This document shows, one piece after another, positions 1-64,000 of a stretch of 64,000 nucleotides of DNA. The stretch is from Yersinia canariae (GTDB lineage: Bacteria > Pseudomonadota > Gammaproteobacteria > Enterobacterales > Enterobacteriaceae). The DNA is taken from contig NZ_CP043727.1 in the NCBI RefSeq assembly GCF_009831415.1, forward strand, positions 2,852,001 through 2,916,000. The letters run 5' to 3'. A program made the position numbers and the translations under genes. The notes beneath the pieces were generated by a model that was not told the DNA's origin, searched no databases, and was given only the letters and a program-made list of their open reading frames with translations. How positions within the stretch are numbered: position 1 is the stretch's first letter; each line of letters starts with the position of its first letter.

Positions 1-1671
1 GCGGCCTTGATAGGTGCTACCTAAGGTCATATTGCCATTGTTACGCTGCATCCGGCCACTAAGTGACCCTGTGCCCAATGGCATACTGATGCCGACATAG
101 ACTGCATTTTGCCCCTGCGATGTTGATTGAAAACTGAGCGTAGTCGTTACCCGACCAAATTGCTCACTGGCAGAGAATGTGTGGGAAACACTATCAGCCG
201 CCTGATAATACATATTATTAGACAAAACATAGGAAAATGCGCCCCAACGAGGATGTGCCCACGTCATAGCTGCCGATGTCGAGTTCTTCAATTTGCCATA
301 CATCAGGTCATTCAGATTATTGCCACTGCTCAAAGCATTATCCGGTGACCAGTATTTAGACGAGTCATATACCGTAGATAGTGAAGCACTCAAATTACCA
401 TTAATTGCCACCTGATTTTGTAAGGTGACCTGATAACCTTGCCCTGCCTCTTTGGTATTGCTAAAACCTGCCGCCGCCGAGAACCAGGCATTATCTAATC
501 CGCTATAGAGATTTTGCACATTGATATTTTGATAATCAGCGGAAAATAGCCCGGCAGAAGTCACCCGCAATGTATTTGTGGGGCTAAAAGACATTTCGCC
601 CGACCCTAATAACGGCGATTTACTTTCACTCTCATTCAGGTTATCGCGATAGCGGCCCAGCCCGAGTTGGTAAGTGGTTGCTTGCTGTTCAAAATTAGGG
701 TCAAGGGCATTCGAAACCGTAAAATGCTGCTGGCTACCATCTTCTTCAATAACGTCAACATCGGTTACGACTCCACTGGAAAAGTTACTGATATTGGACA
801 ATGAGAAAGGGCCAGGTGGCACGACAGTACGGTAAATAACACGCCCACGCTGGCGAACCTCAATGGTGGCATTAGTATTAGCAATCCCTTCGATGGGCAC
901 GACCAACTGCGTATTATTCAGTTGAGCATTATCGGAATATAGTTGGGCACCAATGATTGGCAATCCGGAATAAGTATCTCCGACTAAACCAAATTCACCC
1001 AATTGGACTACTGATTTCAATGATTCCACTGCGCGTAAGGCGTAAGTTTCCTGATTATCGTAGTGACCAATACCTTGGTTATAAGTATAGGAACCTCGGT
1101 TACGTAACACCCAATTGTTAAAATTAATGCCCGGCTGAAATTGCCCCTGAAATAAATTAAGATTATCGCTATTACTCTCAATTCGCTGGCCGAACAGATT
1201 ATAATTTAGTAACAAAGCATGACCGCCACTTTGATAATCACTGTTTTCCATTTCAGGATCAAATGCCTCTTGGGGCAACGTCATTTCAACCCGAAATTGA
1301 CCGGGAAATAGCTTTATCGCCACACCCGGCCATAGAGCTTCAAGATTCTCACAACTCTCGCCACTCTCTTTATGGCGTAATTTCAATGCAATCAGTAATT
1401 TTCGATCTGCACATAAATTACCCTCACTGTCGAAGGTTGCTTCAATATGGTAGGTTTTATTAGCATTAACAATAATAGCGACATCGTGCTGACCGGGTAA
1501 AAACTTATCCTGAGTGCTAAAGAAATTTGCTAATTCCGCCGAGTACCCCAAACCTTCCAGTGTTTTTATGTCAAACGCCACCGCTCCCTCTTTTGTTGCG
1601 GATAAAACCGCTACAGGGAAAAGAGATAAAAAGAATGCTGTAAGCGAAAATGAAACGCAACGCGCAAACAC
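1..1671 (-). CDS. Fimbrial outer-membrane usher, PapC/FimD type (3' end outside window)
   Basis: The minus-strand frame is open from a GTG at 1671 to the window edge, so about 557 residues are visible and the C-terminal part is missing. An in-frame TAG six codons... just upstream (1683-1681) rules out an earlier start, and AGGA lies at a good distance from the GTG. A signal peptide (hydrophobic residues about 8-25) is followed by the usher N-terminal domain beginning AFDIKTLEGLGYSAEL and a beta-rich barrel containing the plug region. Ushers thread chaperone-bound subunits through the outer membrane. It lies 120 bp downstream of three fimbrial subunit genes on the same strand. No chaperone gene is visible; it may lie left of the window. 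Family assignment is sure; the exact fimbrial type is not. Confidence 0.9.
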   Translation of the reverse strand, partial: MFARCVSFSLTAFFLSLFPVAVLSATKEGAVAFDIKTLEGLGYSAELANFFSTQDKFLPGQHDVAIIVNANKTYHIEATFDSEGNLCADRKLLIALKLRHKESGESCENLEALWPGVAIKLFPGQFRVEMTLPQEAFDPEMENSDYQSGGHALLLNYNLFGQRIESNSDNLNLFQGQFQPGINFNNWVLRNRGSYTYNQGIGHYDNQETYALRAVESLKSVVQLGEFGLVGDTYSGLPIIGAQLYSDNAQLNNTQLVVPIEGIANTNATIEVRQRGRVIYRTVVPPGPFSLSNISNFSSGVVTDVDVIEEDGSQQHFTVSNALDPNFEQQATTYQLGLGRYRDNLNESESKSPLLGSGEMSFSPTNTLRVTSAGLFSADYQNINVQNLYSGLDNAWFSAAAGFSNTKEAGQGYQVTLQNQVAINGNLSASLSTVYDSSKYWSPDNALSSGNNLNDLMYGKLKNSTSAAMTWAHPRWGAFSYVLSNNMYYQAADSVSHTFSASEQFGRVTTTLSFQSTSQGQNAVYVGISMPLGTGSLSGRMQRNNGNMTLGSTYQGR

Positions 1672-1790
1672 AGTGGTGTCCTAAAAGTATGGGAAACGAG
1701 TGAATTAAGAGGCAATATTGTTTTATAAAATAGAGAGTACACAAGACCACTGAAAATTGAAAATAGTCTTGTGGATAGGATTTTTATGAA

Positions 1791-2435
1791 CTAAATACCA
1801 AAAGCAAAATTCATGGTTGTAGAACCATCAATATTGATATTTTCAGTGATAGCCCCCCCCATCGTGGTTGAACCTGCTAATGTCGGGGTTATCGTAAAGT
1901 CGGCACTAAATACTTTACCTGCTTTCGCCGTGGTAGCACTTTCAGACCAGCCAAAGCGGAAGTTATTGGTTAATGTCTCCAACGTATGCCCACCTTGTAA
2001 TACGTTATTTGCATCAATGAAATACAATAAACTGCTCACCCCATCGACGGTAGCATTGCTCATCGTCGTTTTATAAAAACCCAATTTGCCACTGCCGTTG
2101 ACAAAACCTAAGCCGAAATTATGAATGCCAGTAGTATCACTGACAGAAGCCTTGCGATTATCCGTCGCAGTTAAACTCAGGTAAGTCAAGCTATCACAAG
2201 TCACTGTCCAAGTTTTCTTGATGGGTGTCAACACGGTTACGGCTGTGCCAGTTTTTACCTTGCTTGATGAAATCTCACCAATATTATAAATACCGCCATC
2301 TGGTGCATTGATGGTACAAGTTGGAATTCCGATCTTCCCTTTAACCTTCAATTGAGCAGTGGGCGCTGCTGCATGAACAGCAACACCGAATAACAAAGAA
2401 GACAATATGGCAGATTTTATCATCAAACTTTTCAT
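1791..2435 (-). CDS. DUF1120 (GltF/YhcF-like) fimbrial subunit, third copy
   Basis: A 214-residue exported protein with a signal peptide ending near VHAAA, followed by AELKVKG-type strand residues shared with its two neighbours. The sequence contains a conserved pattern: V-KGKIGIPTCTI near the N-terminus, KTWTVTCDS-TYL in the middle, and a C-terminal GSTTMNFAFGI that resembles a donor-strand edge. DUF1120 proteins such as E. coli GltF and YhcF are encoded beside usher genes and are thought to be pilus subunits. It starts 5 bp after the stop of the preceding paralogue, so the two are almost certainly co-transcribed, and the usher follows. Role as minor rather than major subunit is inferred from its position after an internal terminator. 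Confidence 0.82.
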   Translation of the reverse strand: MKSLMIKSAILSSLLFGVAVHAAAPTAQLKVKGKIGIPTCTINAPDGGIYNIGEISSSKVKTGTAVTVLTPIKKTWTVTCDSLTYLSLTATDNRKASVSDTTGIHNFGLGFVNGSGKLGFYKTTMSNATVDGVSSLLYFIDANNVLQGGHTLETLTNNFRFGWSESATTAKAGKVFSADFTITPTLAGSTTMGGAITENINIDGSTTMNFAFGI

Positions 2436-2440
2436 AACGA

Positions 2441-3082
2441 TTAAATACCAAATGAGAAGTTCATAGTGACTGAGCCATCGATATTTGCATCTTCAGTGAC
2501 TGGGCCATTCATAGTAGTAGTCCCCGCCAATGTTGGCGTAATGGTAATATCTGCACTAAACGATTTTCCCGACGTTGCAACAGCAGAGGCGTTAGAAAAA
2601 CCATAATAATAACTATCAACTAAATAGAGACTAGTACCTGCTGTCGCAGTCCCTGTGCTTGTTCTGTAATACATTGAAGTACTGTTACCATCAACACGTG
2701 AATTACTTAATGTCGCAGTATAAAAACCGATTTTACCCGCCCCATTAATATTACCCAGCCCATGATTTCGGGTTGTTGACGTATCACTGACAGATGCCAA
2801 GCGGTTATCAATACTGGTATAACTTAAATACGTTGTTGCATCACAATTGATAGTCCAGGTTTTTGTCACTGTGGGTAATACTGTTGTGGCAGTACCCGAC
2901 TTGATATTCATCGCTGAAATCTTGCCTAAATCGTAAATACCACCCTCTGGTGCAACTACCGTACAGCTAGGAACACCCATTTTTCCTTTAACTTTTAATT
3001 CTGCGGAAGGCGGTGCCGCCTGCACTCCGACAGATAGAATTAATGAGGTAAGGATAGTTAATTTAAAAATATGTGTTTTCAT
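2441..3082 (-). CDS. DUF1120 (GltF/YhcF-like) fimbrial subunit, second copy
   Basis: The start at 3082 (MKTHIFKLTILTS) is preferred over a longer in-frame start at 3121, because it places a normal signal peptide at the N-terminus, cut near VQAAPP. The mature protein shares the AELKVKGKMGVPSC motif, the KTWTINCDATTYLSY block and the VTMNFSFGI C-terminus with the genes on both sides, so the three arose by tandem duplication. Two conserved cysteines (in VPSCTV and INCDAT) probably form the usual pilin disulfide. It follows the first subunit gene after a perfect hairpin terminator and is followed 5 bp later by the third copy. Expected to be a fimbrial subunit exported to the periplasm. Confidence 0.83.
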   Translation of the reverse strand: MKTHIFKLTILTSLILSVGVQAAPPSAELKVKGKMGVPSCTVVAPEGGIYDLGKISAMNIKSGTATTVLPTVTKTWTINCDATTYLSYTSIDNRLASVSDTSTTRNHGLGNINGAGKIGFYTATLSNSRVDGNSTSMYYRTSTGTATAGTSLYLVDSYYYGFSNASAVATSGKSFSADITITPTLAGTTTMNGPVTEDANIDGSVTMNFSFGI

Positions 3083-3146
3083 AAAATGAGAGTCACTCAG
3101 ATATATTAATATCGTCAACACTTATCAAAAATATGACTTCAGGCAA

Positions 3147-3184
3147 AAATAAAGGGCAGAAATACAAATCTGCCCTTTATTTAT
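3147..3184 (-). terminator. Intra-operon terminator between first and second fimbrial subunit
   Basis: Perfect 12-bp stem ATAAAGGGCAGA (3149-3160) / TCTGCCCTTTAT (3169-3180) with an 8-nt loop. On the minus strand it is followed by ATTTTTG. It sits after the stop of the first subunit gene and before the start of the second. Partial read-through would make the first subunit far more abundant than the others, a common way to set major/minor pilin ratios. Confidence 0.75.
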
Positions 3185-3203
3185 AGCGTGACATGCAAAG
3201 TAA

Positions 3204-3842
3204 TTAGATACCAAATGCAAAGTTCATCGTCATTGAACCGTCGATTTCTGCATCTTCAGTGATCGGGCCACCCATCGTCGTTGTGCCAGCCAAAATCGGG
3301 CTAACAGTAATATCAGCAGTAAACACTTTACCCGTGCTCTGGGTGTTAGCAGCAGATGACCAACCAGTACGCAGCCCTGTTGTCAGAGCAGCAGTTGATG
3401 CCACAGCAAAGGTTGAGGTCGCGGAAGAGAACACGCTGGATGTTTTACCATCAACAGTGCCATTCTTCATCTGTGCTGTGTAGTAACCGATTTTGCCGGT
3501 ACCATTCACGTTACCCATACCAAAGTTAGTTGTTCCCGCAACACTGGAAGATGCAGTGCGGTTATCAACAGGTGTAAAGTTCAAGTAAGTTTCCGCATCA
3601 CAGCTGATTGTCCAGGTTTTAGTCATTGGTGACAGCGCAGTTGTCGCAGTCCCTGATTTAACTAAAGATGAAGACAAGTTCCCAAAGTCATAAACCCCCT
3701 CATCCGGAGGAGAAATAATGCAGCTTGGCACAGTTAAAGTACCGATGACTTTTAATTCTGCAGTAGGGGCTTCTGCATTGGCAGCATTAATGCCAAAAAT
3801 CAAAGAAGACAGTACAGTAATTTTAGCCAGTTGCTTTTTCAT
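3204..3842 (-). CDS. DUF1120 (GltF/YhcF-like) fimbrial subunit, first copy, probable major subunit
   Basis: A 212-residue protein with a clear signal peptide (MKKQLAKITVLSSLIFGINAANA, written here as two blocks: MKKQLAKITVL and SSLIFGINAANA), cleaved before EAPTAELKV. It carries the shared VPSCII, KTWTISCDAETYLNF and MTMNFAFGI motifs. It is the promoter-proximal gene of the operon and is followed by a strong terminator hairpin, which suggests that it is the most highly expressed subunit. The upstream 850 bp is non-coding and AT-rich, as expected for a regulated fimbrial promoter. DUF1120 membership is a recognition by eye; the major-subunit role is inferred from position. Confidence 0.83.
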   Translation of the reverse strand: MKKQLAKITVLSSLIFGINAANAEAPTAELKVIGTLTVPSCIISPPDEGVYDFGNLSSSLVKSGTATTALSPMTKTWTISCDAETYLNFTPVDNRTASSSVAGTTNFGMGNVNGTGKIGYYTAQMKNGTVDGKTSSVFSSATSTFAVASTAALTTGLRTGWSSAANTQSTGKVFTADITVSPILAGTTTMGGPITEDAEIDGSMTMNFAFGI

Positions 3843-4697
3843 TTAAATAATCCTGATATATTGTTTATCGCCTTGCGATACCCAAAATTTATTTATAGGC
3901 CTAATGCCTGGGAATTGAATTCACTTATTTTTTGGCTAACCAAGATTAAAATATGAATTCAAAATTTATGTTGCTATTAGACGTTTTAAGACATTCCTTG
4001 TATATAAGAAAGCAGGCTGACTTAATGTAGGAAATGTCTTACACACCTATTCTTTATGGCGGGTTTTTGGTGATAAAAATTCCTTTATCGACGTTTAATC
4101 TTGAAAATACAAAATAATATATCGAACAAGAATCCAACAAAATATAAAAATACAAATGAAATCAATTGACTAAATTGACCCATTCGATATGACTCTGGCT
4201 AATATTTATATTTAACCCTCATTAGCATTACCCATAAATAACAAATAAATAGGCTGCTAATATCTACTCATTAAATACCTCTCTTTGTCGTAAAGTTAGC
4301 CTCTCCTATATGAAAACTGCCGTCAGTATGGCAATTGAGCGAGCTAAGCCACGAATAGCTCTCTCCTGTTTGGGCAAATGACTTGAGCCTTTCATTAACT
4401 ATAAGCCGAATATCAACAAGCAATGAACAAGCCGGATGGATTATTTATCGCCTTGTTTCGCCAACTTACTGTGATAAGGATCGCTGAATTTTTTTTCTAT
4501 AAGTGCTTGAATAATGAAAGAGCGTGAGGCGTTTAGCTCCTCAGAACGCGGGTTTTCTCGCGAGTTTTCGAGGCGCTCCTCTCAAGTGCTTGGGTATCTC
4601 TCCATGAAACGGTTGCGTTCATGCCCGCTTTTACGGCATGTTTACAACAACACTTCCCTGCTTTAGACGTTCGAATTATCACTTTGTGAGCAACCTG
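3843..4697. other. Long intergenic region between fimbrial operon and mtfA
   Basis: About 850 bp without a credible gene. It is AT-rich near the fimbrial start and should hold the fimbrial promoter (minus strand) and the mtfA promoter (plus strand). A pair of RcsAB-like boxes lies at 3986-4041. Short frames near 4533-4733 look like chance. I saw no inverted-repeat pair long enough to suggest an invertible promoter switch. Confidence 0.6.
3986..4041. promoter_or_regulatory. Inverted pair of RcsAB-like boxes upstream of fimbrial operon
   Basis: TTAAGACATTCC (3986-3997) and GGAAATGTCTTA (4030-4041) form an inverted repeat with a 32-bp spacer. Read on the minus strand the second is TAAGACATTTCCTA, which matches the RcsAB consensus TAAGAATATTCCTA at 11 of 14 positions; the first has the same half-sites with one base less spacing. 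They lie 145-200 bp upstream of the first subunit gene. Rcs control of fimbriae is common in enterobacteria; control here is an inference. Confidence 0.35.
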
Positions 4698-5504
4698 ATG
4701 ATTAAGTGGCTGTGGAAAGCAAATCAACCGCAAGCGGAGATGCTTGCACAGTGGCGTGAAGCGCTGAATATTCCCCTATTAGCACCTTTAAATAAGGAGG
4801 AGCAGCAGCGGCTTGTTTCTGTCGCAAGTCATTTGTTGCAACAAAAGCGCCTGGTACCGCTGCAAGGGCTGGTATTAACGCCGTTGATGCAGGCCCGCCT
4901 GACACTCTTGTTCGCACTGCCAGTGATGGAGTTGGGTGCGAAATGGTTAGATGGTTTTCATGAAGTGCTTATTTATCCGTCCCCTTTTGTGGTTGACGAC
5001 GACTGGCAAGATGATGCGGGCCTAGTCCACTCGGGGCAAACGGTGCAATCCGGTCAGAGTTGGGAACAAGGGCCAATTGTTTTGAATTGGCAAGATATCC
5101 AGGATTCATTTGATTTATCAGGCTTTAATCTGGTTATCCATGAGGCGGCCCACAAGCTGGATATGCGCAACGGCGGTAATTCAAACGGTGTGCCACCAAT
5201 TGCTATGCGTGATGTTGCAGCATGGGAGTATAACCTGCATCAGGCGATGGATAATATTCAAGATGAGATAGACATGGTGGGTGTTGATGCCGCGAGTATG
5301 GATGCATATGCCGCCAGTGACCCCGCAGAATGTTTTGCTGTGTTATCAGAGTATTTTTTCAGCGCGCCGGAACTGTTGGAAAACCGTTTCCCGGCGGTTT
5401 ATCAAAATTTCTGCGCTTTTTATCGCCAAGATCCATTAGCCAGACTAAAACGTTGGGAAAATGATAATCAAAACGCCGAAAGCCCACATCCTCTGAATGA
5501 GTGA
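4698..5504 (+). CDS. mtfA: MtfA, Mlc titration factor A, M90 zinc peptidase
   Basis: MtfA binds and titrates the glucose repressor Mlc, linking it to ptsG expression, and has aminopeptidase activity. The start at 4698 ([10 protein letters not shown]) is chosen over the longer frame from 4638 because it gives 268 residues, the family's usual length, and removes a non-homologous leader. The zinc site HEAAH is at residues 148-152, and the third ligand glutamate is in [13 protein letters not shown] near residue 211, both within one residue of the E. coli positions. The gene sits next to tRNA-Asn. The protein is intact and looks like core chromosome. Confidence 0.95.
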
Positions 5505-5577
5505 GCGGCTTTCCCTTTAAGGAATTAAAGAAAGAATAAAAACGGCAAGTTCTCTTTATTTAGCCATTATGAACACC

Positions 5578-5604
5578 GTGACTGCTCAGATGCTGAGCAG
5601 TCAC
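5578..5604. repeat. Perfect palindrome between mtfA and tRNA-Asn
   Basis: GTGACTGCTCAG (5578-5589), loop ATG, CTGAGCAGTCAC (5593-5604): a perfect 12-bp stem. No T-run follows on either strand, so it is not a classical intrinsic terminator. It may end mtfA transcription by another route or bind a protein. Confidence 0.5.
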
Positions 5605-5672
5605 CCCAAATGCACCAATTTAGCGTTGACAGTGTCGGACTTGCTAGATATCATGCGCCCCGTTCACACGAT

Positions 5673-5748
5673 TCCTCTGTAGTTCAGTCGGTAGAACGGC
5701 GGACTGTTAATCCGTATGTCACTGGTTCGAGTCCAGTCAGAGGAGCCA
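5673..5748 (+). tRNA. tRNA-Asn (anticodon GTT)
   Basis: A full 76-nt cloverleaf starting TCCTCTGTAGTTCAGTCGGT, with anticodon GTT in the loop CTGTTAAT, T-loop GGTTCGAGTCC and encoded CCA at the 3' end. It matches enterobacterial tRNA-Asn by memory. The island is inserted in its 3' end and the insertion leaves the tRNA complete, because the repeated att core regenerates it. Yersinia chromosomes carry several tRNA-Asn copies, and these are the integration sites of the high-pathogenicity island. Confidence 0.98.
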
Positions 5749-5752
5749 AATT
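5733..5752 (+). other. attL core, 20 bp
   Basis: CCAGTCAGAGGAGCCAAATT spans the tRNA-Asn 3' end and four following bases. It is repeated exactly at 54441-54460. This is the left end of the island; the integrase gene lies 157 bp further in. Confidence 0.93.
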
Positions 5753-5909
5753 CTTGTTTTCATGCCGCTTTGCGAATCCCTATGTGATTCAGATTCAATA
5801 AGTTAGCGTGAAAAGTCTTCCCGATGCATTTTCAGTTTTCCCTCCGCATCGGGAGAATTTGGTGGTCAGATTTGGGGTCAAGTTGGTTCGATGACGGAGT
5901 GACCCCCAA

Positions 5910-7184
5910 ATGTCTTTTAACGACTCAAAAATCCGCAACTTAAAATCATCCGTAAAACCCTTCAAAGTTTCCGATTCTCACGGTCTGTACCTTTTAGTTA
6001 ATCCTGGCGGTTCACGTCTCTGGTATCTCAAATATCGTATCAATAGGAAAGAATCCCGCCTCAGCTTAGGAGCCTATCCTGATGTCTCTCTGGCTGATGC
6101 TCGTCAACAGCGTGACGGTATCCGTAAGCTACTGGTGCAGAATATCAACCCAGCACAACAACGCTCCGCTGAAAGAGCCACTGCGTTACCAGAAGAAACC
6201 TTCAAGTCTGTTGCACTGAGCTGGCATAAAAGCAACAGAGCATGGTCTGAGAATCATGCCGTCCGTCTGCTCGCCAGCATGAATAACCATATTTTTCCGA
6301 TCATTGGGCATCTACCTGTCTCTGAACTAAAACCCCGTCATTTTATCGACCTGCTGAAAGGGATTGAGAAAAAAGGCCTACTGGAAGTAGCGGCACGTTC
6401 CCGGCAGCATATGTGCAACATCATGCGCCATGCCGTGCATCAGGAGTTGATAGATAACAATCCGGCGGCAAATCTGGACGGTATCATCGCCCCTCCGGTT
6501 AAACGCCACTACCCTGCCCTTCCGCTGGAGCGACTATCGGAGCTGTTGACTCGCATCGAGGACTATCAGCAAGGACGAGAATTAACCCGCCTGGCAGTAT
6601 CACTCACCCTTCATCTGTTCATCCGTTCCAGCGAACTTCGTTTTGCCCGTTGGTCTGAGATCGATTTCAGAAACAAGATCTGGACCATCCCTGCCACCCG
6701 CGAAGCTATCCCCGGAGTCCGCTATTCAGGGCGTGGTGCGAAAATGCGCACACCACATATCGTTCCCCTCTCCAGCCAGTCCATCACTATTCTGAAACAG
6801 ATACGGGAAATATCCGGGCATCAGGATCTGATATTTCCCGGTGATCATAATCCGTATAAGCCGATGTGCGAAAACACGGTCAACAAGGCACTGCGGCTGA
6901 TGGGTTATGACACGAAAGATGAAATTTGTGGTCACGGATTTCGGGCAATGGCCTGTAGTGCGCTGATGGAATCTGGCCTGTGGTCACAGGATGCCGTTGA
7001 GCGTCAAATGAGCCATCAGGAGCGCAATAGCGTGAGAGCCGCTTACATCCATAAAGCGGAATATCTCGATGCCCGAAAAGCGATGATGCAGTGGTGGTCG
7101 GATTATCTGGAGACGTGCAAGGGATCGTATGTGCCACCTTATATCCTGAGTGAAAATATCAGACACAAGGCCATCCAAGTCTGA
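5910..7184 (+). CDS. Island integrase, P4-type tyrosine recombinase
   Basis: A 424-residue tyrosine recombinase that would integrate and excise the island at tRNA-Asn. The N-terminal arm-binding domain (about residues 1-90, DUF4102 type, with LRLSLGAYPDVSLADAR-like text near 50-66) is followed by a SAM-like core-binding region (about 95-185) and the catalytic domain. Catalytic residues seen are R239 in FIRSSELR, H342 and R345 in HGFR, H369 in MSH and the nucleophile Y379 in AAYIHKAEY. Length is normal and nothing is missing. The start at 5910 (MSFNDSKIRNLK) has no better alternative. It reads away from attL and is followed by an intrinsic terminator. A fragment of a close relative lies beyond attR at 55082. 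Confidence 0.95.
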   Translation: MSFNDSKIRNLKSSVKPFKVSDSHGLYLLVNPGGSRLWYLKYRINRKESRLSLGAYPDVSLADARQQRDGIRKLLVQNINPAQQRSAERATALPEETFKSVALSWHKSNRAWSENHAVRLLASMNNHIFPIIGHLPVSELKPRHFIDLLKGIEKKGLLEVAARSRQHMCNIMRHAVHQELIDNNPAANLDGIIAPPVKRHYPALPLERLSELLTRIEDYQQGRELTRLAVSLTLHLFIRSSELRFARWSEIDFRNKIWTIPATREAIPGVRYSGRGAKMRTPHIVPLSSQSITILKQIREISGHQDLIFPGDHNPYKPMCENTVNKALRLMGYDTKDEICGHGFRAMACSALMESGLWSQDAVERQMSHQERNSVRAAYIHKAEYLDARKAMMQWWSDYLETCKGSYVPPYILSENIRHKAIQV

Positions 7185-7212
7185 TATCGACACAATGAAT
7201 CAATGATACGAA

Positions 7213-7252
7213 AGCAGTACCGACTACCAGTCCAGGTACTGCTTTTACATTT
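7213..7252 (+). terminator. Intrinsic terminator after the integrase
   Basis: Stem AGCAGTACC (7213-7221) / GGTACTGCT (7235-7243), 13-nt loop, followed by TTTACATTTT on the plus strand. It lies 29 bp after the integrase stop. Confidence 0.75.
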
Positions 7253-7413
7253 TATTCAGCAATAGACGAACATTATGCGTATTTAGCGCCAATGTTACTC
7301 TTGATAAAATTATCTAATTGCAAAAAAAAGATACCTAACAGACACATACGAATAGCGTTCTGAAATGCTCACACATTTGTTTTAATATTCATTAATTAAG
7401 AATCACATCTCCC

Positions 7414-8325
7414 TCAAACCAACAACGGTGTAGAAAAATTTGGGTTTAGATTCTCATCTTCAAACGTCATTAACTCCCATGCAGTTGACCGCTCAAGCAC
7501 CGTATTAATTAACTTATTATTCAACGCATGACCAGATTTATACGCAGTGAATGCTCCCAAAATGCTATGCCCACAAACAAACAAATCACCTATTGCATCA
7601 AGAATTTTATGTCGGACAAACTCATTTCTATAGCGAAGCCCTTCTTCGTTCACTACCCGATACTCATCCAACCCTATTGCGTTATCCAGACTAGCGCCGA
7701 GACACAGTCCCTTCTTTTGTAAATACTCAATATCCTTTATAAATCCAAAGGTTCGGGCTCTGGATAACTCAGAAACATAGGTCTCTGGGGTGAGCGTTAT
7801 TGAAAATCGCTGATCGCTTGATACTATGATTGGATGTTGAAAATCTATTGAGAAATCGAGGCTTAAATAATTAGCAGGCTCCAGCATTGCCCACTTATCA
7901 CCGTCAGTAACGCGTACCATCTCTTTAATTTTAAAAATTTTTTTTGCAGCCTTTTGCTTTACCAAACCGGCACAACTGAGAAGCATAAAAGTAAAAGGGT
8001 TAGCGCTACCATCAACGATTGGGATCTCTGGTGCATCAATTTCTATAACTAAATTATCTATCCCTAGCCCCGAAATAGCAGACAACAAATGCTCAACGGT
8101 TGAAACACGTATCCCATCAGCATTAAAAATGCTGGTCGCCAGAACGGTATCATTTACTCGTTTCGCACATAAAGGAATATCAACAACAGGTGAAAGATCC
8201 ACCCGACGAAAAACTATTCCTGTATTTGAATCCGCTGGCAACAATCTCATATTGACTTTTCTGCCACTATGTAGACCAACACCGCACATTTGCACCGCTT
8301 TTTGAATGGTTTTTTGTCTCATCAT
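7414..8325 (-). CDS. lpxC: Second LpxC, UDP-3-O-acyl-N-acetylglucosamine deacetylase
   Basis: LpxC catalyses the first committed step of lipid A synthesis in the cytoplasm, deacetylating UDP-3-O-(3-hydroxyacyl)-GlcNAc with a zinc ion. This copy has 303 residues, almost the E. coli length (305), and keeps the catalytic set: E78 and H79 in STVEHL, H239 and D243 in [13 protein letters not shown], and the active-site histidine in KSGHALNNK. It is clearly diverged from the enterobacterial housekeeping protein. In the segment facing the acyl-chain passage it reads [13 protein letters not shown] where E. coli, from memory, has GGSFDCAIVVDDY (G210A, F212L, C214N, V216G, V217L). The housekeeping lpxC lies in the division cluster elsewhere, so this is an extra, horizontally acquired copy. 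It faces the integrase convergently; the OYE gene lies 142 bp upstream on the same strand. Resistance to an LpxC inhibitor or changed acyl-chain preference is inferred. Confidence 0.92.
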
Positions 8326-8404
8326 GATATCAGATAATTACAGTAGGATTCGTTAACCAGCCAATCGAAGAATACTTAATAATATACCTCGACCTATCTC
8401 TGAT

Positions 8405-8442
8405 AATATTGGCATGTTAAATAGGCATAACGTGCCAATATT
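8405..8442. promoter_or_regulatory. Inverted repeat between lpxC and the OYE gene
   Basis: AATATTGGCA (8405-8414) and TGCCAATATT (8433-8442) are perfect 10-bp arms with an 18-bp spacer. They lie just after the OYE stop and upstream of lpxC on the minus strand. There is no T-run, so an operator or a weak terminator are both possible. Confidence 0.45.
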
Positions 8443-8467
8443 CATAACATAGGGAATGCTAATATTG

Positions 8468-9523
8468 TCATCTCATGCATTGATAATCAATATAACCTTC
8501 AGACCCGAATGTCATAAAGGTTTCGGGCATCGGGATATTCAAAGGATGATTAGACCTGAAACGTGCAACAAGATCGGGATTAGCGATCATTAATTTACCG
8601 AAGGCAACGGCATCAGATTGCTCGGCCGCAACAGCCGAAGAGGCAGAATCAAAATCGAAGCGTTCATTAGAGATAAAAAAGCCATGGTAGTACCGGCGGA
8701 TAAGGCTTCCCATGTTTTTTTCCCCAAGAGAATTACGTGTAACGATAAATGCCACTCTCCGTTTGTCTAACTCTTGTGCAACGTAAGTAAAAATTGTCTC
8801 CTGATCTTCATCCGGAACAATATAATCTTCACCATTTGGCGATAAGTGGACGCCAACACGTCTTTCCCCCCATACGCTAATCACTGCATCCACTACGTTT
8901 AGTAATAACCGTGCTCTATTCTCTAAACTCCCACCATATTGGTCTGTTCTTTCATTCGCACTCAATTGCAAGAACTGGTCTAACAGATAACCATTGGCTG
9001 CATGAATCTCCACACCATCAAACCCGGCGAGTTTCGCGTTCTTGGCGGCATTGACATAATCATCAACAATGCCTGGAATTTCAGCGGTTTCCAGTGCCCG
9101 CGGTGCAATATATTCTCTCATTGGGCGAACGAGGCTCACATGCCCTTTCGCAGGTAACGCGCTTGGCCCTACAGGTAAATCCCCCTTCAGATAGATAGGA
9201 TCGGAAACCCGCCCTACGTGCCATAACTGCAATACAATACGCCCACCCGCCTGATGTACCTTTTCAGTAATGTATTGCCATCCGATGACTTGCTCTTCAG
9301 ACCATATCCCTGGTGTATTTGGATATCCGACCCCTTGGGGTGATATTGACGTTGCCTCAGAAATAATAAGGCCAGCAGATGCTCGTTGCACATAATACTC
9401 GGCCATCATTTTATTCGGCACTCTTCCTTCACCCACCGCCCTGCAACGCGTGAGTGGTGCCATAATAATACGATTGGGCAAGTCAATATCCCCGATACTG
9501 ACAGAATCGAATAACGATTTCAT
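8468..9523 (-). CDS. Old Yellow Enzyme family NAD(P)H:flavin oxidoreductase (NemA-like)
   Basis: A 351-residue FMN-dependent TIM-barrel ene-reductase that reduces activated alkenes, nitro compounds and electrophiles such as N-ethylmaleimide. Family marks are visible: PNRIIMAPLTRCRA at the N-terminus, LQLWHVGRV, the substrate-binding pair in VEIHAANGYLLDQFLQ, GGSLENRARL, and the FMN phosphate region AVAFGKLMIANPDL. Full length. AGAAGG precedes the ATG at a good distance. It is last of a three-gene minus-strand group (DsbA-like, hydrolase, OYE) and is followed by lpxC. The LysR gene at 11658, divergent from the group, is its likely regulator. Confidence 0.9.
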   Translation of the reverse strand: MKSLFDSVSIGDIDLPNRIIMAPLTRCRAVGEGRVPNKMMAEYYVQRASAGLIISEATSISPQGVGYPNTPGIWSEEQVIGWQYITEKVHQAGGRIVLQLWHVGRVSDPIYLKGDLPVGPSALPAKGHVSLVRPMREYIAPRALETAEIPGIVDDYVNAAKNAKLAGFDGVEIHAANGYLLDQFLQLSANERTDQYGGSLENRARLLLNVVDAVISVWGERRVGVHLSPNGEDYIVPDEDQETIFTYVAQELDKRRVAFIVTRNSLGEKNMGSLIRRYYHGFFISNERFDFDSASSAVAAEQSDAVAFGKLMIANPDLVARFRSNHPLNIPMPETFMTFGSEGYIDYQCMR

Positions 9524-9618
9524 ATAATAGCCTTCTTAATAGTCAATAGGATTAAAATTCGCACCACTTCGCGGCATTATTGATGGGTAGCCAACAGTTC
9601 AAAATATACGGATGGGGC

Positions 9619-10827
9619 TCACTGGCGGGAATGCGCCAGTGACTCATCGAGCCAGTCAAAAATAACCTGATGAACACGATACATCGCCCCCATATGGCAA
9701 TGCTCACCCGCACCTTCAGCCGAGGTTAACGTCACCAGCTGTTTCGGCGAGGTCAGTACAGCATGCACGGCTTTAGGTTGTCCTTTAAGGAATTGATCAT
9801 TTTCAGCGTCAAGAACAAGTGTCGCCGCGTTAATCCGCTCAACAATTCCTTCCAGGGTGTATTGCCGGGTCATACGAACAAACTCGGCTGGGGTACTGGC
9901 ACCAAAGGTCCATAAACCGTTGCGAATTGCCCATCGGGCATCGGTTTTATTATTCATTAGCAGCTGCAACACGGTATTAGCCTGGTCATCCTTCTGCTCA
10001 TGGATCCATGACAGAACAAACGGCGGCAACATCCGTTCGAATGCGGCATGAAAATCAAGGATGCCATCGTTGAGAATGATGGCAGCAGGACGATGATCGA
10101 ACGCAGCAGCACGCGCGACAAGATAACCGCCAAGACTATAGCCAAACAGGGAAATCTTATCCGGCGCGACCTCTTTTCGCGTCAGTGCAAAGTCAATCAC
10201 AGGACTGATCACATTCTCCCAGTCATGGCGAAAAACAAGGTTATTGTTCCGCAATGCAGCCCCCTGTCCAGGGCCGTCAAACGCCAGTACGTTATAACCG
10301 CGGCGTACCGCGGCCGCACCAATCGCGAACCAGGACTCTTCCTGGGTTGAATCGAATCCGTTGTTATAAATAATTGTGGGTCTGGATCCACCCGAGGCAT
10401 CGGCAAGAAACAGATATCCCTCAAGGATTGTCCCTTCATAAGGAATTTCCACCCTTTCAAACGGCGTCTCAAGCAACTGCGCAGCCTGAATAAAAGTCTG
10501 CGTCGAACGTTGGGACAATCTGGCGACATTACTGTCTCTCTGCGGAAACTCACGCCGGAAAAACTCCGCCGTTCTGTAGTAATTGGATGCCCGGAAAAAG
10601 GCTTCACGTGCGCTGACACGATGCCCGGCAGCAAGTGATGTCTCTCCTATTCTGGCAACGCGTTCGGCAGTGGCTTCCCACTGGGTAAGCCAGGCGTCCT
10701 CATCACCTTCGGGAATAGCCTGTGCGGTAACAATCACCTCACCAAGTTCAGCGCCACCATAATTAGCAAAACCAGCAGTGCGCAAGGTTTCAAAAGAAAA
10801 TGATTCATCCTCAAATAAAAATTTCAT
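9619..10827 (-). CDS. Alpha/beta hydrolase with N-terminal cap (FrsA/DhpH-like)
   Basis: A 402-residue protein with a helical N-terminal cap (about residues 1-120) and an alpha/beta hydrolase core. The nucleophile is S231 in FGYSLGGY, the acid is probably the aspartate in LVLDAENDQF (about 346), and the base the histidine in GEHCHMGAM (about 376). NNGFDSTQEES supplies the oxyanion region. Related enzymes cleave C-C or acyl bonds in small aromatic or heterocyclic substrates, and others are acyl-peptidase like; the substrate here cannot be read. TAAGGAA precedes the ATG. It lies between the DsbA-like gene (49 bp upstream) and the OYE gene (95 bp downstream), so a shared catabolic or detoxifying operon is likely. 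Confidence 0.82.
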   Translation of the reverse strand: MKFLFEDESFSFETLRTAGFANYGGAELGEVIVTAQAIPEGDEDAWLTQWEATAERVARIGETSLAAGHRVSAREAFFRASNYYRTAEFFRREFPQRDSNVARLSQRSTQTFIQAAQLLETPFERVEIPYEGTILEGYLFLADASGGSRPTIIYNNGFDSTQEESWFAIGAAAVRRGYNVLAFDGPGQGAALRNNNLVFRHDWENVISPVIDFALTRKEVAPDKISLFGYSLGGYLVARAAAFDHRPAAIILNDGILDFHAAFERMLPPFVLSWIHEQKDDQANTVLQLLMNNKTDARWAIRNGLWTFGASTPAEFVRMTRQYTLEGIVERINAATLVLDAENDQFLKGQPKAVHAVLTSPKQLVTLTSAEGAGEHCHMGAMYRVHQVIFDWLDESLAHSRQ

Positions 10828-10876
10828 ATTTTTTCCTTAAGTAAACTGGCCTAAATACATGATGATTAATTCATGT

Positions 10877-11554
10877 TTACACTATATAGCCACCCGATTT
10901 ACCGGGTGTTAAATAAATACCCGACATATCGTTAGCAGTAATAACAGCATGACGCAGCGTCTCCAGCGACTGAGCCCCTGAAAAGGTTACCCCTGAAATA
11001 TCAAAATAAGGAATACCGCGAATACCTTGTACACCGCTATCCTGCTCCTCTCGCCTGACGTCATTACTTCCGACATCACTGGCTAAAAAATCCAGTGCTC
11101 TCTTTCTGCCAATGCCCGCACTCTCTGCAATAGTTGCCAGAACGGATGACTGACCAATATCCTCACCACCGACAAAATACAGACGAAAAAGCGAGCTTAC
11201 GATCTCGCGCTGACGTCCTTCTTTACACGCCAGCCAGGAAAGTCGGTGAGCTGAAAAAGTATTCGGAATACGAAGAATTTTTTCATAATTAAATACCACG
11301 CCATCGGGTAAACCTGCGGCAAGTGAACTGGCATCAAGTTCCTGTGCGCGTCGCCAGCTACCAAAAATAAGCGAGCGCCGAATTTTACGATCTTCACCTG
11401 CCAAGGTAATTGCAGGATTCATTTCATAAGGCGACCAGCGAAGGGTGATATTGCATGTGGTCGATAAGCTGTCAATTACCCGCAATAATCGCATCGTACC
11501 GATATAGCACCACGGACAAGTGAAATCTGACGTGATATTGATTAAGACAGACAT
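10877..11554 (-). CDS. DsbA-family oxidoreductase, FrnE/HCCA-isomerase type
   Basis: A 225-residue thioredoxin-fold protein of the FrnE (2-hydroxychromene-2-carboxylate isomerase-like) branch. The redox motif CPWC is at residues 14-17 in ITSDFTCPWCYIG; there is no signal peptide, so it should act in the cytoplasm. The helical insert (about 55-150) and the cis-proline region GIRGIPYFDISG near the C-terminus are both present. FrnE-like proteins are found in polyketide and aromatic degradation clusters and in oxidative-stress responses. It is the first gene of the minus-strand group, directly facing the LysR gene at 11658 across 103 bp. Confidence 0.85.
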   Translation of the reverse strand: MSVLINITSDFTCPWCYIGTMRLLRVIDSLSTTCNITLRWSPYEMNPAITLAGEDRKIRRSLIFGSWRRAQELDASSLAAGLPDGVVFNYEKILRIPNTFSAHRLSWLACKEGRQREIVSSLFRLYFVGGEDIGQSSVLATIAESAGIGRKRALDFLASDVGSNDVRREEQDSGVQGIRGIPYFDISGVTFSGAQSLETLRHAVITANDMSGIYLTPGKSGGYIV

Positions 11555-11657
11555 AACTGACCCTCACATTAACTTGGGTGAATTGTAGTCCTCCATGCGC
11601 TATGTGATAATCGGATAAAACTCGGGAGGAGCGTTGCATAAAACGCAAAAATACTTC

Positions 11658-12572
11658 ATGGATACGTTTGCTGCGTTAAAAGCGTTTGTTATGGTCGTGG
11701 AGTCTGGGGGATTCTCATCTGCCAGCCGCAGAATGGGAGTCGCAGCATCGTCGATTACCCGGCAGGTCGACGCGCTGGAAAATAGCCTCGGAACACTGCT
11801 GCTAAATCGCTCTACTCGTAATGTGACCCTGACCCATTCCGGGGAAAGCTACTTTGAACATGCCACACGGATCCTTGCCGATCTGGAAAATGCCAATATC
11901 GATGTAAGCGAAATATCTGGACCACCGCGTGGCCTGCTGCGGATTAGCCTGCCCGTTGCCTTCGCGAGACTGCATATAGCTCCCATTTTACCCGCCTTCT
12001 CGCGACGCTATCCCGATATCCAGCTCGATCTCACGATGACAGACAGTATTGTTGATCTGGTTGAACAGCGTCTGGATATGACGATCCGTCTTGGCGTTGT
12101 TGAATCTCCCGGGGTGATAGCCCGTAAACTCGCACCGCATAAGCGACTGATCTGTGCCGCCCCAGATTACCTTGGCGAGCATGGCGTCCCCCAATCCCCG
12201 GCAGAATTGGCCTCTCACAACTGCCTGACATTTGCCTATGGATCGGGCATCAATCGCTGGTCTTTTGCTGGCCCGTCAACAGAAACAATATGCGTTAGCG
12301 GCAACCTGCGTGCGAATAACTCAGAAGTTATTCGTGAAGCGGCTATCGGTGGTATGGGACTGGCATTGATGCCAAGCTGGCTGGTCGGTTCAGATATTGA
12401 GTCCGGCCGTCTTCGCGTGCTGTTACCGGAGTGGGAAGCCAATCCGGGCGGAGCCGATGGGGCAATTTCGGCGGTCTTTCTTCCTAATCGCCGGACATCA
12501 AAAAAAGTCCGCGCTTTCGTGGATTTTCTCAGTGAACGATTTGGTTCCCCCCCCCTATTGGGACCGCACTGA
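11658..12572 (+). CDS. LysR-type transcriptional regulator, first of three
   Basis: A LysR regulator with the winged HTH at the N-terminus (ASRRMGVAASSITRQVDALE, about residues 21-40) and an effector-binding domain (about 90-300) of the AaeR/CrgA-like group that often sits beside SDR and OYE genes. I give the ATG at 11658 (MDTFAALKAF), which aligns with family N-termini. A TTG at 11634 has GGGAGGA directly upstream and could add eight residues, so the true start is uncertain. It is divergent from the DsbA-hydrolase-OYE group and is expected to control that group and itself. Confidence 0.9.
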   Translation: MDTFAALKAFVMVVESGGFSSASRRMGVAASSITRQVDALENSLGTLLLNRSTRNVTLTHSGESYFEHATRILADLENANIDVSEISGPPRGLLRISLPVAFARLHIAPILPAFSRRYPDIQLDLTMTDSIVDLVEQRLDMTIRLGVVESPGVIARKLAPHKRLICAAPDYLGEHGVPQSPAELASHNCLTFAYGSGINRWSFAGPSTETICVSGNLRANNSEVIREAAIGGMGLALMPSWLVGSDIESGRLRVLLPEWEANPGGADGAISAVFLPNRRTSKKVRAFVDFLSERFGSPPLLGPH

Positions 12573-12632
12573 CAACCCGTAATTTTTATCTTTTTCGTGA
12601 GAACATCAATCAGTACCCGGGATTTTACATTC

Positions 12633-13544
12633 TTATGGGTTCTCTTCAGGAAAATGCCCTTTATAAAGGGAAATCAACCAGTCGACAAACACCCGGACAC
12701 GAGGTGATAACTGCCGGTGTTGCGGATAGAGAGCCGAAAGTGACATTGCCGGGCTTTGCCAGCCACTCAGCACTGCTACCAGACGCCCCTCTTCCAGCGC
12801 ATTCGCAACGTGATAGCGAGGCAGTTGTACCAACCCTCCGCCGCGAAGCGCACAAATGACATAGTTTTCCGAATCATTCACCGTCACCCACCCTTTGGGT
12901 TGATAACTCTGCTTTTTGCCATTAACAATGAGTTCAATCGGATAATTTGTCCCCCTGCTGGAAGAGAAAAAATTCACACACTGATGCGACATCAGATCGT
13001 CTGGTGAAAGCGGACTGCCGTGTCGCTGCAGATACTCCGGACTGGCACAGATGACTTGTGGCATGGAGGCTAAATGGCGTGCGACCAGTGATGAATCATG
13101 CAGTTTGCCAGCGCGAACGGCACAATCAACGCCTTCACGAACCAGGTCTACCAGTCGATCTCCACTACTGATAACCAGTTCAATATCCGGGTAGTGGTGA
13201 TGGAACTCATCAATTCTCGGCAATACAATTCGCGTCGCGTGGGCACCCTGCAGTTCAACACGCAAAATACCCCGCGGCCGTACTAATGTATGACGAAGAG
13301 AAGACTCGGCATCGTCCAGTTCTGAGAGGATATGCACGCAGCGCTCATAAAACGCTTTTCCGTCCAGAGACGTTCTGACATGGCGGGTGGTTCGTTCCAG
13401 TAACCGGCACTCCAGGCTTTTTTCCAGCGCTTTTATCGCATTGCTCGCTGTCGCTCTGGGTACCCCCAACTGATCCGCCGCGAGGCTAAAGCTTTCCAGT
13501 TCCACGATACGAGTGAAGAGCAGCAACGTGTCAAATTTATCCAT
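12633..13544 (-). CDS. LysR-type transcriptional regulator, second of three
   Basis: The ATG at 13544 (MDKFDTLLLF) is preferred to a GTG two codons upstream, since AAAGGTG fits it better. The HTH is at about residues 16-40 (FSLAADQLGVPRATASNAIK) followed by a linker helix and a type 2 periplasmic-binding-protein-like effector domain. About 303 residues, normal for the family. It is divergent from the SDR pair starting at 13682; the 137-bp gap holds a perfect palindrome (13574-13592) that could be its operator. Its gene converges with the first LysR gene. Confidence 0.9.
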   Translation of the reverse strand: MDKFDTLLLFTRIVELESFSLAADQLGVPRATASNAIKALEKSLECRLLERTTRHVRTSLDGKAFYERCVHILSELDDAESSLRHTLVRPRGILRVELQGAHATRIVLPRIDEFHHHYPDIELVISSGDRLVDLVREGVDCAVRAGKLHDSSLVARHLASMPQVICASPEYLQRHGSPLSPDDLMSHQCVNFFSSSRGTNYPIELIVNGKKQSYQPKGWVTVNDSENYVICALRGGGLVQLPRYHVANALEEGRLVAVLSGWQSPAMSLSALYPQHRQLSPRVRVFVDWLISLYKGHFPEENP

Positions 13545-13573
13545 TTGCACACCTTTTGTTCAATCAATTATTA

Positions 13574-13592
13574 ATGATAATGGAATTATCAT
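13574..13592. promoter_or_regulatory. Palindromic operator candidate between LysR and SDR genes
   Basis: ATGATAATGGAATTATCAT: arms ATGATAAT and ATTATCAT separated by GGA. It lies 30 bp from the LysR start and 90 bp from the SDR start. The size and place suit a LysR recognition site, though it lacks a neat T-N11-A form. Confidence 0.45.
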
Positions 13593-13681
13593 ATCAAAAT
13601 ACCCCCCTTTATCTCTCTCCAGAAAATATTAATATTTACCACACCCCGTGCTTACACGGATAAATCCCCTCGGAGACGACA

Positions 13682-14419
13682 ATGAACAAAATAAACAAAA
13701 CAGCCCTGGTTACCGGCGCATCCCGTGGTATCGGCCGCGCCATTGCTGAACGTCTGGCTCAGGATGGTTTCACCGTCATCATTAACTATGCAGGTAACGC
13801 CAGTGCCGCACAGCAGGCCGTGCAGGATATCGCGTCAAAAGGCGGTAATGCCGTTGCCATACAGGCTGATGTCGCCAGCGAAGCCGATGTCAGTCGTTTG
13901 TTCAACGAAGCCAAAGCAGTCACTGGTCGCCTGGATGTGGTGGTACACAGTGCCGGGATTATGCCGATGACCAAAATCACCCCGGCCGGGATCGCCGACT
14001 TCGACCGCGTTATCCACACCAATCTGCGCGGTGCCTTCCTGGTACTGGCTCACGCGGCGGAAACTGTCGACGAAGGCGGACGTATTGTCGCCCTGTCCAC
14101 CAGCGTGATTGCAAAATCCTTCCCGGCTTACGGCCCCTATATTGCGTCCAAGGCGGGTGTCGAAGGGCTGGTACCGGTGCTGGCGAACGAACTGCGCGGC
14201 CGCAATATCACCGTCAATGCTGTCGCCCCGGGACCTACCGGTACCGAGCTGTTTTTCAGTGGCAAGAGCGAAGAGCAAATCAGCGCCATCGCAAAACTGG
14301 CACCGCTGGAACGCATCGGCACCCCAGAAGAGATTGCCAGTGCAGTTGCCTCTCTGGTCGGGCCGGATGGTCGCTGGATCAACGCTCAGGTCATTCGGGT
14401 TAACGGCGGCTTCGCGTAA
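13682..14419 (+). CDS. Short-chain dehydrogenase/reductase (FabG-like)
   Basis: A 245-residue classical SDR. The Rossmann motif TGASRGIGRA is at about residues 11-20, NADP preference is suggested by the lack of an acidic residue after the second strand, the active-site tyrosine and lysine are in YIASKAGVEG (about 153-162), and the SDR C-terminus WINAQVIRVNGGFA is intact. AGACGAC... a CGGAGA motif precedes the ATG. It forms a two-gene unit with the next SDR (49-bp gap) and is divergent from a LysR gene. The substrate is unknown; with OYE and nitroreductase nearby a carbonyl-detoxifying role is plausible. Confidence 0.9.
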   Translation: MNKINKTALVTGASRGIGRAIAERLAQDGFTVIINYAGNASAAQQAVQDIASKGGNAVAIQADVASEADVSRLFNEAKAVTGRLDVVVHSAGIMPMTKITPAGIADFDRVIHTNLRGAFLVLAHAAETVDEGGRIVALSTSVIAKSFPAYGPYIASKAGVEGLVPVLANELRGRNITVNAVAPGPTGTELFFSGKSEEQISAIAKLAPLERIGTPEEIASAVASLVGPDGRWINAQVIRVNGGFA

Positions 14420-14468
14420 TTCAACATATGTGCGGATAGCCTCACAGTCCGCCATTCAGGAGTACATC

Positions 14469-15371
14469 ATGCAACACGTCATTCTGATCACTGGCGCCTC
14501 CAGCGGTTTCGGCGCGCTGACCGCCCGTGCCCTTGCGCATGCGGGCCACATTGTCTATGCCAGTATGCGCGATATTACGGGCCGAAATGCACCGCAGGTA
14601 CAGAGCGCGCAGGAGTACGCCACACGGCATAATGTCGATTTGCGTACCGTCGAACTGGATGTCCAGTCCCAGGATTCTGCCGATTCGGCTGTCACACACA
14701 TTATCGATCAGGAAGGTCGCCTGGATGTCGTCGTCCATAATGCAGGGCATATGGTATACGGGCCAACAGAAGCCTTCCTTCCCGAACAGTTCGCTCAGCT
14801 TTATGACATCAACGTACTGGGCACACAGCGGGTGAACCGCGCCGCGCTGCCGCAACTGCGTAAACAAGGCAAAGGACTATTACTGTGGGTGGGCAGCAGT
14901 AGCACACGCGGTGGCACTCCGCCGTATCTGGCCCCCTACTTCGCAGCAAAGGCGGCGATGGATGCCGTGGCGGTCAGTTATGCGGCAGAACTGGCGCGTT
15001 GGGGGATCGAAACCTCTATTATCGTGCCAGGCGCGTTCACCAAAGGCACCAATCACTTCCTGCATTCCGGCAAACCCGCTGATACGGAACGCGAAAACGA
15101 ATATACCGCAACCGGACCAACCGAAGGTCTTGGCGAAGCTGCATTGCGGGGTCTGGCTGCGTGCGAACCAGAGGATGCGGATGTTGCTGACGTTGCGGCA
15201 GCCATGGTTGATATCGTCAACGCACCTTATGGAAAACGCCCGTTCAGATTACATGTTGACCCATCGGATGATGGTGCCGTCGTCGTCAGCGCGGTGGCCG
15301 ATCGCATCCGAAAAGAGTTTTTACAGCGTATCGGATTAGGCGATTTATTAACTCCCCGTAGATATCCATAA
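14469..15371 (+). CDS. Short-chain dehydrogenase/reductase, second in the pair
   Basis: The start at 14469 (MQHVILITGASSGFG) has CAGGAG seven bases upstream; the same frame is open much further upstream but that part overlaps the previous SDR gene and has no homology to the family. The protein has 300 residues, with the cofactor motif TGASSGFGA (about 8-16), the catalytic YFAAKAAMD (about 158) and an extended C-terminal region that resembles the oxidoreductase group of YbbO and related ketoreductases. It is the second gene of the LysR-controlled unit. Confidence 0.9.
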   Translation: MQHVILITGASSGFGALTARALAHAGHIVYASMRDITGRNAPQVQSAQEYATRHNVDLRTVELDVQSQDSADSAVTHIIDQEGRLDVVVHNAGHMVYGPTEAFLPEQFAQLYDINVLGTQRVNRAALPQLRKQGKGLLLWVGSSSTRGGTPPYLAPYFAAKAAMDAVAVSYAAELARWGIETSIIVPGAFTKGTNHFLHSGKPADTERENEYTATGPTEGLGEAALRGLAACEPEDADVADVAAAMVDIVNAPYGKRPFRLHVDPSDDGAVVVSAVADRIRKEFLQRIGLGDLLTPRRYP

Positions 15372-15414
15372 CCTGGCGAGTTGGCCGGAAACTCCGGTCA
15401 ATTACCCTTCTGCA

Positions 15415-15690
15415 ATGGAAATACTGACTATGCGTACCTTGCAATTCCTGGTCGTCGGTTTTGTGCTGGCAGGTCTATGCCGTTTACTGGTTCGATTGTT
15501 TATACCGGTTTATCCCCCTGCCTCCAGCACATTTTCTCTCCTGTTTTTCGCGCTGTGGTTCGGCCTGACATCAGCCAATATGGTCTTTGGCATCACCAGG
15601 GCTGGCTATAGTTTCACGGAAGAACTGCCGATTTTTCTACTGATATTGTTGCCGCCGGTCATTGTCACATTTTGGCTCGCGGGCAAATAA
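15415..15690 (+). CDS. Small membrane protein, three predicted helices
   Basis: 91 residues (or 86 from the ATG at 15430, MRTLQFLVVG). Three hydrophobic stretches are visible, about residues 8-28, 38-58 and 70-88, with few charges between them. I do not recognise a named family. It lies 44 bp after the SDR stop and 6 bp before the lipoprotein gene, so it is probably part of the same transcript. A small frame overlapping it at 15381 is a shadow. Confidence 0.65.
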   Translation: MEILTMRTLQFLVVGFVLAGLCRLLVRLFIPVYPPASSTFSLLFFALWFGLTSANMVFGITRAGYSFTEELPIFLLILLPPVIVTFWLAGK

Positions 15691-15696
15691 CCCATC

Positions 15697-16161
15697 ATGA
15701 AAGATTACCGCAGAACGAATGAAAATTGCCGTGCTTCCATCAGGTATTCTTTGATACTACTCGCTACCCTGCTGCTCGGTGCCTGTGGGCAGAGTACCAG
15801 GACTCACTTTCCGGATAATAATACGATGAATCTCCCCCTTGCCATCCCTGTGAAAAACTTTATCAACGCAACGAATAGCCATGATACTACAGCCTATCTT
15901 GCTCAGTTTACTCCTGATGCGGATATCACTGACTGGGGGCATTACTATCAGGGAGAGAAAGGCCTGCTGGCATGGAATGCCACTGATAATATTGGGGTAA
16001 ATGCCAGGATGCACATTATCTCGGTCATCGCCGTTGAGCGCGATGGTTTATCTGGACAGGCCGTAATGATGGATGTCAAAAGCGATAAGTTTACGGGTCA
16101 CGGGCTTATTCAGTTCTACACCGAAGGTGACCTGATTCGACGAATTGTTATTGAGCCGTAA
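15697..16161 (+). CDS. Lipoprotein with an NTF2/SnoaL-like domain
   Basis: 154 residues. A hydrophobic leader ends in the lipobox LLGAC (cysteine near residue 30), so the protein should be lipidated and exported. The rest (about 45-150) has the pattern of an NTF2/SnoaL-like cone fold: PVKNFINATNSHDTTAYLAQF, DADITDWG and a C-terminal GLIQFYTEGDLIRRIVIE strand pair. Relatives are either small-molecule isomerases/hydrolases or binding proteins. It follows the membrane-protein gene closely. Exported NTF2-like lipoproteins are unusual in a detoxification operon; the function is unknown. Confidence 0.78.
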   Translation: MKDYRRTNENCRASIRYSLILLATLLLGACGQSTRTHFPDNNTMNLPLAIPVKNFINATNSHDTTAYLAQFTPDADITDWGHYYQGEKGLLAWNATDNIGVNARMHIISVIAVERDGLSGQAVMMDVKSDKFTGHGLIQFYTEGDLIRRIVIEP

Positions 16162-16179
16162 CCCGTTCAGGTAAATTCA

Positions 16180-17121
16180 CTAGTCTGGTCGCTGACGGGA
16201 ATTAATTTTACGGGTATCCCACGGACAATGCTCCCGGAAAGCATCAACCAGGAAAGTGGTCATTACACGCATTTTGGCGGGAAACGCCTGCCGTGTGGAA
16301 TACACCAGATGAATGCCGCCGAGCAAAACCGGTTCCGAGCCTAATTCAACACGTTCCAGTTCCCCCCGAGTCAGGGCATCAGCAACAATAAACTCTGGCT
16401 CATAGATGACACCAAGACCCGCCACTGCCGCCGCCAGCAAGGCATCCCCATTATTGGCTCTTAATGCGCCGCTCACCGCGACCTTATGGTTTAGCTTGCT
16501 GCCAAAGCGCCATTCATCAATACCGGCAATGCTGGAAATCATCGATCCCAGGCAATTATGATGGCACAAATCAGCAGGAACCTGCGGGGTCCCCGCCCGG
16601 TGCCAGTACGACGGTGCCGCACAAATCACCATTCGGCAGTCTGCCAACTGTCGGGATACCAGACGACTATCCGCAAGCGGCCCGGTTCGGATGGTTAAGT
16701 CCCACCCCTCCTCAATCAGATCGACAACGCGATCATTTAGCCCCAATTCCACGATGACATCCGGATGCTGGCGGTGGAATTCGCCTATTAATGGAGCAAT
16801 ATAGCGTGCGCCAAATGAAAGGGGAGCGTTCAGACGCAGTATCCCTGTCGCTTCTACGCGCAGGGAAGCCAGCCTATTTTCCACCTCTTCCAGTTCCGGT
16901 AAGAGGCGGTTAAGCGCTTGTAAGTATTGTTGCCCTGCTTCCGTAAGGCTCAACTTACGCGTGCTACGTTGAAACAATCGTACGCCCAGTTTGGCTTCCA
17001 ACGCATCCAGATGTTTTGTTGCCATTGAGGCCGAGAGATTCAGTGTCCGCGCCGCAGCGGAAATACTCCCCACCCGTGCCGCACGAGTAAACACGTTCAT
17101 ACTGGTGATCCGATCCAACAT
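16180..17121 (-). CDS. LysR-type transcriptional regulator, third of three
   Basis: 313 residues with the HTH at about 16-40 (GSISAAARTLNLSASMATKH) and a complete effector-binding domain. It belongs to the same broad CrgA/AaeR-like group as the two other LysR proteins in this block, but is not a close copy. It is divergent from the exported serine hydrolase gene (110-bp gap), which is its likely target, and converges with the lipoprotein gene. Confidence 0.9.
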   Translation of the reverse strand: MLDRITSMNVFTRAARVGSISAAARTLNLSASMATKHLDALEAKLGVRLFQRSTRKLSLTEAGQQYLQALNRLLPELEEVENRLASLRVEATGILRLNAPLSFGARYIAPLIGEFHRQHPDVIVELGLNDRVVDLIEEGWDLTIRTGPLADSRLVSRQLADCRMVICAAPSYWHRAGTPQVPADLCHHNCLGSMISSIAGIDEWRFGSKLNHKVAVSGALRANNGDALLAAAVAGLGVIYEPEFIVADALTRGELERVELGSEPVLLGGIHLVYSTRQAFPAKMRVMTTFLVDAFREHCPWDTRKINSRQRPD

Positions 17122-17231
17122 TATTTCACACTCTGAGGAATAACTGATTCAAGCAGGTTGTAGATTATCACCTTTAAAGAGGAAGTATATCCTGTGAGCC
17201 ATTGTGATAAACATCAAAACAACGAGGTCGC

Positions 17232-18521
17232 ATGTCTTCCAAGCATCCCCCCTTCATCACAGCGTTTCCGATTTCCCGACGTACACTACTGACCGGCGTC
17301 GCTGGCGCGGCGCTTACCAGCGCAATCAGCCCACGAGGAAATGCGACTCAGGGGCTGATGCCGCAGATAAAGAGCTGGGCGCCTGCCAGCGCAGTCGATC
17401 GGGTCATTGATAATGCCATTCAGGCCAACCGTCTGGTGGGCGTATCCCTGATAATTGCCCTGGAGGGTAAGGTTGTATATCAACGCACTGCGGGCTTCGC
17501 TGACCGGGAAACGCATCGCTTTGTGCAGTCTGCAGATCTCTTCAGAATCGCTTCAATGACCAAGCTTGTTGTGTCCATCGCCGCCCTCTCCCTCATTGAA
17601 GAAGGATTGATGCATCTGGACGACCCCGTCAGCCGCTGGTTACCCTATTTTCGCCCTGCGCTGGCAACTGGCCAGCGACCGAAAATTACGCTACGTCATC
17701 TGATGACGCATACCTCCGGTCTGAGTTATGGTTTTTTGTCCGGCCAGGATGGCGGAGATTACCGGCGTCTGGGGATCTCAGATGGTTTGGACAACAGCGG
17801 TATCTCTTTAGAGGAAAACCTGCGTCGCCTGTCAATGGCTCCCTTGCTTTTTACCCCAGGCTCCGCATGGCACTACTCTCTTTCAACCGATGTACTGGGG
17901 GCGATAATAGAACGCGCCACCGGACTGTCTCTGCCTGAAGCCGTTGCCCGGCGCGTCACGCAGCCACTGGGGTTGAGCAGTATGAGATTTGTGGCCAGCT
18001 TACAAGATCCCCTCGCCATTCCCTACGGAGACGGCGATCCCCAGCCAGTGCGAATGAGCGATCCCTTTACCTTGCCATTCTTCGGTAACCAGATAATTTA
18101 TGCGCCATCCAGGGTATTCCATGCTGATACTTACCCCTCTGGAGGTGTAGGGATGGTGGGAAATGCCGAAGATTATTTGCGCCTTTTGGAAGCATTAAGA
18201 CAGGGTGGTGCTCCCCTATTGAAAAAAGCATCTGTCAACGCGCTCACCACCAATGCCATCGGCACACTCGCCACCAATGCGGGGCCTGGTTTTGGCTGGG
18301 GACTCGGCGTGTCTGTACTGTTGGACCCACAGGCAGCAAAACTGCCCATGAATGCAGGCAGTTGGAACTGGGCTGGTGTATATGGGACAAACTTTTGGGT
18401 AGATCCGACAGCAAAACTGTCCGTCGTTGCTCTGACAAATACAGCGGTATCCGGGATGACGGGAGATTTTCCACTTGCATTACGCCATGCTGTTTACAGC
18501 AACCAGAAACATATTCTTTAA
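17232..18521 (+). CDS. Exported serine hydrolase, class C beta-lactamase/esterase family
   Basis: 429 residues. A twin-arginine signal (SRRTLLTGVAG, about residues 15-25) predicts Tat export in folded form. The catalytic SxxK is S108-M-T-K111, and the second motif tyrosine is in WHYSLSTDVLG; the GGVGMVGNAEDYL stretch is typical of EstB-like esterases and PBP4*-type enzymes. Members hydrolyse esters, amides or D-peptides; true beta-lactamase activity is rare in this branch. It faces the third LysR gene and is followed 57 bp later by the nitroreductase gene. Together with an exporter downstream, it suggests handling of an external chemical. Confidence 0.87.
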   Translation: MSSKHPPFITAFPISRRTLLTGVAGAALTSAISPRGNATQGLMPQIKSWAPASAVDRVIDNAIQANRLVGVSLIIALEGKVVYQRTAGFADRETHRFVQSADLFRIASMTKLVVSIAALSLIEEGLMHLDDPVSRWLPYFRPALATGQRPKITLRHLMTHTSGLSYGFLSGQDGGDYRRLGISDGLDNSGISLEENLRRLSMAPLLFTPGSAWHYSLSTDVLGAIIERATGLSLPEAVARRVTQPLGLSSMRFVASLQDPLAIPYGDGDPQPVRMSDPFTLPFFGNQIIYAPSRVFHADTYPSGGVGMVGNAEDYLRLLEALRQGGAPLLKKASVNALTTNAIGTLATNAGPGFGWGLGVSVLLDPQAAKLPMNAGSWNWAGVYGTNFWVDPTAKLSVVALTNTAVSGMTGDFPLALRHAVYSNQKHIL

Positions 18522-18578
18522 GTAAAGCAACCAATTTCTAACTCAATGGTATGCCATAAAAGGTAGCAAGGAACTCAA

Positions 18579-19223
18579 ATGAACATCGATAAGATTATCC
18601 ACACGCGCTATGCCACCAAAGCTTATGACAGCAGCAGGAAGCTCACCGCAGAGCAAGAACAACAGATTTTTGATCTGCTGCGATTCAGTCCTTCGTCAGT
18701 TAATTCACAACCGTGGCACTTTTTTGCGCTCAGTTCAGACGAAGCCAGACAACGGATTATTCCTGCAATGACTGAACCTAATATCAGTAAAATTATGAAC
18801 TCGGCAATGGTTATCGTGTTCTCTACGTACAAGGAAATAACAGAAACGCATTTAAACGCCGTCCTTGCCCAGGAGAAAATCGATGGTCGCTTTGCAACTG
18901 AACAAAATGAAAAAAACCAGGATGAGGGGCGTCGTTTCTTTGTAGGATTGAACAACAGTTCTCTGGATGAGCAGCGGGCATGGATGGCTCGTCAGGCTTA
19001 TCTATCACTGGGTTTCCTGCTGCTGGGCGCGGCAGGAATGGGGCTTGACGCCACGCCGATTGAAGGATTCTATCGTGATAAAATGGATTCCGCACTATTT
19101 CTGCAAGATCAGAATCTCACAAGCGTAGTCATTGCGGCTATTGGCTATCATGGCAGTAACGATTTTAACGCCAGATTACCCAAGTCACGCTTAAATCAGA
19201 ATTCGGTCCTTACTCACCTGTAA
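18579..19223 (+). CDS. NfsB-like oxygen-insensitive nitroreductase
   Basis: 214 residues, close in length and order to E. coli NfsB (217). Visible family marks: RYATKAYDSS near the N-terminus, SPSSVNSQPWHF (FMN binding, about residues 39-50), DGRFAT, the QAYLSLGFLLLGAAGMGLDATPIEGF block and the C-terminal LPKSRL-N. The enzyme uses FMN and NAD(P)H to reduce nitroaromatics and quinones in two-electron steps. It follows the serine hydrolase gene in the same direction. AAGGAACTCAA precedes the start. Confidence 0.92.
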   Translation: MNIDKIIHTRYATKAYDSSRKLTAEQEQQIFDLLRFSPSSVNSQPWHFFALSSDEARQRIIPAMTEPNISKIMNSAMVIVFSTYKEITETHLNAVLAQEKIDGRFATEQNEKNQDEGRRFFVGLNNSSLDEQRAWMARQAYLSLGFLLLGAAGMGLDATPIEGFYRDKMDSALFLQDQNLTSVVIAAIGYHGSNDFNARLPKSRLNQNSVLTHL

Positions 19224-19816
19224 TCTCTCACCAGAAGATCTCGCCATAATTCAACGTGGGTACCAGGCCCTTAAGTAAAAGGGGGAATCGCCCACACATT
19301 GAATAAGTTAACTCCGCGTCCACACGCTAATAAAAATGAACCGCACCGTGTTTCCTGGAGACTAAACTCTCAGTGAAAGGAGATCCTAAATGAAATCAAA
19401 ATAAGCAAACTGTATTACGCAAAAAAATGGCTTAATGATGACGGTGTCACACCCAACTCTTTTGCCGACTAACGTATATTTTGGCAGGCAGCAATAGTCA
19501 GAAAAAATATTTATATCGTTATGTGTGGGTTTTCTCACTAATATTAACCTCTGCGTTATATTTAGCGACTATTTTACGCACAATAAATATTCACAAAGTA
19601 TTCCCGGCTTATACTCATAGGTTGCTTAGTGACTTGTTCCATCATAACGTTTTCAACGCTGTGAATATTATCCGGCACTTCACATTATCCACAAAGTCTC
19701 ATTATGATTAGTAAGTTTTGCTTCAAAGCCCAGACAGTATTAGACATATTATCAATTCCAGACGAGTAGATTAAAGTGCCTGCCTTATCCAAGTTATATC
19801 AAACGAGGCAACATTT
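19224..19816. other. Non-coding stretch with an IS3-like remnant
   Basis: About 590 bp without a convincing gene. TGAACCGCACCGTGTTTCCT (19337-19356) and the following GGAGAC look like a terminal repeat of an IS3-family element, and 19390-19460 reads KISKLYYAKKWLNDDGV in one frame with an early frame break, as in a decayed orfA start. A 76-codon frame at 19481-19711 has no recognisable features. The promoter of the SDR gene at 19817 should lie here. Confidence 0.45.
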
Positions 19817-20656
19817 ATGGATCACTCCGCTAAAACACTTTTAATTACTGGCGTATCTTCCGGATTTGGTCGCGCACTGGCTGAAGAAGCGTTACAGCAA
19901 GGTTTCCGAGTCGTTGGAACCGTGCGAAATCAACAGGATAAAATTGATTTTGAAGCTCTGAATTCAGATTCTGCCTTTGCAAGGATCCTTGATGTCACAC
20001 ATGATGGAGAGCCACAGCGAGTGGTGGCATCAATTGAACGAGAAATCGGCCACATTGATGTACTGGTCAATAATGCGGGTTACGGGCTGGAAGGTATTCT
20101 GGAAGAAACATCACTGGATCAGGTACGTCGTCAATTCGATGTTAACGTTTTTGGCGCTGTCGCTATGATACAAGCCACTTTACCGTATATGCGTCAGCGT
20201 GGGCGCGGACATATTCTTAATATCACGTCGATGGGTGGAATGATAACTCTGCCTGGGCTGGGTATCTATCACGGCAGCAAATTCGCTCTTGAGGGTATAT
20301 CTGAAAGTCTGGCGAAAGAAGTAAGAGATCTCGGCATCTATGTAACAGCAATCGAACCCGGTGCTTTTCGTACCGACTGGGCTGGACGCTCTATGGTTCG
20401 GGCTGAACGCAGCATTCGCGATTATGATGCAGTATTCGAACCGTTACGCCAGCGTCGTCAGGAAGTCAGTGGCAAGCAATTGGGAAATCCCATTAAAGCT
20501 GCACAGGTTATGCTGACGTTAATTGATTCGGATAATCCGCCTATGCACCTTCTCCTTGGAAGTGACGCAGTCCGGCTGGTAAAAGAAAAAATGGCGTTAT
20601 TACAACGTGAATTCAGTGAATGGGAAACGCTTTCCTTGTCGACTGATTTTCAATGA
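19817..20656 (+). CDS. Short-chain dehydrogenase/reductase, third in the island
   Basis: 279 residues, an oxidoreductase of the extended YbbO-like SDR group. The cofactor motif TGVSSGFGRA is at about 11-20, NNAGYG (about 90-95) and the catalytic YHGSKFALEG (about 152-161) are intact. Its stop overlaps the start of the EamA gene as ATGA (20653-20656), so the two are translationally coupled. The substrate is unknown. It is not a recent duplicate of the SDRs at 13682 or 14469. Confidence 0.9.
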   Translation: MDHSAKTLLITGVSSGFGRALAEEALQQGFRVVGTVRNQQDKIDFEALNSDSAFARILDVTHDGEPQRVVASIEREIGHIDVLVNNAGYGLEGILEETSLDQVRRQFDVNVFGAVAMIQATLPYMRQRGRGHILNITSMGGMITLPGLGIYHGSKFALEGISESLAKEVRDLGIYVTAIEPGAFRTDWAGRSMVRAERSIRDYDAVFEPLRQRRQEVSGKQLGNPIKAAQVMLTLIDSDNPPMHLLLGSDAVRLVKEKMALLQREFSEWETLSLSTDFQ

Positions 20657-21588
20657 AGGCGCTGCACATGAACCCGATGTTATCGGTTTTTCGCCAGTCT
20701 GAACATTCACGGAAAGGCCTTGCTGGAATCGGCTTCGGGCTTATAACGGCGGCTATCTGGGGAGCATTTATCGCTGTTTCACGTCAGGGGATTGGTGCAG
20801 GATTGCAGGCGGCCGACCTGGCATTTCTTCGTTATCTGAGTGCCGGGTTAATCCTGTTGCCGTGGCTACTTCGTCAGAAGATATCCTCGCTCGCTGGCAT
20901 CGGCTGGCCACAGGGCCTGCTCTTGTCTTTTCTTGCGGGACCGGCGTTTGTCATGGTGGGAGCCAGTGGTTACCTGTTCGCCCCGTTGGCCCATGGTGCA
21001 GTAATCCAGCTTGGTACACTGACATTACTGACGGTTGTGCTGGCAACCTGCCTACTAAAAGAACCATTAGGTTTACAACGCGGGGCTGGGGTGTTGATCC
21101 TTGTCTGCGGTCTGATTGTGACTGCCGGGCCGACCCTGTTTCAGGCCGGATCGTCAGCCTGGCGTGGTGACATTTTGTTCGCTTGCGCGGGTGCAATGTG
21201 GGCACTGTTCAGTATATTGATGCGCCGTTGGCAGGTTAATGCGCTGGCAGCAACTGCAGTAGTCTCGGTATTGTCGGCATTAATATATACCCCACTCTGG
21301 CTGATATTCGCTTCTGTTCAGCGCCTACAAAATGTCCCATTGTGGCTGGTTATAGAACAGGTCGTAGTACAAGGTATTCTTTCCGGCGTTGTTGCTCTGT
21401 TCTGTTTCTCCCGCGCGGTTAATTTATTAGGTGCCAGCCGTGCAGCGCTGTTCCCCGCCTTAGCCCCTGGCGCGGCTATATTGATCGGTATTCCTTTGAC
21501 AGGTGATATCCCCACTGTAATGCAGGTACTGGGCCTTTTAATTGTTTCCAGTGGATTACTGGTGACGGTCATTAAATGGCGTAAATAG
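20653..21588 (+). CDS. EamA/DMT-family exporter
   Basis: 311 residues, with ten hydrophobic segments grouped as two EamA repeats (about 20-150 and 165-305). GFGLITAAIWGAFIAVSR opens the first repeat. Proteins of this family export amino acids, metabolites or drugs. The start at 20653 overlaps the preceding SDR stop by four bases, which supports it over the ATG at 20668. Substrate cannot be read, but linkage to an SDR and an aldehyde dehydrogenase remnant suggests an aldehyde- or carbonyl-related compound. Confidence 0.88.
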   Translation: MKALHMNPMLSVFRQSEHSRKGLAGIGFGLITAAIWGAFIAVSRQGIGAGLQAADLAFLRYLSAGLILLPWLLRQKISSLAGIGWPQGLLLSFLAGPAFVMVGASGYLFAPLAHGAVIQLGTLTLLTVVLATCLLKEPLGLQRGAGVLILVCGLIVTAGPTLFQAGSSAWRGDILFACAGAMWALFSILMRRWQVNALAATAVVSVLSALIYTPLWLIFASVQRLQNVPLWLVIEQVVVQGILSGVVALFCFSRAVNLLGASRAALFPALAPGAAILIGIPLTGDIPTVMQVLGLLIVSSGLLVTVIKWRK

Positions 21589-21628
21589 CACCCAAAATAC
21601 CCAGACATATTTAACTGAGAGAAAATAA

Positions 21629-22156
21629 ATGAGCCTTAATACATCTAAATATTCATCTGCAGAGTATTCATTCGCTGAGTTATTAATTAATGGTCAATGG
21701 CGTAATGGACAGTCAAACTTACTGCGCGTCTATAACCCCTACGACCAAAAACTGCTAACGGAAATCTCCCTTGCGTCAGTTGTTGACGTCGACTCTGCTT
21801 TCCTGGCGGCAAGTAAATCCCAACCTGATTGGGCACGAACGCTACCTTCGGAACGCGCAGAGGTCATGCGCAGTGCGGTAAGGGTCATGGAGCAAAGACA
21901 TTCCGAAATAGTTAACTGGCTTATCGACGAAACAGGCAGCGTACGCCTTAAAGCAGAATTTGAATGGAGTGCGGTCCGGTCAATGCTGCTCGAAGCAGCA
22001 TCGTTACCCACACAGATATCCGGACGAATATTGTCTGGCGATATTCTGGACAAGGAGCACCGGATCTATTTCGCAGGAATTGTTAATTTTCAGGCACCGC
22101 GCCCATCTGCGAACATTCGCCCAAAGCGAATTGAGCAGGCTGGGGGAGCCGAATAA
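21629..22156 (+). pseudogene. Aldehyde dehydrogenase, N-terminal fragment
   Basis: The first 148 or so codons match the NAD-dependent aldehyde dehydrogenase N-terminus: LLINGQWRNG, VYNPYDQKLL, AFLAASKSQPDWA and ERAEVMRSAVRVMEQR. Homology ends near 22075, after HRIYFAG; the remaining 27 codons (IVNFQAPRPSAN and on) run into the oriT-like region and are not dehydrogenase. A full enzyme is about 490 residues, so the NAD-binding and catalytic parts are lost. It follows the EamA gene by 40 bp. The break is the junction between the detoxification block and the mobilization module. Confidence 0.88.
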
Positions 22157-22159
22157 ATT

Positions 22160-22707
22160 TCGCCGCCCCAGCGAGCGAAAAGCTGTCGCCCACGACAGCG
22201 GTTTATTTGGGGGGCTTGCCCCGCACACCGTCAAGCCAGGTCATATTTTCCGCCCCAGCGGGGAATATGACCGATCAGGCGCGACCAACCCCTTTAAAGC
22301 AGCGTTCCCGTTTTTTGGAGCTTGCGAGAAAAAACAGGCGAAACGCGCGTCTTAAAGGGGTTGGTCGCGCGTAGCGTGCGACGGTGTGCCGCCGTTGACC
22401 CTGGGGGTTTTGGCGCGGCGTCCAGCCACGACATTACCCCCATGTGACATGCAGTGAGAGCGTCCAGCCCGAGCGTAATGTCACACGCCGTTGCCCGTCA
22501 TTCGGGCGTTTCAGGGGACCGACGACCACGCGTCGGCTGTTTTCTGAAAGCGCGGATCATGGGCATGAGCGTCGGAGACGTTCAGTGCTTTTCATCCTTT
22601 TATGGGCGTCATCAATAGGCGTCGCGTATGGGCGTGGGGTTTAACGTCCATCGGTGACGCCCATGTGATGCGTCCGTCACACCGAAATCAGAACGGAGAT
22701 CACTGCA
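22160..22707 (+). other. oriT-like region with nested inverted repeats
   Basis: GC-rich, non-coding, immediately upstream of the mob genes. A perfect 19-bp inverted repeat, GCGCGACCAACCCCTTTAA (22279-22297) with its complement at 22352-22370, lies within a wider pair GCACACCGTC (22223-22232) / GACGGTGTGC (22380-22389). Other hairpins: GCTGTCG/CGACAGC (22182-22199) and GGTCATATT...AATATGACC (22239-22272). GTGACAT (22444) and ATGTCAC further right also pair. Placement before MobB/MobC genes and structure suit an origin of transfer; the nick site cannot be read. Confidence 0.6.
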
Positions 22708-24444
22708 ATGGGAACTCATCTGATGCAAAGGCTTAATGCCTTTTCGGATGCCTTTTCTTTTTTTCTGCTGTGGCTGCAACACAACCCGGTAATACTGTCC
22801 ATATTGGCCGGGCTGACGCTGCCATTTATCTTTCATCTGCCACGTGAAGAAAGAAAAAACGCCCCCTTCTGGTTAAAATCGGTGGCGGGTGTATCCACCT
22901 TCTTTTTCATATTCGGCACCCTGTCACCGCTGACCATTCAGGGGCTGAGTTTTTTCTTCAAAGTACTCGACAATAACATTCTGCTCAGATTATCACTCTG
23001 GATATTGACTGTCGGATTTACGCTTGCCGGTCTGGCTTTTCACATTACAGCCCGAAGATTGCTGACCGGAGAAATTGACAGTCTGAAACACCGGATGATT
23101 AAAAAAAGTAAACTGGAAAGAAATGTCAGAACGGATGTTCGCGAAATCAGAGACATGTTACCTGACAGCATTGCGTATAATCCGCTGGATTATATTGACC
23201 TGAATAAAGGCATTTTTATCGGGCTGGATAAAGATGATCAGCCGCAATATATCACCCACGAAGAATTTCAAACTCAGCACGCCGACCTTATCGGCACCAC
23301 AGGCTCTGGTAAAGGAGTCAGTGCCAGTGTCCTGCTTTATCAGGCAATACTTTCAGGTGAAGGCGTATTTGTCGAAGATCCCAAAAATGATGAGTGGGCA
23401 CCACATGTTCTGCGGGAAGCCTGCTAGAAAGCAGGAAAACAATTTGTTCTTATTAACCTGAATGACCTTAATTTTCAGCTTGATTTACTGGCTGATATTT
23501 CTCATGAACAACTGGAGGAGCTGTTTAATGCCGGTTTCAGCCTGGGTAAAAAAGGCGAAGGTGCTGATTTTTACCGTATCGCCGATCGCCGCGCAGCCAG
23601 AAATACGGCAGCTATTTATGAAAAGGGAATGACGTTACGCGACTTATTTAATACTGACTTTGTGAAATCCCTCAGTGAAGATGTGCCTGCTTTTTATGGA
23701 GAGCTTGAGGAAATCGCATTAGTCAATTCCATTAACGCCCGGAACGGATTTTCCTTAAGGACCATTTTTGATGAAGGCGGATGCTGCTACATCATTGGCT
23801 CGATGCGTAACCAGAAAATCATCTCGGCTCAGCGCATGATTTTAACCCGTCTGATTCAGATAGCCGAAACACGAGACCGGATAAAAGGCAAACCTCGTCC
23901 GATAGCTATTTTCCTTGATGAACTTAAGTATCACCTTTCCCGCCCTGCACTTGAGGGGCTTGGTGCGGCAAGGGACAAAGGTGTGCATATCATCATGGCC
24001 CACCAGTCGGTAAAAGATTTATATGACTGTCCGGCAGATCTGGAGGGAGATGCCGTAGCCGGTTCGGTGATTGAGAACTGCAAGTTTATGCTGGTTTATC
24101 GACTTCGCGATCCGGACACTGCTGACTGGGTGGCAAGGATGACCGGTTCTATTCTGGTAGACGATGAAATGAGGAAAGTGAAAACGGATATCTCCCTGAC
24201 GGAGAAGATGGAAACGGACAGGATGATCCGTCAGGCTGAACGATATTATATAGACAGCAACATGTTGCTTAACCTCCCCCAATTTGTTGGTTTTGTTTTC
24301 ACCCAGAATGATCTGGCGAAGGCAACCAAACTATTCCATATACCCGCGAAAAAGCAATATATCGACCTGCTTTCGTTTGAACATAAACAAAACCTGAATA
24401 CCGAAAAAGAAAGCCAGAGCCACAAACCCTCCATTAACCTGTGA
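22708..24444 (+). pseudogene. mobB: MobB-like type IV coupling protein, interrupted by an in-frame amber codon
   Basis: The reading frame runs from 22708 to a TAG at 23425-23427, then continues in the same frame to 24444 (578 codons in all). Two or three membrane segments (about residues 15-45, 57-85, 92-112) precede a Walker A GTTGSGKG (197-204), and the Walker B-like FLDELK lies in the second half, with VHIIMAHQS further on. That is the layout of VirD4/TraD coupling ATPases, closest in context to CloDF13 MobB. The single TAG splits the ATPase domain 40 codons after Walker A; if not suppressed it abolishes function. Re-initiation at 23629 would give only an ATPase fragment. The relaxase start overlaps its end. 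Confidence 0.82.
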
Positions 24445-25256
24445 GGCTATCAATGCTTATTCATAACGTTGCTGAAAGAAATGAAGCCACAAAACGGAGA
24501 GTGCGGGCATTGCTGTATTTTCTCAAGGAGGAAACGTTCTCTGATTTCCAGACCTTAAAAAGAGTTGTCGGCTATAAAGGGAAACATAACCATGCGATGT
24601 ATAAACTGCTCAATAAAGCGGTTGCGATGGGCTTCCTGAATAAACATGAATACCCGGTATTGACTGGGAGAAAATCATTGTGGGGGATCACCATGCAGGG
24701 ACTGGCAATGGTGGTTAGTGCTAATGACAAGGTTTTCCCTGCCTATTTTGAGCCGGGCAAACTCAAAAACTCGACGCTGGAACATCGCCTGTTAAATCAG
24801 CGGGTCAGGATCGCCCTGGAGGAAAAAGGCGGCACAGGCTGGCTTAATGGCGACCGGGGAGAGTTTATAGCGCGGTACCCAGGTATCCGGCACCGACCGG
24901 ACGGCATTATTACCTTAAGCAGCGGTGCCATCGTTGCAGTGGAAACAGAGCGCTCAATGAAAACCCGCGCCCGCTACATCAGCATTATTAACAGCCATCT
25001 TGCCGCCAGCGACGCCGGACGCTGGCACTATGCGATGTATGTTATGCCGGATGATAAAACCAAAGAATCACTGGTCAGGCTGTTTGACAGCATCAGGACG
25101 GTGATGAGAAACAGTGTTCCCGTTTCGTTTGACGCGAAGAACCGCGAGATGTTTCTCTTCCGCACCCTTGATGAACTGGAAAATAGTGTCAGTGATAAGC
25201 AGGAGTCCCCCTCTTCATCAGTTGCTGACGATGACGGGAGGGAACGCCATGCATGA
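24441..25256 (+). CDS. mobC: MobC-like relaxase, MOBC family
   Basis: 271 residues from a GTG at 24441 that overlaps the mobB stop; an ATG at 24453 is an alternative. The N-terminal third looks like a winged helix (KRRVRALLYFLKEETFSDFQ). The middle holds the nuclease-like signature HRPDGIITLSSGAIVAVETE followed by S-K-R, that is D..., E.E and K in a PD-(D/E)XK arrangement typical of MOBC/Replic_Relax relaxases such as CloDF13 MobC. These nick oriT without a tyrosine. The protein looks intact although its partner MobB is not. The methyltransferase gene overlaps its end. Confidence 0.78.
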   Translation: MRLSMLIHNVAERNEATKRRVRALLYFLKEETFSDFQTLKRVVGYKGKHNHAMYKLLNKAVAMGFLNKHEYPVLTGRKSLWGITMQGLAMVVSANDKVFPAYFEPGKLKNSTLEHRLLNQRVRIALEEKGGTGWLNGDRGEFIARYPGIRHRPDGIITLSSGAIVAVETERSMKTRARYISIINSHLAASDAGRWHYAMYVMPDDKTKESLVRLFDSIRTVMRNSVPVSFDAKNREMFLFRTLDELENSVSDKQESPSSSVADDDGRERHA

Positions 25257-26298
25257 CATTTTGACTCATGGCGACTGCCTAGACGTACTCGGCGACATGC
25301 CGGGCAATTCTGTGGACAGCATTGTGACCGACCCGCCATATGGTATTAAATTCATGGGTAAGACATGGGACTATGATGTTCCTTCACCGGCCATCTGGAA
25401 AGAATGTCTGCGCGTACTCAAACCCGGTGGTCAGTTGCTGTCGTTCGCGGGCTCTCGCACTCAACACCGAATGGCAGCGCGTATTGAGGATGCGGGCTTT
25501 GAAATACGTGACATGATTGTATTTCTCTACGAGACCAGCAATGCTGCTCAGGCCCTCATTGAAAGTTTGTCGCCGGACCAGCTCAAATTGCTGGACGCAG
25601 CATTTGGACGTGATGGAATGCTGGGCTGGGTATACGGATCGGGGTTTCCTAAATCTCACCACGCGTTAAAACCGGCACTGGAACCGATTACCCTTGCCCG
25701 TAAGCCATGCAAGGGGTCCTTAGCATCCAATGTAGGCGTATATGGTACCGGCGCTCTGAACATCAGCGAATGCAGGATCGCTCTGGCAGAAGGAGAACCA
25801 CCCTATGATTATCCAAATGGACCGGGTGGCTCTGAGCCCAACCATATGTGGCGAGGCAGAAGTAAAGGTGATGGAAGTATCGCCAGACAAGGAAATCCTG
25901 ATGGTCGCTGGCCTGCCAATGTCATCCATGATGGCAGTGATGCAGTACTTGCGATGTTCCCGTATACCCCTCAGCAGGTGGAAATTAATAGCGCCAGTCG
26001 GTTCTTTTATTGTGCGAAAGCCAGCAAAAAGGACCGCGATGAGGGTAACAATCATATGTGTGTAAAGCCCAGCGAGCTGATGCGTTACCTCTGCCGCCTG
26101 GTTACGCCCCCGGGCGGCACTGTACTTGATCCCTTTATGGGAAGTGGAAGCACCGGCAAAGCTGCAGCGATGGAAGGATTCAGTTTCGTCGGCATTGAGC
26201 GCGAAGCGGATTATGTGGAAATTGCTCGCAGGCGTATTGCGGCAGCACGGAGTACCACGACTCATTCAGGTGATGCAGGAAAGCACATTGATAATTGA
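25249..26298 (+). CDS. Orphan DNA methyltransferase, beta-class N4/N6 type
   Basis: 349 residues from the ATG at 25249 (MHDILTHGDCLDVL), preceded by GGGAGGGAA; it overlaps the mobC stop by 8 bp. The catalytic DPPY is at residues 28-31 and the AdoMet-binding DPFMGSGSTGKAA comes near the C-terminus, so the motif order is that of the beta class (N6_N4_Mtase). No restriction enzyme is nearby. Translational coupling to the relaxase suggests that the element marks its own DNA before or after transfer, evading host restriction. Specificity cannot be read. Some length in the middle (about 120-240) is variable target recognition. Confidence 0.9.
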   Translation: MHDILTHGDCLDVLGDMPGNSVDSIVTDPPYGIKFMGKTWDYDVPSPAIWKECLRVLKPGGQLLSFAGSRTQHRMAARIEDAGFEIRDMIVFLYETSNAAQALIESLSPDQLKLLDAAFGRDGMLGWVYGSGFPKSHHALKPALEPITLARKPCKGSLASNVGVYGTGALNISECRIALAEGEPPYDYPNGPGGSEPNHMWRGRSKGDGSIARQGNPDGRWPANVIHDGSDAVLAMFPYTPQQVEINSASRFFYCAKASKKDRDEGNNHMCVKPSELMRYLCRLVTPPGGTVLDPFMGSGSTGKAAAMEGFSFVGIEREADYVEIARRRIAAARSTTTHSGDAGKHIDN

Positions 26299-26317
26299 AG
26301 TCGGGTAAAATGCCTCT

Positions 26318-26352
26318 AAAAATGTTAGCTAAGATTTGAGCTAACATTTTTA
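26318..26352 (+). terminator. Intrinsic terminator after the mobilization operon
   Basis: Perfect stem AAAAATGTTAGCT / AGCTAACATTTTT with an 8-nt loop, 20 bp after the methyltransferase stop. The arms supply a T-run on both strands, so it may act in both directions. Confidence 0.85.
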
Positions 26353-26380
26353 TGGCTCAAGGCCATAACCTAATCTGACA

Positions 26381-26405
26381 GGCAGCTTTGTGCCAGAAGC
26401 AGACA
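26381..26405. repeat. Palindromic boundary repeat, copy A
   Basis: GCTTTGTGCCAGAAGCAGAC matches the palindrome found at 31164-31184 (CGCTTCGTGCCAGAAGCGGA) and the IS30-split copy at 28502-28512/29734-29744. It lies between the mob operon terminator and the HExxH gene. The three copies separate the cargo genes from each other. Confidence 0.6.
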
Positions 26406-26599
26406 TAGATAACATTGAGATATGTTAATTTATGGGACAGGTCTATATTTTTATGAAGGAGTGGTTAAGTTGACGAATACTAAAAATATATGGACGCAGT
26501 AAATACATCGCCGTGGATGATGCAGTTAGTCTTCCCTGCCGGTGGGGTGTTCTGCTCATAGCGGAAAATAGGCTGGCTGTACGGGTGATCTTGCCGTCA

Positions 26600-26730
26600 G
26601 CCATCAGACCCTAGCCGTCAGGCCCGAACCCCGGAGGGATTCGGCGGAGCTTACCGGCAGAGCCGGTTAGCGCAGTGGGGCTCGACGACCCGGCAGCGCC
26701 GGGGAGCAGGAGGGGGCTATTAGGCTGATG
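26600..26730. repeat. 131-bp direct repeat, left copy
   Basis: GCCATCAGACCCTAGCCGTC begins a GC-rich unit that recurs at 28372-28500 with about 12 differences. Both copies contain hairpins ACCGGC-AGA-GCCGGT and CCCGGC-AGC-GCCGGG, and end GCTGATG. They flank the gene at 26936-28279 on both sides in the same orientation. The AT-rich 200 bp that follow should hold the promoter of that gene. Confidence 0.85.
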
Positions 26731-26935
26731 CTTCTCATTTTCCCTGAGCGTATATATGAGAAACTAGAAAAATCTCTTTTAATAAAGATACAATAATGTA
26801 TGAGTCAACTTATTTTAGTCTTAACAAAAAATAAAACTCACATCAATTTATTTAACATTCTTTAAGAAAAAATGTTGTGTAAAAAGTAAAAAACGCAGAT
26901 GATTTCGTTGCTACGTGAACTAATGAGGATTATAA

Positions 26936-28279
26936 ATGGCTGCCATTGCAACTTACTTACCTGAATCGCAAATCATTACATTAACAAAGGATTTTCCAGC
27001 ACTAGAAGACCCTCAGAACCCAATCGGATTTACAAACCCTACTCAATTTGCTTTCTTTTTCCATGAGTGGATTCATTTTCTTCATAATATTTCAACTATA
27101 CATGGCTTTTCTGTTTTTTGTTCACAATTGATATTATGGAATAACTTCCGCTGGACAATGGAAAATAAAGACACTTCTCTCGGATCAAGTCATATTAATC
27201 CAGATCTAATCGAAAATAACAAAAATCATTTCAGCTTTATCATTTCAAACAGAAAAAGAAACCTATGTACGTTACCTGATTATGCTAAAAATAAAGACAT
27301 ACTCTTCGATGCGCATGAAATAGAACCCTTAAAGTATGCTGATGGTCAGGTTACCTGCACCTCATTAATTAAATGCAAAGTGACCTTTAATGACAATAGT
27401 TATGATCTTCATATAGGCCTGCTTGAGATTCTTGAATCTGTAGCTTACATGCTAGAGTCAAAATGTGCACAGGAAATGAATTCTACCCCACAAGAATCTC
27501 CATTTTATCCTTATCATACAGTAAATGGATTTGCAAAAAAGGTTGCATCATCATTAACGGATGATGATTTAATTTGCTGTATGTTAGCATCCTTACAATC
27601 AAATGACTCACCACGAGTCTTGATGAATCTTTTAATAGAAATGGAATCCTTAGAAGCTGATTGCAGGTATGAAAAATTAGTTTCGCATGTAAAAAAGCAG
27701 TTAAATGAATTAGCGGAAACAACAGATTCTTCTATTAATCAAATCATTAACCTTTTCCCTATTAACGAACCTATGGGGAACTTTATTAAACTAACACTTA
27801 GACGAATAAAAAATAATTTAAGCTTCAGGATCGAAGATCCATTCCTTGAGCTAAATATAATAAAAAATATCTCAAAAAAACCATTAGAAATGAATGGTTT
27901 TATTCGCAAGTTTGGCGGTTGCACCATAATCCAAAAAAGAAATAACGACCCAGAAATTCCAGAGTGTGATGTTATGTACGATTTTGAACTGCCAGAAAAT
28001 GATGAATCAACTCTTTTTGGCTCAAAAAAATTGCACGCTTGTTTTCATTTTATTTTACTACATTATAGACCCTCTGGTGAAATAGTAAAAACAGAAAACT
28101 TAACAAACTCGTCGAGAAGTAGATGCCCTTTTTATACTGTTTGCGGTGCATCTTTGCGTGTTTCCAATAGCGAAATTTGCAACTCAAAACCATGGAAATC
28201 AATGTCCTGCGCTTCCAATCAGGGATGTTATTATGCAGCTGCGATGATAGCCACTAACCCTCCTAGCAATTCTAATTAA
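26936..28279 (+). CDS. Unknown protein with a zincin-like HExxH motif and a cysteine-rich C-terminus
   Basis: 447 residues; I do not recognise the family. FFHEWIHFLHNISTIHGF puts HExxH at residues 43-47 with further histidines at 50 and 56, a zinc-peptidase-like pattern very near the N-terminus. The middle is helical and lysine-rich. The C-terminus carries five cysteines (about 397, 403, 415, 425 and 431; CPFYTVC, EIC, MSC, GC) that could bind metal. No signal peptide. The gene is AT-rich (about one third GC by eye), unlike the GC-rich repeats that flank it, which points to transfer as a single-gene cassette. A defence or toxin role is possible but not shown. Confidence 0.75.
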   Translation: MAAIATYLPESQIITLTKDFPALEDPQNPIGFTNPTQFAFFFHEWIHFLHNISTIHGFSVFCSQLILWNNFRWTMENKDTSLGSSHINPDLIENNKNHFSFIISNRKRNLCTLPDYAKNKDILFDAHEIEPLKYADGQVTCTSLIKCKVTFNDNSYDLHIGLLEILESVAYMLESKCAQEMNSTPQESPFYPYHTVNGFAKKVASSLTDDDLICCMLASLQSNDSPRVLMNLLIEMESLEADCRYEKLVSHVKKQLNELAETTDSSINQIINLFPINEPMGNFIKLTLRRIKNNLSFRIEDPFLELNIIKNISKKPLEMNGFIRKFGGCTIIQKRNNDPEIPECDVMYDFELPENDESTLFGSKKLHACFHFILLHYRPSGEIVKTENLTNSSRSRCPFYTVCGASLRVSNSEICNSKPWKSMSCASNQGCYYAAAMIATNPPSNSN

Positions 28280-28371
28280 ACCTCAATCTATAAAATATAT
28301 AATGGCTCCATTTAGTTTCTTAAATAGCCCTAACAAATTTCAAGTCAGCTGTTAGAGGAGCCCTGCCCTTT

Positions 28372-28500
28372 GCCATCAGACCCTAGCCGTCAGTCCCGAA
28401 CTCCGAAGGGATTAGGCGGAGCTTACCGGCAGAGCCGGTTAGCTCAGTAGGGCTGACGACCCGGCAGCGCCGGGGAGCCGGAGGGGGCCATACGCTGATG
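28372..28500. repeat. 131-bp direct repeat, right copy
   Basis: The right partner of 26600-26730, 129 bp here, 93 bp after the stop of the HExxH gene and ending 12 bp before the IS30 element. Differences are scattered substitutions and two small indels, so the duplication is not recent. Confidence 0.85.
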
Positions 28501-28512
28501 TCCGCTTCGTGC

Positions 28513-29733
28513 TGTGAGTTCAACTGATGGACGCAACACACTTATTGAACCGTTCTGCGGGTGATTCATAGTCTAGCGTTTTTCTCGGTCTTTCGTTGAG
28601 CTGTCTGGCAACGCTGTTCAGTCTCTGCTGACTGTGAACCGATAAGTCAGTTCCCTTTGGAAAATATTGTCTGAGCAACCTGTTCGTATTTTCATTTGAG
28701 CCACGTTGCCAGGGAGATTGAGGATCACAGAAGTAAATCTGGATGTCTGTTGCTACAGTAAACCGGGTGTGGCTGGTCATTTCAGCTCCCCGATCCCAGG
28801 TTAATGTTTTATAAAGCTCAACAGGCAATTCCCGGGCTTGTCTGATGAGTGCAGATATAACCGTTATGGTCTTGTTGTCCCTGATTTTGGTCAACATAAC
28901 AAAGCGGGAATGGCGTTCTACAAGGGTGACGATATAGGAGTTTTTCGAGCCCTGGATCAGATCACCTTCCCAGTGACCAGGTATGGCTCTGTCTGCGGCT
29001 TCCGGTGGCCTTTCGCTGATAGGTATCGCATTCGGGATTTTCCCTAATCCTTTCCCTTTAAGTGATGACGTTCGGGATCTACGAACCGCTCTTCCGCTTC
29101 TGAGGCATTGCTGCAGCTCTTTTTTTAATGCCCCCCGGGTTTGTATAAAAAGCGTTTTATAAATCGTTTCGTGTGACACATGCATTTCCTGATTATCCGG
29201 ATAACAGCGTTTCAGCCAACCGGCGATCTGTTCCGGCGACCAGTCCTGATGCATCTTCTCTGCAATGATTTTACACAATGTGGGGCTTTCAATTAGCTTG
29301 CAAGGTTTTGGTCTCAGAGCATTTTCCCACGCAGCAGTATCGGCTTTTGCTGCACGGTATTGCCTGGCACCTCCATGCCTCCTGACCTCGCGGCTAATTG
29401 TTGAGGGTGCTCTTGATAATTTGGCAGCGATGTCCCTGATACTGAGTTTTGCTACCAGTCCTCTGGATATCTCCTCTCTTTCATCAAGCGTAAGCGCTAA
29501 TCGATGCCGCTTTCGCACGGGAGGACGGTAGCCACCTGTCTGATGGATAGTGGGCATAATAGAAGAATGGTATCTGTCGAACATTCTGGCGATATCATGC
29601 AGAGAATCACCTTGCTTGTATCTGTCCCAGATAATCGCCTTTTGTTCTGGCGTGTAGTAAATGCGAGTTCTTCGTTTCATGGCAACGTCCCCCTTGATCA
29701 AGGATAGCGTTGCACCGACCCGTTGAACTCACA
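28513..29733 (-). mobile_element. IS30-family insertion sequence, complete, 1221 bp
   Basis: Ends read TGTGAGTTCAAC on each strand, with partial match beyond (TGATGGACGCAACAC against GGGTCGGTGCAACGC). The length of 1221 bp equals that of IS30 itself. The 2-bp duplication GC flanks both ends (28511-28512 and 29734-29735), as IS30 makes. Removing the element rebuilds CCGCTTCGTGCCATATGCGGAC, a version of the boundary palindrome. IS30 is known to favour palindromic targets. Confidence 0.93.
28520..29680 (-). CDS. IS30-family transposase
   Basis: 386 residues from the ATG at 29680 (MKRRTRIYYTPEQK), with AAGGGGGAC upstream; a TTG at 29701 is weaker. The N-terminal HTH domains (about 10-60 and 65-105, including LSIRDIAAKLSRAPSTISREVRRHGG) precede a DDE core: HWEGDLIQG for the first aspartate, LTWDRGAEM for the second, and a glutamate in SPWQRGSNENTNRLLRQYFPKG. 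All parts are intact, so the element may be active. Confidence 0.95.
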   Translation of the reverse strand: MKRRTRIYYTPEQKAIIWDRYKQGDSLHDIARMFDRYHSSIMPTIHQTGGYRPPVRKRHRLALTLDEREEISRGLVAKLSIRDIAAKLSRAPSTISREVRRHGGARQYRAAKADTAAWENALRPKPCKLIESPTLCKIIAEKMHQDWSPEQIAGWLKRCYPDNQEMHVSHETIYKTLFIQTRGALKKELQQCLRSGRAVRRSRTSSLKGKGLGKIPNAIPISERPPEAADRAIPGHWEGDLIQGSKNSYIVTLVERHSRFVMLTKIRDNKTITVISALIRQARELPVELYKTLTWDRGAEMTSHTRFTVATDIQIYFCDPQSPWQRGSNENTNRLLRQYFPKGTDLSVHSQQRLNSVARQLNERPRKTLDYESPAERFNKCVASIS

Positions 29734-29769
29734 GCCATATGCGGACATTGTCCATTACACTAATGTGTC

Positions 29770-30999
29770 CTAATTAGTAGTTTGCCATAGTGGACATGAT
29801 TTATATTTACTTTCCCGGATCTTTGGCTGCAATTCATTAATTGATTCGAATTTCTCGTTGATTTTCAAGTCTATCAATTTGAAAATTATGGAGCGGCTAA
29901 ATGTTAACGCCTTTTTCAACTCATTTTCTCCAAGATTATTAGACCCAGCATGGACTACTTTAGATCTTAATCCATATAGTTCTTTGACGTAATCTTCAAT
30001 TTCTAAGCATTCATCTACTGATTCCCCACTTATATAAGCACATTGTTCAGCCATGCTAGCTACTATAGAGGCAGTAATAACACTATTTTCATTAACTTTG
30101 AAAAGTGCTTCAAGCGCAATTACGACTTTCAGTAAGGCACTTGATCTGTTTTTATCGCGATAAGCTTCGCCAATCCATTCAACTGCTCTGGAGAGTTTCC
30201 TTTCAAGTTGGGTGCCCGGAGATAAAACGACATTAAAAAAATTCGTCATCAAGCTTTCTTTTTTTTCTGGAAAATAATCAGCCAGATCACTCAGATCAAT
30301 TATTTGATCTTGTTCACGCTTATTTCCAGCCCTTCCAAAAATTGAGCCTTCCGTATAAATAATCGATGGTTCGGTAGGAGAAAACTCATACATAAAAGCA
30401 CCTATAGAAAACTCTTTACCTTTCTTCGCCAACAAGAAAGCAAATGACAACTCTAGTGTGTTGAAAAAAGTGTCTGCAATTTCTGAAGCTTTATAGGAAT
30501 CTAATGATTTCACACATAATTGAACAACAGTTTTTGTAGATTGCTGTTTACTAAAGAAAGTATCTGAGAATGGAAGTTTGATATGGCTTGCATGGCGAGG
30601 AATCTCATAAAAACAAAATGGCCCTAGATTAACAGGGTGAGACCCATTTTTTATATTTCCACCAAATACTTGTTTAACAACCCTATGTTCTCTTTGCTTA
30701 ACTAAACTACTAATGAGGTTTTTGAAATATTTAACACGAACATCCACATCATCATCCGGGTGATCACTACAATCAAATAAGGTTCTTTCAATATAATATC
30801 TAAAATATATCTTTGAAATAAATTGTCCATCATTGGTTTTTGATAAATCATCTAATCCTTTTTCAAAAGATTCATTGTCAGTGATTATAATGACGTTACC
30901 AATAAATCCATCGTCAGAAAATATTCTTTTTTCGACTGTGGTTTTATTTAATGTACATGATTTAAAAATTCGACTGGAAATATCTTTGCTATAACTCAT
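29770..30999 (-). CDS. Apea-like HEPN domain protein, probable defence ribonuclease
   Basis: 409 residues from the ATG at 30999 (MSYSKDISSRIF), which has AGGATTCAGG upstream; an in-frame start at 31038 would add 13 residues. The C-terminal third is helical and holds LYGLRSKVVHAGSNN, giving R345-x4-H350, the active-site motif of HEPN ribonucleases, in the form seen in Apea-like HEPN proteins. LLKVVIALEALFK is the usual helix before it. The first 250 residues are not recognised. HEPN nucleases cut RNA in many toxin-antitoxin and abortive infection systems. It stands alone between a palindromic repeat copy and IS30, so no obvious antitoxin partner is adjacent. Confidence 0.72.
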   Translation of the reverse strand: MSYSKDISSRIFKSCTLNKTTVEKRIFSDDGFIGNVIIITDNESFEKGLDDLSKTNDGQFISKIYFRYYIERTLFDCSDHPDDDVDVRVKYFKNLISSLVKQREHRVVKQVFGGNIKNGSHPVNLGPFCFYEIPRHASHIKLPFSDTFFSKQQSTKTVVQLCVKSLDSYKASEIADTFFNTLELSFAFLLAKKGKEFSIGAFMYEFSPTEPSIIYTEGSIFGRAGNKREQDQIIDLSDLADYFPEKKESLMTNFFNVVLSPGTQLERKLSRAVEWIGEAYRDKNRSSALLKVVIALEALFKVNENSVITASIVASMAEQCAYISGESVDECLEIEDYVKELYGLRSKVVHAGSNNLGENELKKALTFSRSIIFKLIDLKINEKFESINELQPKIRESKYKSCPLWQTTN

Positions 31000-31161
31000 C
31001 CTGAATCCTAATGTGATGGTGTAAACTAATACAGTCAATGCTTATCATGATACTATATCTCTATTGAAACAATAAATGGGGATTAGATAAAATTCAATAA
31101 GTTAACACTTCATCAGTTATGTCCGCTCCTCGCTCACAGCGGACCTTCAGCTCGGTTAACA

Positions 31162-31185
31162 GTTCGCTTCGTGCCAGAAGCGGAC
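31162..31185. repeat. Palindromic boundary repeat, copy C
   Basis: CGCTTCGTGCCAGAAGCG (31165-31182) and flanks form an imperfect palindrome matching copy A and the IS30-split copy. A related palindrome, TCCGCTCCTCGCTCACAGCGGA, sits just left at 31119-31140. Both lie between the HEPN gene and the YobI-like NTPase gene. Otherwise 31000-31302 holds no gene. Confidence 0.6.
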
Positions 31186-31302
31186 TGTTCAGCAACATAT
31201 TGCTGAAAGAATCTAACATGTATAGAGATAATCTAAGATCGTTAACAGATTAACAAAGACAAGCAGAGACCTGCCGGTCCCGGCCTGAAAGAGGCTAAAT
31301 CG

Positions 31303-34300
31303 CTAATCGTCATCCTCTAGGTCGGGTGCGATAACGACGGCGAATTTTCCATCCTCACGCTCCTCGAAACTCCTAATGATGCGTACAGCCTGCAGATGCT
31401 CGAGAATTGATATCACGCGTTCTCTGTTTACTACAGAGATTGTCGCCTGGGTTCTATTGATGAATATATGTCTCAATTCATCTTCGCCCAGCTGATGGCA
31501 AAGCTCGGCCAGTTGATGTTTATTCAGGCCTGTCACAATAAATCGCGTAAACAGCATGACCTTGAATTCTGCATGACTGGTGCTATTAAATACCCGCAGC
31601 AGGACATCATTAGGGAAATTGAGATCGGCGATATCAGACGCAATGAAATAATCAATAAATTGCGACACCAGATCCGCTCTCTCTTGCACAGTAAAGCGCG
31701 CGTAGACCATGACTTTTGTGAGCATGGCTGTAAAGAAGCGCGCGTCTTTTTCTTTTCTTAGATAGAACTCGGGCTGCGCCAAAAATTCACTTTTATACTG
31801 GCTGAACCAATAGACAAAGGCATCACTGATTTTCTCATCCAGATCCGCGTATTGAGCCGCAATTTTTTCATACACATCCGCGTCGAGAGGCAGCTTCTGC
31901 ATGGCTACCAAGGTGCAGAAATGACGCGCGCTAAGCCGTTCATCAATGTCCCACATGTTAATCTCAAGCGGAGTAACCAGACTCTGATAAGCCTGCTCTT
32001 CCAGGTCATCGTTGCAGATAATTTTCATATAGAGCAGGTCATAGCGGTCGCCATCATAAACTTCTGGGGATGATTGACCCAATGTAGCCGCATGCTTGGT
32101 CACATACGCCGTCAGTATCGCCATGTTGCAGCCTTCACAGATATAGTCCATCAGCGCCCCCCATCCCGGCACGACGCGGTCATAACGGTAAAACAGGTCG
32201 TGATAGGAGAGCGTTAGCAGGTCTTCGGTAAATTCTGCTTTAGTGGATATCCCGCACAGGTCGGCAAACGAGAAGCTCATTTTTCTGACGATATCGCCTT
32301 TGCAATCGTCGCTTAGGGAGGTGTGGGTCAGCACGTAGCGGATACAGTCGGCATCCTCAGCGGAGGAGATAAACACATCTCTGACGAATATATCGATGTT
32401 TTGACTGAAGTAATCAGAAACCGTACCGAGTTTATGCTCATAGGCGAGCGTCCAGGGTTTCCTTTCCGCCTCTTCAGGCGTTATGTTGTCAATAAGACAT
32501 GAAACGGCAATGCCAACATTGTGTCGAGTTAACTGATAAAGGCTGTTTTGCGCAATAAACTGCAGGCAATTCCGCTCCGTTGGCGTTATTGGTTCGAACA
32601 GCCCGTCATAGCATGCATCCGCCTGTTGTACATGACGCATGAACGCTTCCTGATTTTCTTCGGTGAGCTGAGATATGATGCGGCACCCCAGCGAATGAAT
32701 AAGCTGGCGGTATTGCAGTTTATCTAGCGCATGTTCAGGCGATACGCAGGCTATCACGCTGATAGCAATATCGTTGGTGAATTTTTCATCCGGCTGGCCC
32801 GCGAGAACGGCAACCATTCTGTCAAGATAACCATTTTTTTGCAGCGCGGTAACGATTAACTTATCGACGGTTTCGGGTTTGCCAAATCGTGTATAAAGCT
32901 CAGAGAAAACAGCAAGGATGTGTTCATCAGACTGGCTGAATAGCGAAGCGAACATGCCCGCCAGATGCTCGTCCGCGTTATCAATCAGATGAGTCACCAA
33001 TTGATGATGAAGCGCGCCATCGGCATAAATACGGTTATGTTCAACCAATTCGCTGATGACTCTGTTCTCGTCATCGATAAAATATTCACCGTTTGAGGTT
33101 GCGTAGCTCAGATCCTGACCGACGGCTTTCAGAAAGTCGTTATCATTTACGCTCATCGATCCTTCATGGAAAATTGAGCGGTAGGCCATAAAGTCCTGCA
33201 TTACCAGACCATCGGACAGCAGCAGATACAAGGCGTCTAATCCGCCATTGCGCATATCGGTACACAAAGCATGGAGCTGCTGCTCAGAGACGAAGTCATG
33301 ATCCTCCATCGCCTCAAGATACCCCTGCGCAATCTCTGCAAATTTCTCACGCCCGATTATTAGCGTAAGCTCTCGCAGCGAAAGAGTATTTTTTAATTTT
33401 ATTGACTCTTTAATTTTCTTTATTTTTATTTGCAGTTCACTAAAAGCCGAGTTTTTATCTTTACCCATTTTTGTTTTTCGTTTCAGGTATTCTTCTTTTA
33501 GTTGTTCTCTTAATGCCCTATCAAAAAGTGAGAGTGAATTTCCCTGATGACTAACAAAGTAGCCTATATATAAATTTTCCTTTTGCGATAAAAATTCTAA
33601 AAAACCATTTTCATCATCAATTAAAGCCAAAGTTGTTAGGGGATAAAAATTACTGTATCCATTTCCGGTACCAAAATGAACGCCATCCCAGAGTATTTTC
33701 GGAATATATCGGCAAACTATTTCCTCTCTAACCCCCCTATGGTCATACATAGGCTCATGATTAAGATGTTCTATTTCGGCCTGTAAAACATCCAGTTTAG
33801 TTTCCAGAGAGTCGAAATGATTGCGGTGAAGTTTGCGGGTGCGATAGTCGCGAACAAATGAATATAAAACCCCGATTTTCTTATCGGTAAGAAAATAGTC
33901 TAAAGCATAAATGTTTTTATAAAAAACCAGCGATAACAGTTTGATTTTATCTTTGCCGTTATCAACTATGTTGCTGAACACATGGTACTCATTGACCAAA
34001 TTCTGCAGGCTGCGCATATCATTTATATATGCCGAAATGCCTTTCAGATATTTATCGTTATGCGTGTCGAGCGACATTTTCCTCTTTAATAAGGTAAACG
34101 CGTTTCTGCTGTCCATAAATGGAATGACGGGAAGAATGAAATCAAAGAATTTAGTTCTGGCATCAGCGCCCAGGAACAGGTCGTCTCTTACCGCATAAAC
34201 AAACCTGACCGGGTTGCCATCGACAATATTGTTATTAACTATTTTGTTAATTTCACGCAGCTTAACGAAAATCTCAGGCGTCCCTAGCCTATCAAGATCT

Positions 34301-35142
34301 TCAAAGATAACCACCTTATATTCCAGCTTGGTGAAAAAATAGACGATCTCGTCAAGGCAGTTGTTCAGTAAGGATGGCGTCTCTTGCTCGCTCGCCTCAA
34401 CATCCCCGCTTAAGATGGCTATCTTGCTCAGCTTAAGTTTCTTATCAAAAATACCGATTCGAGATGCGCTGGCGGTTATAAAGTACAGCGCCGTAAAAGC
34501 CAACAAAACTAATATAATGCCTTTTAAAATATAGTGATCATTAAATACTTCAATCCAGGATGACGGGAGATGAAGAAACTCCGCGATGGTTTTAAAATAG
34601 AGAATAAATGCGGCAACCGCGATGGGCGCGACAACTTTAAGTAAGGCTCGATAGGTTCCCCTGACATAGTGGGAGCCCCTATCGATTATTCTGTCTATCC
34701 TTGAGTCGGGAAGCTTCTCTCTATTCTCTTTATAAAGAATCTGCTGCAGGATACTGAGTTCAACCTCCTGGTGAGTTGGGCTGACGGTTGTTTCATTTTC
34801 CGTCATATCGAATCCCGCAAGAGATACATTGATGTATTTATCATCACAGTGATATTTCATAAATGATGAAATAACCGTACTTTTCCCTGCGCCGTAGCTC
34901 CCTGTAATGGCAATGTTTCTCACGTCTTTCTGAGACAAGGCGTATTTCAGGGCAATGAAATACTCTCGCATACTGGCATCATTGATGGTTTTCGGCGCTA
35001 AAGTATCATAGCGGTCACCTGACTCCCCTTCAGTCAGACTCAGCTCCTGCTCTGCGCGTTGTACCTGATCTTTTACCTGGCGCTTAACCAGCCATGCCTC
35101 CGTCTTCCTGCACAGGTCTATTGCCCAGCTCAACATGCTCAT
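31303..35142 (-). CDS. YobI-like membrane-anchored P-loop NTPase, 1279 residues
   Basis: A very large STAND/KAP-like NTPase. Walker A GSYGAGKST is at residues 81-89, two membrane helices are inserted in the NTPase domain at about 168-184 and 205-224, and Walker B KVVIFEDLDRL is at 276-286. Sensor-like VYAVRDDLF follows. This KAP-type insertion of helices next to the P-loop places the protein at the inner membrane. The remaining 900 residues are helical and repeat-like, probably a sensor. The start at 35142 has GGAGCCGCTGA upstream. No partner gene is adjacent. YobI-like NTPases occur singly in defence islands; a phage-defence role is an inference. Confidence 0.8.
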   Translation of the reverse strand: MSMLSWAIDLCRKTEAWLVKRQVKDQVQRAEQELSLTEGESGDRYDTLAPKTINDASMREYFIALKYALSQKDVRNIAITGSYGAGKSTVISSFMKYHCDDKYINVSLAGFDMTENETTVSPTHQEVELSILQQILYKENREKLPDSRIDRIIDRGSHYVRGTYRALLKVVAPIAVAAFILYFKTIAEFLHLPSSWIEVFNDHYILKGIILVLLAFTALYFITASASRIGIFDKKLKLSKIAILSGDVEASEQETPSLLNNCLDEIVYFFTKLEYKVVIFEDLDRLGTPEIFVKLREINKIVNNNIVDGNPVRFVYAVRDDLFLGADARTKFFDFILPVIPFMDSRNAFTLLKRKMSLDTHNDKYLKGISAYINDMRSLQNLVNEYHVFSNIVDNGKDKIKLLSLVFYKNIYALDYFLTDKKIGVLYSFVRDYRTRKLHRNHFDSLETKLDVLQAEIEHLNHEPMYDHRGVREEIVCRYIPKILWDGVHFGTGNGYSNFYPLTTLALIDDENGFLEFLSQKENLYIGYFVSHQGNSLSLFDRALREQLKEEYLKRKTKMGKDKNSAFSELQIKIKKIKESIKLKNTLSLRELTLIIGREKFAEIAQGYLEAMEDHDFVSEQQLHALCTDMRNGGLDALYLLLSDGLVMQDFMAYRSIFHEGSMSVNDNDFLKAVGQDLSYATSNGEYFIDDENRVISELVEHNRIYADGALHHQLVTHLIDNADEHLAGMFASLFSQSDEHILAVFSELYTRFGKPETVDKLIVTALQKNGYLDRMVAVLAGQPDEKFTNDIAISVIACVSPEHALDKLQYRQLIHSLGCRIISQLTEENQEAFMRHVQQADACYDGLFEPITPTERNCLQFIAQNSLYQLTRHNVGIAVSCLIDNITPEEAERKPWTLAYEHKLGTVSDYFSQNIDIFVRDVFISSAEDADCIRYVLTHTSLSDDCKGDIVRKMSFSFADLCGISTKAEFTEDLLTLSYHDLFYRYDRVVPGWGALMDYICEGCNMAILTAYVTKHAATLGQSSPEVYDGDRYDLLYMKIICNDDLEEQAYQSLVTPLEINMWDIDERLSARHFCTLVAMQKLPLDADVYEKIAAQYADLDEKISDAFVYWFSQYKSEFLAQPEFYLRKEKDARFFTAMLTKVMVYARFTVQERADLVSQFIDYFIASDIADLNFPNDVLLRVFNSTSHAEFKVMLFTRFIVTGLNKHQLAELCHQLGEDELRHIFINRTQATISVVNRERVISILEHLQAVRIIRSFEEREDGKFAVVIAPDLEDDD

Positions 35143-35573
35143 TCAGCGGCTCCATTTTGCCAATACCCGATTACGATAAGCGGAAATTCCGAATGTGTTT
35201 GATGGCGTCCAGAATAATCCTGATGGTTATATCGTAGCGTTTCAACACGATGAAAACATATTCTTTTTTGAGTTACTCGTGCGGATTCAGATTTGGCTCG
35301 TATGAGAAGGCATCTTTGGGGATCATGACACGGGCTCAGCTCTGTGTACCAAGTAACACAGCATGGTGCGCTCCTAAGTCGAAGCTCTTGTATAGGTTGC
35401 TGGCAACATGCTGTAGCTTATCCATAATTTGATACTGTCCGGTCCAGCATTAATGCTCCGCTACATACGGTCAGGCTGCAACTGTTTGCATCCTGGAAAA
35501 CGAGCTATGCACTCTAAGAGGTATCAGCAAGCATGACTTCCGCTTCACGCCCTGAGACATTCGACAAGCTTTT
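35143..35573. other. Non-coding stretch between the NTPase gene and IS110
   Basis: About 430 bp. It should hold the NTPase promoter and one end of the IS110-family element, which I could not place exactly. A 60-codon frame at 35250 has no family features. I see no clear repeats. Confidence 0.45.
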
Positions 35574-36812
35574 TTATGACTTCAGTAAGGGCGACTTTCG
35601 CGCTTCCAGTGCCAGCAAATATTTCGCTTCGTCGTACCGGGTTTTGGTCTTCCAGCAGCGGTAAATGATCCTTATCCATTTAAACGCCAGAGCCCGGAGC
35701 GCTGACTGATGAGATTTTCCTTTTTCTCGCTGCCCCTGATAATAAAGTCTGGCCCAGTATGATGAGTTAACCGTCTTGGCAGCCCATTCAACAAAGGTCT
35801 GCCTGACGAACTTGGCACATTGCCATCGCCAGTGAACCCAGGATTTCTGGCCACTTCGTTCTGTCACCGGTGCAATACCTGCGTAGTTTTGAATTTCTTC
35901 GGCGCTGTTAAACCGATCACGGTTATCACCAAGTGTAGCAAGCATTCGTGGGCCCATACACGGCCCCATGCCCGGAAGTGATTTGAACAGCCCCGCATCT
36001 GGCAATGTGTCAAACAGCGTTTCGATTCGTTCATCATAGGTTTTGATGATTTCACTCACGACTTTAATTTGTCTCGCCAGTGCTGTTGCCATCAAAGCAT
36101 TAGCCTCTATAACACTCGGATCTGTCGTCAACGGGATGGAGTTATCAATACTCGCAACACGCTGCTCGGTAAGGGCCATTGCGCGGCCACCTTTGGCATT
36201 GAGAAAGTTGCGGATCGTGTCGCGCCTAGCTCGTTTTAGTTGTTGCAGACTGGGCCATTGCATAATCAGTTCACACAATAGCAAGCTACCCCGATGTGAG
36301 AACCACTCCAGGGGCTGAGGATAATACTGTTTAAGTGTGTTGATTAGCCGGTTCACAAAACGGCGTTTATCTTCAACCAACTGACGACGCTGCTCAACCA
36401 GTTGCTGAAGTAAGCGAATATCCGCATTGTCGGGTTCAATAGCTTTTATCTTTTGGGGATAGCGCAGCATTAACTCTAATGCCAGCTCAGCATCCTGCGG
36501 GTCATCTTTAGCGCCACTGGGCGAGAAAGCCTGCCGGTAACGAGCCAGGGACAAAGCGTGGACGGGGAAAACGGTGATAAAGGGATATTTTTTAAGAGCA
36601 TACACCACGGGACCTTTCTTCAGCTCAACGGCAATAGCGATCCTGCCTTTTACCTTCTGGTGTAACTCGGTAAGCCAGATATCAAGCGCTTCTGCTGTAT
36701 GTTTAATCACATGGAACACGCGTTCACCGTTTTTAAACTGAACACAGACATCGTGTTTTTTATCTGCCCAGTCCAGACCAACGTGTACAGCAAACTGATT
36801 AGTCACAGTCAT
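35574..36812 (-). CDS. IS110-family transposase (DEDD)
   Basis: 412 residues from the ATG at 36812 (MTVTNQFAVHVGLDWADKKH), preceded by AAGGAG; the frame is open for 34 more codons upstream but lacks homology there. The N-terminal RuvC-like DEDD domain shows GLDWADKKHDVCV, the second acid in VELKKGPV, and AKDDPQDAELALELM; the C-terminal Tnp domain carries LPGMGPCMGPRMLATLGD and the serine region NYAGIAPVTERSG. IS110 enzymes recombine at short cores guided by a bridge RNA encoded in the element. Both domains look intact. Confidence 0.93.
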   Translation of the reverse strand: MTVTNQFAVHVGLDWADKKHDVCVQFKNGERVFHVIKHTAEALDIWLTELHQKVKGRIAIAVELKKGPVVYALKKYPFITVFPVHALSLARYRQAFSPSGAKDDPQDAELALELMLRYPQKIKAIEPDNADIRLLQQLVEQRRQLVEDKRRFVNRLINTLKQYYPQPLEWFSHRGSLLLCELIMQWPSLQQLKRARRDTIRNFLNAKGGRAMALTEQRVASIDNSIPLTTDPSVIEANALMATALARQIKVVSEIIKTYDERIETLFDTLPDAGLFKSLPGMGPCMGPRMLATLGDNRDRFNSAEEIQNYAGIAPVTERSGQKSWVHWRWQCAKFVRQTFVEWAAKTVNSSYWARLYYQGQREKGKSHQSALRALAFKWIRIIYRCWKTKTRYDEAKYLLALEARKSPLLKS

Positions 36813-37030
36813 CACCAACTCCTTTTTATCGGGGATTGGTATGCATTCCACGTTCTTCGAAAGAAATATAGCCAGCAGTTTATCTGCATGCCCTGAGTAT
36901 TCGTTAGCGAACATGGAGCACCTACTGGCTCGAAAGAAAAGCGGCGATCATCGCATGATTCTCGCTCAATATTCGTAACCAGTAAGCGCATACCCTGAAT
37001 CACTTCAAAGTGTAATTCTCAGGGTGCGAA
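36813..37030 (-). ncRNA. Candidate bridge RNA region of the IS110 element
   Basis: In the IS110 group the long non-coding left end, upstream of the transposase, encodes a bridge RNA with target- and donor-binding loops. Here about 200 non-coding bases lie upstream of the transposase start on its strand. They include a long hairpin at 36988-37028, GCATACCCTGA...TCAGGGTGC, with an inner CACTTCAAAGTG stem. Exact RNA ends and guide loops cannot be fixed by eye. Confidence 0.4.
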
Positions 37031-37155
37031 TGACTATATCTCGCTCGTTGCCGACTGTCATGCTGAATCGTGTTCTAACAAAGAACACGGCCAGATCAAG
37101 TCTGAGCCAATACATCTAAAGCGATGAACGGGCTCTTTGCCGCCCGCCCCCGCAG

Positions 37156-37200
37156 CCTGCGAATTTTTCCTTACACACAGTGCCACGAAAAATTCGCAGG
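37156..37200. terminator. Long hairpin after ardC
   Basis: Perfect 14-bp arms CCTGCGAATTTTTC (37156-37169) and GAAAAATTCGCAGG (37187-37200). It is 88 bp after the ardC stop on the minus strand and could end that transcript, though no T-run follows the stem. Confidence 0.5.
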
Positions 37201-37287
37201 GAGGTTATACCTTTAACACCACCACGACTCTGCCCACAGAAATATATGGTCAAAGCCACATTCCTTTGCGGCTTCCTCCTCCCGTCC

Positions 37288-38232
37288 TCAGGCTTTATCC
37301 ATCAAATAACGATGCGCTTTTGAGGCGGCGCTGGCCGCTTTGAAAACATAGCGCTTATCGTTTTTCAGCGCCTGGAGCCATGAGGCAATATAGCTTTCAT
37401 GCTGCACCTCTCCGATGATCCCCAGATCCGCCATCAGAAAAGCACTTCCCAGCTCCGCCACTAATTCCTCCTCCGCATAATCTGCACTGCCAAATTTCCC
37501 TTTCATTTCACGGTTAAGTCGTTTTTTACCACCACTCCAGTGAACCAACTCATGCAGTCCGGTAGCATAGAAATTAGCTGCATCTGAAAACAGATGGCGC
37601 TCTGGCAGCCAGACTTCATCAGTTGAGGGCCTGAAAAAGGCGTTTTGTCCTTTCTCAATGATGTTTGCGCCGCTCTTCTGGAACAGATTTTCAGCCTTCG
37701 GCAATGGGTCAAAGGTTGCTTCCGGGCTGACTGTTTCAGTTGTCAGCGGGAGGCCGTCAATTTGCTGAACGTTAAACACGGTGAAAGTTTTCAGCATCGG
37801 GATCTGGTCGATTTCGCCGTCTTCGTTTTCCTTCTCCAGAGTGGTGTAGAAAATAGCCGTTGTGCCGCGCTCTCCCTTACGGACATGACCACCTACTGCC
37901 TGTGCTTGTTTGTAGGTCATCCAGCGTGAATCACAGAAGCCCTGTTCTGATGCACTGCACCAGAGCAGCATGATATTCATTCCACTATACGCGATACCGG
38001 TTGCGAAGTTAGAAGGCAACCCAGACATGCCCGGCACTCGTTGCCACGGGCAAGACCATGGTTTTACACCTGCTTCAAGCGCTGCAATGATGTTGTCGGT
38101 GACGGTCTGATAAATATCTGTTCTGGTTTGAGAAAATTTCGTTTTTGAGGAGCCTGACTGCTCCAGCGGGGATACGCTGGTCGCCGCTGCGGTGTTAGGG
38201 GCGCTAGTCTGGGTATGCAGGGAAATCGTCAT
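37288..38232 (-). CDS. ardC: ArdC-like antirestriction protein
   Basis: 314 residues from the ATG at 38232 (MTISLHTQTSAP); the longer frame to 38313 lacks homology. The N-terminal ssDNA-binding domain (about 35-160, with TDNIIAALEAGVKPWSCPW and SGMNIMLLW) is followed by a zincin-like domain with HELVH at 227-231 and EELVAELGSAFL further on. ArdC proteins of plasmids and conjugative elements protect incoming single-stranded DNA from restriction. It stands alone on the minus strand between IS110 and a decayed gene. On an island that also carries a mobilization module, it fits an entry-protection role. Confidence 0.92.
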   Translation of the reverse strand: MTISLHTQTSAPNTAAATSVSPLEQSGSSKTKFSQTRTDIYQTVTDNIIAALEAGVKPWSCPWQRVPGMSGLPSNFATGIAYSGMNIMLLWCSASEQGFCDSRWMTYKQAQAVGGHVRKGERGTTAIFYTTLEKENEDGEIDQIPMLKTFTVFNVQQIDGLPLTTETVSPEATFDPLPKAENLFQKSGANIIEKGQNAFFRPSTDEVWLPERHLFSDAANFYATGLHELVHWSGGKKRLNREMKGKFGSADYAEEELVAELGSAFLMADLGIIGEVQHESYIASWLQALKNDKRYVFKAASAASKAHRYLMDKA

Positions 38233-38642
38233 GGTTTTTTCTCCGTCAGTGGTGTGATTTTCGTCTTCGTATCGCCTGACGGTTCGCTTTCCCGGCATCG
38301 TTCCGGCCAGCAAGGGCGCAGAATGCGTGCCATTTACCCTTGTGGGACGGGTTGTGTTGGGAAACGATTAACCGAAAGCTGATACGGGAACGGAAAGCAC
38401 GCGGGAGAAAAAACTGACACTGCATAGCCGTGCGTAGCGCCCCTTGCAACGCAGATGTGAAATGATTTTTTTAGCGAAATATGATCTTGAAGTATTTAAA
38501 AGTAGAACTTACTGCGAAAAATACCACAATAATTTACGGTCAACATAAAAATACGGCAAATATCAAAAAGCGTGTGGAAATAGAATAGGTGTACCGACAG
38601 GTGCAGTTATACAGACCTCTATTTTTAAGTGAGAATTAATAA

Positions 38643-40045
38643 CTAATCTTTGTTAAGCATGTTTACTTTAATCCAATTGGCGATGACTATTCTGATATAT
38701 TTACTAAGATTTACAAAGTCACTATTTTTTGTGTTAAATGAAAAATCTATATCACGCTGAAATTCAATTTCGCACTCATCAAAGAGAAAACTCCCAGCAT
38801 GGGAATGTTTAGAGAGAACACTGTAAAATAGTCTGTAAGTTCTTTATCAAAATCATTGTTACAATATTTAATCATAACCTCTGAAAATTTCATATTTTCA
38901 CAAATCCCTAATACCTCAATGGCGCAAACTTTATATGACTACGCCACCGTAGGATGATAACCTGCCATAGTTAACGCCAGATTGTAAAGGCGACAACAAG
39001 CAAGAAAGGATTCTTTCTTTTTTGAATCATGTAAAATTAGCACCTTAAAAAATTTACGAGTTTCTTTCGGCAACCTCATTTGATTAGTAAGGAAATTCAA
39101 CTCATCAGACAAAGGCGGAGGGGATATTCGATCTTTCGAACCTAAAGGTGACTTAATAGCATGCTCTCTGAATTTTTTCTCAAGAAAAGCACTATTTGAA
39201 GAACTTTCTAATATTAATGTAGAATAAAAAATCCAATCCTCCATCTTCTTTCGGCCCTGCAAAACTTAAAGAAATTAAACCTGCATTGGTAGAATCGACT
39301 TGTTCTTCATCATATAAGTCTTTTATTCCATAGTGGTTATCCTTTACCAATAGCTCTAGCTCTAGCTCTTCATTTACGATGCCAGTCCTGAAACGAACAG
39401 ATCTTGGTACGCCGTTACCATCTTTTATATTAAATATTCTAAATTCGGATTTTACCATATAAAAACCACAATCAAGAAGTGCTGAGAGATAAGCGTTCAC
39501 ATTGGCAGTGTTATTATATGCAATATTACGAGCGTGTTTAATATTCACTGCATGGACTTCTGTATCAAACATCAGTATTTGTTCAGATAAAGGTTCATTT
39601 CTAGTTGGCCAAGATTGAGGCTTTATAAGAAATTTATTTTCGAAATTAATAAAAATAACATCTTCAATTGCATAACAACACCTTGATATGTTCTGACTGT
39701 GTATTTTTTTAACTCCACATTATGGTCGCTAGCGATGACATCCTGAATTATACTGTGAGCAAAATACTTTAAAGTATATCGGTTAATTTCTCTTGGTTTT
39801 TCATAAAGAGATAAACGCACCTCATATATATAATCTGTATCAAGGACAAACTCGATATCAACATTAGCATCCTCACCTCTAACTCCACTATCATTTTGAA
39901 AACGAATGAACGTTGATTTGAAGATATTTCTAGTTGAAGAGGATATGTACTGACCGAATTTCTCTAAAGAAGAAGGAATTCTACTTAATATAAGCTCTTT
40001 GATTTTTATTTTTTGTTCAAGAGTATAATCCAACTGAAATTCCAT
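38643..40045 (-). pseudogene. Decayed unknown gene, at least three frameshifts and one stop
   Basis: Coding sense can be followed across four segments on the minus strand: 40045 to about 39680 (MEFQLDYTLEQKIKIKEL), a shift to the frame reading AIEDVIFINFENKFLIKP down to about 39250, a shift to EDWIFYSTLILESSS down to a TAG at 38941-38939, continuing in the same frame (SYKVCAIEVLGICENMKF), and a last shift near 38800 to HAGSFLFDECEIEFQRDIDF ending at 38643. Joined, it would be about 465 residues. I do not recognise the family. The AT-rich composition suggests foreign origin. The stretch 38233-38642 before it holds no gene. Confidence 0.7.
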
Positions 40046-40189
40046 AAAAATTCATGTTTGTTAAAATAATTATCAACATCTTCAATTTTCATTATGGTAA
40101 TAATTAGTCCGCACTCAAAACAACCGCTCCTAACTCTGTTCCATTTTTGCCAATTCACATTGACTTTTCATAGATTTTAAATTCCTACT

Positions 40190-41347
40190 TTATTCACAAT
40201 GCAAGTAAAACTGAAATGCCGATCTTTTTGGATCTTGTGTATCAATCACATAAAAATTTCGAGGAAAACTTCCTTCTACGCTTCGACCTAAGTGACTTAA
40301 ACCATACATTGATAAAAGACGCCCGACTATCCTTTCTGACTCAGGAAAAATCTGCGAGGGGATTCGAAATACCTTTATTGTAAAACCATTAGCAAGCTGA
40401 ACTCGAAGAGTGATTAAGCCATCCCACTCCTCAACGTCCAGTAACTGCCCGATAATATCATAGCCAGAAAACACAGGTCCAAACTGATGTTGCTGCAAGT
40501 GTTGCTGTAGCTTTTCACGATAAACAGGGCATAAGCAACGACTTATACATGTAACGCAATGTTTTCCAGTTTGTACAAGAGCTTCGGCATAAAAAGTCTT
40601 ATTCAACGGTAATGTATTGTTCAATCTACTAAGAATATGGATAAGTCGGTCATTCTGGATTGTATCCAGATGTCCCAACCAGCGGTCAGAAGCACCTGCC
40701 AGCTCTAATTCGATATCAACATCAGGAATCTGTTCTTTCACCATCATTCCATATGCCGCAATTTGCAGAAAGTAATGGTCTTTCGGCTGGTTTGTTTCAT
40801 CCAATACGTTGCCGGTTTTGAAATCTACGACCCGTATCGACCCCGAGTCTGTTTGATAAATCAGATCTGCTCTTCCAATCATATTGAACTTGGAGCTGGT
40901 AAGTAGTTTTTCTCTGCCAAAAGGAATTATGCCTTCTTGCTTTTCGAGCCTGATTGGCGAGTATTTTCCTCGCTCAGCAAAAGGTTTAGTTATCGATTTA
41001 GCATAGCGAACTTGTTCAAGCAGCATCTGACGGGATATTATTCCTGAAATGCCGTAACGTTGAAGAACCCATTCAGTAATGGGCCCTGCCCGTTTAGTAT
41101 TACTCAATGCACTAATGAAGGAACTCTCTAACAGCTCAACAAATGAGGCTGGCGTACCATCTAAATCCTTTTGCGATGTATTCGCCAACCAATGTACAAC
41201 ACTTCCGAGAATCGTCCGAGGATGTAATGATACCTGGTGGGTAGTATGTAGTTCACTCTCCAGTAAGTATCTCGCTGGGCATGCAATAAACACTCCTAGC
41301 TTAGACGGGATCGCCGGACGAGTACGCGTAAGTGTTATAGCATTCAT
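40190..41347 (-). CDS. PD-(D/E)XK nuclease, RecB/Cas4-like, with probable Fe-S cluster
   Basis: 385 residues. The RecB-family nuclease motifs are visible: H52 in GSVVHWLA, D161 in GRADLIY, D175-x-K177 in VVDFKTGN and Q195-x3-Y199 in LQIAAYG. A single cysteine at 23 (IACPARYLLE) and a C-terminal cluster at 264, 267, 271 and 273 (HCVTCISRCLCP) match the four-cysteine Fe-S arrangement of Cas4 and AddB. It starts 7 bp after the druE stop, so it is the last gene of the defence operon. It should cut or process DNA; in this context it may degrade phage DNA unwound by DruE. It is not part of the four-gene Druantia type II set as I know it. Confidence 0.85.
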   Translation of the reverse strand: MNAITLTRTRPAIPSKLGVFIACPARYLLESELHTTHQVSLHPRTILGSVVHWLANTSQKDLDGTPASFVELLESSFISALSNTKRAGPITEWVLQRYGISGIISRQMLLEQVRYAKSITKPFAERGKYSPIRLEKQEGIIPFGREKLLTSSKFNMIGRADLIYQTDSGSIRVVDFKTGNVLDETNQPKDHYFLQIAAYGMMVKEQIPDVDIELELAGASDRWLGHLDTIQNDRLIHILSRLNNTLPLNKTFYAEALVQTGKHCVTCISRCLCPVYREKLQQHLQQHQFGPVFSGYDIIGQLLDVEEWDGLITLRVQLANGFTIKVFRIPSQIFPESERIVGRLLSMYGLSHLGRSVEGSFPRNFYVIDTQDPKRSAFQFYLHCE

Positions 41348-41354
41348 ATCGCTC

Positions 41355-44300
41355 TCAATCCTCCTTATTACCGTCAGGGTTTCTTAGCTTGGTCATAACA
41401 GCCCCCATACGACGAGATAGATCAAAAGTACTGATCGTTTTTTTCTCCAGTTGCCACTCAAGGAATAACCTTTCAAGTTCAGGGTTAGCAGTAAAAACTC
41501 CATCCACGCTCCAGAATGGATGGGTCACCGCAACCCAGCGTTGTGGGCCAATGTTAATCAACGGAATATGGCCTACCACTCTAATTTCACTATTAAAGAG
41601 TGATGCCGCCTCTTCGGCTAAACTCACGGCATTTTCTCGCCAGTCAGCGATACCTGGAGCTGAGAAATCACCATTCAATCCAGCATCATAATTTTTATCC
41701 AGTAGCAGTTGAATAACATCCAGCCCAAGTCGCCAATCAAGCAACCCGTGATAAGCCTGATTACCATATCGGTGCAGGCAGTGATAACACGCCTGAATAC
41801 ATTTTTTCGGATGATCATTGTCCAGAAACTCTTTTAGCGGGAAGCCATTTTTGTTGCTGACAATAGCTTTCATTACCTCAAGAATTATAGGCGTACCGGA
41901 TGTTCCTTTCTGTTGTAGACGCTCGCATAATCCGGAACCATTAACCAGACGATCGGCCATTTGCAGTATCGATGCCAGCCTTCCGTCCGCTAATCGTTGG
42001 ACTCGCGGCTCCAGAATTTCGATTTCTTCAGGATCAATATCAAACAACTCTTTTGAAGCATAGTTAACAATAATAAATGCAGCAGAGAGCGCTGCGGCCC
42101 GGAATGCTGGCGTCTGTAACTGAAGACCAACAGGGGTGTTAACCACCATCAGAGCCAACAAGTCCGTCACTTTAGGTGCGGCAAGATAAAAAGAAGTTCT
42201 ACTTTCCTGCAAAGGTGTGAACCGTCTTTTCAATAAAGGATCAGTCTCAAGCAATTGGCTATCAACCCAAACGCGATTTGCCGTTAATGACTGATACACC
42301 CCCTCCTTTCTAAAGGGAACTCGTAAGTTTCCCTGTAGCGCATTGAAACCGCTCCACCGTTCATCAGCATAAGTGCCGCGATTAAGACGGTGAAGACAGA
42401 TTTGAGATTCAAGTTGAATAGCAACATTAGCATCAAACTCTGCCCCAGAAGAAAATGAGTATGCCTCAGCAATAGAAACTCGGCTGGCATTGGTCAGGGT
42501 TTGCTCGAGGTCCTCTTTGACAGATTTATCCTCCAGTGAGGTAAGAAACCCATAAGGTACATAACATTGGTACTGCTCAACATCATCTATCACCGCACCG
42601 CAAGAGGTGCATTCGCGGATCGTATGATTGATTGGAGTCCAGACATGACACACTGGACAGGCCGTCATCGTTCGACCTTCACCCAGTTCATTCACGTTAG
42701 AATCAAATTCTATAGATTTAGGATAGCGTTGCCGAAGCATCCCAGCATAGCCTGCCGTTAAGTAGCGCCGTTTGTCCTGTACCAAATATTTTCTCGGCGC
42801 AAATTCTTGTATCGCAATGTCCAGATCGCGATCCATGCTAGCAAATTGGATATCATTTTCATTAGTAGTAATGGCCCTGGTATGTAACAGACGCGTGCGA
42901 GTTGGCATGCCATACATCGGGAATTGCCCTCGCTCAGCCAATGCCTCTGCCAGCCCTTTACCTGCCATCGCATCGTCGTTTAGCGCTGCATCAATATCTT
43001 GTATCAGCTTGTCGGGGGTCAGTAATCGTACAATGTTTTGATAGAAGGATTGATCATCCGGCATGCAGACATGGGCAAATTCATCACGATCTCTCATCGT
43101 TGCTGTTAATGCCTGACGGATACGTGGTAGCCAGTCGATCCAATAGTCTTTTAGCCAGTCAACTTGAAAAAACTCGCCGTGGTTATCGGGTTTTTGCCTG
43201 TGTTCATCCACAGGCCATGACTGGTGTGAATTAATTGAGTTCTGTCTTAACCATTTGAACGCAGCCACCAACCAGACTTTGCGTACCAGTCGCTGGCAGA
43301 TCATTTCCAGCTTGGTGGTTAAGAAAGGCGGTGGTGGAAGGTCGCCAGTTATTTTTTCTGGATGGCGGAAGTAAAACAGATCATGGCTTTTGCTACGACA
43401 TGCAGTCAAAACGAAAGCAAAAGCCTGCCCACGTCGTCCAGCACGACCAACACGCTGCTGGTAGTTAAAACGCTGTGGTGGCATGTTGGCCTGAAAAACG
43501 GCACGTAAATCACCGATATCAACGCCAACTTCCATAGTGGTTGTGACAGAAAGCACATCAACAACGCGGGCCAATCTGTCCAGATCCTGGTCAGGTTCGA
43601 AGTCTTTCAGACCTGTTGGTAAAATATCATCATCATCTGCAATCAAAATACCTTTGAAACGGCGTAATCTTGCCGCTGGGTTTCCTGTCATGCCGGTAAG
43701 TTCTTCAGAACGCATACGACGGATGCCGGATGAGTATGAAATGCGTTTTCCGAGATAGTTTTGTTTTTGCAACATTCCAGCTTCGCCGGACGGTATTTCA
43801 GGCAACGGAGCATGGCAGCGGGTACAAATTTTTGCCCCCAAATGTAAGTGGACACGCCCGCACTTATCGCAACGCCAGAAACTATCGGCAGGATCGGTCA
43901 AGCGGAAGTGTACTTTACCAATATCAATAATGCCGCCTTGATGACCCACTAGCTCAAGCAGCGCAAGAAATTTATCGATTATAGAAGTATGGTCGCCACC
44001 AGAGTGTTGGCAAACCCGGCTGGCAAAACGGTGTAACCGGCTATTTGGAGAAACATCATCAGTGGAATGCCAGAGTGTTTCTTTGGTTGTGTATTGTGAT
44101 GGTTTTACACGGTAGGCATCGGCCTGTACACGTAGCATAGCGTCAAATATTGCCAGTTGTTGCCGTGTATAGTTGCCAGAAATTGGAAGACAAGGATAGC
44201 CCCATCCGGCCTCTTCCAGCGAGAAATACGTTTTACTGAACACGCTTTCACCCGCCAGTTTTCTCAAATCCCACGAGATCTCTTTGCGCGCAACATCCAG

Positions 44301-47300
44301 ATCGTCTTCATAAGAAGGATGCGCCTTCCAGCACCATTCCCCTTGAGGGTCTCGACTAAATAACTGCTGCCACACAAAAGTGGTGATATCTTCATGGTGA
44401 TTTGCCGGGTCAGGAACAGCAGTGATCCCCGTCCGATCGGTCGGGTGAATACCAGCTTCAACCAATTTAGCCAGCAGTCGGTTAAGCCGCTTACCCGATT
44501 CAGGCGCTGAGGGTTCCAGTATTTCACCCAGTGAAATACTGTCGGCCAGTGGCAGCTCCAATTTCTCTTCCAGCATGCGCCTCTCACGAAAAAAATGCTC
44601 AAGCTCCTGATCTTCTTCTGGCGTCAAACCGCCGGCAACCTCTTTATTGACTAATTCCTTTCTGCGCTTAACTAGCCCAGATAATTGTTCTTGCAGTTTT
44701 TCATACGAGCATGAGCCTACGGCTAGATCTTGTAGTGAATAGACAAGGATCTCCCTCCGGATATCATCATGATGCCCAGATTCAAGATCGAGCGCCGCTT
44801 TGGCCGCATCCTGTCGACTGTCGGAAAAAGTGACCAACCGTTCCTGATCGCCGGAACGTTGTAGCTCCGTCATTAATGTACTGGCGAGTAACTGTGTGGT
44901 TTTCGCAAAACCAACTCGGAATCCACGAATAGGTGACTGTTTTCCTTTACCATATTTGTACGAGGTTTCACATGCGGGGCACTGAAAAGGTAGCGAGGAT
45001 CCAGGGGACTGATTAGACGATTGATCTCTTTTCGGGGAGGAAAAGTCACCTGGTTTTACATAATAGAACCAGCCTGGAATATCAGTTTCAGCTAAGGGTT
45101 TTACGGGCGATATAGGTTGAATAGTTGCAGTGAACGGATCATAGCTTGCTTCTTGCCACTGACCAAAAGAGTCACTATCCGCAAGTTTTTCTTTACCCAA
45201 AGGCCAGAATCTATCTATGGTTGGCATAAATAAGGCATACTCTTCTGCTGAGCGCCGCTCAATCATGACCGATTTAGCATGTTCCGGAAGTTTTTCGGTA
45301 TCAGGATCGTTGGGTAATAGTTCTATACGACGGCTATCTATCGCGGAGAAAGCGGAAGGTTTACCTCCCAGAAATAGCGTAGCGCAGCATTCACAATAGA
45401 GTAATTCCACACACCGCGATCGCTTATCACCATACCGACGATTACCATAGCGGAAGCCGGATTCGACAGTCATGTCGGCAAATAACCATTGGTTTCTTTC
45501 GTCTTTATCTGCTTGTGGCGGTGATGGCAGCGGAGCAACATATAATCCTTCCAATGCGCGTAAAAATGCATGGGCACGGAAACGCGGTAGTACGATGTGA
45601 TCAGGAAAAGGATGTGCAAACCACTGCTGCCAACTATCAACCGTCGTCCGTATCAAGATTAGCGCACTGACACCCCTACGCGCATCAGGATGCTCCCCAA
45701 ATAGATTGCCTGCCAGTGCGTTGATAGCGGTTGCACGTAGAGATTTGTTATCATCAATACATCCTTTTTCCAGCATTCTGGCAGCCAATAAGACCGTATG
45801 CTGCGCCAATTCTTCTATAGCAACACCATCGCGGTAGCATCCCAGACTACGCGCTATGTCGCACCATATTACAGATGCCTCCGGTGACTTTAGTTTCTCA
45901 ACCGCCTGACAAAACGCAGGAAGATCGCCACAAAAACACGATATATCAACCAGTTCCTCGAGTTTTCCATCAACAATGCAAGCCCTCCAGTCCTTCGAGC
46001 TGGCATTCATTGGTAATCCGCGTTGCCCAAACATGCCCCATAGATAGTCAATACTTTGATTACCTTCCTGACCACTCACTGGGAGTGAAGCACTCGAAGC
46101 CAGAATTCGTAATTTGTGTCGATGTTGTGGTTGATCTAACCCCAGACGGTTGATCAAATGTTTAAGCAAATAGCTGACTTCAGTGCCTGCCGTGCCGCGC
46201 TGGAGATGCAGTTCATCGAGCACAAGGTAAAAGTAGGCGTTCGGATCGCGTTTAATCCATAGTTGGGTCTGATCAAAGATAGGATCGTCAATTTCACGCA
46301 CCAGCATAGTTGAAAGCATGCTGGTGTTGGTAATGAGGATATCTGGTGGCATCTTTTGCATTTCCCAGCGGCTAAGCACTTCACCTCCGCCTGGCCTAGG
46401 GAAATTGAACTGTAGATTATCATCCTTATCGAGGTTCCCTTGATGCACCGCCTCTTTATGGGTCTTTTCAGCAAATTGCATATATTCACGTAATTCAGCA
46501 ACTTTACCTGCGGCACGTTTTTTCTCTTTTGGCTCATTACCCTGTCGAGGATGATCCAACCACCCAGTCACTTTGGTGGCACTGGTATAACGACCAAAGA
46601 AAATACGATTGCCACCAAAATGGGAATCCATTACCTCATGAGCTTCATCAGAATCGAGAGCCCTGCGCATACGCACTAATTGATCTTCTACCAGCGCATT
46701 CATCGGATAGAGGATTAATGCTCGCACAGCTTTTGGCCTCCCAGAAGCAGGAGCTTCTCGATCTCGCATAAAGGTTGGTTGGGCATTTGGTTCACGCCAC
46801 CATGGTTGCCAACTTTTAAGTGCAGAACTTTGCGACCATTGACTTGCCTCTTTGGCAATTTGTGCCAGAACAGGTAGCAAGAAGGATTCTGTTTTACCAG
46901 AGCCCGTTCCTGAAGTAACAATACCGGGCATACCAGGTTGCACACCTCGTTGTAACATTTCTAATTGATGGGTATAAAGTTTAAAATGCCCTTTGGTCGC
47001 ATCCTTGGGATCGCGTGGCAAAAGTCCACCCAGACATAGATCGATAAACGCAGCCCTTTGCTGAACGGTAAACCCCGGCAGCCATTTATCCCCTTTAGAG
47101 GCATCCCGTAGATCACTAATGGTTAAATTATAATCCTTATATCTTGGCATCGGTTCCAGAAATAGATCCGCACATAACGTCCCTTGCTTTTCAAGTAATT
47201 CTCGGCGATACGCCTGAATGGCAGGAGAACCAATACGGAAGGCCGTCTCAAGATAAGCGATGTAAAAATCCCTTATTGATTCAAACGTTTCTAATGGGTT

Positions 47301-47306
47301 GTTCAT
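41355..47306 (-). CDS. druE: DruE-like giant helicase with DUF1998 domain, Druantia core protein
   Basis: 1983 residues from the ATG at 47306 (MNNPLETFESIRD), which has AGGAAGGGAC upstream; a start at 47339 would overlap druG. Walker A TSGTGSGKTES is at about 131-141 and the DEAH-like box VLDELHLQRG near 375; helicase domain 2 carries ATTTMEVGVDIGDL-type text and QRVGRAGRRGQ. Zinc-ribbon pairs are seen (CDKCGRV...CTRC and CPVCHVW...CTSC), and the DUF1998 C-terminus reads CIQACYHCLHRYGNQAYHG...LDW. DruE is the one protein common to all Druantia types. It sits between druG (14 bp) and the nuclease gene (7 bp). Confidence 0.92.
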   Translation of the reverse strand: MNNPLETFESIRDFYIAYLETAFRIGSPAIQAYRRELLEKQGTLCADLFLEPMPRYKDYNLTISDLRDASKGDKWLPGFTVQQRAAFIDLCLGGLLPRDPKDATKGHFKLYTHQLEMLQRGVQPGMPGIVTSGTGSGKTESFLLPVLAQIAKEASQWSQSSALKSWQPWWREPNAQPTFMRDREAPASGRPKAVRALILYPMNALVEDQLVRMRRALDSDEAHEVMDSHFGGNRIFFGRYTSATKVTGWLDHPRQGNEPKEKKRAAGKVAELREYMQFAEKTHKEAVHQGNLDKDDNLQFNFPRPGGGEVLSRWEMQKMPPDILITNTSMLSTMLVREIDDPIFDQTQLWIKRDPNAYFYLVLDELHLQRGTAGTEVSYLLKHLINRLGLDQPQHRHKLRILASSASLPVSGQEGNQSIDYLWGMFGQRGLPMNASSKDWRACIVDGKLEELVDISCFCGDLPAFCQAVEKLKSPEASVIWCDIARSLGCYRDGVAIEELAQHTVLLAARMLEKGCIDDNKSLRATAINALAGNLFGEHPDARRGVSALILIRTTVDSWQQWFAHPFPDHIVLPRFRAHAFLRALEGLYVAPLPSPPQADKDERNQWLFADMTVESGFRYGNRRYGDKRSRCVELLYCECCATLFLGGKPSAFSAIDSRRIELLPNDPDTEKLPEHAKSVMIERRSAEEYALFMPTIDRFWPLGKEKLADSDSFGQWQEASYDPFTATIQPISPVKPLAETDIPGWFYYVKPGDFSSPKRDQSSNQSPGSSLPFQCPACETSYKYGKGKQSPIRGFRVGFAKTTQLLASTLMTELQRSGDQERLVTFSDSRQDAAKAALDLESGHHDDIRREILVYSLQDLAVGSCSYEKLQEQLSGLVKRRKELVNKEVAGGLTPEEDQELEHFFRERRMLEEKLELPLADSISLGEILEPSAPESGKRLNRLLAKLVEAGIHPTDRTGITAVPDPANHHEDITTFVWQQLFSRDPQGEWCWKAHPSYEDDLDVARKEISWDLRKLAGESVFSKTYFSLEEAGWGYPCLPISGNYTRQQLAIFDAMLRVQADAYRVKPSQYTTKETLWHSTDDVSPNSRLHRFASRVCQHSGGDHTSIIDKFLALLELVGHQGGIIDIGKVHFRLTDPADSFWRCDKCGRVHLHLGAKICTRCHAPLPEIPSGEAGMLQKQNYLGKRISYSSGIRRMRSEELTGMTGNPAARLRRFKGILIADDDDILPTGLKDFEPDQDLDRLARVVDVLSVTTTMEVGVDIGDLRAVFQANMPPQRFNYQQRVGRAGRRGQAFAFVLTACRSKSHDLFYFRHPEKITGDLPPPPFLTTKLEMICQRLVRKVWLVAAFKWLRQNSINSHQSWPVDEHRQKPDNHGEFFQVDWLKDYWIDWLPRIRQALTATMRDRDEFAHVCMPDDQSFYQNIVRLLTPDKLIQDIDAALNDDAMAGKGLAEALAERGQFPMYGMPTRTRLLHTRAITTNENDIQFASMDRDLDIAIQEFAPRKYLVQDKRRYLTAGYAGMLRQRYPKSIEFDSNVNELGEGRTMTACPVCHVWTPINHTIRECTSCGAVIDDVEQYQCYVPYGFLTSLEDKSVKEDLEQTLTNASRVSIAEAYSFSSGAEFDANVAIQLESQICLHRLNRGTYADERWSGFNALQGNLRVPFRKEGVYQSLTANRVWVDSQLLETDPLLKRRFTPLQESRTSFYLAAPKVTDLLALMVVNTPVGLQLQTPAFRAAALSAAFIIVNYASKELFDIDPEEIEILEPRVQRLADGRLASILQMADRLVNGSGLCERLQQKGTSGTPIILEVMKAIVSNKNGFPLKEFLDNDHPKKCIQACYHCLHRYGNQAYHGLLDWRLGLDVIQLLLDKNYDAGLNGDFSAPGIADWRENAVSLAEEAASLFNSEIRVVGHIPLINIGPQRWVAVTHPFWSVDGVFTANPELERLFLEWQLEKKTISTFDLSRRMGAVMTKLRNPDGNKED

Positions 47307-47320
47307 AATATGTCCCTTCC

Positions 47321-50137
47321 TTATGACTGAAACAGGCAATCAAGTACCGCAGCAGCCTCGCCCTGCGTAATTTCCCGAGCATAATTCGTTAGTGTTGGCG
47401 CTAGTGGCTTAATATCTGAAACGATTTTCTCTGATGTACTACGCCCAGATTCAAACGCCAGCTTGGTAATCGCCTGTGATTTTTCATCAGAATAATGGAA
47501 AGATTTCAGTATCGTTTGTAGGGTTTGCTGTTCATTAAAATGATGAGTATTAGATTCACGGATACTTGTATAAAGCGATTGCCATAATACTGATGTTACA
47601 TAGGTGGGTGCGATGTCAGTAGTATTATTGGCGGGTTGTTCATCACCCCAGATGCTTTCGGCCAGAAACATTGGCAATCTGTGAGCAGTAGGTCCCTGTA
47701 ATGGGAACGTGCTTTTACCAACAGCAAACGTCAACACAAATAGTATAGGTTGGCTGATTGAAAGATGGCGCAGTGTCTGATGTTGATCCATCCAGCAAAA
47801 TCCGGATGCTTGTTCGTCACTGAGCAGGCAGTCACTCAACTCAGGTAACAATGTCTCTGGTGGCGTACGGTTAAATCCACGTAACTCCACCACCGTAGCC
47901 AATCCATTATCTTGCTGGTGCAGCAAAAAATCCCCCAGAGTCATGGAGCATGTGTTTTCCGCACTTCTGATTAAAACCGGAGATTTCATTAAATCACCGA
48001 TGCTAAACAGATCACCGTGGATAGAAACTTCCCCTCGAACTCCGCCCGAAAAAACATTCGCTATAGCAGAAAGCGCTTTTTTAGTGTGTTTTCCCAATAA
48101 TCCAACAATAGGTGTTACATTCGCAGCAGCGACAATGCCTGATAATAAGGTTTCACTTAGCCCTGTTGCAGCTGCCTGTTTTTCCATCACTGTCAATAGC
48201 TGCCTTTTACTGGTTATCTCAGTTGCTATTGGCGATAGATACGGTTCTGTCTGCGGTATAGATAATGCTGCTACAATGGCGGATTCAGGTTTAACTGTTA
48301 ACTCGGGTTGAGAAACTGGCACCGTTACATCAGCGATCAGTGCACGCAATAAGGCCGCTTGTGCTAGTGTTTCGACACCGGCTTGTGATGCATTTTCGAA
48401 AGTTTGTCTGATACGTGAATCCAGTTCAAGTTCCTGCTGGCGAAGCGCTTTTTTTGATTTCTCTGTTTCATTTTTTAAGTGTTTTTTCTGTTTATCAATT
48501 TCCACTTCAAGCTGTGCTTTCTTGTCAACCAGAGAAGAAATAGCCTGTTTTAATTGTTCCTGTTCACTTTCATACTCAGCCAGAATCGCGTTCTTCTCTA
48601 CATTAATTTGAGCATCTATTACGGGCAATTTCAGCAGTTGTTGGACCATATCGTCCAACAGCTCTCTTGAATCAGCAATCTGTTCGAGATGAGTCAAGGC
48701 ACGGTGATAGGCACTACTCTCTGGCTCATACTCAGCAATGAAATGAGTTAAATTTTGTAAATGTGATTTATTAAATACAGGGAAGTTCGTTGATGAATGA
48801 TTTCGCTTTATCAGACGTTTTATCCATGTACCAGCGGGCGCACAATCGTATTTTTCGCTGGCTACAGGAAGTCGAGTCACAATGGTTGCTTTCTGTGAAT
48901 GTAATTCAATATAGGCCAATTTTCTGTAGCTATCGAGTGGTACATCGAAGTTATATTTTTTAGGATCAGAAAAATCGCCGGGAAGTCTTAACGCTACCCC
49001 ATCATCCAGCAAAAAAATAGCAGGAGATTCATCCTGTGGTTGATACTGAGTTAACAACCACTCTCTGACAGAGTCAGGGTCACTGGATAAGTGGGGGACT
49101 CTGACGACGAGGTATACACGCGATTGGTAGTCAGCCAGTACGTATTGCGCATTTTTGTCAGACGGCCGATGTTCTACCTGCCATATCCCTAACTCTCCCT
49201 GAGTGAAAATTTTGGTGTAATTGTTTATAAACCCAACAACTTCACCACGATGGGGATACATAATTTTCGCTTGTTCTTCAGAAAGCGACCAAACTTTATC
49301 ATTAATAAACAAGGCAATAGGTGAAACGAAGAAAGCATCATTAGGAAGCAATTTGGTAACGGCACCGACAAAAGCTACGCTGTCGATGACATAATCATCC
49401 ATATCCTCTGTTGCAATAAACTCTGCCGATAAAACTTCAACGCCATTAGCTTCTTTCTGGTTATGAGCAAACTCAAATTCCGAGATAATACTTTCAAATT
49501 TCTGCGCCATAGGGAAAGCATGTGTGGATAGCTTTTCCTTCCATGCGCTGGCTGCCTCTTGCTTACCATTAAGCGTATCAACAAGAGCAGCTACAAACAT
49601 CGGAAATATACGATCGGATGATGCATCGAGACCTTGGCTGATTAGTAAGCATTGTTCCAGATCATCTTCCGTCACATTGATGCTTTGATGCTCAGGCAGA
49701 TTCTCTGAGTCTTCTTCGACATCATCATGGGGTGACAATACCGGCTCGTCATTGAGGAATCGCTCAATGATTTCAGGACATGGCTGAGAAATATAAAATC
49801 CTAAAATATCGCGCCACAATAGCTTTGATGATTCTATGTCGTTACCATTTTTTTCTTTTAACAGGATGTCATTAAGAATTTTATTGGGATCAACTCGTTC
49901 AGAAAACTGTGTGTTAGCTCGAAGCCATGTCTGGATAACAATCTGAGCTTTAGGTTGTAACTCAGTTAAAAAATGTAGTTGTTGAGATAGCGTTTTAGGT
50001 AAGTTATCCGCTTTAGCACCCGCCATAATAAGTTTCTGCTTACACTCTTTCAGGCAGTTGATTCGCTCGTGAGATTCTAAACCATAGCAATACATTTGGC
50101 TCAAGCGTACTTTAGTAAATTGTTGTTTTTTAGCCAT
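47321..50137 (-). CDS. druG: DruG-like protein of Druantia type II
   Basis: 938 residues without a domain that I can name. The N-terminal 150 residues are helical; a coiled coil lies at about 510-580 (EYESEQEQLKQAISSLVDKK and onward, rich in Glu, Lys and Gln in heptad spacing). Aspartate-rich acidic stretches occur near 135-150. Assignment rests on place and size: it lies between druF and druE in the gene order of type II Druantia. The druE gene begins 14 bp after its stop. Function in the complex is unknown; a scaffold or sensor role is a guess. Confidence 0.75.
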   Translation of the reverse strand: MAKKQQFTKVRLSQMYCYGLESHERINCLKECKQKLIMAGAKADNLPKTLSQQLHFLTELQPKAQIVIQTWLRANTQFSERVDPNKILNDILLKEKNGNDIESSKLLWRDILGFYISQPCPEIIERFLNDEPVLSPHDDVEEDSENLPEHQSINVTEDDLEQCLLISQGLDASSDRIFPMFVAALVDTLNGKQEAASAWKEKLSTHAFPMAQKFESIISEFEFAHNQKEANGVEVLSAEFIATEDMDDYVIDSVAFVGAVTKLLPNDAFFVSPIALFINDKVWSLSEEQAKIMYPHRGEVVGFINNYTKIFTQGELGIWQVEHRPSDKNAQYVLADYQSRVYLVVRVPHLSSDPDSVREWLLTQYQPQDESPAIFLLDDGVALRLPGDFSDPKKYNFDVPLDSYRKLAYIELHSQKATIVTRLPVASEKYDCAPAGTWIKRLIKRNHSSTNFPVFNKSHLQNLTHFIAEYEPESSAYHRALTHLEQIADSRELLDDMVQQLLKLPVIDAQINVEKNAILAEYESEQEQLKQAISSLVDKKAQLEVEIDKQKKHLKNETEKSKKALRQQELELDSRIRQTFENASQAGVETLAQAALLRALIADVTVPVSQPELTVKPESAIVAALSIPQTEPYLSPIATEITSKRQLLTVMEKQAAATGLSETLLSGIVAAANVTPIVGLLGKHTKKALSAIANVFSGGVRGEVSIHGDLFSIGDLMKSPVLIRSAENTCSMTLGDFLLHQQDNGLATVVELRGFNRTPPETLLPELSDCLLSDEQASGFCWMDQHQTLRHLSISQPILFVLTFAVGKSTFPLQGPTAHRLPMFLAESIWGDEQPANNTTDIAPTYVTSVLWQSLYTSIRESNTHHFNEQQTLQTILKSFHYSDEKSQAITKLAFESGRSTSEKIVSDIKPLAPTLTNYAREITQGEAAAVLDCLFQS

Positions 50138-50220
50138 CCTGATTGAACTCCTTTACATGCCAACTCAATAAATTCGTTGTGAATCTAACAACCAAGTAAA
50201 AATTTTTCGTGCTGTTAGTA

Positions 50221-53004
50221 TTATCGGCTTCTACGTAATTTTAGCGCCCGCGAGCGGCGAACAATCGCCCGGTCGTCATACTCTTGCGTAGTAGCTTCTG
50301 AAGGATTTATATTTCCCCAAATCGAAGCTCCGCCGCCAACAAATAAAATCTGGCCGTCATCGCCAATGGAAAGACAACCACCAGCGAAATGTAACCACCA
50401 TTGTGTGAGAGAAAGCGGCAACGTTATTAGGTTTTTTGACCAAAAAAGATCGCCGTTATGGCTCTGAGAACCCAATGTTTTCTTTGAAAAAATAGCCTGA
50501 GCCATCAATCCCCAGGCAAAACTATTAGTCTGCCAGTAGCCATTTTGACTAGTAATAAAATAGCGATTGCGCTGTTTCTCCCGAGAACGTATGAAAGTAT
50601 TACTGCTGTGGTCAATTAATGTTGACTCTTCAGACCAATCCTTTTTCTCTTCCAGCCAAGTCGACACATTTATATTGACGGGTAACGATGGAATACTTTC
50701 TATCTGAGTGATTGGTAAAATCACACCACCTAATGGACTGACAGAAAAATCTGCTTTGGTAATAAACCGCAAACCAAACTGTTTAACCAGCAACTCTGCA
50801 CGCTCAACGCTCGATAAATTTAGCTCAATACAGCCTATGGCAAGATCATGGCCTTCTAATGACCACCTTTTAATCTTCTCATTATCTGCCAGCACGCATT
50901 GTAGTTGATTGCGTTCACTTTTTGTCATCATTCCACTAATACGAGCTACTGTGCCCACTTTCTCGTCAAATACGGAGATTGTACGGGGTGTCCGTATTAC
51001 TAAGGGATAAGGTGTATACCGACTTTCAGCCACAGAAAGAAAACCAGACATAAATAGCATTCGACGTAGTCGCCAAGCGGGAATACCTATAGCTTTGGAA
51101 ACGGGTATGAGATGTTTATTCAGTTCATCAAAAGGCAGCGTGCTACGCCTTTGAAAACGTAGTGCCAGCGCTTCAGTTAACCAATCAAGTGCCACAGGAA
51201 GAGAATGCAAGCCAGTAGATTCACGTTCTGCAGGAGGTGATTCATGTTGTTGCCATAATGACCACTCTCCCCCCAAAGGAGTTAGCTTCTGTTTATTCAC
51301 AAATTCAGAATTAAACTCGTTACGAGCAACATCATCAAGTGACACTAAAACACCCAAAGGACCATCAACTAACCAATTACCAGGTTCTTTTAACCGTCGA
51401 TAAAGCGCATCAGGAGCGTGGTCTAATACATGAACATCATAAATCAGAGGAGTAATTTGTTGGTCTACTGCTAATAGATAGCGACATAGTGTTTGCCCGT
51501 GAATGGAAACCAATTTCTCCGGTGAAATAAATAGCCCTTCATCACTAACCGAAAGTTCGCCTGTAGCAAGTTCATTACCTACAGAATCGTTAATTACGAA
51601 CCTTCCGCTGTTTGCACCTTCCATGCGAATAAACGGAGTACTTGCTGGATTAAGTAATACCGCCTGTCCAAATCTGGCTCCACCAGTAAGATGGGGCCTT
51701 GCAGGCATCCAACTGTGTATCAAAAAACGTTGAGCATTTTTAGGAAGTGCATTCCTTAAGGTAGACAGTGCTTGCCGGCTTACTGCGTCAAAAACGAGAA
51801 TATTCCATTTATCACGTTCTGAATTAATCCCCAACGAACTAAATCTTAAATTAATATTCTTACACGCCACAACAATGCTTTTCACATAACGACTATTTAT
51901 CACCAGACAAACCGGACCATTATCAAAATAATGACCGTCAGAGCTAATATAGCCTGAGTCATCCTGAAACAATGGCAGGCATCCCACCTGCAATGCCATT
52001 CCTATTCTCGATTGATAAAGCCCTTTATTTTGTTTTTGTGATAATGTCGAAATGTGTATCAACATATTATCAATATTAGATTGATAGTAGCCCTTAGTAT
52101 AAATACTTGTCTGCTGTGGTAATGTATATACCTCTTGTTCAGAAAACACATCCGTACCTTTCTGATCCATCAGTAGATAGATTTCTGGATTCCACACATC
52201 AGCAGAATCTAGTTGTATACAAAATCTACCATTCTCTGCTATTTTTTGGTTTTCATCATGTCTTGTGATGTCTCGAACAGCTCCCCAAAATGGGCTATTG
52301 TAAGCCTGTACCGATGAAGATTTTAATAGCAGGTCTCTAAACTGACTAAATTCACTAATGAATATTAGGCTAAAAGAATTTATCCTTTGATGAATAGCTT
52401 GGCTAACTTCTTCAAATGTTGAATGACTATCTAATTCTTTATTGGACAGTATACGCCTTAGTAATAAATCATCTTTGTAAGAAGGGAAGGAAAGTCGTTT
52501 AGAATAACCTATTAATCTTTCTCGTTGAGGATCAGGCAAAAGTAGGCACGCGCATTCTTTGTTATTATGGCTCCATCTTTCTAAACGCTCCCACATTTTT
52601 GGAAGTTCACTAAAGATAAATTTTTTATCTTTAGTGAAACCCAATAGAAGGGAAAACCTGACACGGAAATCACCTTCGTCATGAGTATCATCGTCAGCAC
52701 TAGCTGCGAGTAACGTTAAATATAAGACAGCAAAATGAGGAGGAACACCGTTTATCCCTGCTAATATATCAAGCCTTAATTCATCTCTAAAATGATTTTG
52801 TATCTCATCAGAGCTATTGCCAAATGCTTTCAAAAAACTATTTTTAGCTTCCCTTTTGCTACGCGAACCTTTTAATTTATCAAAAATTCGCCCGGTAGCA
52901 TCAATTCGACTCAATGTTAACCCGACACAAGAAGGATCAAAAAAAATATCTTTGACCAGGGCTGCATTCCACTCATCTAGAGTAACCGGAAATAAGTCGC
53001 CCAT
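50221..53004 (-). CDS. druF: DruF-like protein of Druantia type II
   Basis: 927 residues, no recognised catalytic motif. It is soluble, with no signal peptide or membrane segment. The C-terminal half has beta-rich text (PLGGVILPITQIESIPSLPV) and winged-helix-like stretches. It begins 4 bp after the druM stop, with AGGTG upstream of the ATG at 53004, so the two are translationally coupled. It is named from gene order (M-F-G-E). The 83-bp gap before druG is the only sizeable spacing in the operon. Confidence 0.74.
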   Translation of the reverse strand: MGDLFPVTLDEWNAALVKDIFFDPSCVGLTLSRIDATGRIFDKLKGSRSKREAKNSFLKAFGNSSDEIQNHFRDELRLDILAGINGVPPHFAVLYLTLLAASADDDTHDEGDFRVRFSLLLGFTKDKKFIFSELPKMWERLERWSHNNKECACLLLPDPQRERLIGYSKRLSFPSYKDDLLLRRILSNKELDSHSTFEEVSQAIHQRINSFSLIFISEFSQFRDLLLKSSSVQAYNSPFWGAVRDITRHDENQKIAENGRFCIQLDSADVWNPEIYLLMDQKGTDVFSEQEVYTLPQQTSIYTKGYYQSNIDNMLIHISTLSQKQNKGLYQSRIGMALQVGCLPLFQDDSGYISSDGHYFDNGPVCLVINSRYVKSIVVACKNINLRFSSLGINSERDKWNILVFDAVSRQALSTLRNALPKNAQRFLIHSWMPARPHLTGGARFGQAVLLNPASTPFIRMEGANSGRFVINDSVGNELATGELSVSDEGLFISPEKLVSIHGQTLCRYLLAVDQQITPLIYDVHVLDHAPDALYRRLKEPGNWLVDGPLGVLVSLDDVARNEFNSEFVNKQKLTPLGGEWSLWQQHESPPAERESTGLHSLPVALDWLTEALALRFQRRSTLPFDELNKHLIPVSKAIGIPAWRLRRMLFMSGFLSVAESRYTPYPLVIRTPRTISVFDEKVGTVARISGMMTKSERNQLQCVLADNEKIKRWSLEGHDLAIGCIELNLSSVERAELLVKQFGLRFITKADFSVSPLGGVILPITQIESIPSLPVNINVSTWLEEKKDWSEESTLIDHSSNTFIRSREKQRNRYFITSQNGYWQTNSFAWGLMAQAIFSKKTLGSQSHNGDLFWSKNLITLPLSLTQWWLHFAGGCLSIGDDGQILFVGGGASIWGNINPSEATTQEYDDRAIVRRSRALKLRRSR

Positions 53005-53008
53005 CGCA

Positions 53009-54094
53009 TCACCTGCTTTTTATCGAAAGATTCTTCAAACCTGAGCCTGAAAAAAGGTGGCTAAACAGAACCTCAGCTAACATAGGGGGAACCGCATTAC
53101 CTATTTGGGTAAATTTGGCATCAATATCCCCCACCGGTTCATAATCGTGACGAAACGATTGTATGCGGGCACATTCTCGCCATGACAAACGTCTGGCCTG
53201 TTCCAATCTAGGGCGAGTATCATCAACTACTATATGTTCATATTCATCAGAAAAGTCCCAGCGCTGTTTCCAGCCATCCTCAAGGTTTGACCATGTTAAT
53301 TTCATGACTGGGCTTGCTGGGTGCAATGTGACATGTCGCCAGTTAGCTACCACTGTATAAGCTGGGCTATCCCACTTTGCCTTACGATTCCTCGACATGA
53401 AATACCATGAAAAATGGCCTTCAGGATCATGAGGGCGTTCATAGAACTCTCCTTCAGGCCATAAAGGCAAATCACAGATAGCATCACCATGTGATGCATA
53501 AGGCTTTAGGTGAGGATTCTTCAGACTTGGCTTACCGTGTGTTGCAGGGGGGAATTCAAAACATTGCCCTAAATCGTTTCTAACACCGACAATAAATAAA
53601 CGCTTACGTGATTGTGGAACACCATATTCCCTGGCATTAACCAGATGATAACTAACCTGATATCCAGCTTGCTGGTATGCTGTAAGTTGTTGTTCTAAAA
53701 AGCTACCTGCACCAAGTTGCTGCAACCCCGACACATTCTCTGCAACAAAATATTTGGGGCGAACAATATTTAATACACGCAAAAATTGCCTATAAAGATT
53801 CGTTCGAGTATCGCTCTCCGGTTTCCTATTACCAGCCATCGAAAACGATTGGCAAGGGTAGCCGCCAACAACGACATCAACATGTGGAAAATTTTGGATA
53901 TTTGATATATCGCCAAGCCTGACTTCTGATTCTGGAAAATACTTCTCTAAAGTCTTACAAGCGTTTTCAACAATATCATTTGCGAAAACAACCTGACCTC
54001 CGGCAGATTCAATACCAAAATCCATACCACCACCGCCAGAAAACAGTGAAAGAACTTGGATGTTGTTATGCTCTCTTTCAAAAATATTGTTCAT
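53009..54094 (-). CDS. druM: DruM-like C5 cytosine DNA methyltransferase
   Basis: 361 residues with the full C5-cytosine set: LSLFSGGGGMDFGIESAG (AdoMet binding, about 15-32), the catalytic VVGGYPCQSFSMAGNRK (cysteine near residue 81), FVAENVSGL and REYGVPQSRKRLFIVG, and the C-terminal QIGNAVPP. It is the first gene of the Druantia type II operon, where the methylase is thought to mark self DNA. The upstream 345 bp to attR hold the promoter. No restriction enzyme other than the operon's own proteins is present. Confidence 0.92.
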   Translation of the reverse strand: MNNIFEREHNNIQVLSLFSGGGGMDFGIESAGGQVVFANDIVENACKTLEKYFPESEVRLGDISNIQNFPHVDVVVGGYPCQSFSMAGNRKPESDTRTNLYRQFLRVLNIVRPKYFVAENVSGLQQLGAGSFLEQQLTAYQQAGYQVSYHLVNAREYGVPQSRKRLFIVGVRNDLGQCFEFPPATHGKPSLKNPHLKPYASHGDAICDLPLWPEGEFYERPHDPEGHFSWYFMSRNRKAKWDSPAYTVVANWRHVTLHPASPVMKLTWSNLEDGWKQRWDFSDEYEHIVVDDTRPRLEQARRLSWRECARIQSFRHDYEPVGDIDAKFTQIGNAVPPMLAEVLFSHLFSGSGLKNLSIKSR

Positions 54095-54440
54095 ATAATC
54101 ATACTGGGCATCGCCATCCTAACTTAATCACTATCAACCTCAAGATTACCTGCCCATATAGACAGTAAATTCTCTCTAGAAATCATAGGCAAACATTATA
54201 GCTTGGGATGATGGCATAGAGCAGTAACATTCTTTATTTTTTTGACAACTGGAGCAAGTCTCAGGTAAGAAATGCTCCAAATAGAACGAGCATAATACTC
54301 TTTAGTCTAAAGATTCAAACTCATATCTCACACTTCAGACCTCGCATTTAAGCTACTAAAAGGTGGTCAATCTGGTGGTCTTGACAGGAGGAGGATTCTG
54401 AGCTAGCTTATTTATTAGCCACTTAATGGCAAAGGCGATC
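54095..54440. other. Defence-operon promoter region and right island arm
   Basis: About 345 bp, no gene. It should hold the druM promoter. AAGGTGGTCAATCTGGTGGTC (split: AGGTGGTCAA at 54361, CTGGTGGTCT at 54372) repeats a motif also seen in TTTGGTGGTCAG at 5857-5868 near attL; these may be integrase arm sites. Confidence 0.45.
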
Positions 54441-54460
54441 CCAGTCAGAGGAGCCAAATT
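54441..54460 (+). other. attR core, 20 bp
   Basis: CCAGTCAGAGGAGCCAAATT, identical to 5733-5752. The 5' part of the tRNA is absent here, so this is the displaced end of the original tRNA-Asn gene, and the original tRNA terminator follows. Confidence 0.93.
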
Positions 54461-54462
54461 AG

Positions 54463-54496
54463 AAAAGCCCGCTTAGGAAACTAAGCGGGCTTTTTG
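54463..54496 (+). terminator. Original tRNA-Asn terminator
   Basis: AGCCCGCTTAG (54466-54476), loop GAAA, CTAAGCGGGCT (54481-54491), then TTTTT. It lies six bases after attR and would have ended tRNA-Asn transcription before the island entered. Confidence 0.9.
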
Positions 54497-54549
54497 CTTT
54501 ATCGTTTCGGCAGGATAAGCCTCCTGCGGTGTCTCTTTTTTATAAATTA

Positions 54550-54903
54550 TCAGTGCGTCAATTCATGGCTGTCCGAGAGCAGTTCATGTATTTCCGTTGG
54601 AGATAATGGCCCGGAAAGAAGCACACTGACCCAGTGCTCTTTGTTCATATGATAAGCAGGTAAAATGCCGTCTTTTTGGCGTAATGAGCCGATATATTCA
54701 GGCCTGACTTTAACTTCGAGCACCTCCACCTCATCATCCGTCTTCAGGCCGAGCTTTGTGCCGGGCACGTTCATCACGATAGCGAACCATTTTTTTCCGT
54801 CGTGATGGCGAAGCACGGCATAACCCGGCAGCTTACTCCACAGATATTCCGGCTCAGAGTTAAAATGTTCCCGAGCGTACCTGAATAATGTCTCTCTGTT
54901 CAT
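54550..54903 (-). CDS. MmcQ/YjbR-family protein
   Basis: 117 residues from the second methionine at 54903 (MNRETLFRYAREHF). The family pattern is clear: the N-terminal helix, EPEYLWSKLPGYAVLRHHDGKKWFAIVM, LEVKVRPEYIG and GILPAYHMNKEHWVSVLL. YjbR proteins have a CyaY-like double-wing fold proposed to bind DNA; the physiological role is not known. Outside the island. It stands alone on the minus strand. Confidence 0.9.
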   Translation of the reverse strand: MNRETLFRYAREHFNSEPEYLWSKLPGYAVLRHHDGKKWFAIVMNVPGTKLGLKTDDEVEVLEVKVRPEYIGSLRQKDGILPAYHMNKEHWVSVLLSGPLSPTEIHELLSDSHELTH

Positions 54904-55081
54904 CATAACTCCTGTTTACGTCTTAGCGGGTGTTTCAATTGCCATCCGTATGGCGCGCACATCACGGACACCCTGTATCTGTTTATCCGCGCTAGTTAAC
55001 TGTATTCCGCTCGTTGGTTGAGATTAATTTCAGAAATAAATCCCGGCCATATCCAGCCATCCAGAGTGAGTGTTCCATGAC

Positions 55082-55141
55082 AATCATAATTCATATAAAC
55101 CGATATGCGAAAACACGGCCAACAAAGTACAGCGGATGTAG
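55082..55141 (+). pseudogene. Integrase fragment outside the island
   Basis: About 60 bp reading NHNSYKPICENTANKVQRM then a stop, which aligns with HNPYKPMCENTVNKALRLM in the island integrase (residues 313-331, DNA 6845-6903). It is a scar of a related integrase beyond attR. The rest of 54904-55226 holds no gene. Confidence 0.7.
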
Positions 55142-55226
55142 TTGAACGCCAGATGTCTACCAAAACTGTGGCAATTCGGTGCGTATTTAAGCGGCATTAA
55201 CGGCGATAAAGCATATGATTTTATTT

Positions 55227-55246
55227 GCGACCAACCGGTCGGTCGT
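55227..55246. promoter_or_regulatory. TetR-type operator candidate upstream of the MFS gene
   Basis: GCGACCAACCGGTCGGTCGT is a near-perfect 20-bp palindrome around ACC-GGT, the size and style of TetR/AcrR operators. It lies 35 bp upstream of the transporter start, where bound repressor would block transcription. The TetR gene downstream is the likely binder. Confidence 0.55.
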
Positions 55247-55280
55247 AGTATTGTGGCTTTTTATTGTTGTGGAAATCATC

Positions 55281-56486
55281 ATGCAAAACTCATTCCTCCG
55301 GCTTTCGGCATCGCTTGCCTTGATAACCGTACTGGGGCCTTCAGCGATTGATATGTATCTGGCCTCGTTACCAGATATGGCAAGAGAGCTGGGAGCATCG
55401 GCTACTCAGATCCAGCTCACTCTTACCGTGTTTCTTATGGCTATGGGGTTAGGCCAACTGATATCTGGCCCCATCATTGATGCTATCGGCCGACGTAAAC
55501 CGCTTTTGTCGGCCATCCTCTTATTTATAGTCTGCTCTATTTGGGCGTCGCAAGCTGATACTTTTAACACATTGCTTTATGCGCGATTCTTTCAAGGGCT
55601 GGCTGCATCAATGACTCTGGTTGTGGCAATTAGCATGGTGCGTGATCTCGCATCCGGCACCGAAGCGGCAAAACTTTTCGCACTTCTGATGACTATTGAA
55701 GGTCTGGCACCCGTACTCGCGCCTGCCCTGGGGGGTTATATTGATGCGTATGCAGGTTGGGAAGCGGTAATGCTGGTGCTGGCACTTATGGGCCTTATCG
55801 CCTTTATCAACAGCTGGTTTTTGCTCCCAGAAAGCTTACCAATGGCGCAGCGCCAGCCGCTTAAGCCTGCGCTTATCATCAAAACGTATTTGCGCCTGAT
55901 AACTGACCGCGACTTTATGCTACCCGCCATGTCGCTCTCTGCTGCTTTCTTTTTTCTGTTCATTTATATCGGTGGCGCTTCACTGGTTTACCAGACGCAT
56001 TACGCGCTTTCGCCTGATAAGTTTGGTCTGGTATTTGGCGGTACCGGCATGGCGGTGTTAATTGGCGCAGTCAGCGCGGGTCGCTGGGTGACGCACCTCA
56101 GTGTGCCATCCGTTGCACTGCGCGGTGTAGTGGCGATGGCCGCGGGTGCGGTAATTGCGGGTTTGTCGGGAACAAGTGGCATTGGCTTGCCGGGCATTGT
56201 CGCAGGGATGTTCCTGGCGATGTTTGGCCTGGGCATTGCGGAGGCTACGCTGATGTCGATGACTATGTCTACGCAGAAAACGGCGCTGGGTTCGGCGGCT
56301 GCCGTTTTAGGTGCACTGCAACTGATTCTCTCCGCTGCGGCAACACCTGTTGCAGGGTATTTATCGGAACATGGTAGCGCGCACTGGCTTGGCTTCCTTG
56401 CTCTCTTCGGAATTGTTGTTGTGCTGCTTACGGCCCTCAGCATTCGGTGGGCCAGAAATGATGTAGAATACGTTTCCAGTCACTAA
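55281..56486 (+). CDS. Bcr/CflA-family MFS drug exporter
   Basis: 401 residues from the ATG at 55281 (MQNSFLRLSASLALI); the longer frame from 55215 would run through the operator palindrome. Twelve hydrophobic segments. Family marks: GPSAIDMYLASLPDMARELG with the charged D in helix 1, GQLISGPIIDAIGRRKPLL (motif A between helices 2 and 3) and the FFQGLAASMTLV block. Members expel chloramphenicol, bicyclomycin and similar compounds. It is followed 20 bp later by the TetR gene in the same direction, suggesting an autoregulated pair. Confidence 0.92.
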   Translation: MQNSFLRLSASLALITVLGPSAIDMYLASLPDMARELGASATQIQLTLTVFLMAMGLGQLISGPIIDAIGRRKPLLSAILLFIVCSIWASQADTFNTLLYARFFQGLAASMTLVVAISMVRDLASGTEAAKLFALLMTIEGLAPVLAPALGGYIDAYAGWEAVMLVLALMGLIAFINSWFLLPESLPMAQRQPLKPALIIKTYLRLITDRDFMLPAMSLSAAFFFLFIYIGGASLVYQTHYALSPDKFGLVFGGTGMAVLIGAVSAGRWVTHLSVPSVALRGVVAMAAGAVIAGLSGTSGIGLPGIVAGMFLAMFGLGIAEATLMSMTMSTQKTALGSAAAVLGALQLILSAAATPVAGYLSEHGSAHWLGFLALFGIVVVLLTALSIRWARNDVEYVSSH

Positions 56487-56506
56487 ATTCGTGGAGGCAC
56501 TTTCAT

Positions 56507-57061
56507 ATGGCGATTTCACCTGCTGCGCAAAAAATCTCTGATGCAGCTGTACTGTATTTTGCAGATAAAGGGTTTGATACAGGTTCATTAAATGCCGTGG
56601 CTGAATCAGTGGGAATTAAAAAGGCAACAATCTATTCCCACTTCAAAAATAAAGATGAGCTCTTTATACACGCATTCAATGAAGCAATCGCAAGTGAAAG
56701 TGCCTTCGTGAACGAATGTTTTGATTCAGATACAATCTGCGGAGAACGCTACCTTGCGCGTGTTTCCGAGCGTTATCAGCAGTCCAGCTATCTTCGGTTG
56801 CTGATACGCACAGCTTTCATCCCACCCGAGGGATTGCAACAGCAGGTTGCTGAGGGATATGAGTCTTTTCTCGCGAAAATTAAGTCACGCTTCAATGACG
56901 GGCTAAATCACTTGTCAACTCGCTATGAGATTGAATTGGCAGATGCTTATCTAGGTATCATCGACAGCGTGCATGTCGAGTTACTGTATGCAACACCAGA
57001 GGCGGCGGATAGACGTCGTAAAGCCCTGTGGCAGCTTTTGGTGGGTGCCATGCAACAATGA
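56507..57061 (+). CDS. TetR/AcrR-family repressor
   Basis: 184 residues. The HTH is at about 24-50 (LNAVAESVGIKKATIYSHFKNKDELF), and the C-terminal ligand domain is of normal length. TGGAGGCAC precedes the ATG. It follows the MFS gene closely and very likely represses it through the palindrome at 55227-55246; the inducer is unknown. Confidence 0.92.
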   Translation: MAISPAAQKISDAAVLYFADKGFDTGSLNAVAESVGIKKATIYSHFKNKDELFIHAFNEAIASESAFVNECFDSDTICGERYLARVSERYQQSSYLRLLIRTAFIPPEGLQQQVAEGYESFLAKIKSRFNDGLNHLSTRYEIELADAYLGIIDSVHVELLYATPEAADRRRKALWQLLVGAMQQ

Positions 57062-57300
57062 CCCTTGATTTTTGGGATTTATAACTATCCAAAAGGCGCA
57101 TTAAGGGCGACATCCGCTCACCATTTGAAGCCACTTCTGGTGGTCGATAGAGGAACGCTGGCAAACCAGCAGCATTTGTCTTCCGGTTCAAAGCCGTGAT
57201 GAACTCTTGAACTACGACTCAAAGCAACATATAGCAAGAGATTGAAAAGGTTTATCGTTTTATTGATATTACCATGCTGTTAAATAATGGAGATATAACT

Positions 57301-57567
57301 ATGGTTAAGCATTTTTTTGTCTGTTTTTTCATGTTACTCGCTTTTTCAGTGAATGCCGCAAATGGCGGTAACGGAGGTAATGGCGGAGATGGAGGAAACG
57401 GTGCCGATGGCGGGAATGGTTCGAACGCAGACAGTTCAGATAATGCTCCCGCTCGCCCAGGTTGCCCCGGAGGAACGGACCCGGATGCCGCGGGGAAATT
57501 TTATCTTCCGGGTACAAAAGAGCAATGTAACCCAGGAAAGCAGGATTCAATGAAACGCGTGAGATAA
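57301..57567 (+). CDS. Small glycine-rich secreted protein
   Basis: 88 residues from the ATG at 57301 (MVKHFFVCFFMLLAF), chosen over 57274 because it puts a signal peptide at the N-terminus (cut near VNA-ANGG) and has GGAG upstream. The mature part starts with a run of GGN/GGD repeats (about residues 20-43), then a short segment with two cysteines (PGCPGGTDPD... and EQCNPG). Such glycine-asparagine repeats can fold as a poly-Gly II bundle or stay disordered. I do not know a name. An inverted repeat (57577-57630) follows the stop. Confidence 0.72.
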   Translation: MVKHFFVCFFMLLAFSVNAANGGNGGNGGDGGNGADGGNGSNADSSDNAPARPGCPGGTDPDAAGKFYLPGTKEQCNPGKQDSMKRVR

Positions 57568-57576
57568 TCTCGCTGC

Positions 57577-57630
57577 ATTATTACGCCCCAGAGCGATGAA
57601 CATCCACTACTAACATTGGGGTGTAATAAT
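57577..57630. terminator. Inverted repeat after the glycine-rich gene
   Basis: ATTATTACGCCCCA (57577-57590) pairs with TGGGGTGTAATAAT (57617-57630), one mismatch in 14, with a 26-nt loop. No long T-run follows; termination is likely but not certain. Confidence 0.5.
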
Positions 57631-57717
57631 CAACGGGGAACAGGCCAAAAATATCGTGTCCCTCCGCTGGCATATTTATATTAATGACTCGTTAATTGAA
57701 TACTCAGGAAATGAAGC

Positions 57718-58176
57718 TTAGAGGGGTAATCTATATTCTATGACACCCGGCTTCTCTGCTATCCAGTCATAAAGCCGCTGCGCTGTTAAATTTTTTTCCT
57801 GTGTATGCCAGTATAATCGTCCACATTGGCGCTCATTAGCCTTTTGTTTAACATACTCAATAAGATGTTTTCCTATATTCTTACCCCGGCTGTTTTGGGC
57901 AACAAACAGATCTTCTAAATAACAGAAATCATTTACAGACCATGTTGAACCATGAAAAACATAGTGAACGAATCCGAGAATTGTCTGCCCTTTTTTGGCT
58001 ACTGCACAATACATGTCGTTATCTGTATCTAAAAAACGCTTCCATGTTTCAATTGTCGTCTCTTCAGGCAACTGAACCTCATAAAACTGTTGATAATTCA
58101 ACCAGTAAGGTAACCATTTAGAGTAATCTTCTTCTTGTACGGGCACCACTGAGATTTTCAAGTTTTCATCAGTCAT
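57718..58176 (-). CDS. GNAT-family N-acetyltransferase
   Basis: 152 residues from the ATG at 58176 (MTDENLKISVVPV), which has AAGGTGATTG upstream; a GTG at 58185 is less likely. The acetyl-CoA loop is LFVAQNSRGKNIGKHLIEY (Q/RxxGxG/A-like: SRGKNIGKH), and the C-terminal WHTQEKNLTAQRLYDWI is usual for the family. Substrate unknown, perhaps a small amine. It is divergent from the MocR regulator at 58284, which probably controls it. Confidence 0.9.
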   Translation of the reverse strand: MTDENLKISVVPVQEEDYSKWLPYWLNYQQFYEVQLPEETTIETWKRFLDTDNDMYCAVAKKGQTILGFVHYVFHGSTWSVNDFCYLEDLFVAQNSRGKNIGKHLIEYVKQKANERQCGRLYWHTQEKNLTAQRLYDWIAEKPGVIEYRLPL

Positions 58177-58283
58177 ATCAATCACCTTATTAGAATTTCA
58201 CGAATTTGGAGGCGAAAGAGTAACCCTTATAGTGGTATCATATAAGGTACGCTTTTTAACTTTTTCATGGGTCCACTTTAATA

Positions 58284-59759
58284 ATGAAAAAAAACGCTGC
58301 CAGCTTCCCAAGCTTATTGCTTAAAAAAGGAAAAATTAAAGAGCAGTTTTATTTGGCGATAAAAGAACTGATACTGAATGGCCAGCTTAAAGCAGGGAGA
58401 AAACTCCCCTCCAGCAGAACACTTTCTGAAATGATGTCAATTTCAAGAAACTCTATTTTATCTGGTTTAGAACGCCTCATTGATGAAGGTTATCTCATCA
58501 CAAAAAAAGGCTCCGGAACTTATGTCACCTCGACCATTCCTGATGAAGTGATTCAAATTAAATCTATATCACCTCATAAAAACATGAGTAATAAAAATAG
58601 CGCCCCCAATATTAACCCTCATATGAAGATAATGAAAAAAATATGGGATATGACCTCACCATATTCCGGAAATAATATGAAATTTAATATTGGGATCGGT
58701 TGTATAGATTTATTCCCACATGAACTTTGGGGGCGACTATTAGGGCGAACCTGGCGTCAGTTTCGCCACCAAGACTGGAAGCTCAATGAAACTTTGGGAT
58801 TTAAACCATTAAGGTTGGCTATTAGTGAATACGTTCGCACCACACGCGGCTTGAATTGCACTGATGAACAGATACTTATTGTCAATGGAACCCAACAAGC
58901 AATAAATCTTGCCGCACAAGTTCTTTTGCAAAAAGGGGATGAAGTTTGGTTAGATGAACCGGGATATGATGGCGCTTTAGGCGCATTTACTTCCATGGGA
59001 GCCAAAATCTGCCCTGTTATCAGTGATGAGAATGGCATGGATATTTCCTATGCAATCAAGCACTGGCCACATGCAAAAATGATTTTCACTTCGCCATCCC
59101 ATCAATTTCCTCTTGGCGGAACATTAAGTTTGTCCAGAAGGATTGCGCTACTTGACTGGGCATCTGAAAATAACATGTGGATTTTCGAAGATGATTATAA
59201 CAGTGAATTCAGATATAAAGCCCAACCGATACAAGCGCTTCAAGGATTAGATAAACAACAGCGAGTTATATATGCAGGCTCATTCTCTAAAATGATGTTC
59301 CCAGGATTTCATTTAGGCTTTCTCGTTATTCCAGAAAGTCTCGTGGAGTCGTTTAAAATTGCCAAATATTACGCCGATACACGGACAGCTTATTTAGAAC
59401 AAACTATCCTTGCCACATTCATTTCTGAGGGACATTATGCACGTCACGTCAGGCGGGTGAGAAAAGCATGCCATGAACGCCAACAAGTTATGATTGAAGC
59501 CATACAATTATATCTGCCAGAAATTATTTTCGCGGAACCTTCGGATTCAGGTATTCACATTGTCTGTTGGTTATCGAAAGAAACTCAGGAATCTTACATG
59601 ATTGAGCAATGCCGTAAAGCGGGTTTGGGCGCACAACCCCTTTCACGATACTGCCAAACAAAGCCCAAAAACCAGGCCATTCTGTTAGGTTTTGCAGCAC
59701 ATTCACCCTTAGAAATCATTGAAGGCATAAAGAAACTGGCCCAAATATTGACTCAATAG
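58284..59759 (+). CDS. MocR/PdxR-family regulator (GntR HTH fused to aminotransferase fold)
   Basis: 491 residues. The GntR winged helix is at about 15-85 (LKAGRKLPSSRTLSEMM, ISRNSILSGLERL), and a class I aminotransferase-like domain follows from about 130. The PLP lysine is K336 in AGSFSKMMFPG, and DEPGYDGA and FEDDYNSEFRY are the usual cofactor contacts. MocR proteins sense PLP or amino compounds and regulate a neighbouring gene. Here the divergent GNAT gene across 107 bp is the natural target. Confidence 0.93.
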   Translation: MKKNAASFPSLLLKKGKIKEQFYLAIKELILNGQLKAGRKLPSSRTLSEMMSISRNSILSGLERLIDEGYLITKKGSGTYVTSTIPDEVIQIKSISPHKNMSNKNSAPNINPHMKIMKKIWDMTSPYSGNNMKFNIGIGCIDLFPHELWGRLLGRTWRQFRHQDWKLNETLGFKPLRLAISEYVRTTRGLNCTDEQILIVNGTQQAINLAAQVLLQKGDEVWLDEPGYDGALGAFTSMGAKICPVISDENGMDISYAIKHWPHAKMIFTSPSHQFPLGGTLSLSRRIALLDWASENNMWIFEDDYNSEFRYKAQPIQALQGLDKQQRVIYAGSFSKMMFPGFHLGFLVIPESLVESFKIAKYYADTRTAYLEQTILATFISEGHYARHVRRVRKACHERQQVMIEAIQLYLPEIIFAEPSDSGIHIVCWLSKETQESYMIEQCRKAGLGAQPLSRYCQTKPKNQAILLGFAAHSPLEIIEGIKKLAQILTQ

Positions 59760-59892
59760 TACACATGCTGCCCTTCCCTATAAATGGTAAAGAGTTCGTT
59801 TTGTCTTTCCCTAAGTTCCTACCGCCGGAAATCATATCGTAGATAGCACCCTGTAAGGCGGGAATAACGGGCGCAATACCATGAATAACAGA

Positions 59893-59922
59893 GAAAAACC
59901 CACTTAAAGAAGCTTAAGTGGG
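59893..59922 (-). terminator. Intrinsic terminator after lpxO
   Basis: CCCACTTAA (59899-59907) and TTAAGTGGG (59914-59922). On the minus strand the stem is followed by TTTTTCTC. It is 28 bp after the lpxO stop. Confidence 0.8.
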
Positions 59923-59949
59923 CTATTGGGTGATTTTGTTTTAAGGGCA

Positions 59950-60852
59950 TTACAGCGCATAAAAAATCAGGGCGGCAATGCCACCAAATAAGAGCCACTT
60001 GATAAGATAATATATTCTGCGATTCCAAGCTTTTAGGCGTTTTCCCACCTTACGTACCGCATAGATATATTTAAAGATTCGATTAACACCCCCAGTCCGA
60101 TCCCCCTCGTCATTGGGTGCAGTAGCGGCACTCATCAGGTTGCGCCCTAACCAATGATTAACCCACTGTGCCCAGCGATAGCGCATTGGGCGTTCAATAT
60201 CGCAAAACAAAATAAGCCGGTCCTGCCCGCTCTGATTTTCAGCATAGTGAATATAAGTTTCATCAAACAATATTCCCTCACCATCACGCCAACTGTAGGT
60301 GGTCCCATCTACATCAATAAAGCAGCGATCATCATTCGGGGTAATTAAACCAAGGTGATAGCGCAAAGAACCCGCATAAGGATCACGGTGACGAGGTAAA
60401 CGGCTGCCGTCTGGTAACTCGGCAAACATTGCCGCTTTTACTGAAGGTAGTCCCTGTAATAATGTGGTCGTGTGGGGGCACAACGTCATTGCCGATGGGT
60501 GGCTATCTTCATACCATTTCAAATAAAATCGCTTCCAACCTGTTTTAAAAAAAGAGTTAAAACCGGCATCATTATATTTATCCGATGCTTTTATTTGCTG
60601 GATTTCCATTAACGCTTTTCCTTCCTCCCTGATTTTTAACCAATTATCTCGTAGCACAGTAAGTTCCGGGAAAAGGTCCTGCTTTAAATAGGGCGTAGTA
60701 GGCACTCGTGAAAATAAATACATAAAGGCATTAATTGGCGAAACGAATGTTGAGTGGTCTGAGAGTTGACGCCAGAATTTATAACGAACCTTCCCACGAA
60801 AATGCACATAGGCTACACATAAGATGAAAACTAATAGCACTATATATTTCAT
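59950..60852 (-). CDS. lpxO: LpxO-like lipid A 2-hydroxylase (Fe/2-oxoglutarate dioxygenase)
   Basis: 300 residues, matching the Salmonella LpxO length and order: an N-terminal membrane helix (1-18), FRGKVRYKFWRQLSDHSTF, NAFMYLFSRVPTTPY, and a dioxygenase domain. Iron ligands H155 and D157 are in RHRDPYAGSLRYHLG, the third is H202 in YIHYAENQ, and R212 should bind 2-oxoglutarate. A C-terminal membrane helix ends the protein. LpxO adds a 2-hydroxyl to the secondary myristate of lipid A at the cytoplasmic face of the inner membrane. Outside the island. Confidence 0.9.
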   Translation of the reverse strand: MKYIVLLVFILCVAYVHFRGKVRYKFWRQLSDHSTFVSPINAFMYLFSRVPTTPYLKQDLFPELTVLRDNWLKIREEGKALMEIQQIKASDKYNDAGFNSFFKTGWKRFYLKWYEDSHPSAMTLCPHTTTLLQGLPSVKAAMFAELPDGSRLPRHRDPYAGSLRYHLGLITPNDDRCFIDVDGTTYSWRDGEGILFDETYIHYAENQSGQDRLILFCDIERPMRYRWAQWVNHWLGRNLMSAATAPNDEGDRTGGVNRIFKYIYAVRKVGKRLKAWNRRIYYLIKWLLFGGIAALIFYAL

Positions 60853-60960
60853 GATGTCCTATCAATAAATATTTTCGGTAGCTAAATATTTAGTCTATTC
60901 CTATTAAACTTTCCAACATAAAAATATCAAAAGTTTTAGCCCTGAACGATAACATCATAA

Positions 60961-61707
60961 TTAGTAAGCAATAAATGTTTGAATGTCATGTTCATTTAAT
61001 GTGAAACATCCTGTAAAACAACGCCCGGTTGGGAAGTCTTCACTTAATTCCCGTAACAGTTGCAATTCAAAACGTCCGGTGTCGAGCGAATAGCGTAGTA
61101 ACTTCGCCTCAAGAAAATCAAAATAGCGCCCAAGTTGTGGGTATACCGCTTTAAATAAACTCTCTTTGGCGGAGAAAGCCAATGTCAGCAATTGGTTGAA
61201 TGGTAATGGGCCATCCTGGAAGCAGTAAAATTCTTCTTCACTGAGAATACCCGGCCATAGGTTGACCGCTCTTTCAACAGGAATTAAGCTTTCTATATCC
61301 AGACCAATGCCATGGCGGCGGCTGGCATCAGAAAGCTCATTGGCCGGTGTTATTATTTGTGCGCTGCACAACGCACGTTGAGTATTATGGCTGATACTAC
61401 CAATCAGCCCGGTTGGCCACATTGGTGCGCGGTCGATACCATTTACCAAAGAATAATCGCGAACTTCCAACATATTGAGAACTTGTCTGGCAACGAAGCG
61501 CCCGGCCAGATATTCAGCACGCCGTTTAGCAACAGCTTTTTGCAAACTGCCCGGAAACGAAATGCCATACACGGCAAACAACTCATCCCGATATTCATTC
61601 ACATCAAAATCACATTTAGCCAAAAGCCCGTGAAACAAGGGTTGGTTATTCAAACCGGCGGCTGGTAATGCGGTAAAGGTAAAATTACGGAGAAATACCG
61701 ATGTCAC
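60961..61707 (-). CDS. 4'-phosphopantetheinyl transferase, EntD-like
   Basis: 248 residues. EntD/Sfp-type marks: KRRAEYLAGRFVARQ, SISHNTQRALCS, the magnesium-binding HGIGLDIESL and FSAKESLFKAVYP. Such enzymes transfer phosphopantetheine from CoA to carrier proteins of non-ribosomal peptide or polyketide synthases. No synthase is in the window. The gene stands alone between lpxO and the TRAP operon; an ERIC element follows upstream of it. Confidence 0.9.
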   Translation of the reverse strand: MTSVFLRNFTFTALPAAGLNNQPLFHGLLAKCDFDVNEYRDELFAVYGISFPGSLQKAVAKRRAEYLAGRFVARQVLNMLEVRDYSLVNGIDRAPMWPTGLIGSISHNTQRALCSAQIITPANELSDASRRHGIGLDIESLIPVERAVNLWPGILSEEEFYCFQDGPLPFNQLLTLAFSAKESLFKAVYPQLGRYFDFLEAKLLRYSLDTGRFELQLLRELSEDFPTGRCFTGCFTLNEHDIQTFIAY

Positions 61708-61740
61708 ACGTTATCCTAATCATGTTGATTTATGGCACTT

Positions 61741-61866
61741 TATGCCCTAAATAATTCGAATTGCAGAAAGGCAGCAACTGAACAATCCCCGAGAGCTTAC
61801 GCAAGTAATTGACTGGGTTGAACAAAGGCAACCAACGCACCTGCAACTTGAAGTATGACGGATATA
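61741..61866. repeat. ERIC element, 126 bp
   Basis: Starts TATGCCCTAAATAATTCG and ends AACTTGAAGTATGACGGATATA (last 20: CTTGAAGTATGACGGATATA), with the central GAGCTTACGCAAGTAATTGA characteristic of Yersinia ERIC (IRU) sequences. The ends pair as an inverted repeat. The rest of 61708-62196 is AT-rich and should hold the TRAP operon promoter; no gene is seen there. Confidence 0.88.
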
Positions 61867-62196
61867 GTAGTAGTTAACCCTCATTGTCACAATATCAGAA
61901 CCCGGCCATTTGATGTAAAACGTTAGCCACTTCAAGTTGTACCTTTTGAATAGCCTAAAAAAATGTCATTCACTTCCCACTGTCTTGAATTTATTTCATA
62001 TGAAATGCTACTTCACAATTATTGAAACGCAGTTCCTGACGTTTCTTTTTCTGTGACGATGGTCAATTTAAAAGCACATGTAAACAGCTAGGTTGAATAC
62101 CATAGGGATAAAGGAATAACCCTTTTATATAACTATTCCACTATTAGAAATATTGTACTTTTATCTATTATTTTAATGACTTCTGGAGACCGTCGA

Positions 62197-63174
62197 ATGA
62201 AATTTCCTAAGCCACTGCCAACACTCTGCCTGGCAATTTCTGCCATTTTATTTAGCCAAATAGCCTCCGCTCAACAAATTAAAGCCGCTGATGTTCACCC
62301 TAAAGATTATCCTAATGTTGTCGCGGTTAAAAATATGGGCGACAAACTGAAGACAGCCACTGATGGTCGACTGGAAATTAAAACTTTTCCTGGTGGGGTA
62401 TTGGGTGATGAAAAACAAATGATAGAACAGGCTCAAATGGGGGCAATTGATATTATTCGTGTTTCTATGACACCCGTTGCATCTATTTTACCTGAGATCA
62501 GTGTCTTTACTCTGCCCTATATGTTCCGCGATGAAGATCACTTGCATAAAGTACTTGATGGTAAAATCGGCCAAGAAATAGGCGATAAAATCACTAACAA
62601 TAAAAACTCCAAATTGGTGTTCCTCGGGTGGATGGATGCCGGTACTCGTAATCTGATAACGAAACAGCCGGTCATTAAACCTGAAGATCTTAAAGGTATG
62701 AAAATCCGTGTACAAGGTAGTCCTATTGCGCTAGCAACACTCAAAGCAATGGGCGCAAACTCACTTAGCATGGGTGTCAGTGAAGTGTTCAGTGGTATGC
62801 AAACTGGCGTTATTGATGGCACCGAAAATAACGAGCCCACTTTTATCGCGCATAACTATCTGCCGGTTGTCAAAAATTACACCTTGAGCGGCCATTTTAT
62901 TATTCCCGAATTGTTCCTTTATTCTAAAACCAAGTGGGATAAATTATCTCCTGAAGATCAGCAAACCATTCTGAAACTGGCAAAAGAAGCACAGGCAGAA
63001 CAGCGAGTATTATGGCAAGCCTATGTACAGCAATCTCATGACAAAATGAAAGCTGGTGGCGTGCAATATCATGAAATTGATCATGACTCTTATTACAAAG
63101 CCACTCAGCCCGTTCGTGATGAATTTGGCAAAGATTACCAAGACCTCATCCAGCAAATCAGTGCTGTTCAATAA
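62197..63174 (+). CDS. TRAP transporter solute-binding protein, DctP family
   Basis: 325 residues from the ATG at 62197 (MKFPKPLPTLC), with CTGGAGACC upstream; the in-frame ATG at 62176 is less likely. A signal peptide ends near ASA-QQ. Family marks: KTFPGGVLGDEKQMIEQAQMGAIDI, LPYMFRDEDHLHKVLDG, the arginine that binds the carboxylate in GMKIRVQGSP, and EVFSGMQTGVIDGTENN. Binds an organic acid in the periplasm, probably a sugar acid or dicarboxylate. First gene of the operon with the two permease genes. Confidence 0.93.
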   Translation: MKFPKPLPTLCLAISAILFSQIASAQQIKAADVHPKDYPNVVAVKNMGDKLKTATDGRLEIKTFPGGVLGDEKQMIEQAQMGAIDIIRVSMTPVASILPEISVFTLPYMFRDEDHLHKVLDGKIGQEIGDKITNNKNSKLVFLGWMDAGTRNLITKQPVIKPEDLKGMKIRVQGSPIALATLKAMGANSLSMGVSEVFSGMQTGVIDGTENNEPTFIAHNYLPVVKNYTLSGHFIIPELFLYSKTKWDKLSPEDQQTILKLAKEAQAEQRVLWQAYVQQSHDKMKAGGVQYHEIDHDSYYKATQPVRDEFGKDYQDLIQQISAVQ

Positions 63175-63231
63175 TACTCTTTTGGCGGTATGACGCTATT
63201 CGAATACCGCCTATATTCTGAGGTCTCCGCT

Positions 63232-63738
63232 ATGGCTCGCTCTTATCTATCAACGATGGATGTTTTATATCGCCTGTCTATCTGGGTAGCTGGTATTGCT
63301 TTAATTATTATGGTTGCGGTTATTCCTATGGGGATATTCGCCCGTTATGTACTAAACGATGGTTTATCCTGGCCCGAACCTGTGGCTATTTTATGCATGG
63401 TGACATTTACCTTTGTTGGCGCTGCGGCCAGTTATCGCTCCGGCTCACATATTGCCGTCAGTATGGTCACCGACCGGTTGTCTGAAACAGGTAAAAAAGT
63501 CTGCCTGATATTGGTGGATTTGCTGATGATATTAATAAGCCTGTTTATTTTGGTTTACAGCTACATTTTATGCAGCGAACTTTGGTCACAACCCGTGGCT
63601 GAGTTCCCATTACTGACTGCTGGTCAAACCTATATTCCTCTACCTGTCGGCTCCGCTATTACCTTGCTGTTTATTATCGAGCGCCTATTTTTTGGCCCGC
63701 AAACCCACCGCCCGGTAGTCATGATTGGCAATTCATAA
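63232..63738 (+). CDS. TRAP transporter small permease, DctQ family
   Basis: 168 residues from the ATG at 63232 (MARSYLSTMDVLYR), with GAGG upstream; a start at 63190 is weaker. Four membrane helices (about 15-38, 50-70, 90-115, 130-155) and the DctQ text FARYVLNDGLSWPEPVAILCMVTF and AAASYRSGSHIAVSM. It pairs with DctM to form the membrane part. 57 bp after dctP and 18 bp before dctM. Confidence 0.92.
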   Translation: MARSYLSTMDVLYRLSIWVAGIALIIMVAVIPMGIFARYVLNDGLSWPEPVAILCMVTFTFVGAAASYRSGSHIAVSMVTDRLSETGKKVCLILVDLLMILISLFILVYSYILCSELWSQPVAEFPLLTAGQTYIPLPVGSAITLLFIIERLFFGPQTHRPVVMIGNS

Positions 63739-63756
63739 TTTGGGGAACTTTGCCTT

Positions 63757-64000
63757 ATGGACGCATTTATTTTAGTTTTTACCTTGGCAATTTTGTTAGC
63801 TATCGGAGTGCCCGTCGCCTATGCCGTCGGCTTGAGTGCTATTGCTGGCGCATTTTGGATTGATTTACCTCTGGAAGCGGTAATGATTCAAATTACCAGT
63901 GGCGTAAACAAGTTCTCATTATTAGCGATTCCATTCTTTATTCTGGCAGGTGCCATTATGGCCGAAGGGGGAATAGCGCGACGGCTGGTGAGTTTCGCCT
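63757..64000 (+). CDS. TRAP transporter large permease, DctM family (3' end outside window)
   Basis: The first 81 codons are visible from the ATG at 63757 (MDAFILVFTLAILLAIGVPV), with TTGGGGAA upstream. LAIGVPVAYAVGLSA and KFSLLAIPFFILAGAIMAEGGIARRLV are standard DctM text. It drives Na+- or H+-coupled uptake of the ligand bound by DctP. The gene continues beyond the window. Confidence 0.93.
   Translation, partial: MDAFILVFTLAILLAIGVPVAYAVGLSAIAGAFWIDLPLEAVMIQITSGVNKFSLLAIPFFILAGAIMAEGGIARRLVSFA

What the first reader, a model, noticed from the sequence alone, without database searches (positions are those of the whole stretch)
40190..54094. Druantia type II operon with a fifth gene, a Cas4/RecB-like Fe-S nuclease
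Gene order druM-druF-druG-druE fits the published four-gene Druantia type II set. Here a PD-(D/E)XK protein with an AddB/Cas4-type cysteine cluster starts 7 bp after druE, so five genes appear to be one transcript. A dedicated nuclease would answer how the DruE helicase inactivates phage DNA. Seen: motifs, spacing. Known: Druantia types (Doron et al. 2018). Inferred: the nuclease is a functional subunit.
Basis: partly seen in the sequence, partly recalled or inferred. Interest (0 to 1): 0.85.

Follow-up and report, generated by a model that had tools for sequence, protein, structure and literature searches.

The report
Druantia II operon with DruK nuclease
A bacterial anti-phage gene cluster (Druantia type II) carries, directly after its helicase gene, a fifth gene for a probable DNA-cutting enzyme that a public defence database already lists as DruK but that no paper we found describes, which makes the open question of how this system destroys phage DNA directly testable.

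Summary
In detail: druM-druF-druG-druE plus a 385-aa nuclease gene 7 bp after druE. The fifth protein is not new to databases: it matches PADLOC model PDLC00058 'DruK' over its full length, 650.7 bits. No paper searched holds both 'Druantia' and 'DruK'.

Added here: (1) DruK is predicted to fold as an AdnA/Cas4-type nuclease with conserved active-site and Fe-S cysteine positions, plus a C-terminal OB-fold. (2) DruE's own C-terminal domain shows no active site by eye, as published for types I/II. (3) DruK-bearing genomes (4 distinct) all have druE alongside; 4 of 4 loci with a close DruE (68.9% identity or more, window included) carry DruK, but only 1 of 18 with a distant DruE. So it marks one sub-branch. 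(4) druK is under purifying selection. (5) The operon ends a ~48.7-kb island bounded by a 16-bp tRNA-Asn repeat.

Most likely DruK is the helicase-coupled effector nuclease of this sub-branch. Need for defence is untested; DISARM's DrmC is reported dispensable.

The parts
53009..54094 (-). druM, C5-cytosine DNA methyltransferase, 361 aa
   Evidence: PADLOC DruM2 PDLC00031 733.8 bits; Pfam PF00145 E=1.4e-66
50221..53004 (-). druF, 927 aa, function unknown
   Evidence: PADLOC DruF2 PDLC00022 1615.7 bits; no Pfam match
47321..50137 (-). druG, 938 aa; type II druG of the PDLC00024 model; the CnuB-like (inactive McrB-like GTPase, coiled-coil) protein of the literature is presumably this one (not tested here)
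   Evidence: PADLOC DruG2 PDLC00024 1677.6 bits, the only model hit; literature PMC12458937 (passages)
41355..47306 (-). druE, YprA/DUF1998 SF2 helicase; its C-terminal end shows no recognisable nuclease active site
40190..41347 (-). druK, 385 aa: residues ~9-276 PD-(D/E)XK nuclease with Fe-S-type cysteines (H52, D161, D175, K177, Q195, Y199; C23, C264, C267, C273), residues ~277-385 OB-fold
41348..41354 (-). 7-bp druE-druK junction
   Evidence: similarly tight junctions in L002, L011, L018 and L038
5673..5748 (+). tRNA-Asn(GTT), probable integration site of the island
   Evidence: ARAGORN
5733..5748 (+). 16-bp direct repeat, first copy (tRNA-Asn 3' end)
54441..54456 (+). 16-bp direct repeat, second copy; far end of the island, ~350 bp upstream of druM
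   Evidence: mean 0.00 matches in 100 shuffles
5910..7184 (+). tyrosine integrase next to tRNA-Asn
   Evidence: Pfam PF00589, PF13356, PF22022

Best explanation
The locus is a Druantia type II system of the DruK-bearing sub-branch. DruM methylates host cytosines and so marks self (inferred). DruF and DruG, of unknown biochemistry, help recognise foreign DNA (inferred). DruE, a DUF1998 helicase without a recognisable active nuclease of its own, loads on phage DNA and unwinds it (inferred from family). DruK, a nuclease of the AdnA/Cas4 kind with a C-terminal OB-fold, takes the single strand that DruE exposes and cuts it (inferred). Helicase and nuclease would thus work as a two-gene AddAB/AdnAB-like machine. 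Shown: the genes, the motifs, the predicted folds, the linkage and the selection. Not shown: the Fe-S cluster, DNA cleavage, a DruE-DruK complex, or need for defence.
Confidence: 0.55

Rival explanations
1. DruK is a linked but non-essential helper, like DrmC in DISARM: defence comes from DruE with the other Dru proteins blocking or unwinding phage DNA, and DruK only adds degradation that host nucleases can also supply.
For: 17 of 22 DruE neighbourhoods lack DruK; DrmC reported non-essential and not co-purified with DrmAB (PMC9142583 passages); Druantia III is sensitive to loss of RecD (PMC13192584 passages), so host nucleases can take part.
Against: Four of four loci with a close DruE keep it, with dN/dS 0.135-0.185.
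Confidence: 0.3
2. DruK protects the host: it repairs or trims DNA that DruE damages, or limits DruE toxicity, and does not attack the phage.
For: Its closest solved relatives by fold, AdnA and Dna2, act in DNA repair (recalled); last position in the operon.
Against: 17 of 22 DruE neighbourhoods lack DruK, so DruE does not generally need it to be tolerated.
Confidence: 0.1
3. DruK is a passenger Cas4-type nuclease that hitchhikes with the operon and has no role in it.
For: Patchy presence; solo Cas4 proteins are known (PMC5704561, abstract start in the search listing).
Against: No DruK away from type II druE in the genomes searched; same tight junction in the close loci; a distant homologue directly follows druE in an actinobacterial plasmid (L018).
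Confidence: 0.04

Closest known systems
PADLOC DruK (PDLC00058) with Druantia type II
   Same: Full-length match, 650.7 bits; beside DruM2, DruF2, DruG2 and DruE2
   Different: No difference found at the profile level; PADLOC's description is only 'PD-(D/E)XK nuclease superfamily'. The OB-fold, sub-branch restriction and selection data are added here. How PADLOC's type II rule uses DruK was not seen.
Druantia type III (DruH-DruE)
   Same: DUF1998 YprA-family helicase DruE as core
   Different: Type III DruE carries its own PLD nuclease domain and is called a helicase-nuclease (PMC13192584 passages; PMC12458937 section 8); here the nuclease is a separate protein of another fold.
DISARM (DrmA, DrmB, DrmMII, DrmC)
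   Same: DUF1998 helicase unit, C5 methyltransferase and a separate nuclease that is often missing (PMC9142583 passages)
   Different: DrmC is a PLD nuclease; DruK is a PD-(D/E)XK nuclease with Fe-S-type cysteines and an OB-fold; I know of no DISARM counterpart of DruF and DruG.
AdnAB / AddAB
   Same: Nuclease domain with the Fe-S cysteine pattern, coupled to a translocating motor (recalled); best fold match is AdnA
   Different: In AdnAB the nuclease is part of an SF1 motor chain (recalled); DruK is a stand-alone protein next to an SF2 helicase.
Cas4, including Argonaute-associated ACE1
   Same: Fold, motifs and cysteine pattern
   Different: NCBIfam cas4 score 21.9, cut-off 65; DruK has an extra C-terminal OB-fold and a different gene neighbourhood.

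Membership tests
Druantia type II | DruM, DruF, DruG and DruE of the type II models in order | tested here: met
   all four near full length, order druM-druF-druG-druE
Druantia type II | Anti-phage activity | not testable with these tools
   No phage assay
DruK (PADLOC) | Match to the DruK profile over its length | tested here: met
   PDLC00058 1-385 of 388, E=1.5e-196
RecB/AddB/AdnA/Cas4 Fe-S nucleases | PD-(D/E)XK core with QxxxY motif and N-Cys plus C-x2-C-x5-C (pattern recalled) | tested here: met
   H52, D161, D175-x-K177, Q195xxxY199, C23, C264, C267, C273
RecB/AddB/AdnA/Cas4 Fe-S nucleases | Bound iron-sulphur cluster and DNA cleavage | not testable with these tools
   Inferred from conserved residues only
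CRISPR Cas4 | Scores above the curated cas4 cut-off | tested here: not met
   TIGR00372 21.9 bits, cut-off 65
CRISPR Cas4 | Neighbouring cas1/cas2 | not tested
   No CRISPR gene was noticed among the window proteins scanned, but not all were scanned
Type IV CoCoNuT (name given to Druantia I/II in PMC12458937) | Inactive CnuB-like GTPase with coiled coil | not tested
   Taken from the paper (passages); druG was not modelled here
OB-fold domains | OB barrel in the C-terminal part of DruK | tested here: met

The most novel reading that the evidence does not exclude
In one sub-branch of Druantia type II the helicase DruE, whose in-cis nuclease is dead, works with an in-trans Fe-S nuclease that has an RPA-like OB domain, forming an AddAB/AdnAB-like degradation machine built on an SF2 DUF1998 helicase and gated by self-methylation. 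A DruK was already present at the root of the type II crown (the Rubrobacter locus) and was later lost in lineages that rely on other nucleases.
Probability: 0.35. Interest if true: 0.65.

Novelty: new member of a known kind. Interest (0 to 1): 0.42.

Why it matters
How Druantia type II stops phage is, as far as the papers seen here go, not known, and its helicase lacks a recognisable active nuclease. A linked, conserved nuclease names the gene to remove and the residues to change. The DruK-less relatives provide a natural comparison for whether degradation is part of the core mechanism or an added step.

Tried and rejected

Led nowhere: viral-contig scans with DruK and DruE (no relative), phage records (no match), E. 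coli genomes (no match). DruK in plasmids: 1 of 72,556 records, Rubrobacter. DruG across 369 genomes of the class: window's own only. DruE across 249 genomes of the phylum at E <= 1e-80: window's own only. The intermediate DruE relatives (about 36-58% identical over the C-terminal part, proteins P0046-P0154; 120 of 585 hits were listed) could not be given a genomic context, so their DruK status is unknown. A profile search for more DruK proteins gave 36, with candidates capped. Three DruK and DruE clusters share the same longest contig length (P0001/P0036, P0004/P0037, P0013/P0038), which fits linkage but is no rate. Six of 18 plasmid records with a DruE match (H14-H19, covering 43% of the query or less) were not fetched.

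Full report
What is there. On the minus strand lie druM (53009-54094), druF (50221-53004), druG (47321-50137), druE (41355-47306 from its better ATG) and a 385-aa nuclease gene (40190-41347), with gaps of 4, 83, 14 and 7 bp. PADLOC-DB calls the five products DruM2, DruF2, DruG2, DruE2 and DruK at 733.8, 1615.7, 1677.6, 2550.4 and 650.7 bits, near full length.

Known or not. The nuclease is already a PADLOC family, DruK (PDLC00058). No paper in the library holds both 'Druantia' and 'DruK'. The PADLOC paper's main text names DruL but not DruK (passages; one section read). The YprA-helicase preprint PMC12458937 has no hit for 'Cas4', and its section on nucleases, read whole, mentions no separate nuclease for types I and II; it says their DruE carries a predicted inactivated Vsr domain. 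Passages of the same preprint call types I and II a fourth kind of CoCoNuT with an inactive CnuB homologue. Type III differs: its DruE is described as a helicase-nuclease with an active PLD domain (PMC13192584, passages). Supplementary files could not be read, so DruK may be defined there.

Linkage. Whole-genome searches: in 394 genomes of the order, DruE2 (E <= 1e-100) in 5 and DruK (E <= 1e-6) in 2; in 25 of the genus, 3 (E <= 1e-80) and the same 3; in 152 of the family of G646, 3 and 1; in 149 of the window's family, DruE2 in 3, DruK not searched genome-wide. Samples overlap: DruK was found in four distinct genomes (G000, G646, G1229, G1235), each with druE alongside, and nowhere else in these samples. 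Of 22 DruE neighbourhoods read (window, L002, L011, L038, L012-L026, L031-L033), DruK follows druE in 5: window, L002, L011, L038 and the Rubrobacter plasmid L018. The first four have DruE at least 68.9% identical to the window's; the other 18 have DruE at about 25-39%, and only L018 of them has DruK. L031 has druM, druF, druG and druE in order but a druG of another PADLOC model (PDLC00025) and no DruK. In a FastTree tree (midpoint root) the four close DruK loci fall in one clade with five proteins of unknown DruK status (support 1.0), and L018 branches at the base of the type II crown that also holds the DruK-less alphaproteobacterial loci (support not printed): ancestral presence with loss, or two gains.

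Selection and co-inheritance. Between L011 and L038 dN/dS is 0.185 for druK, 0.125 druE, 0.068 druM, 0.219 druF and 0.226 druG, and dS is 0.25-0.32 for all five, so in this pair the genes travelled together and druK is constrained (Nei-Gojobori script). Window versus L002: druK 0.135, druE 0.110, druG 0.145, but dS is unequal and near saturation (1.76, 0.89, 1.43), so this pair says nothing firm on co-inheritance. Small ORFs downstream of druK, ardC, the YobI-like gene and yjbR of the window have no counterpart in the other loci tested, so the shared unit appears to end at druK.

Setting. The 16 bases at the 3' end of tRNA-Asn (5733-5748) recur at 54441-54456; 100 shuffles gave a mean of 0.00 matches. 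With an integrase at 5910-7184 this marks a probable ~48.7-kb island whose far end holds the Druantia operon. An empty site was not compared.

Mechanism and limits. The most likely reading is that DruK cuts single strands exposed by DruE on DNA that DruM has not marked. Against a universal role stands the absence of DruK from 17 of 22 neighbourhoods. [quoted passage not shown] Whether DruK is essential in its sub-branch is the open question, and a gene removal in a laboratory strain answers it.

Noticed in passing
window 5733-5748 and 54441-54456: 16-bp direct repeat of the tRNA-Asn 3' end bounding a probable ~48.7-kb island with an integrase next to the tRNA.
   Followed up: partly
window 31303-35142 (-): 1279-aa YobI-like P-loop ATPase matching PADLOC Tmn at 590.1 bits: a second candidate defence gene on the island.
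   Followed up: no
window 37288-38313 (-): ArdC-type anti-restriction protein on the same island as the Druantia system.
   Followed up: no
window 22708-26298 (+): T4SS coupling-protein-like piece (23629-24444) and an N6/N4 DNA methylase-like ORF (25114-26298): possible remnants of a conjugative element.
   Followed up: no
window 28520-29701 and 35574-36914 (-): IS30 and IS110 family transposases inside the island.
   Followed up: no
L011, L038 vs window: DruM (81%) and DruE (69%) are more conserved than DruF (51%), DruG (52%) and DruK (44-45%) between the two DruK-bearing groups.
   Followed up: no
L012 and L013: Distant type II-like druE genes are directly followed by an open frame of ~541-543 aa with matches to NERD/UvrD-type helicase models: another possible DruE partner.
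   Followed up: no
L032 and L020: druE is broken: two pieces in different frames in L032, and an IS21 insertion in L020.
   Followed up: no
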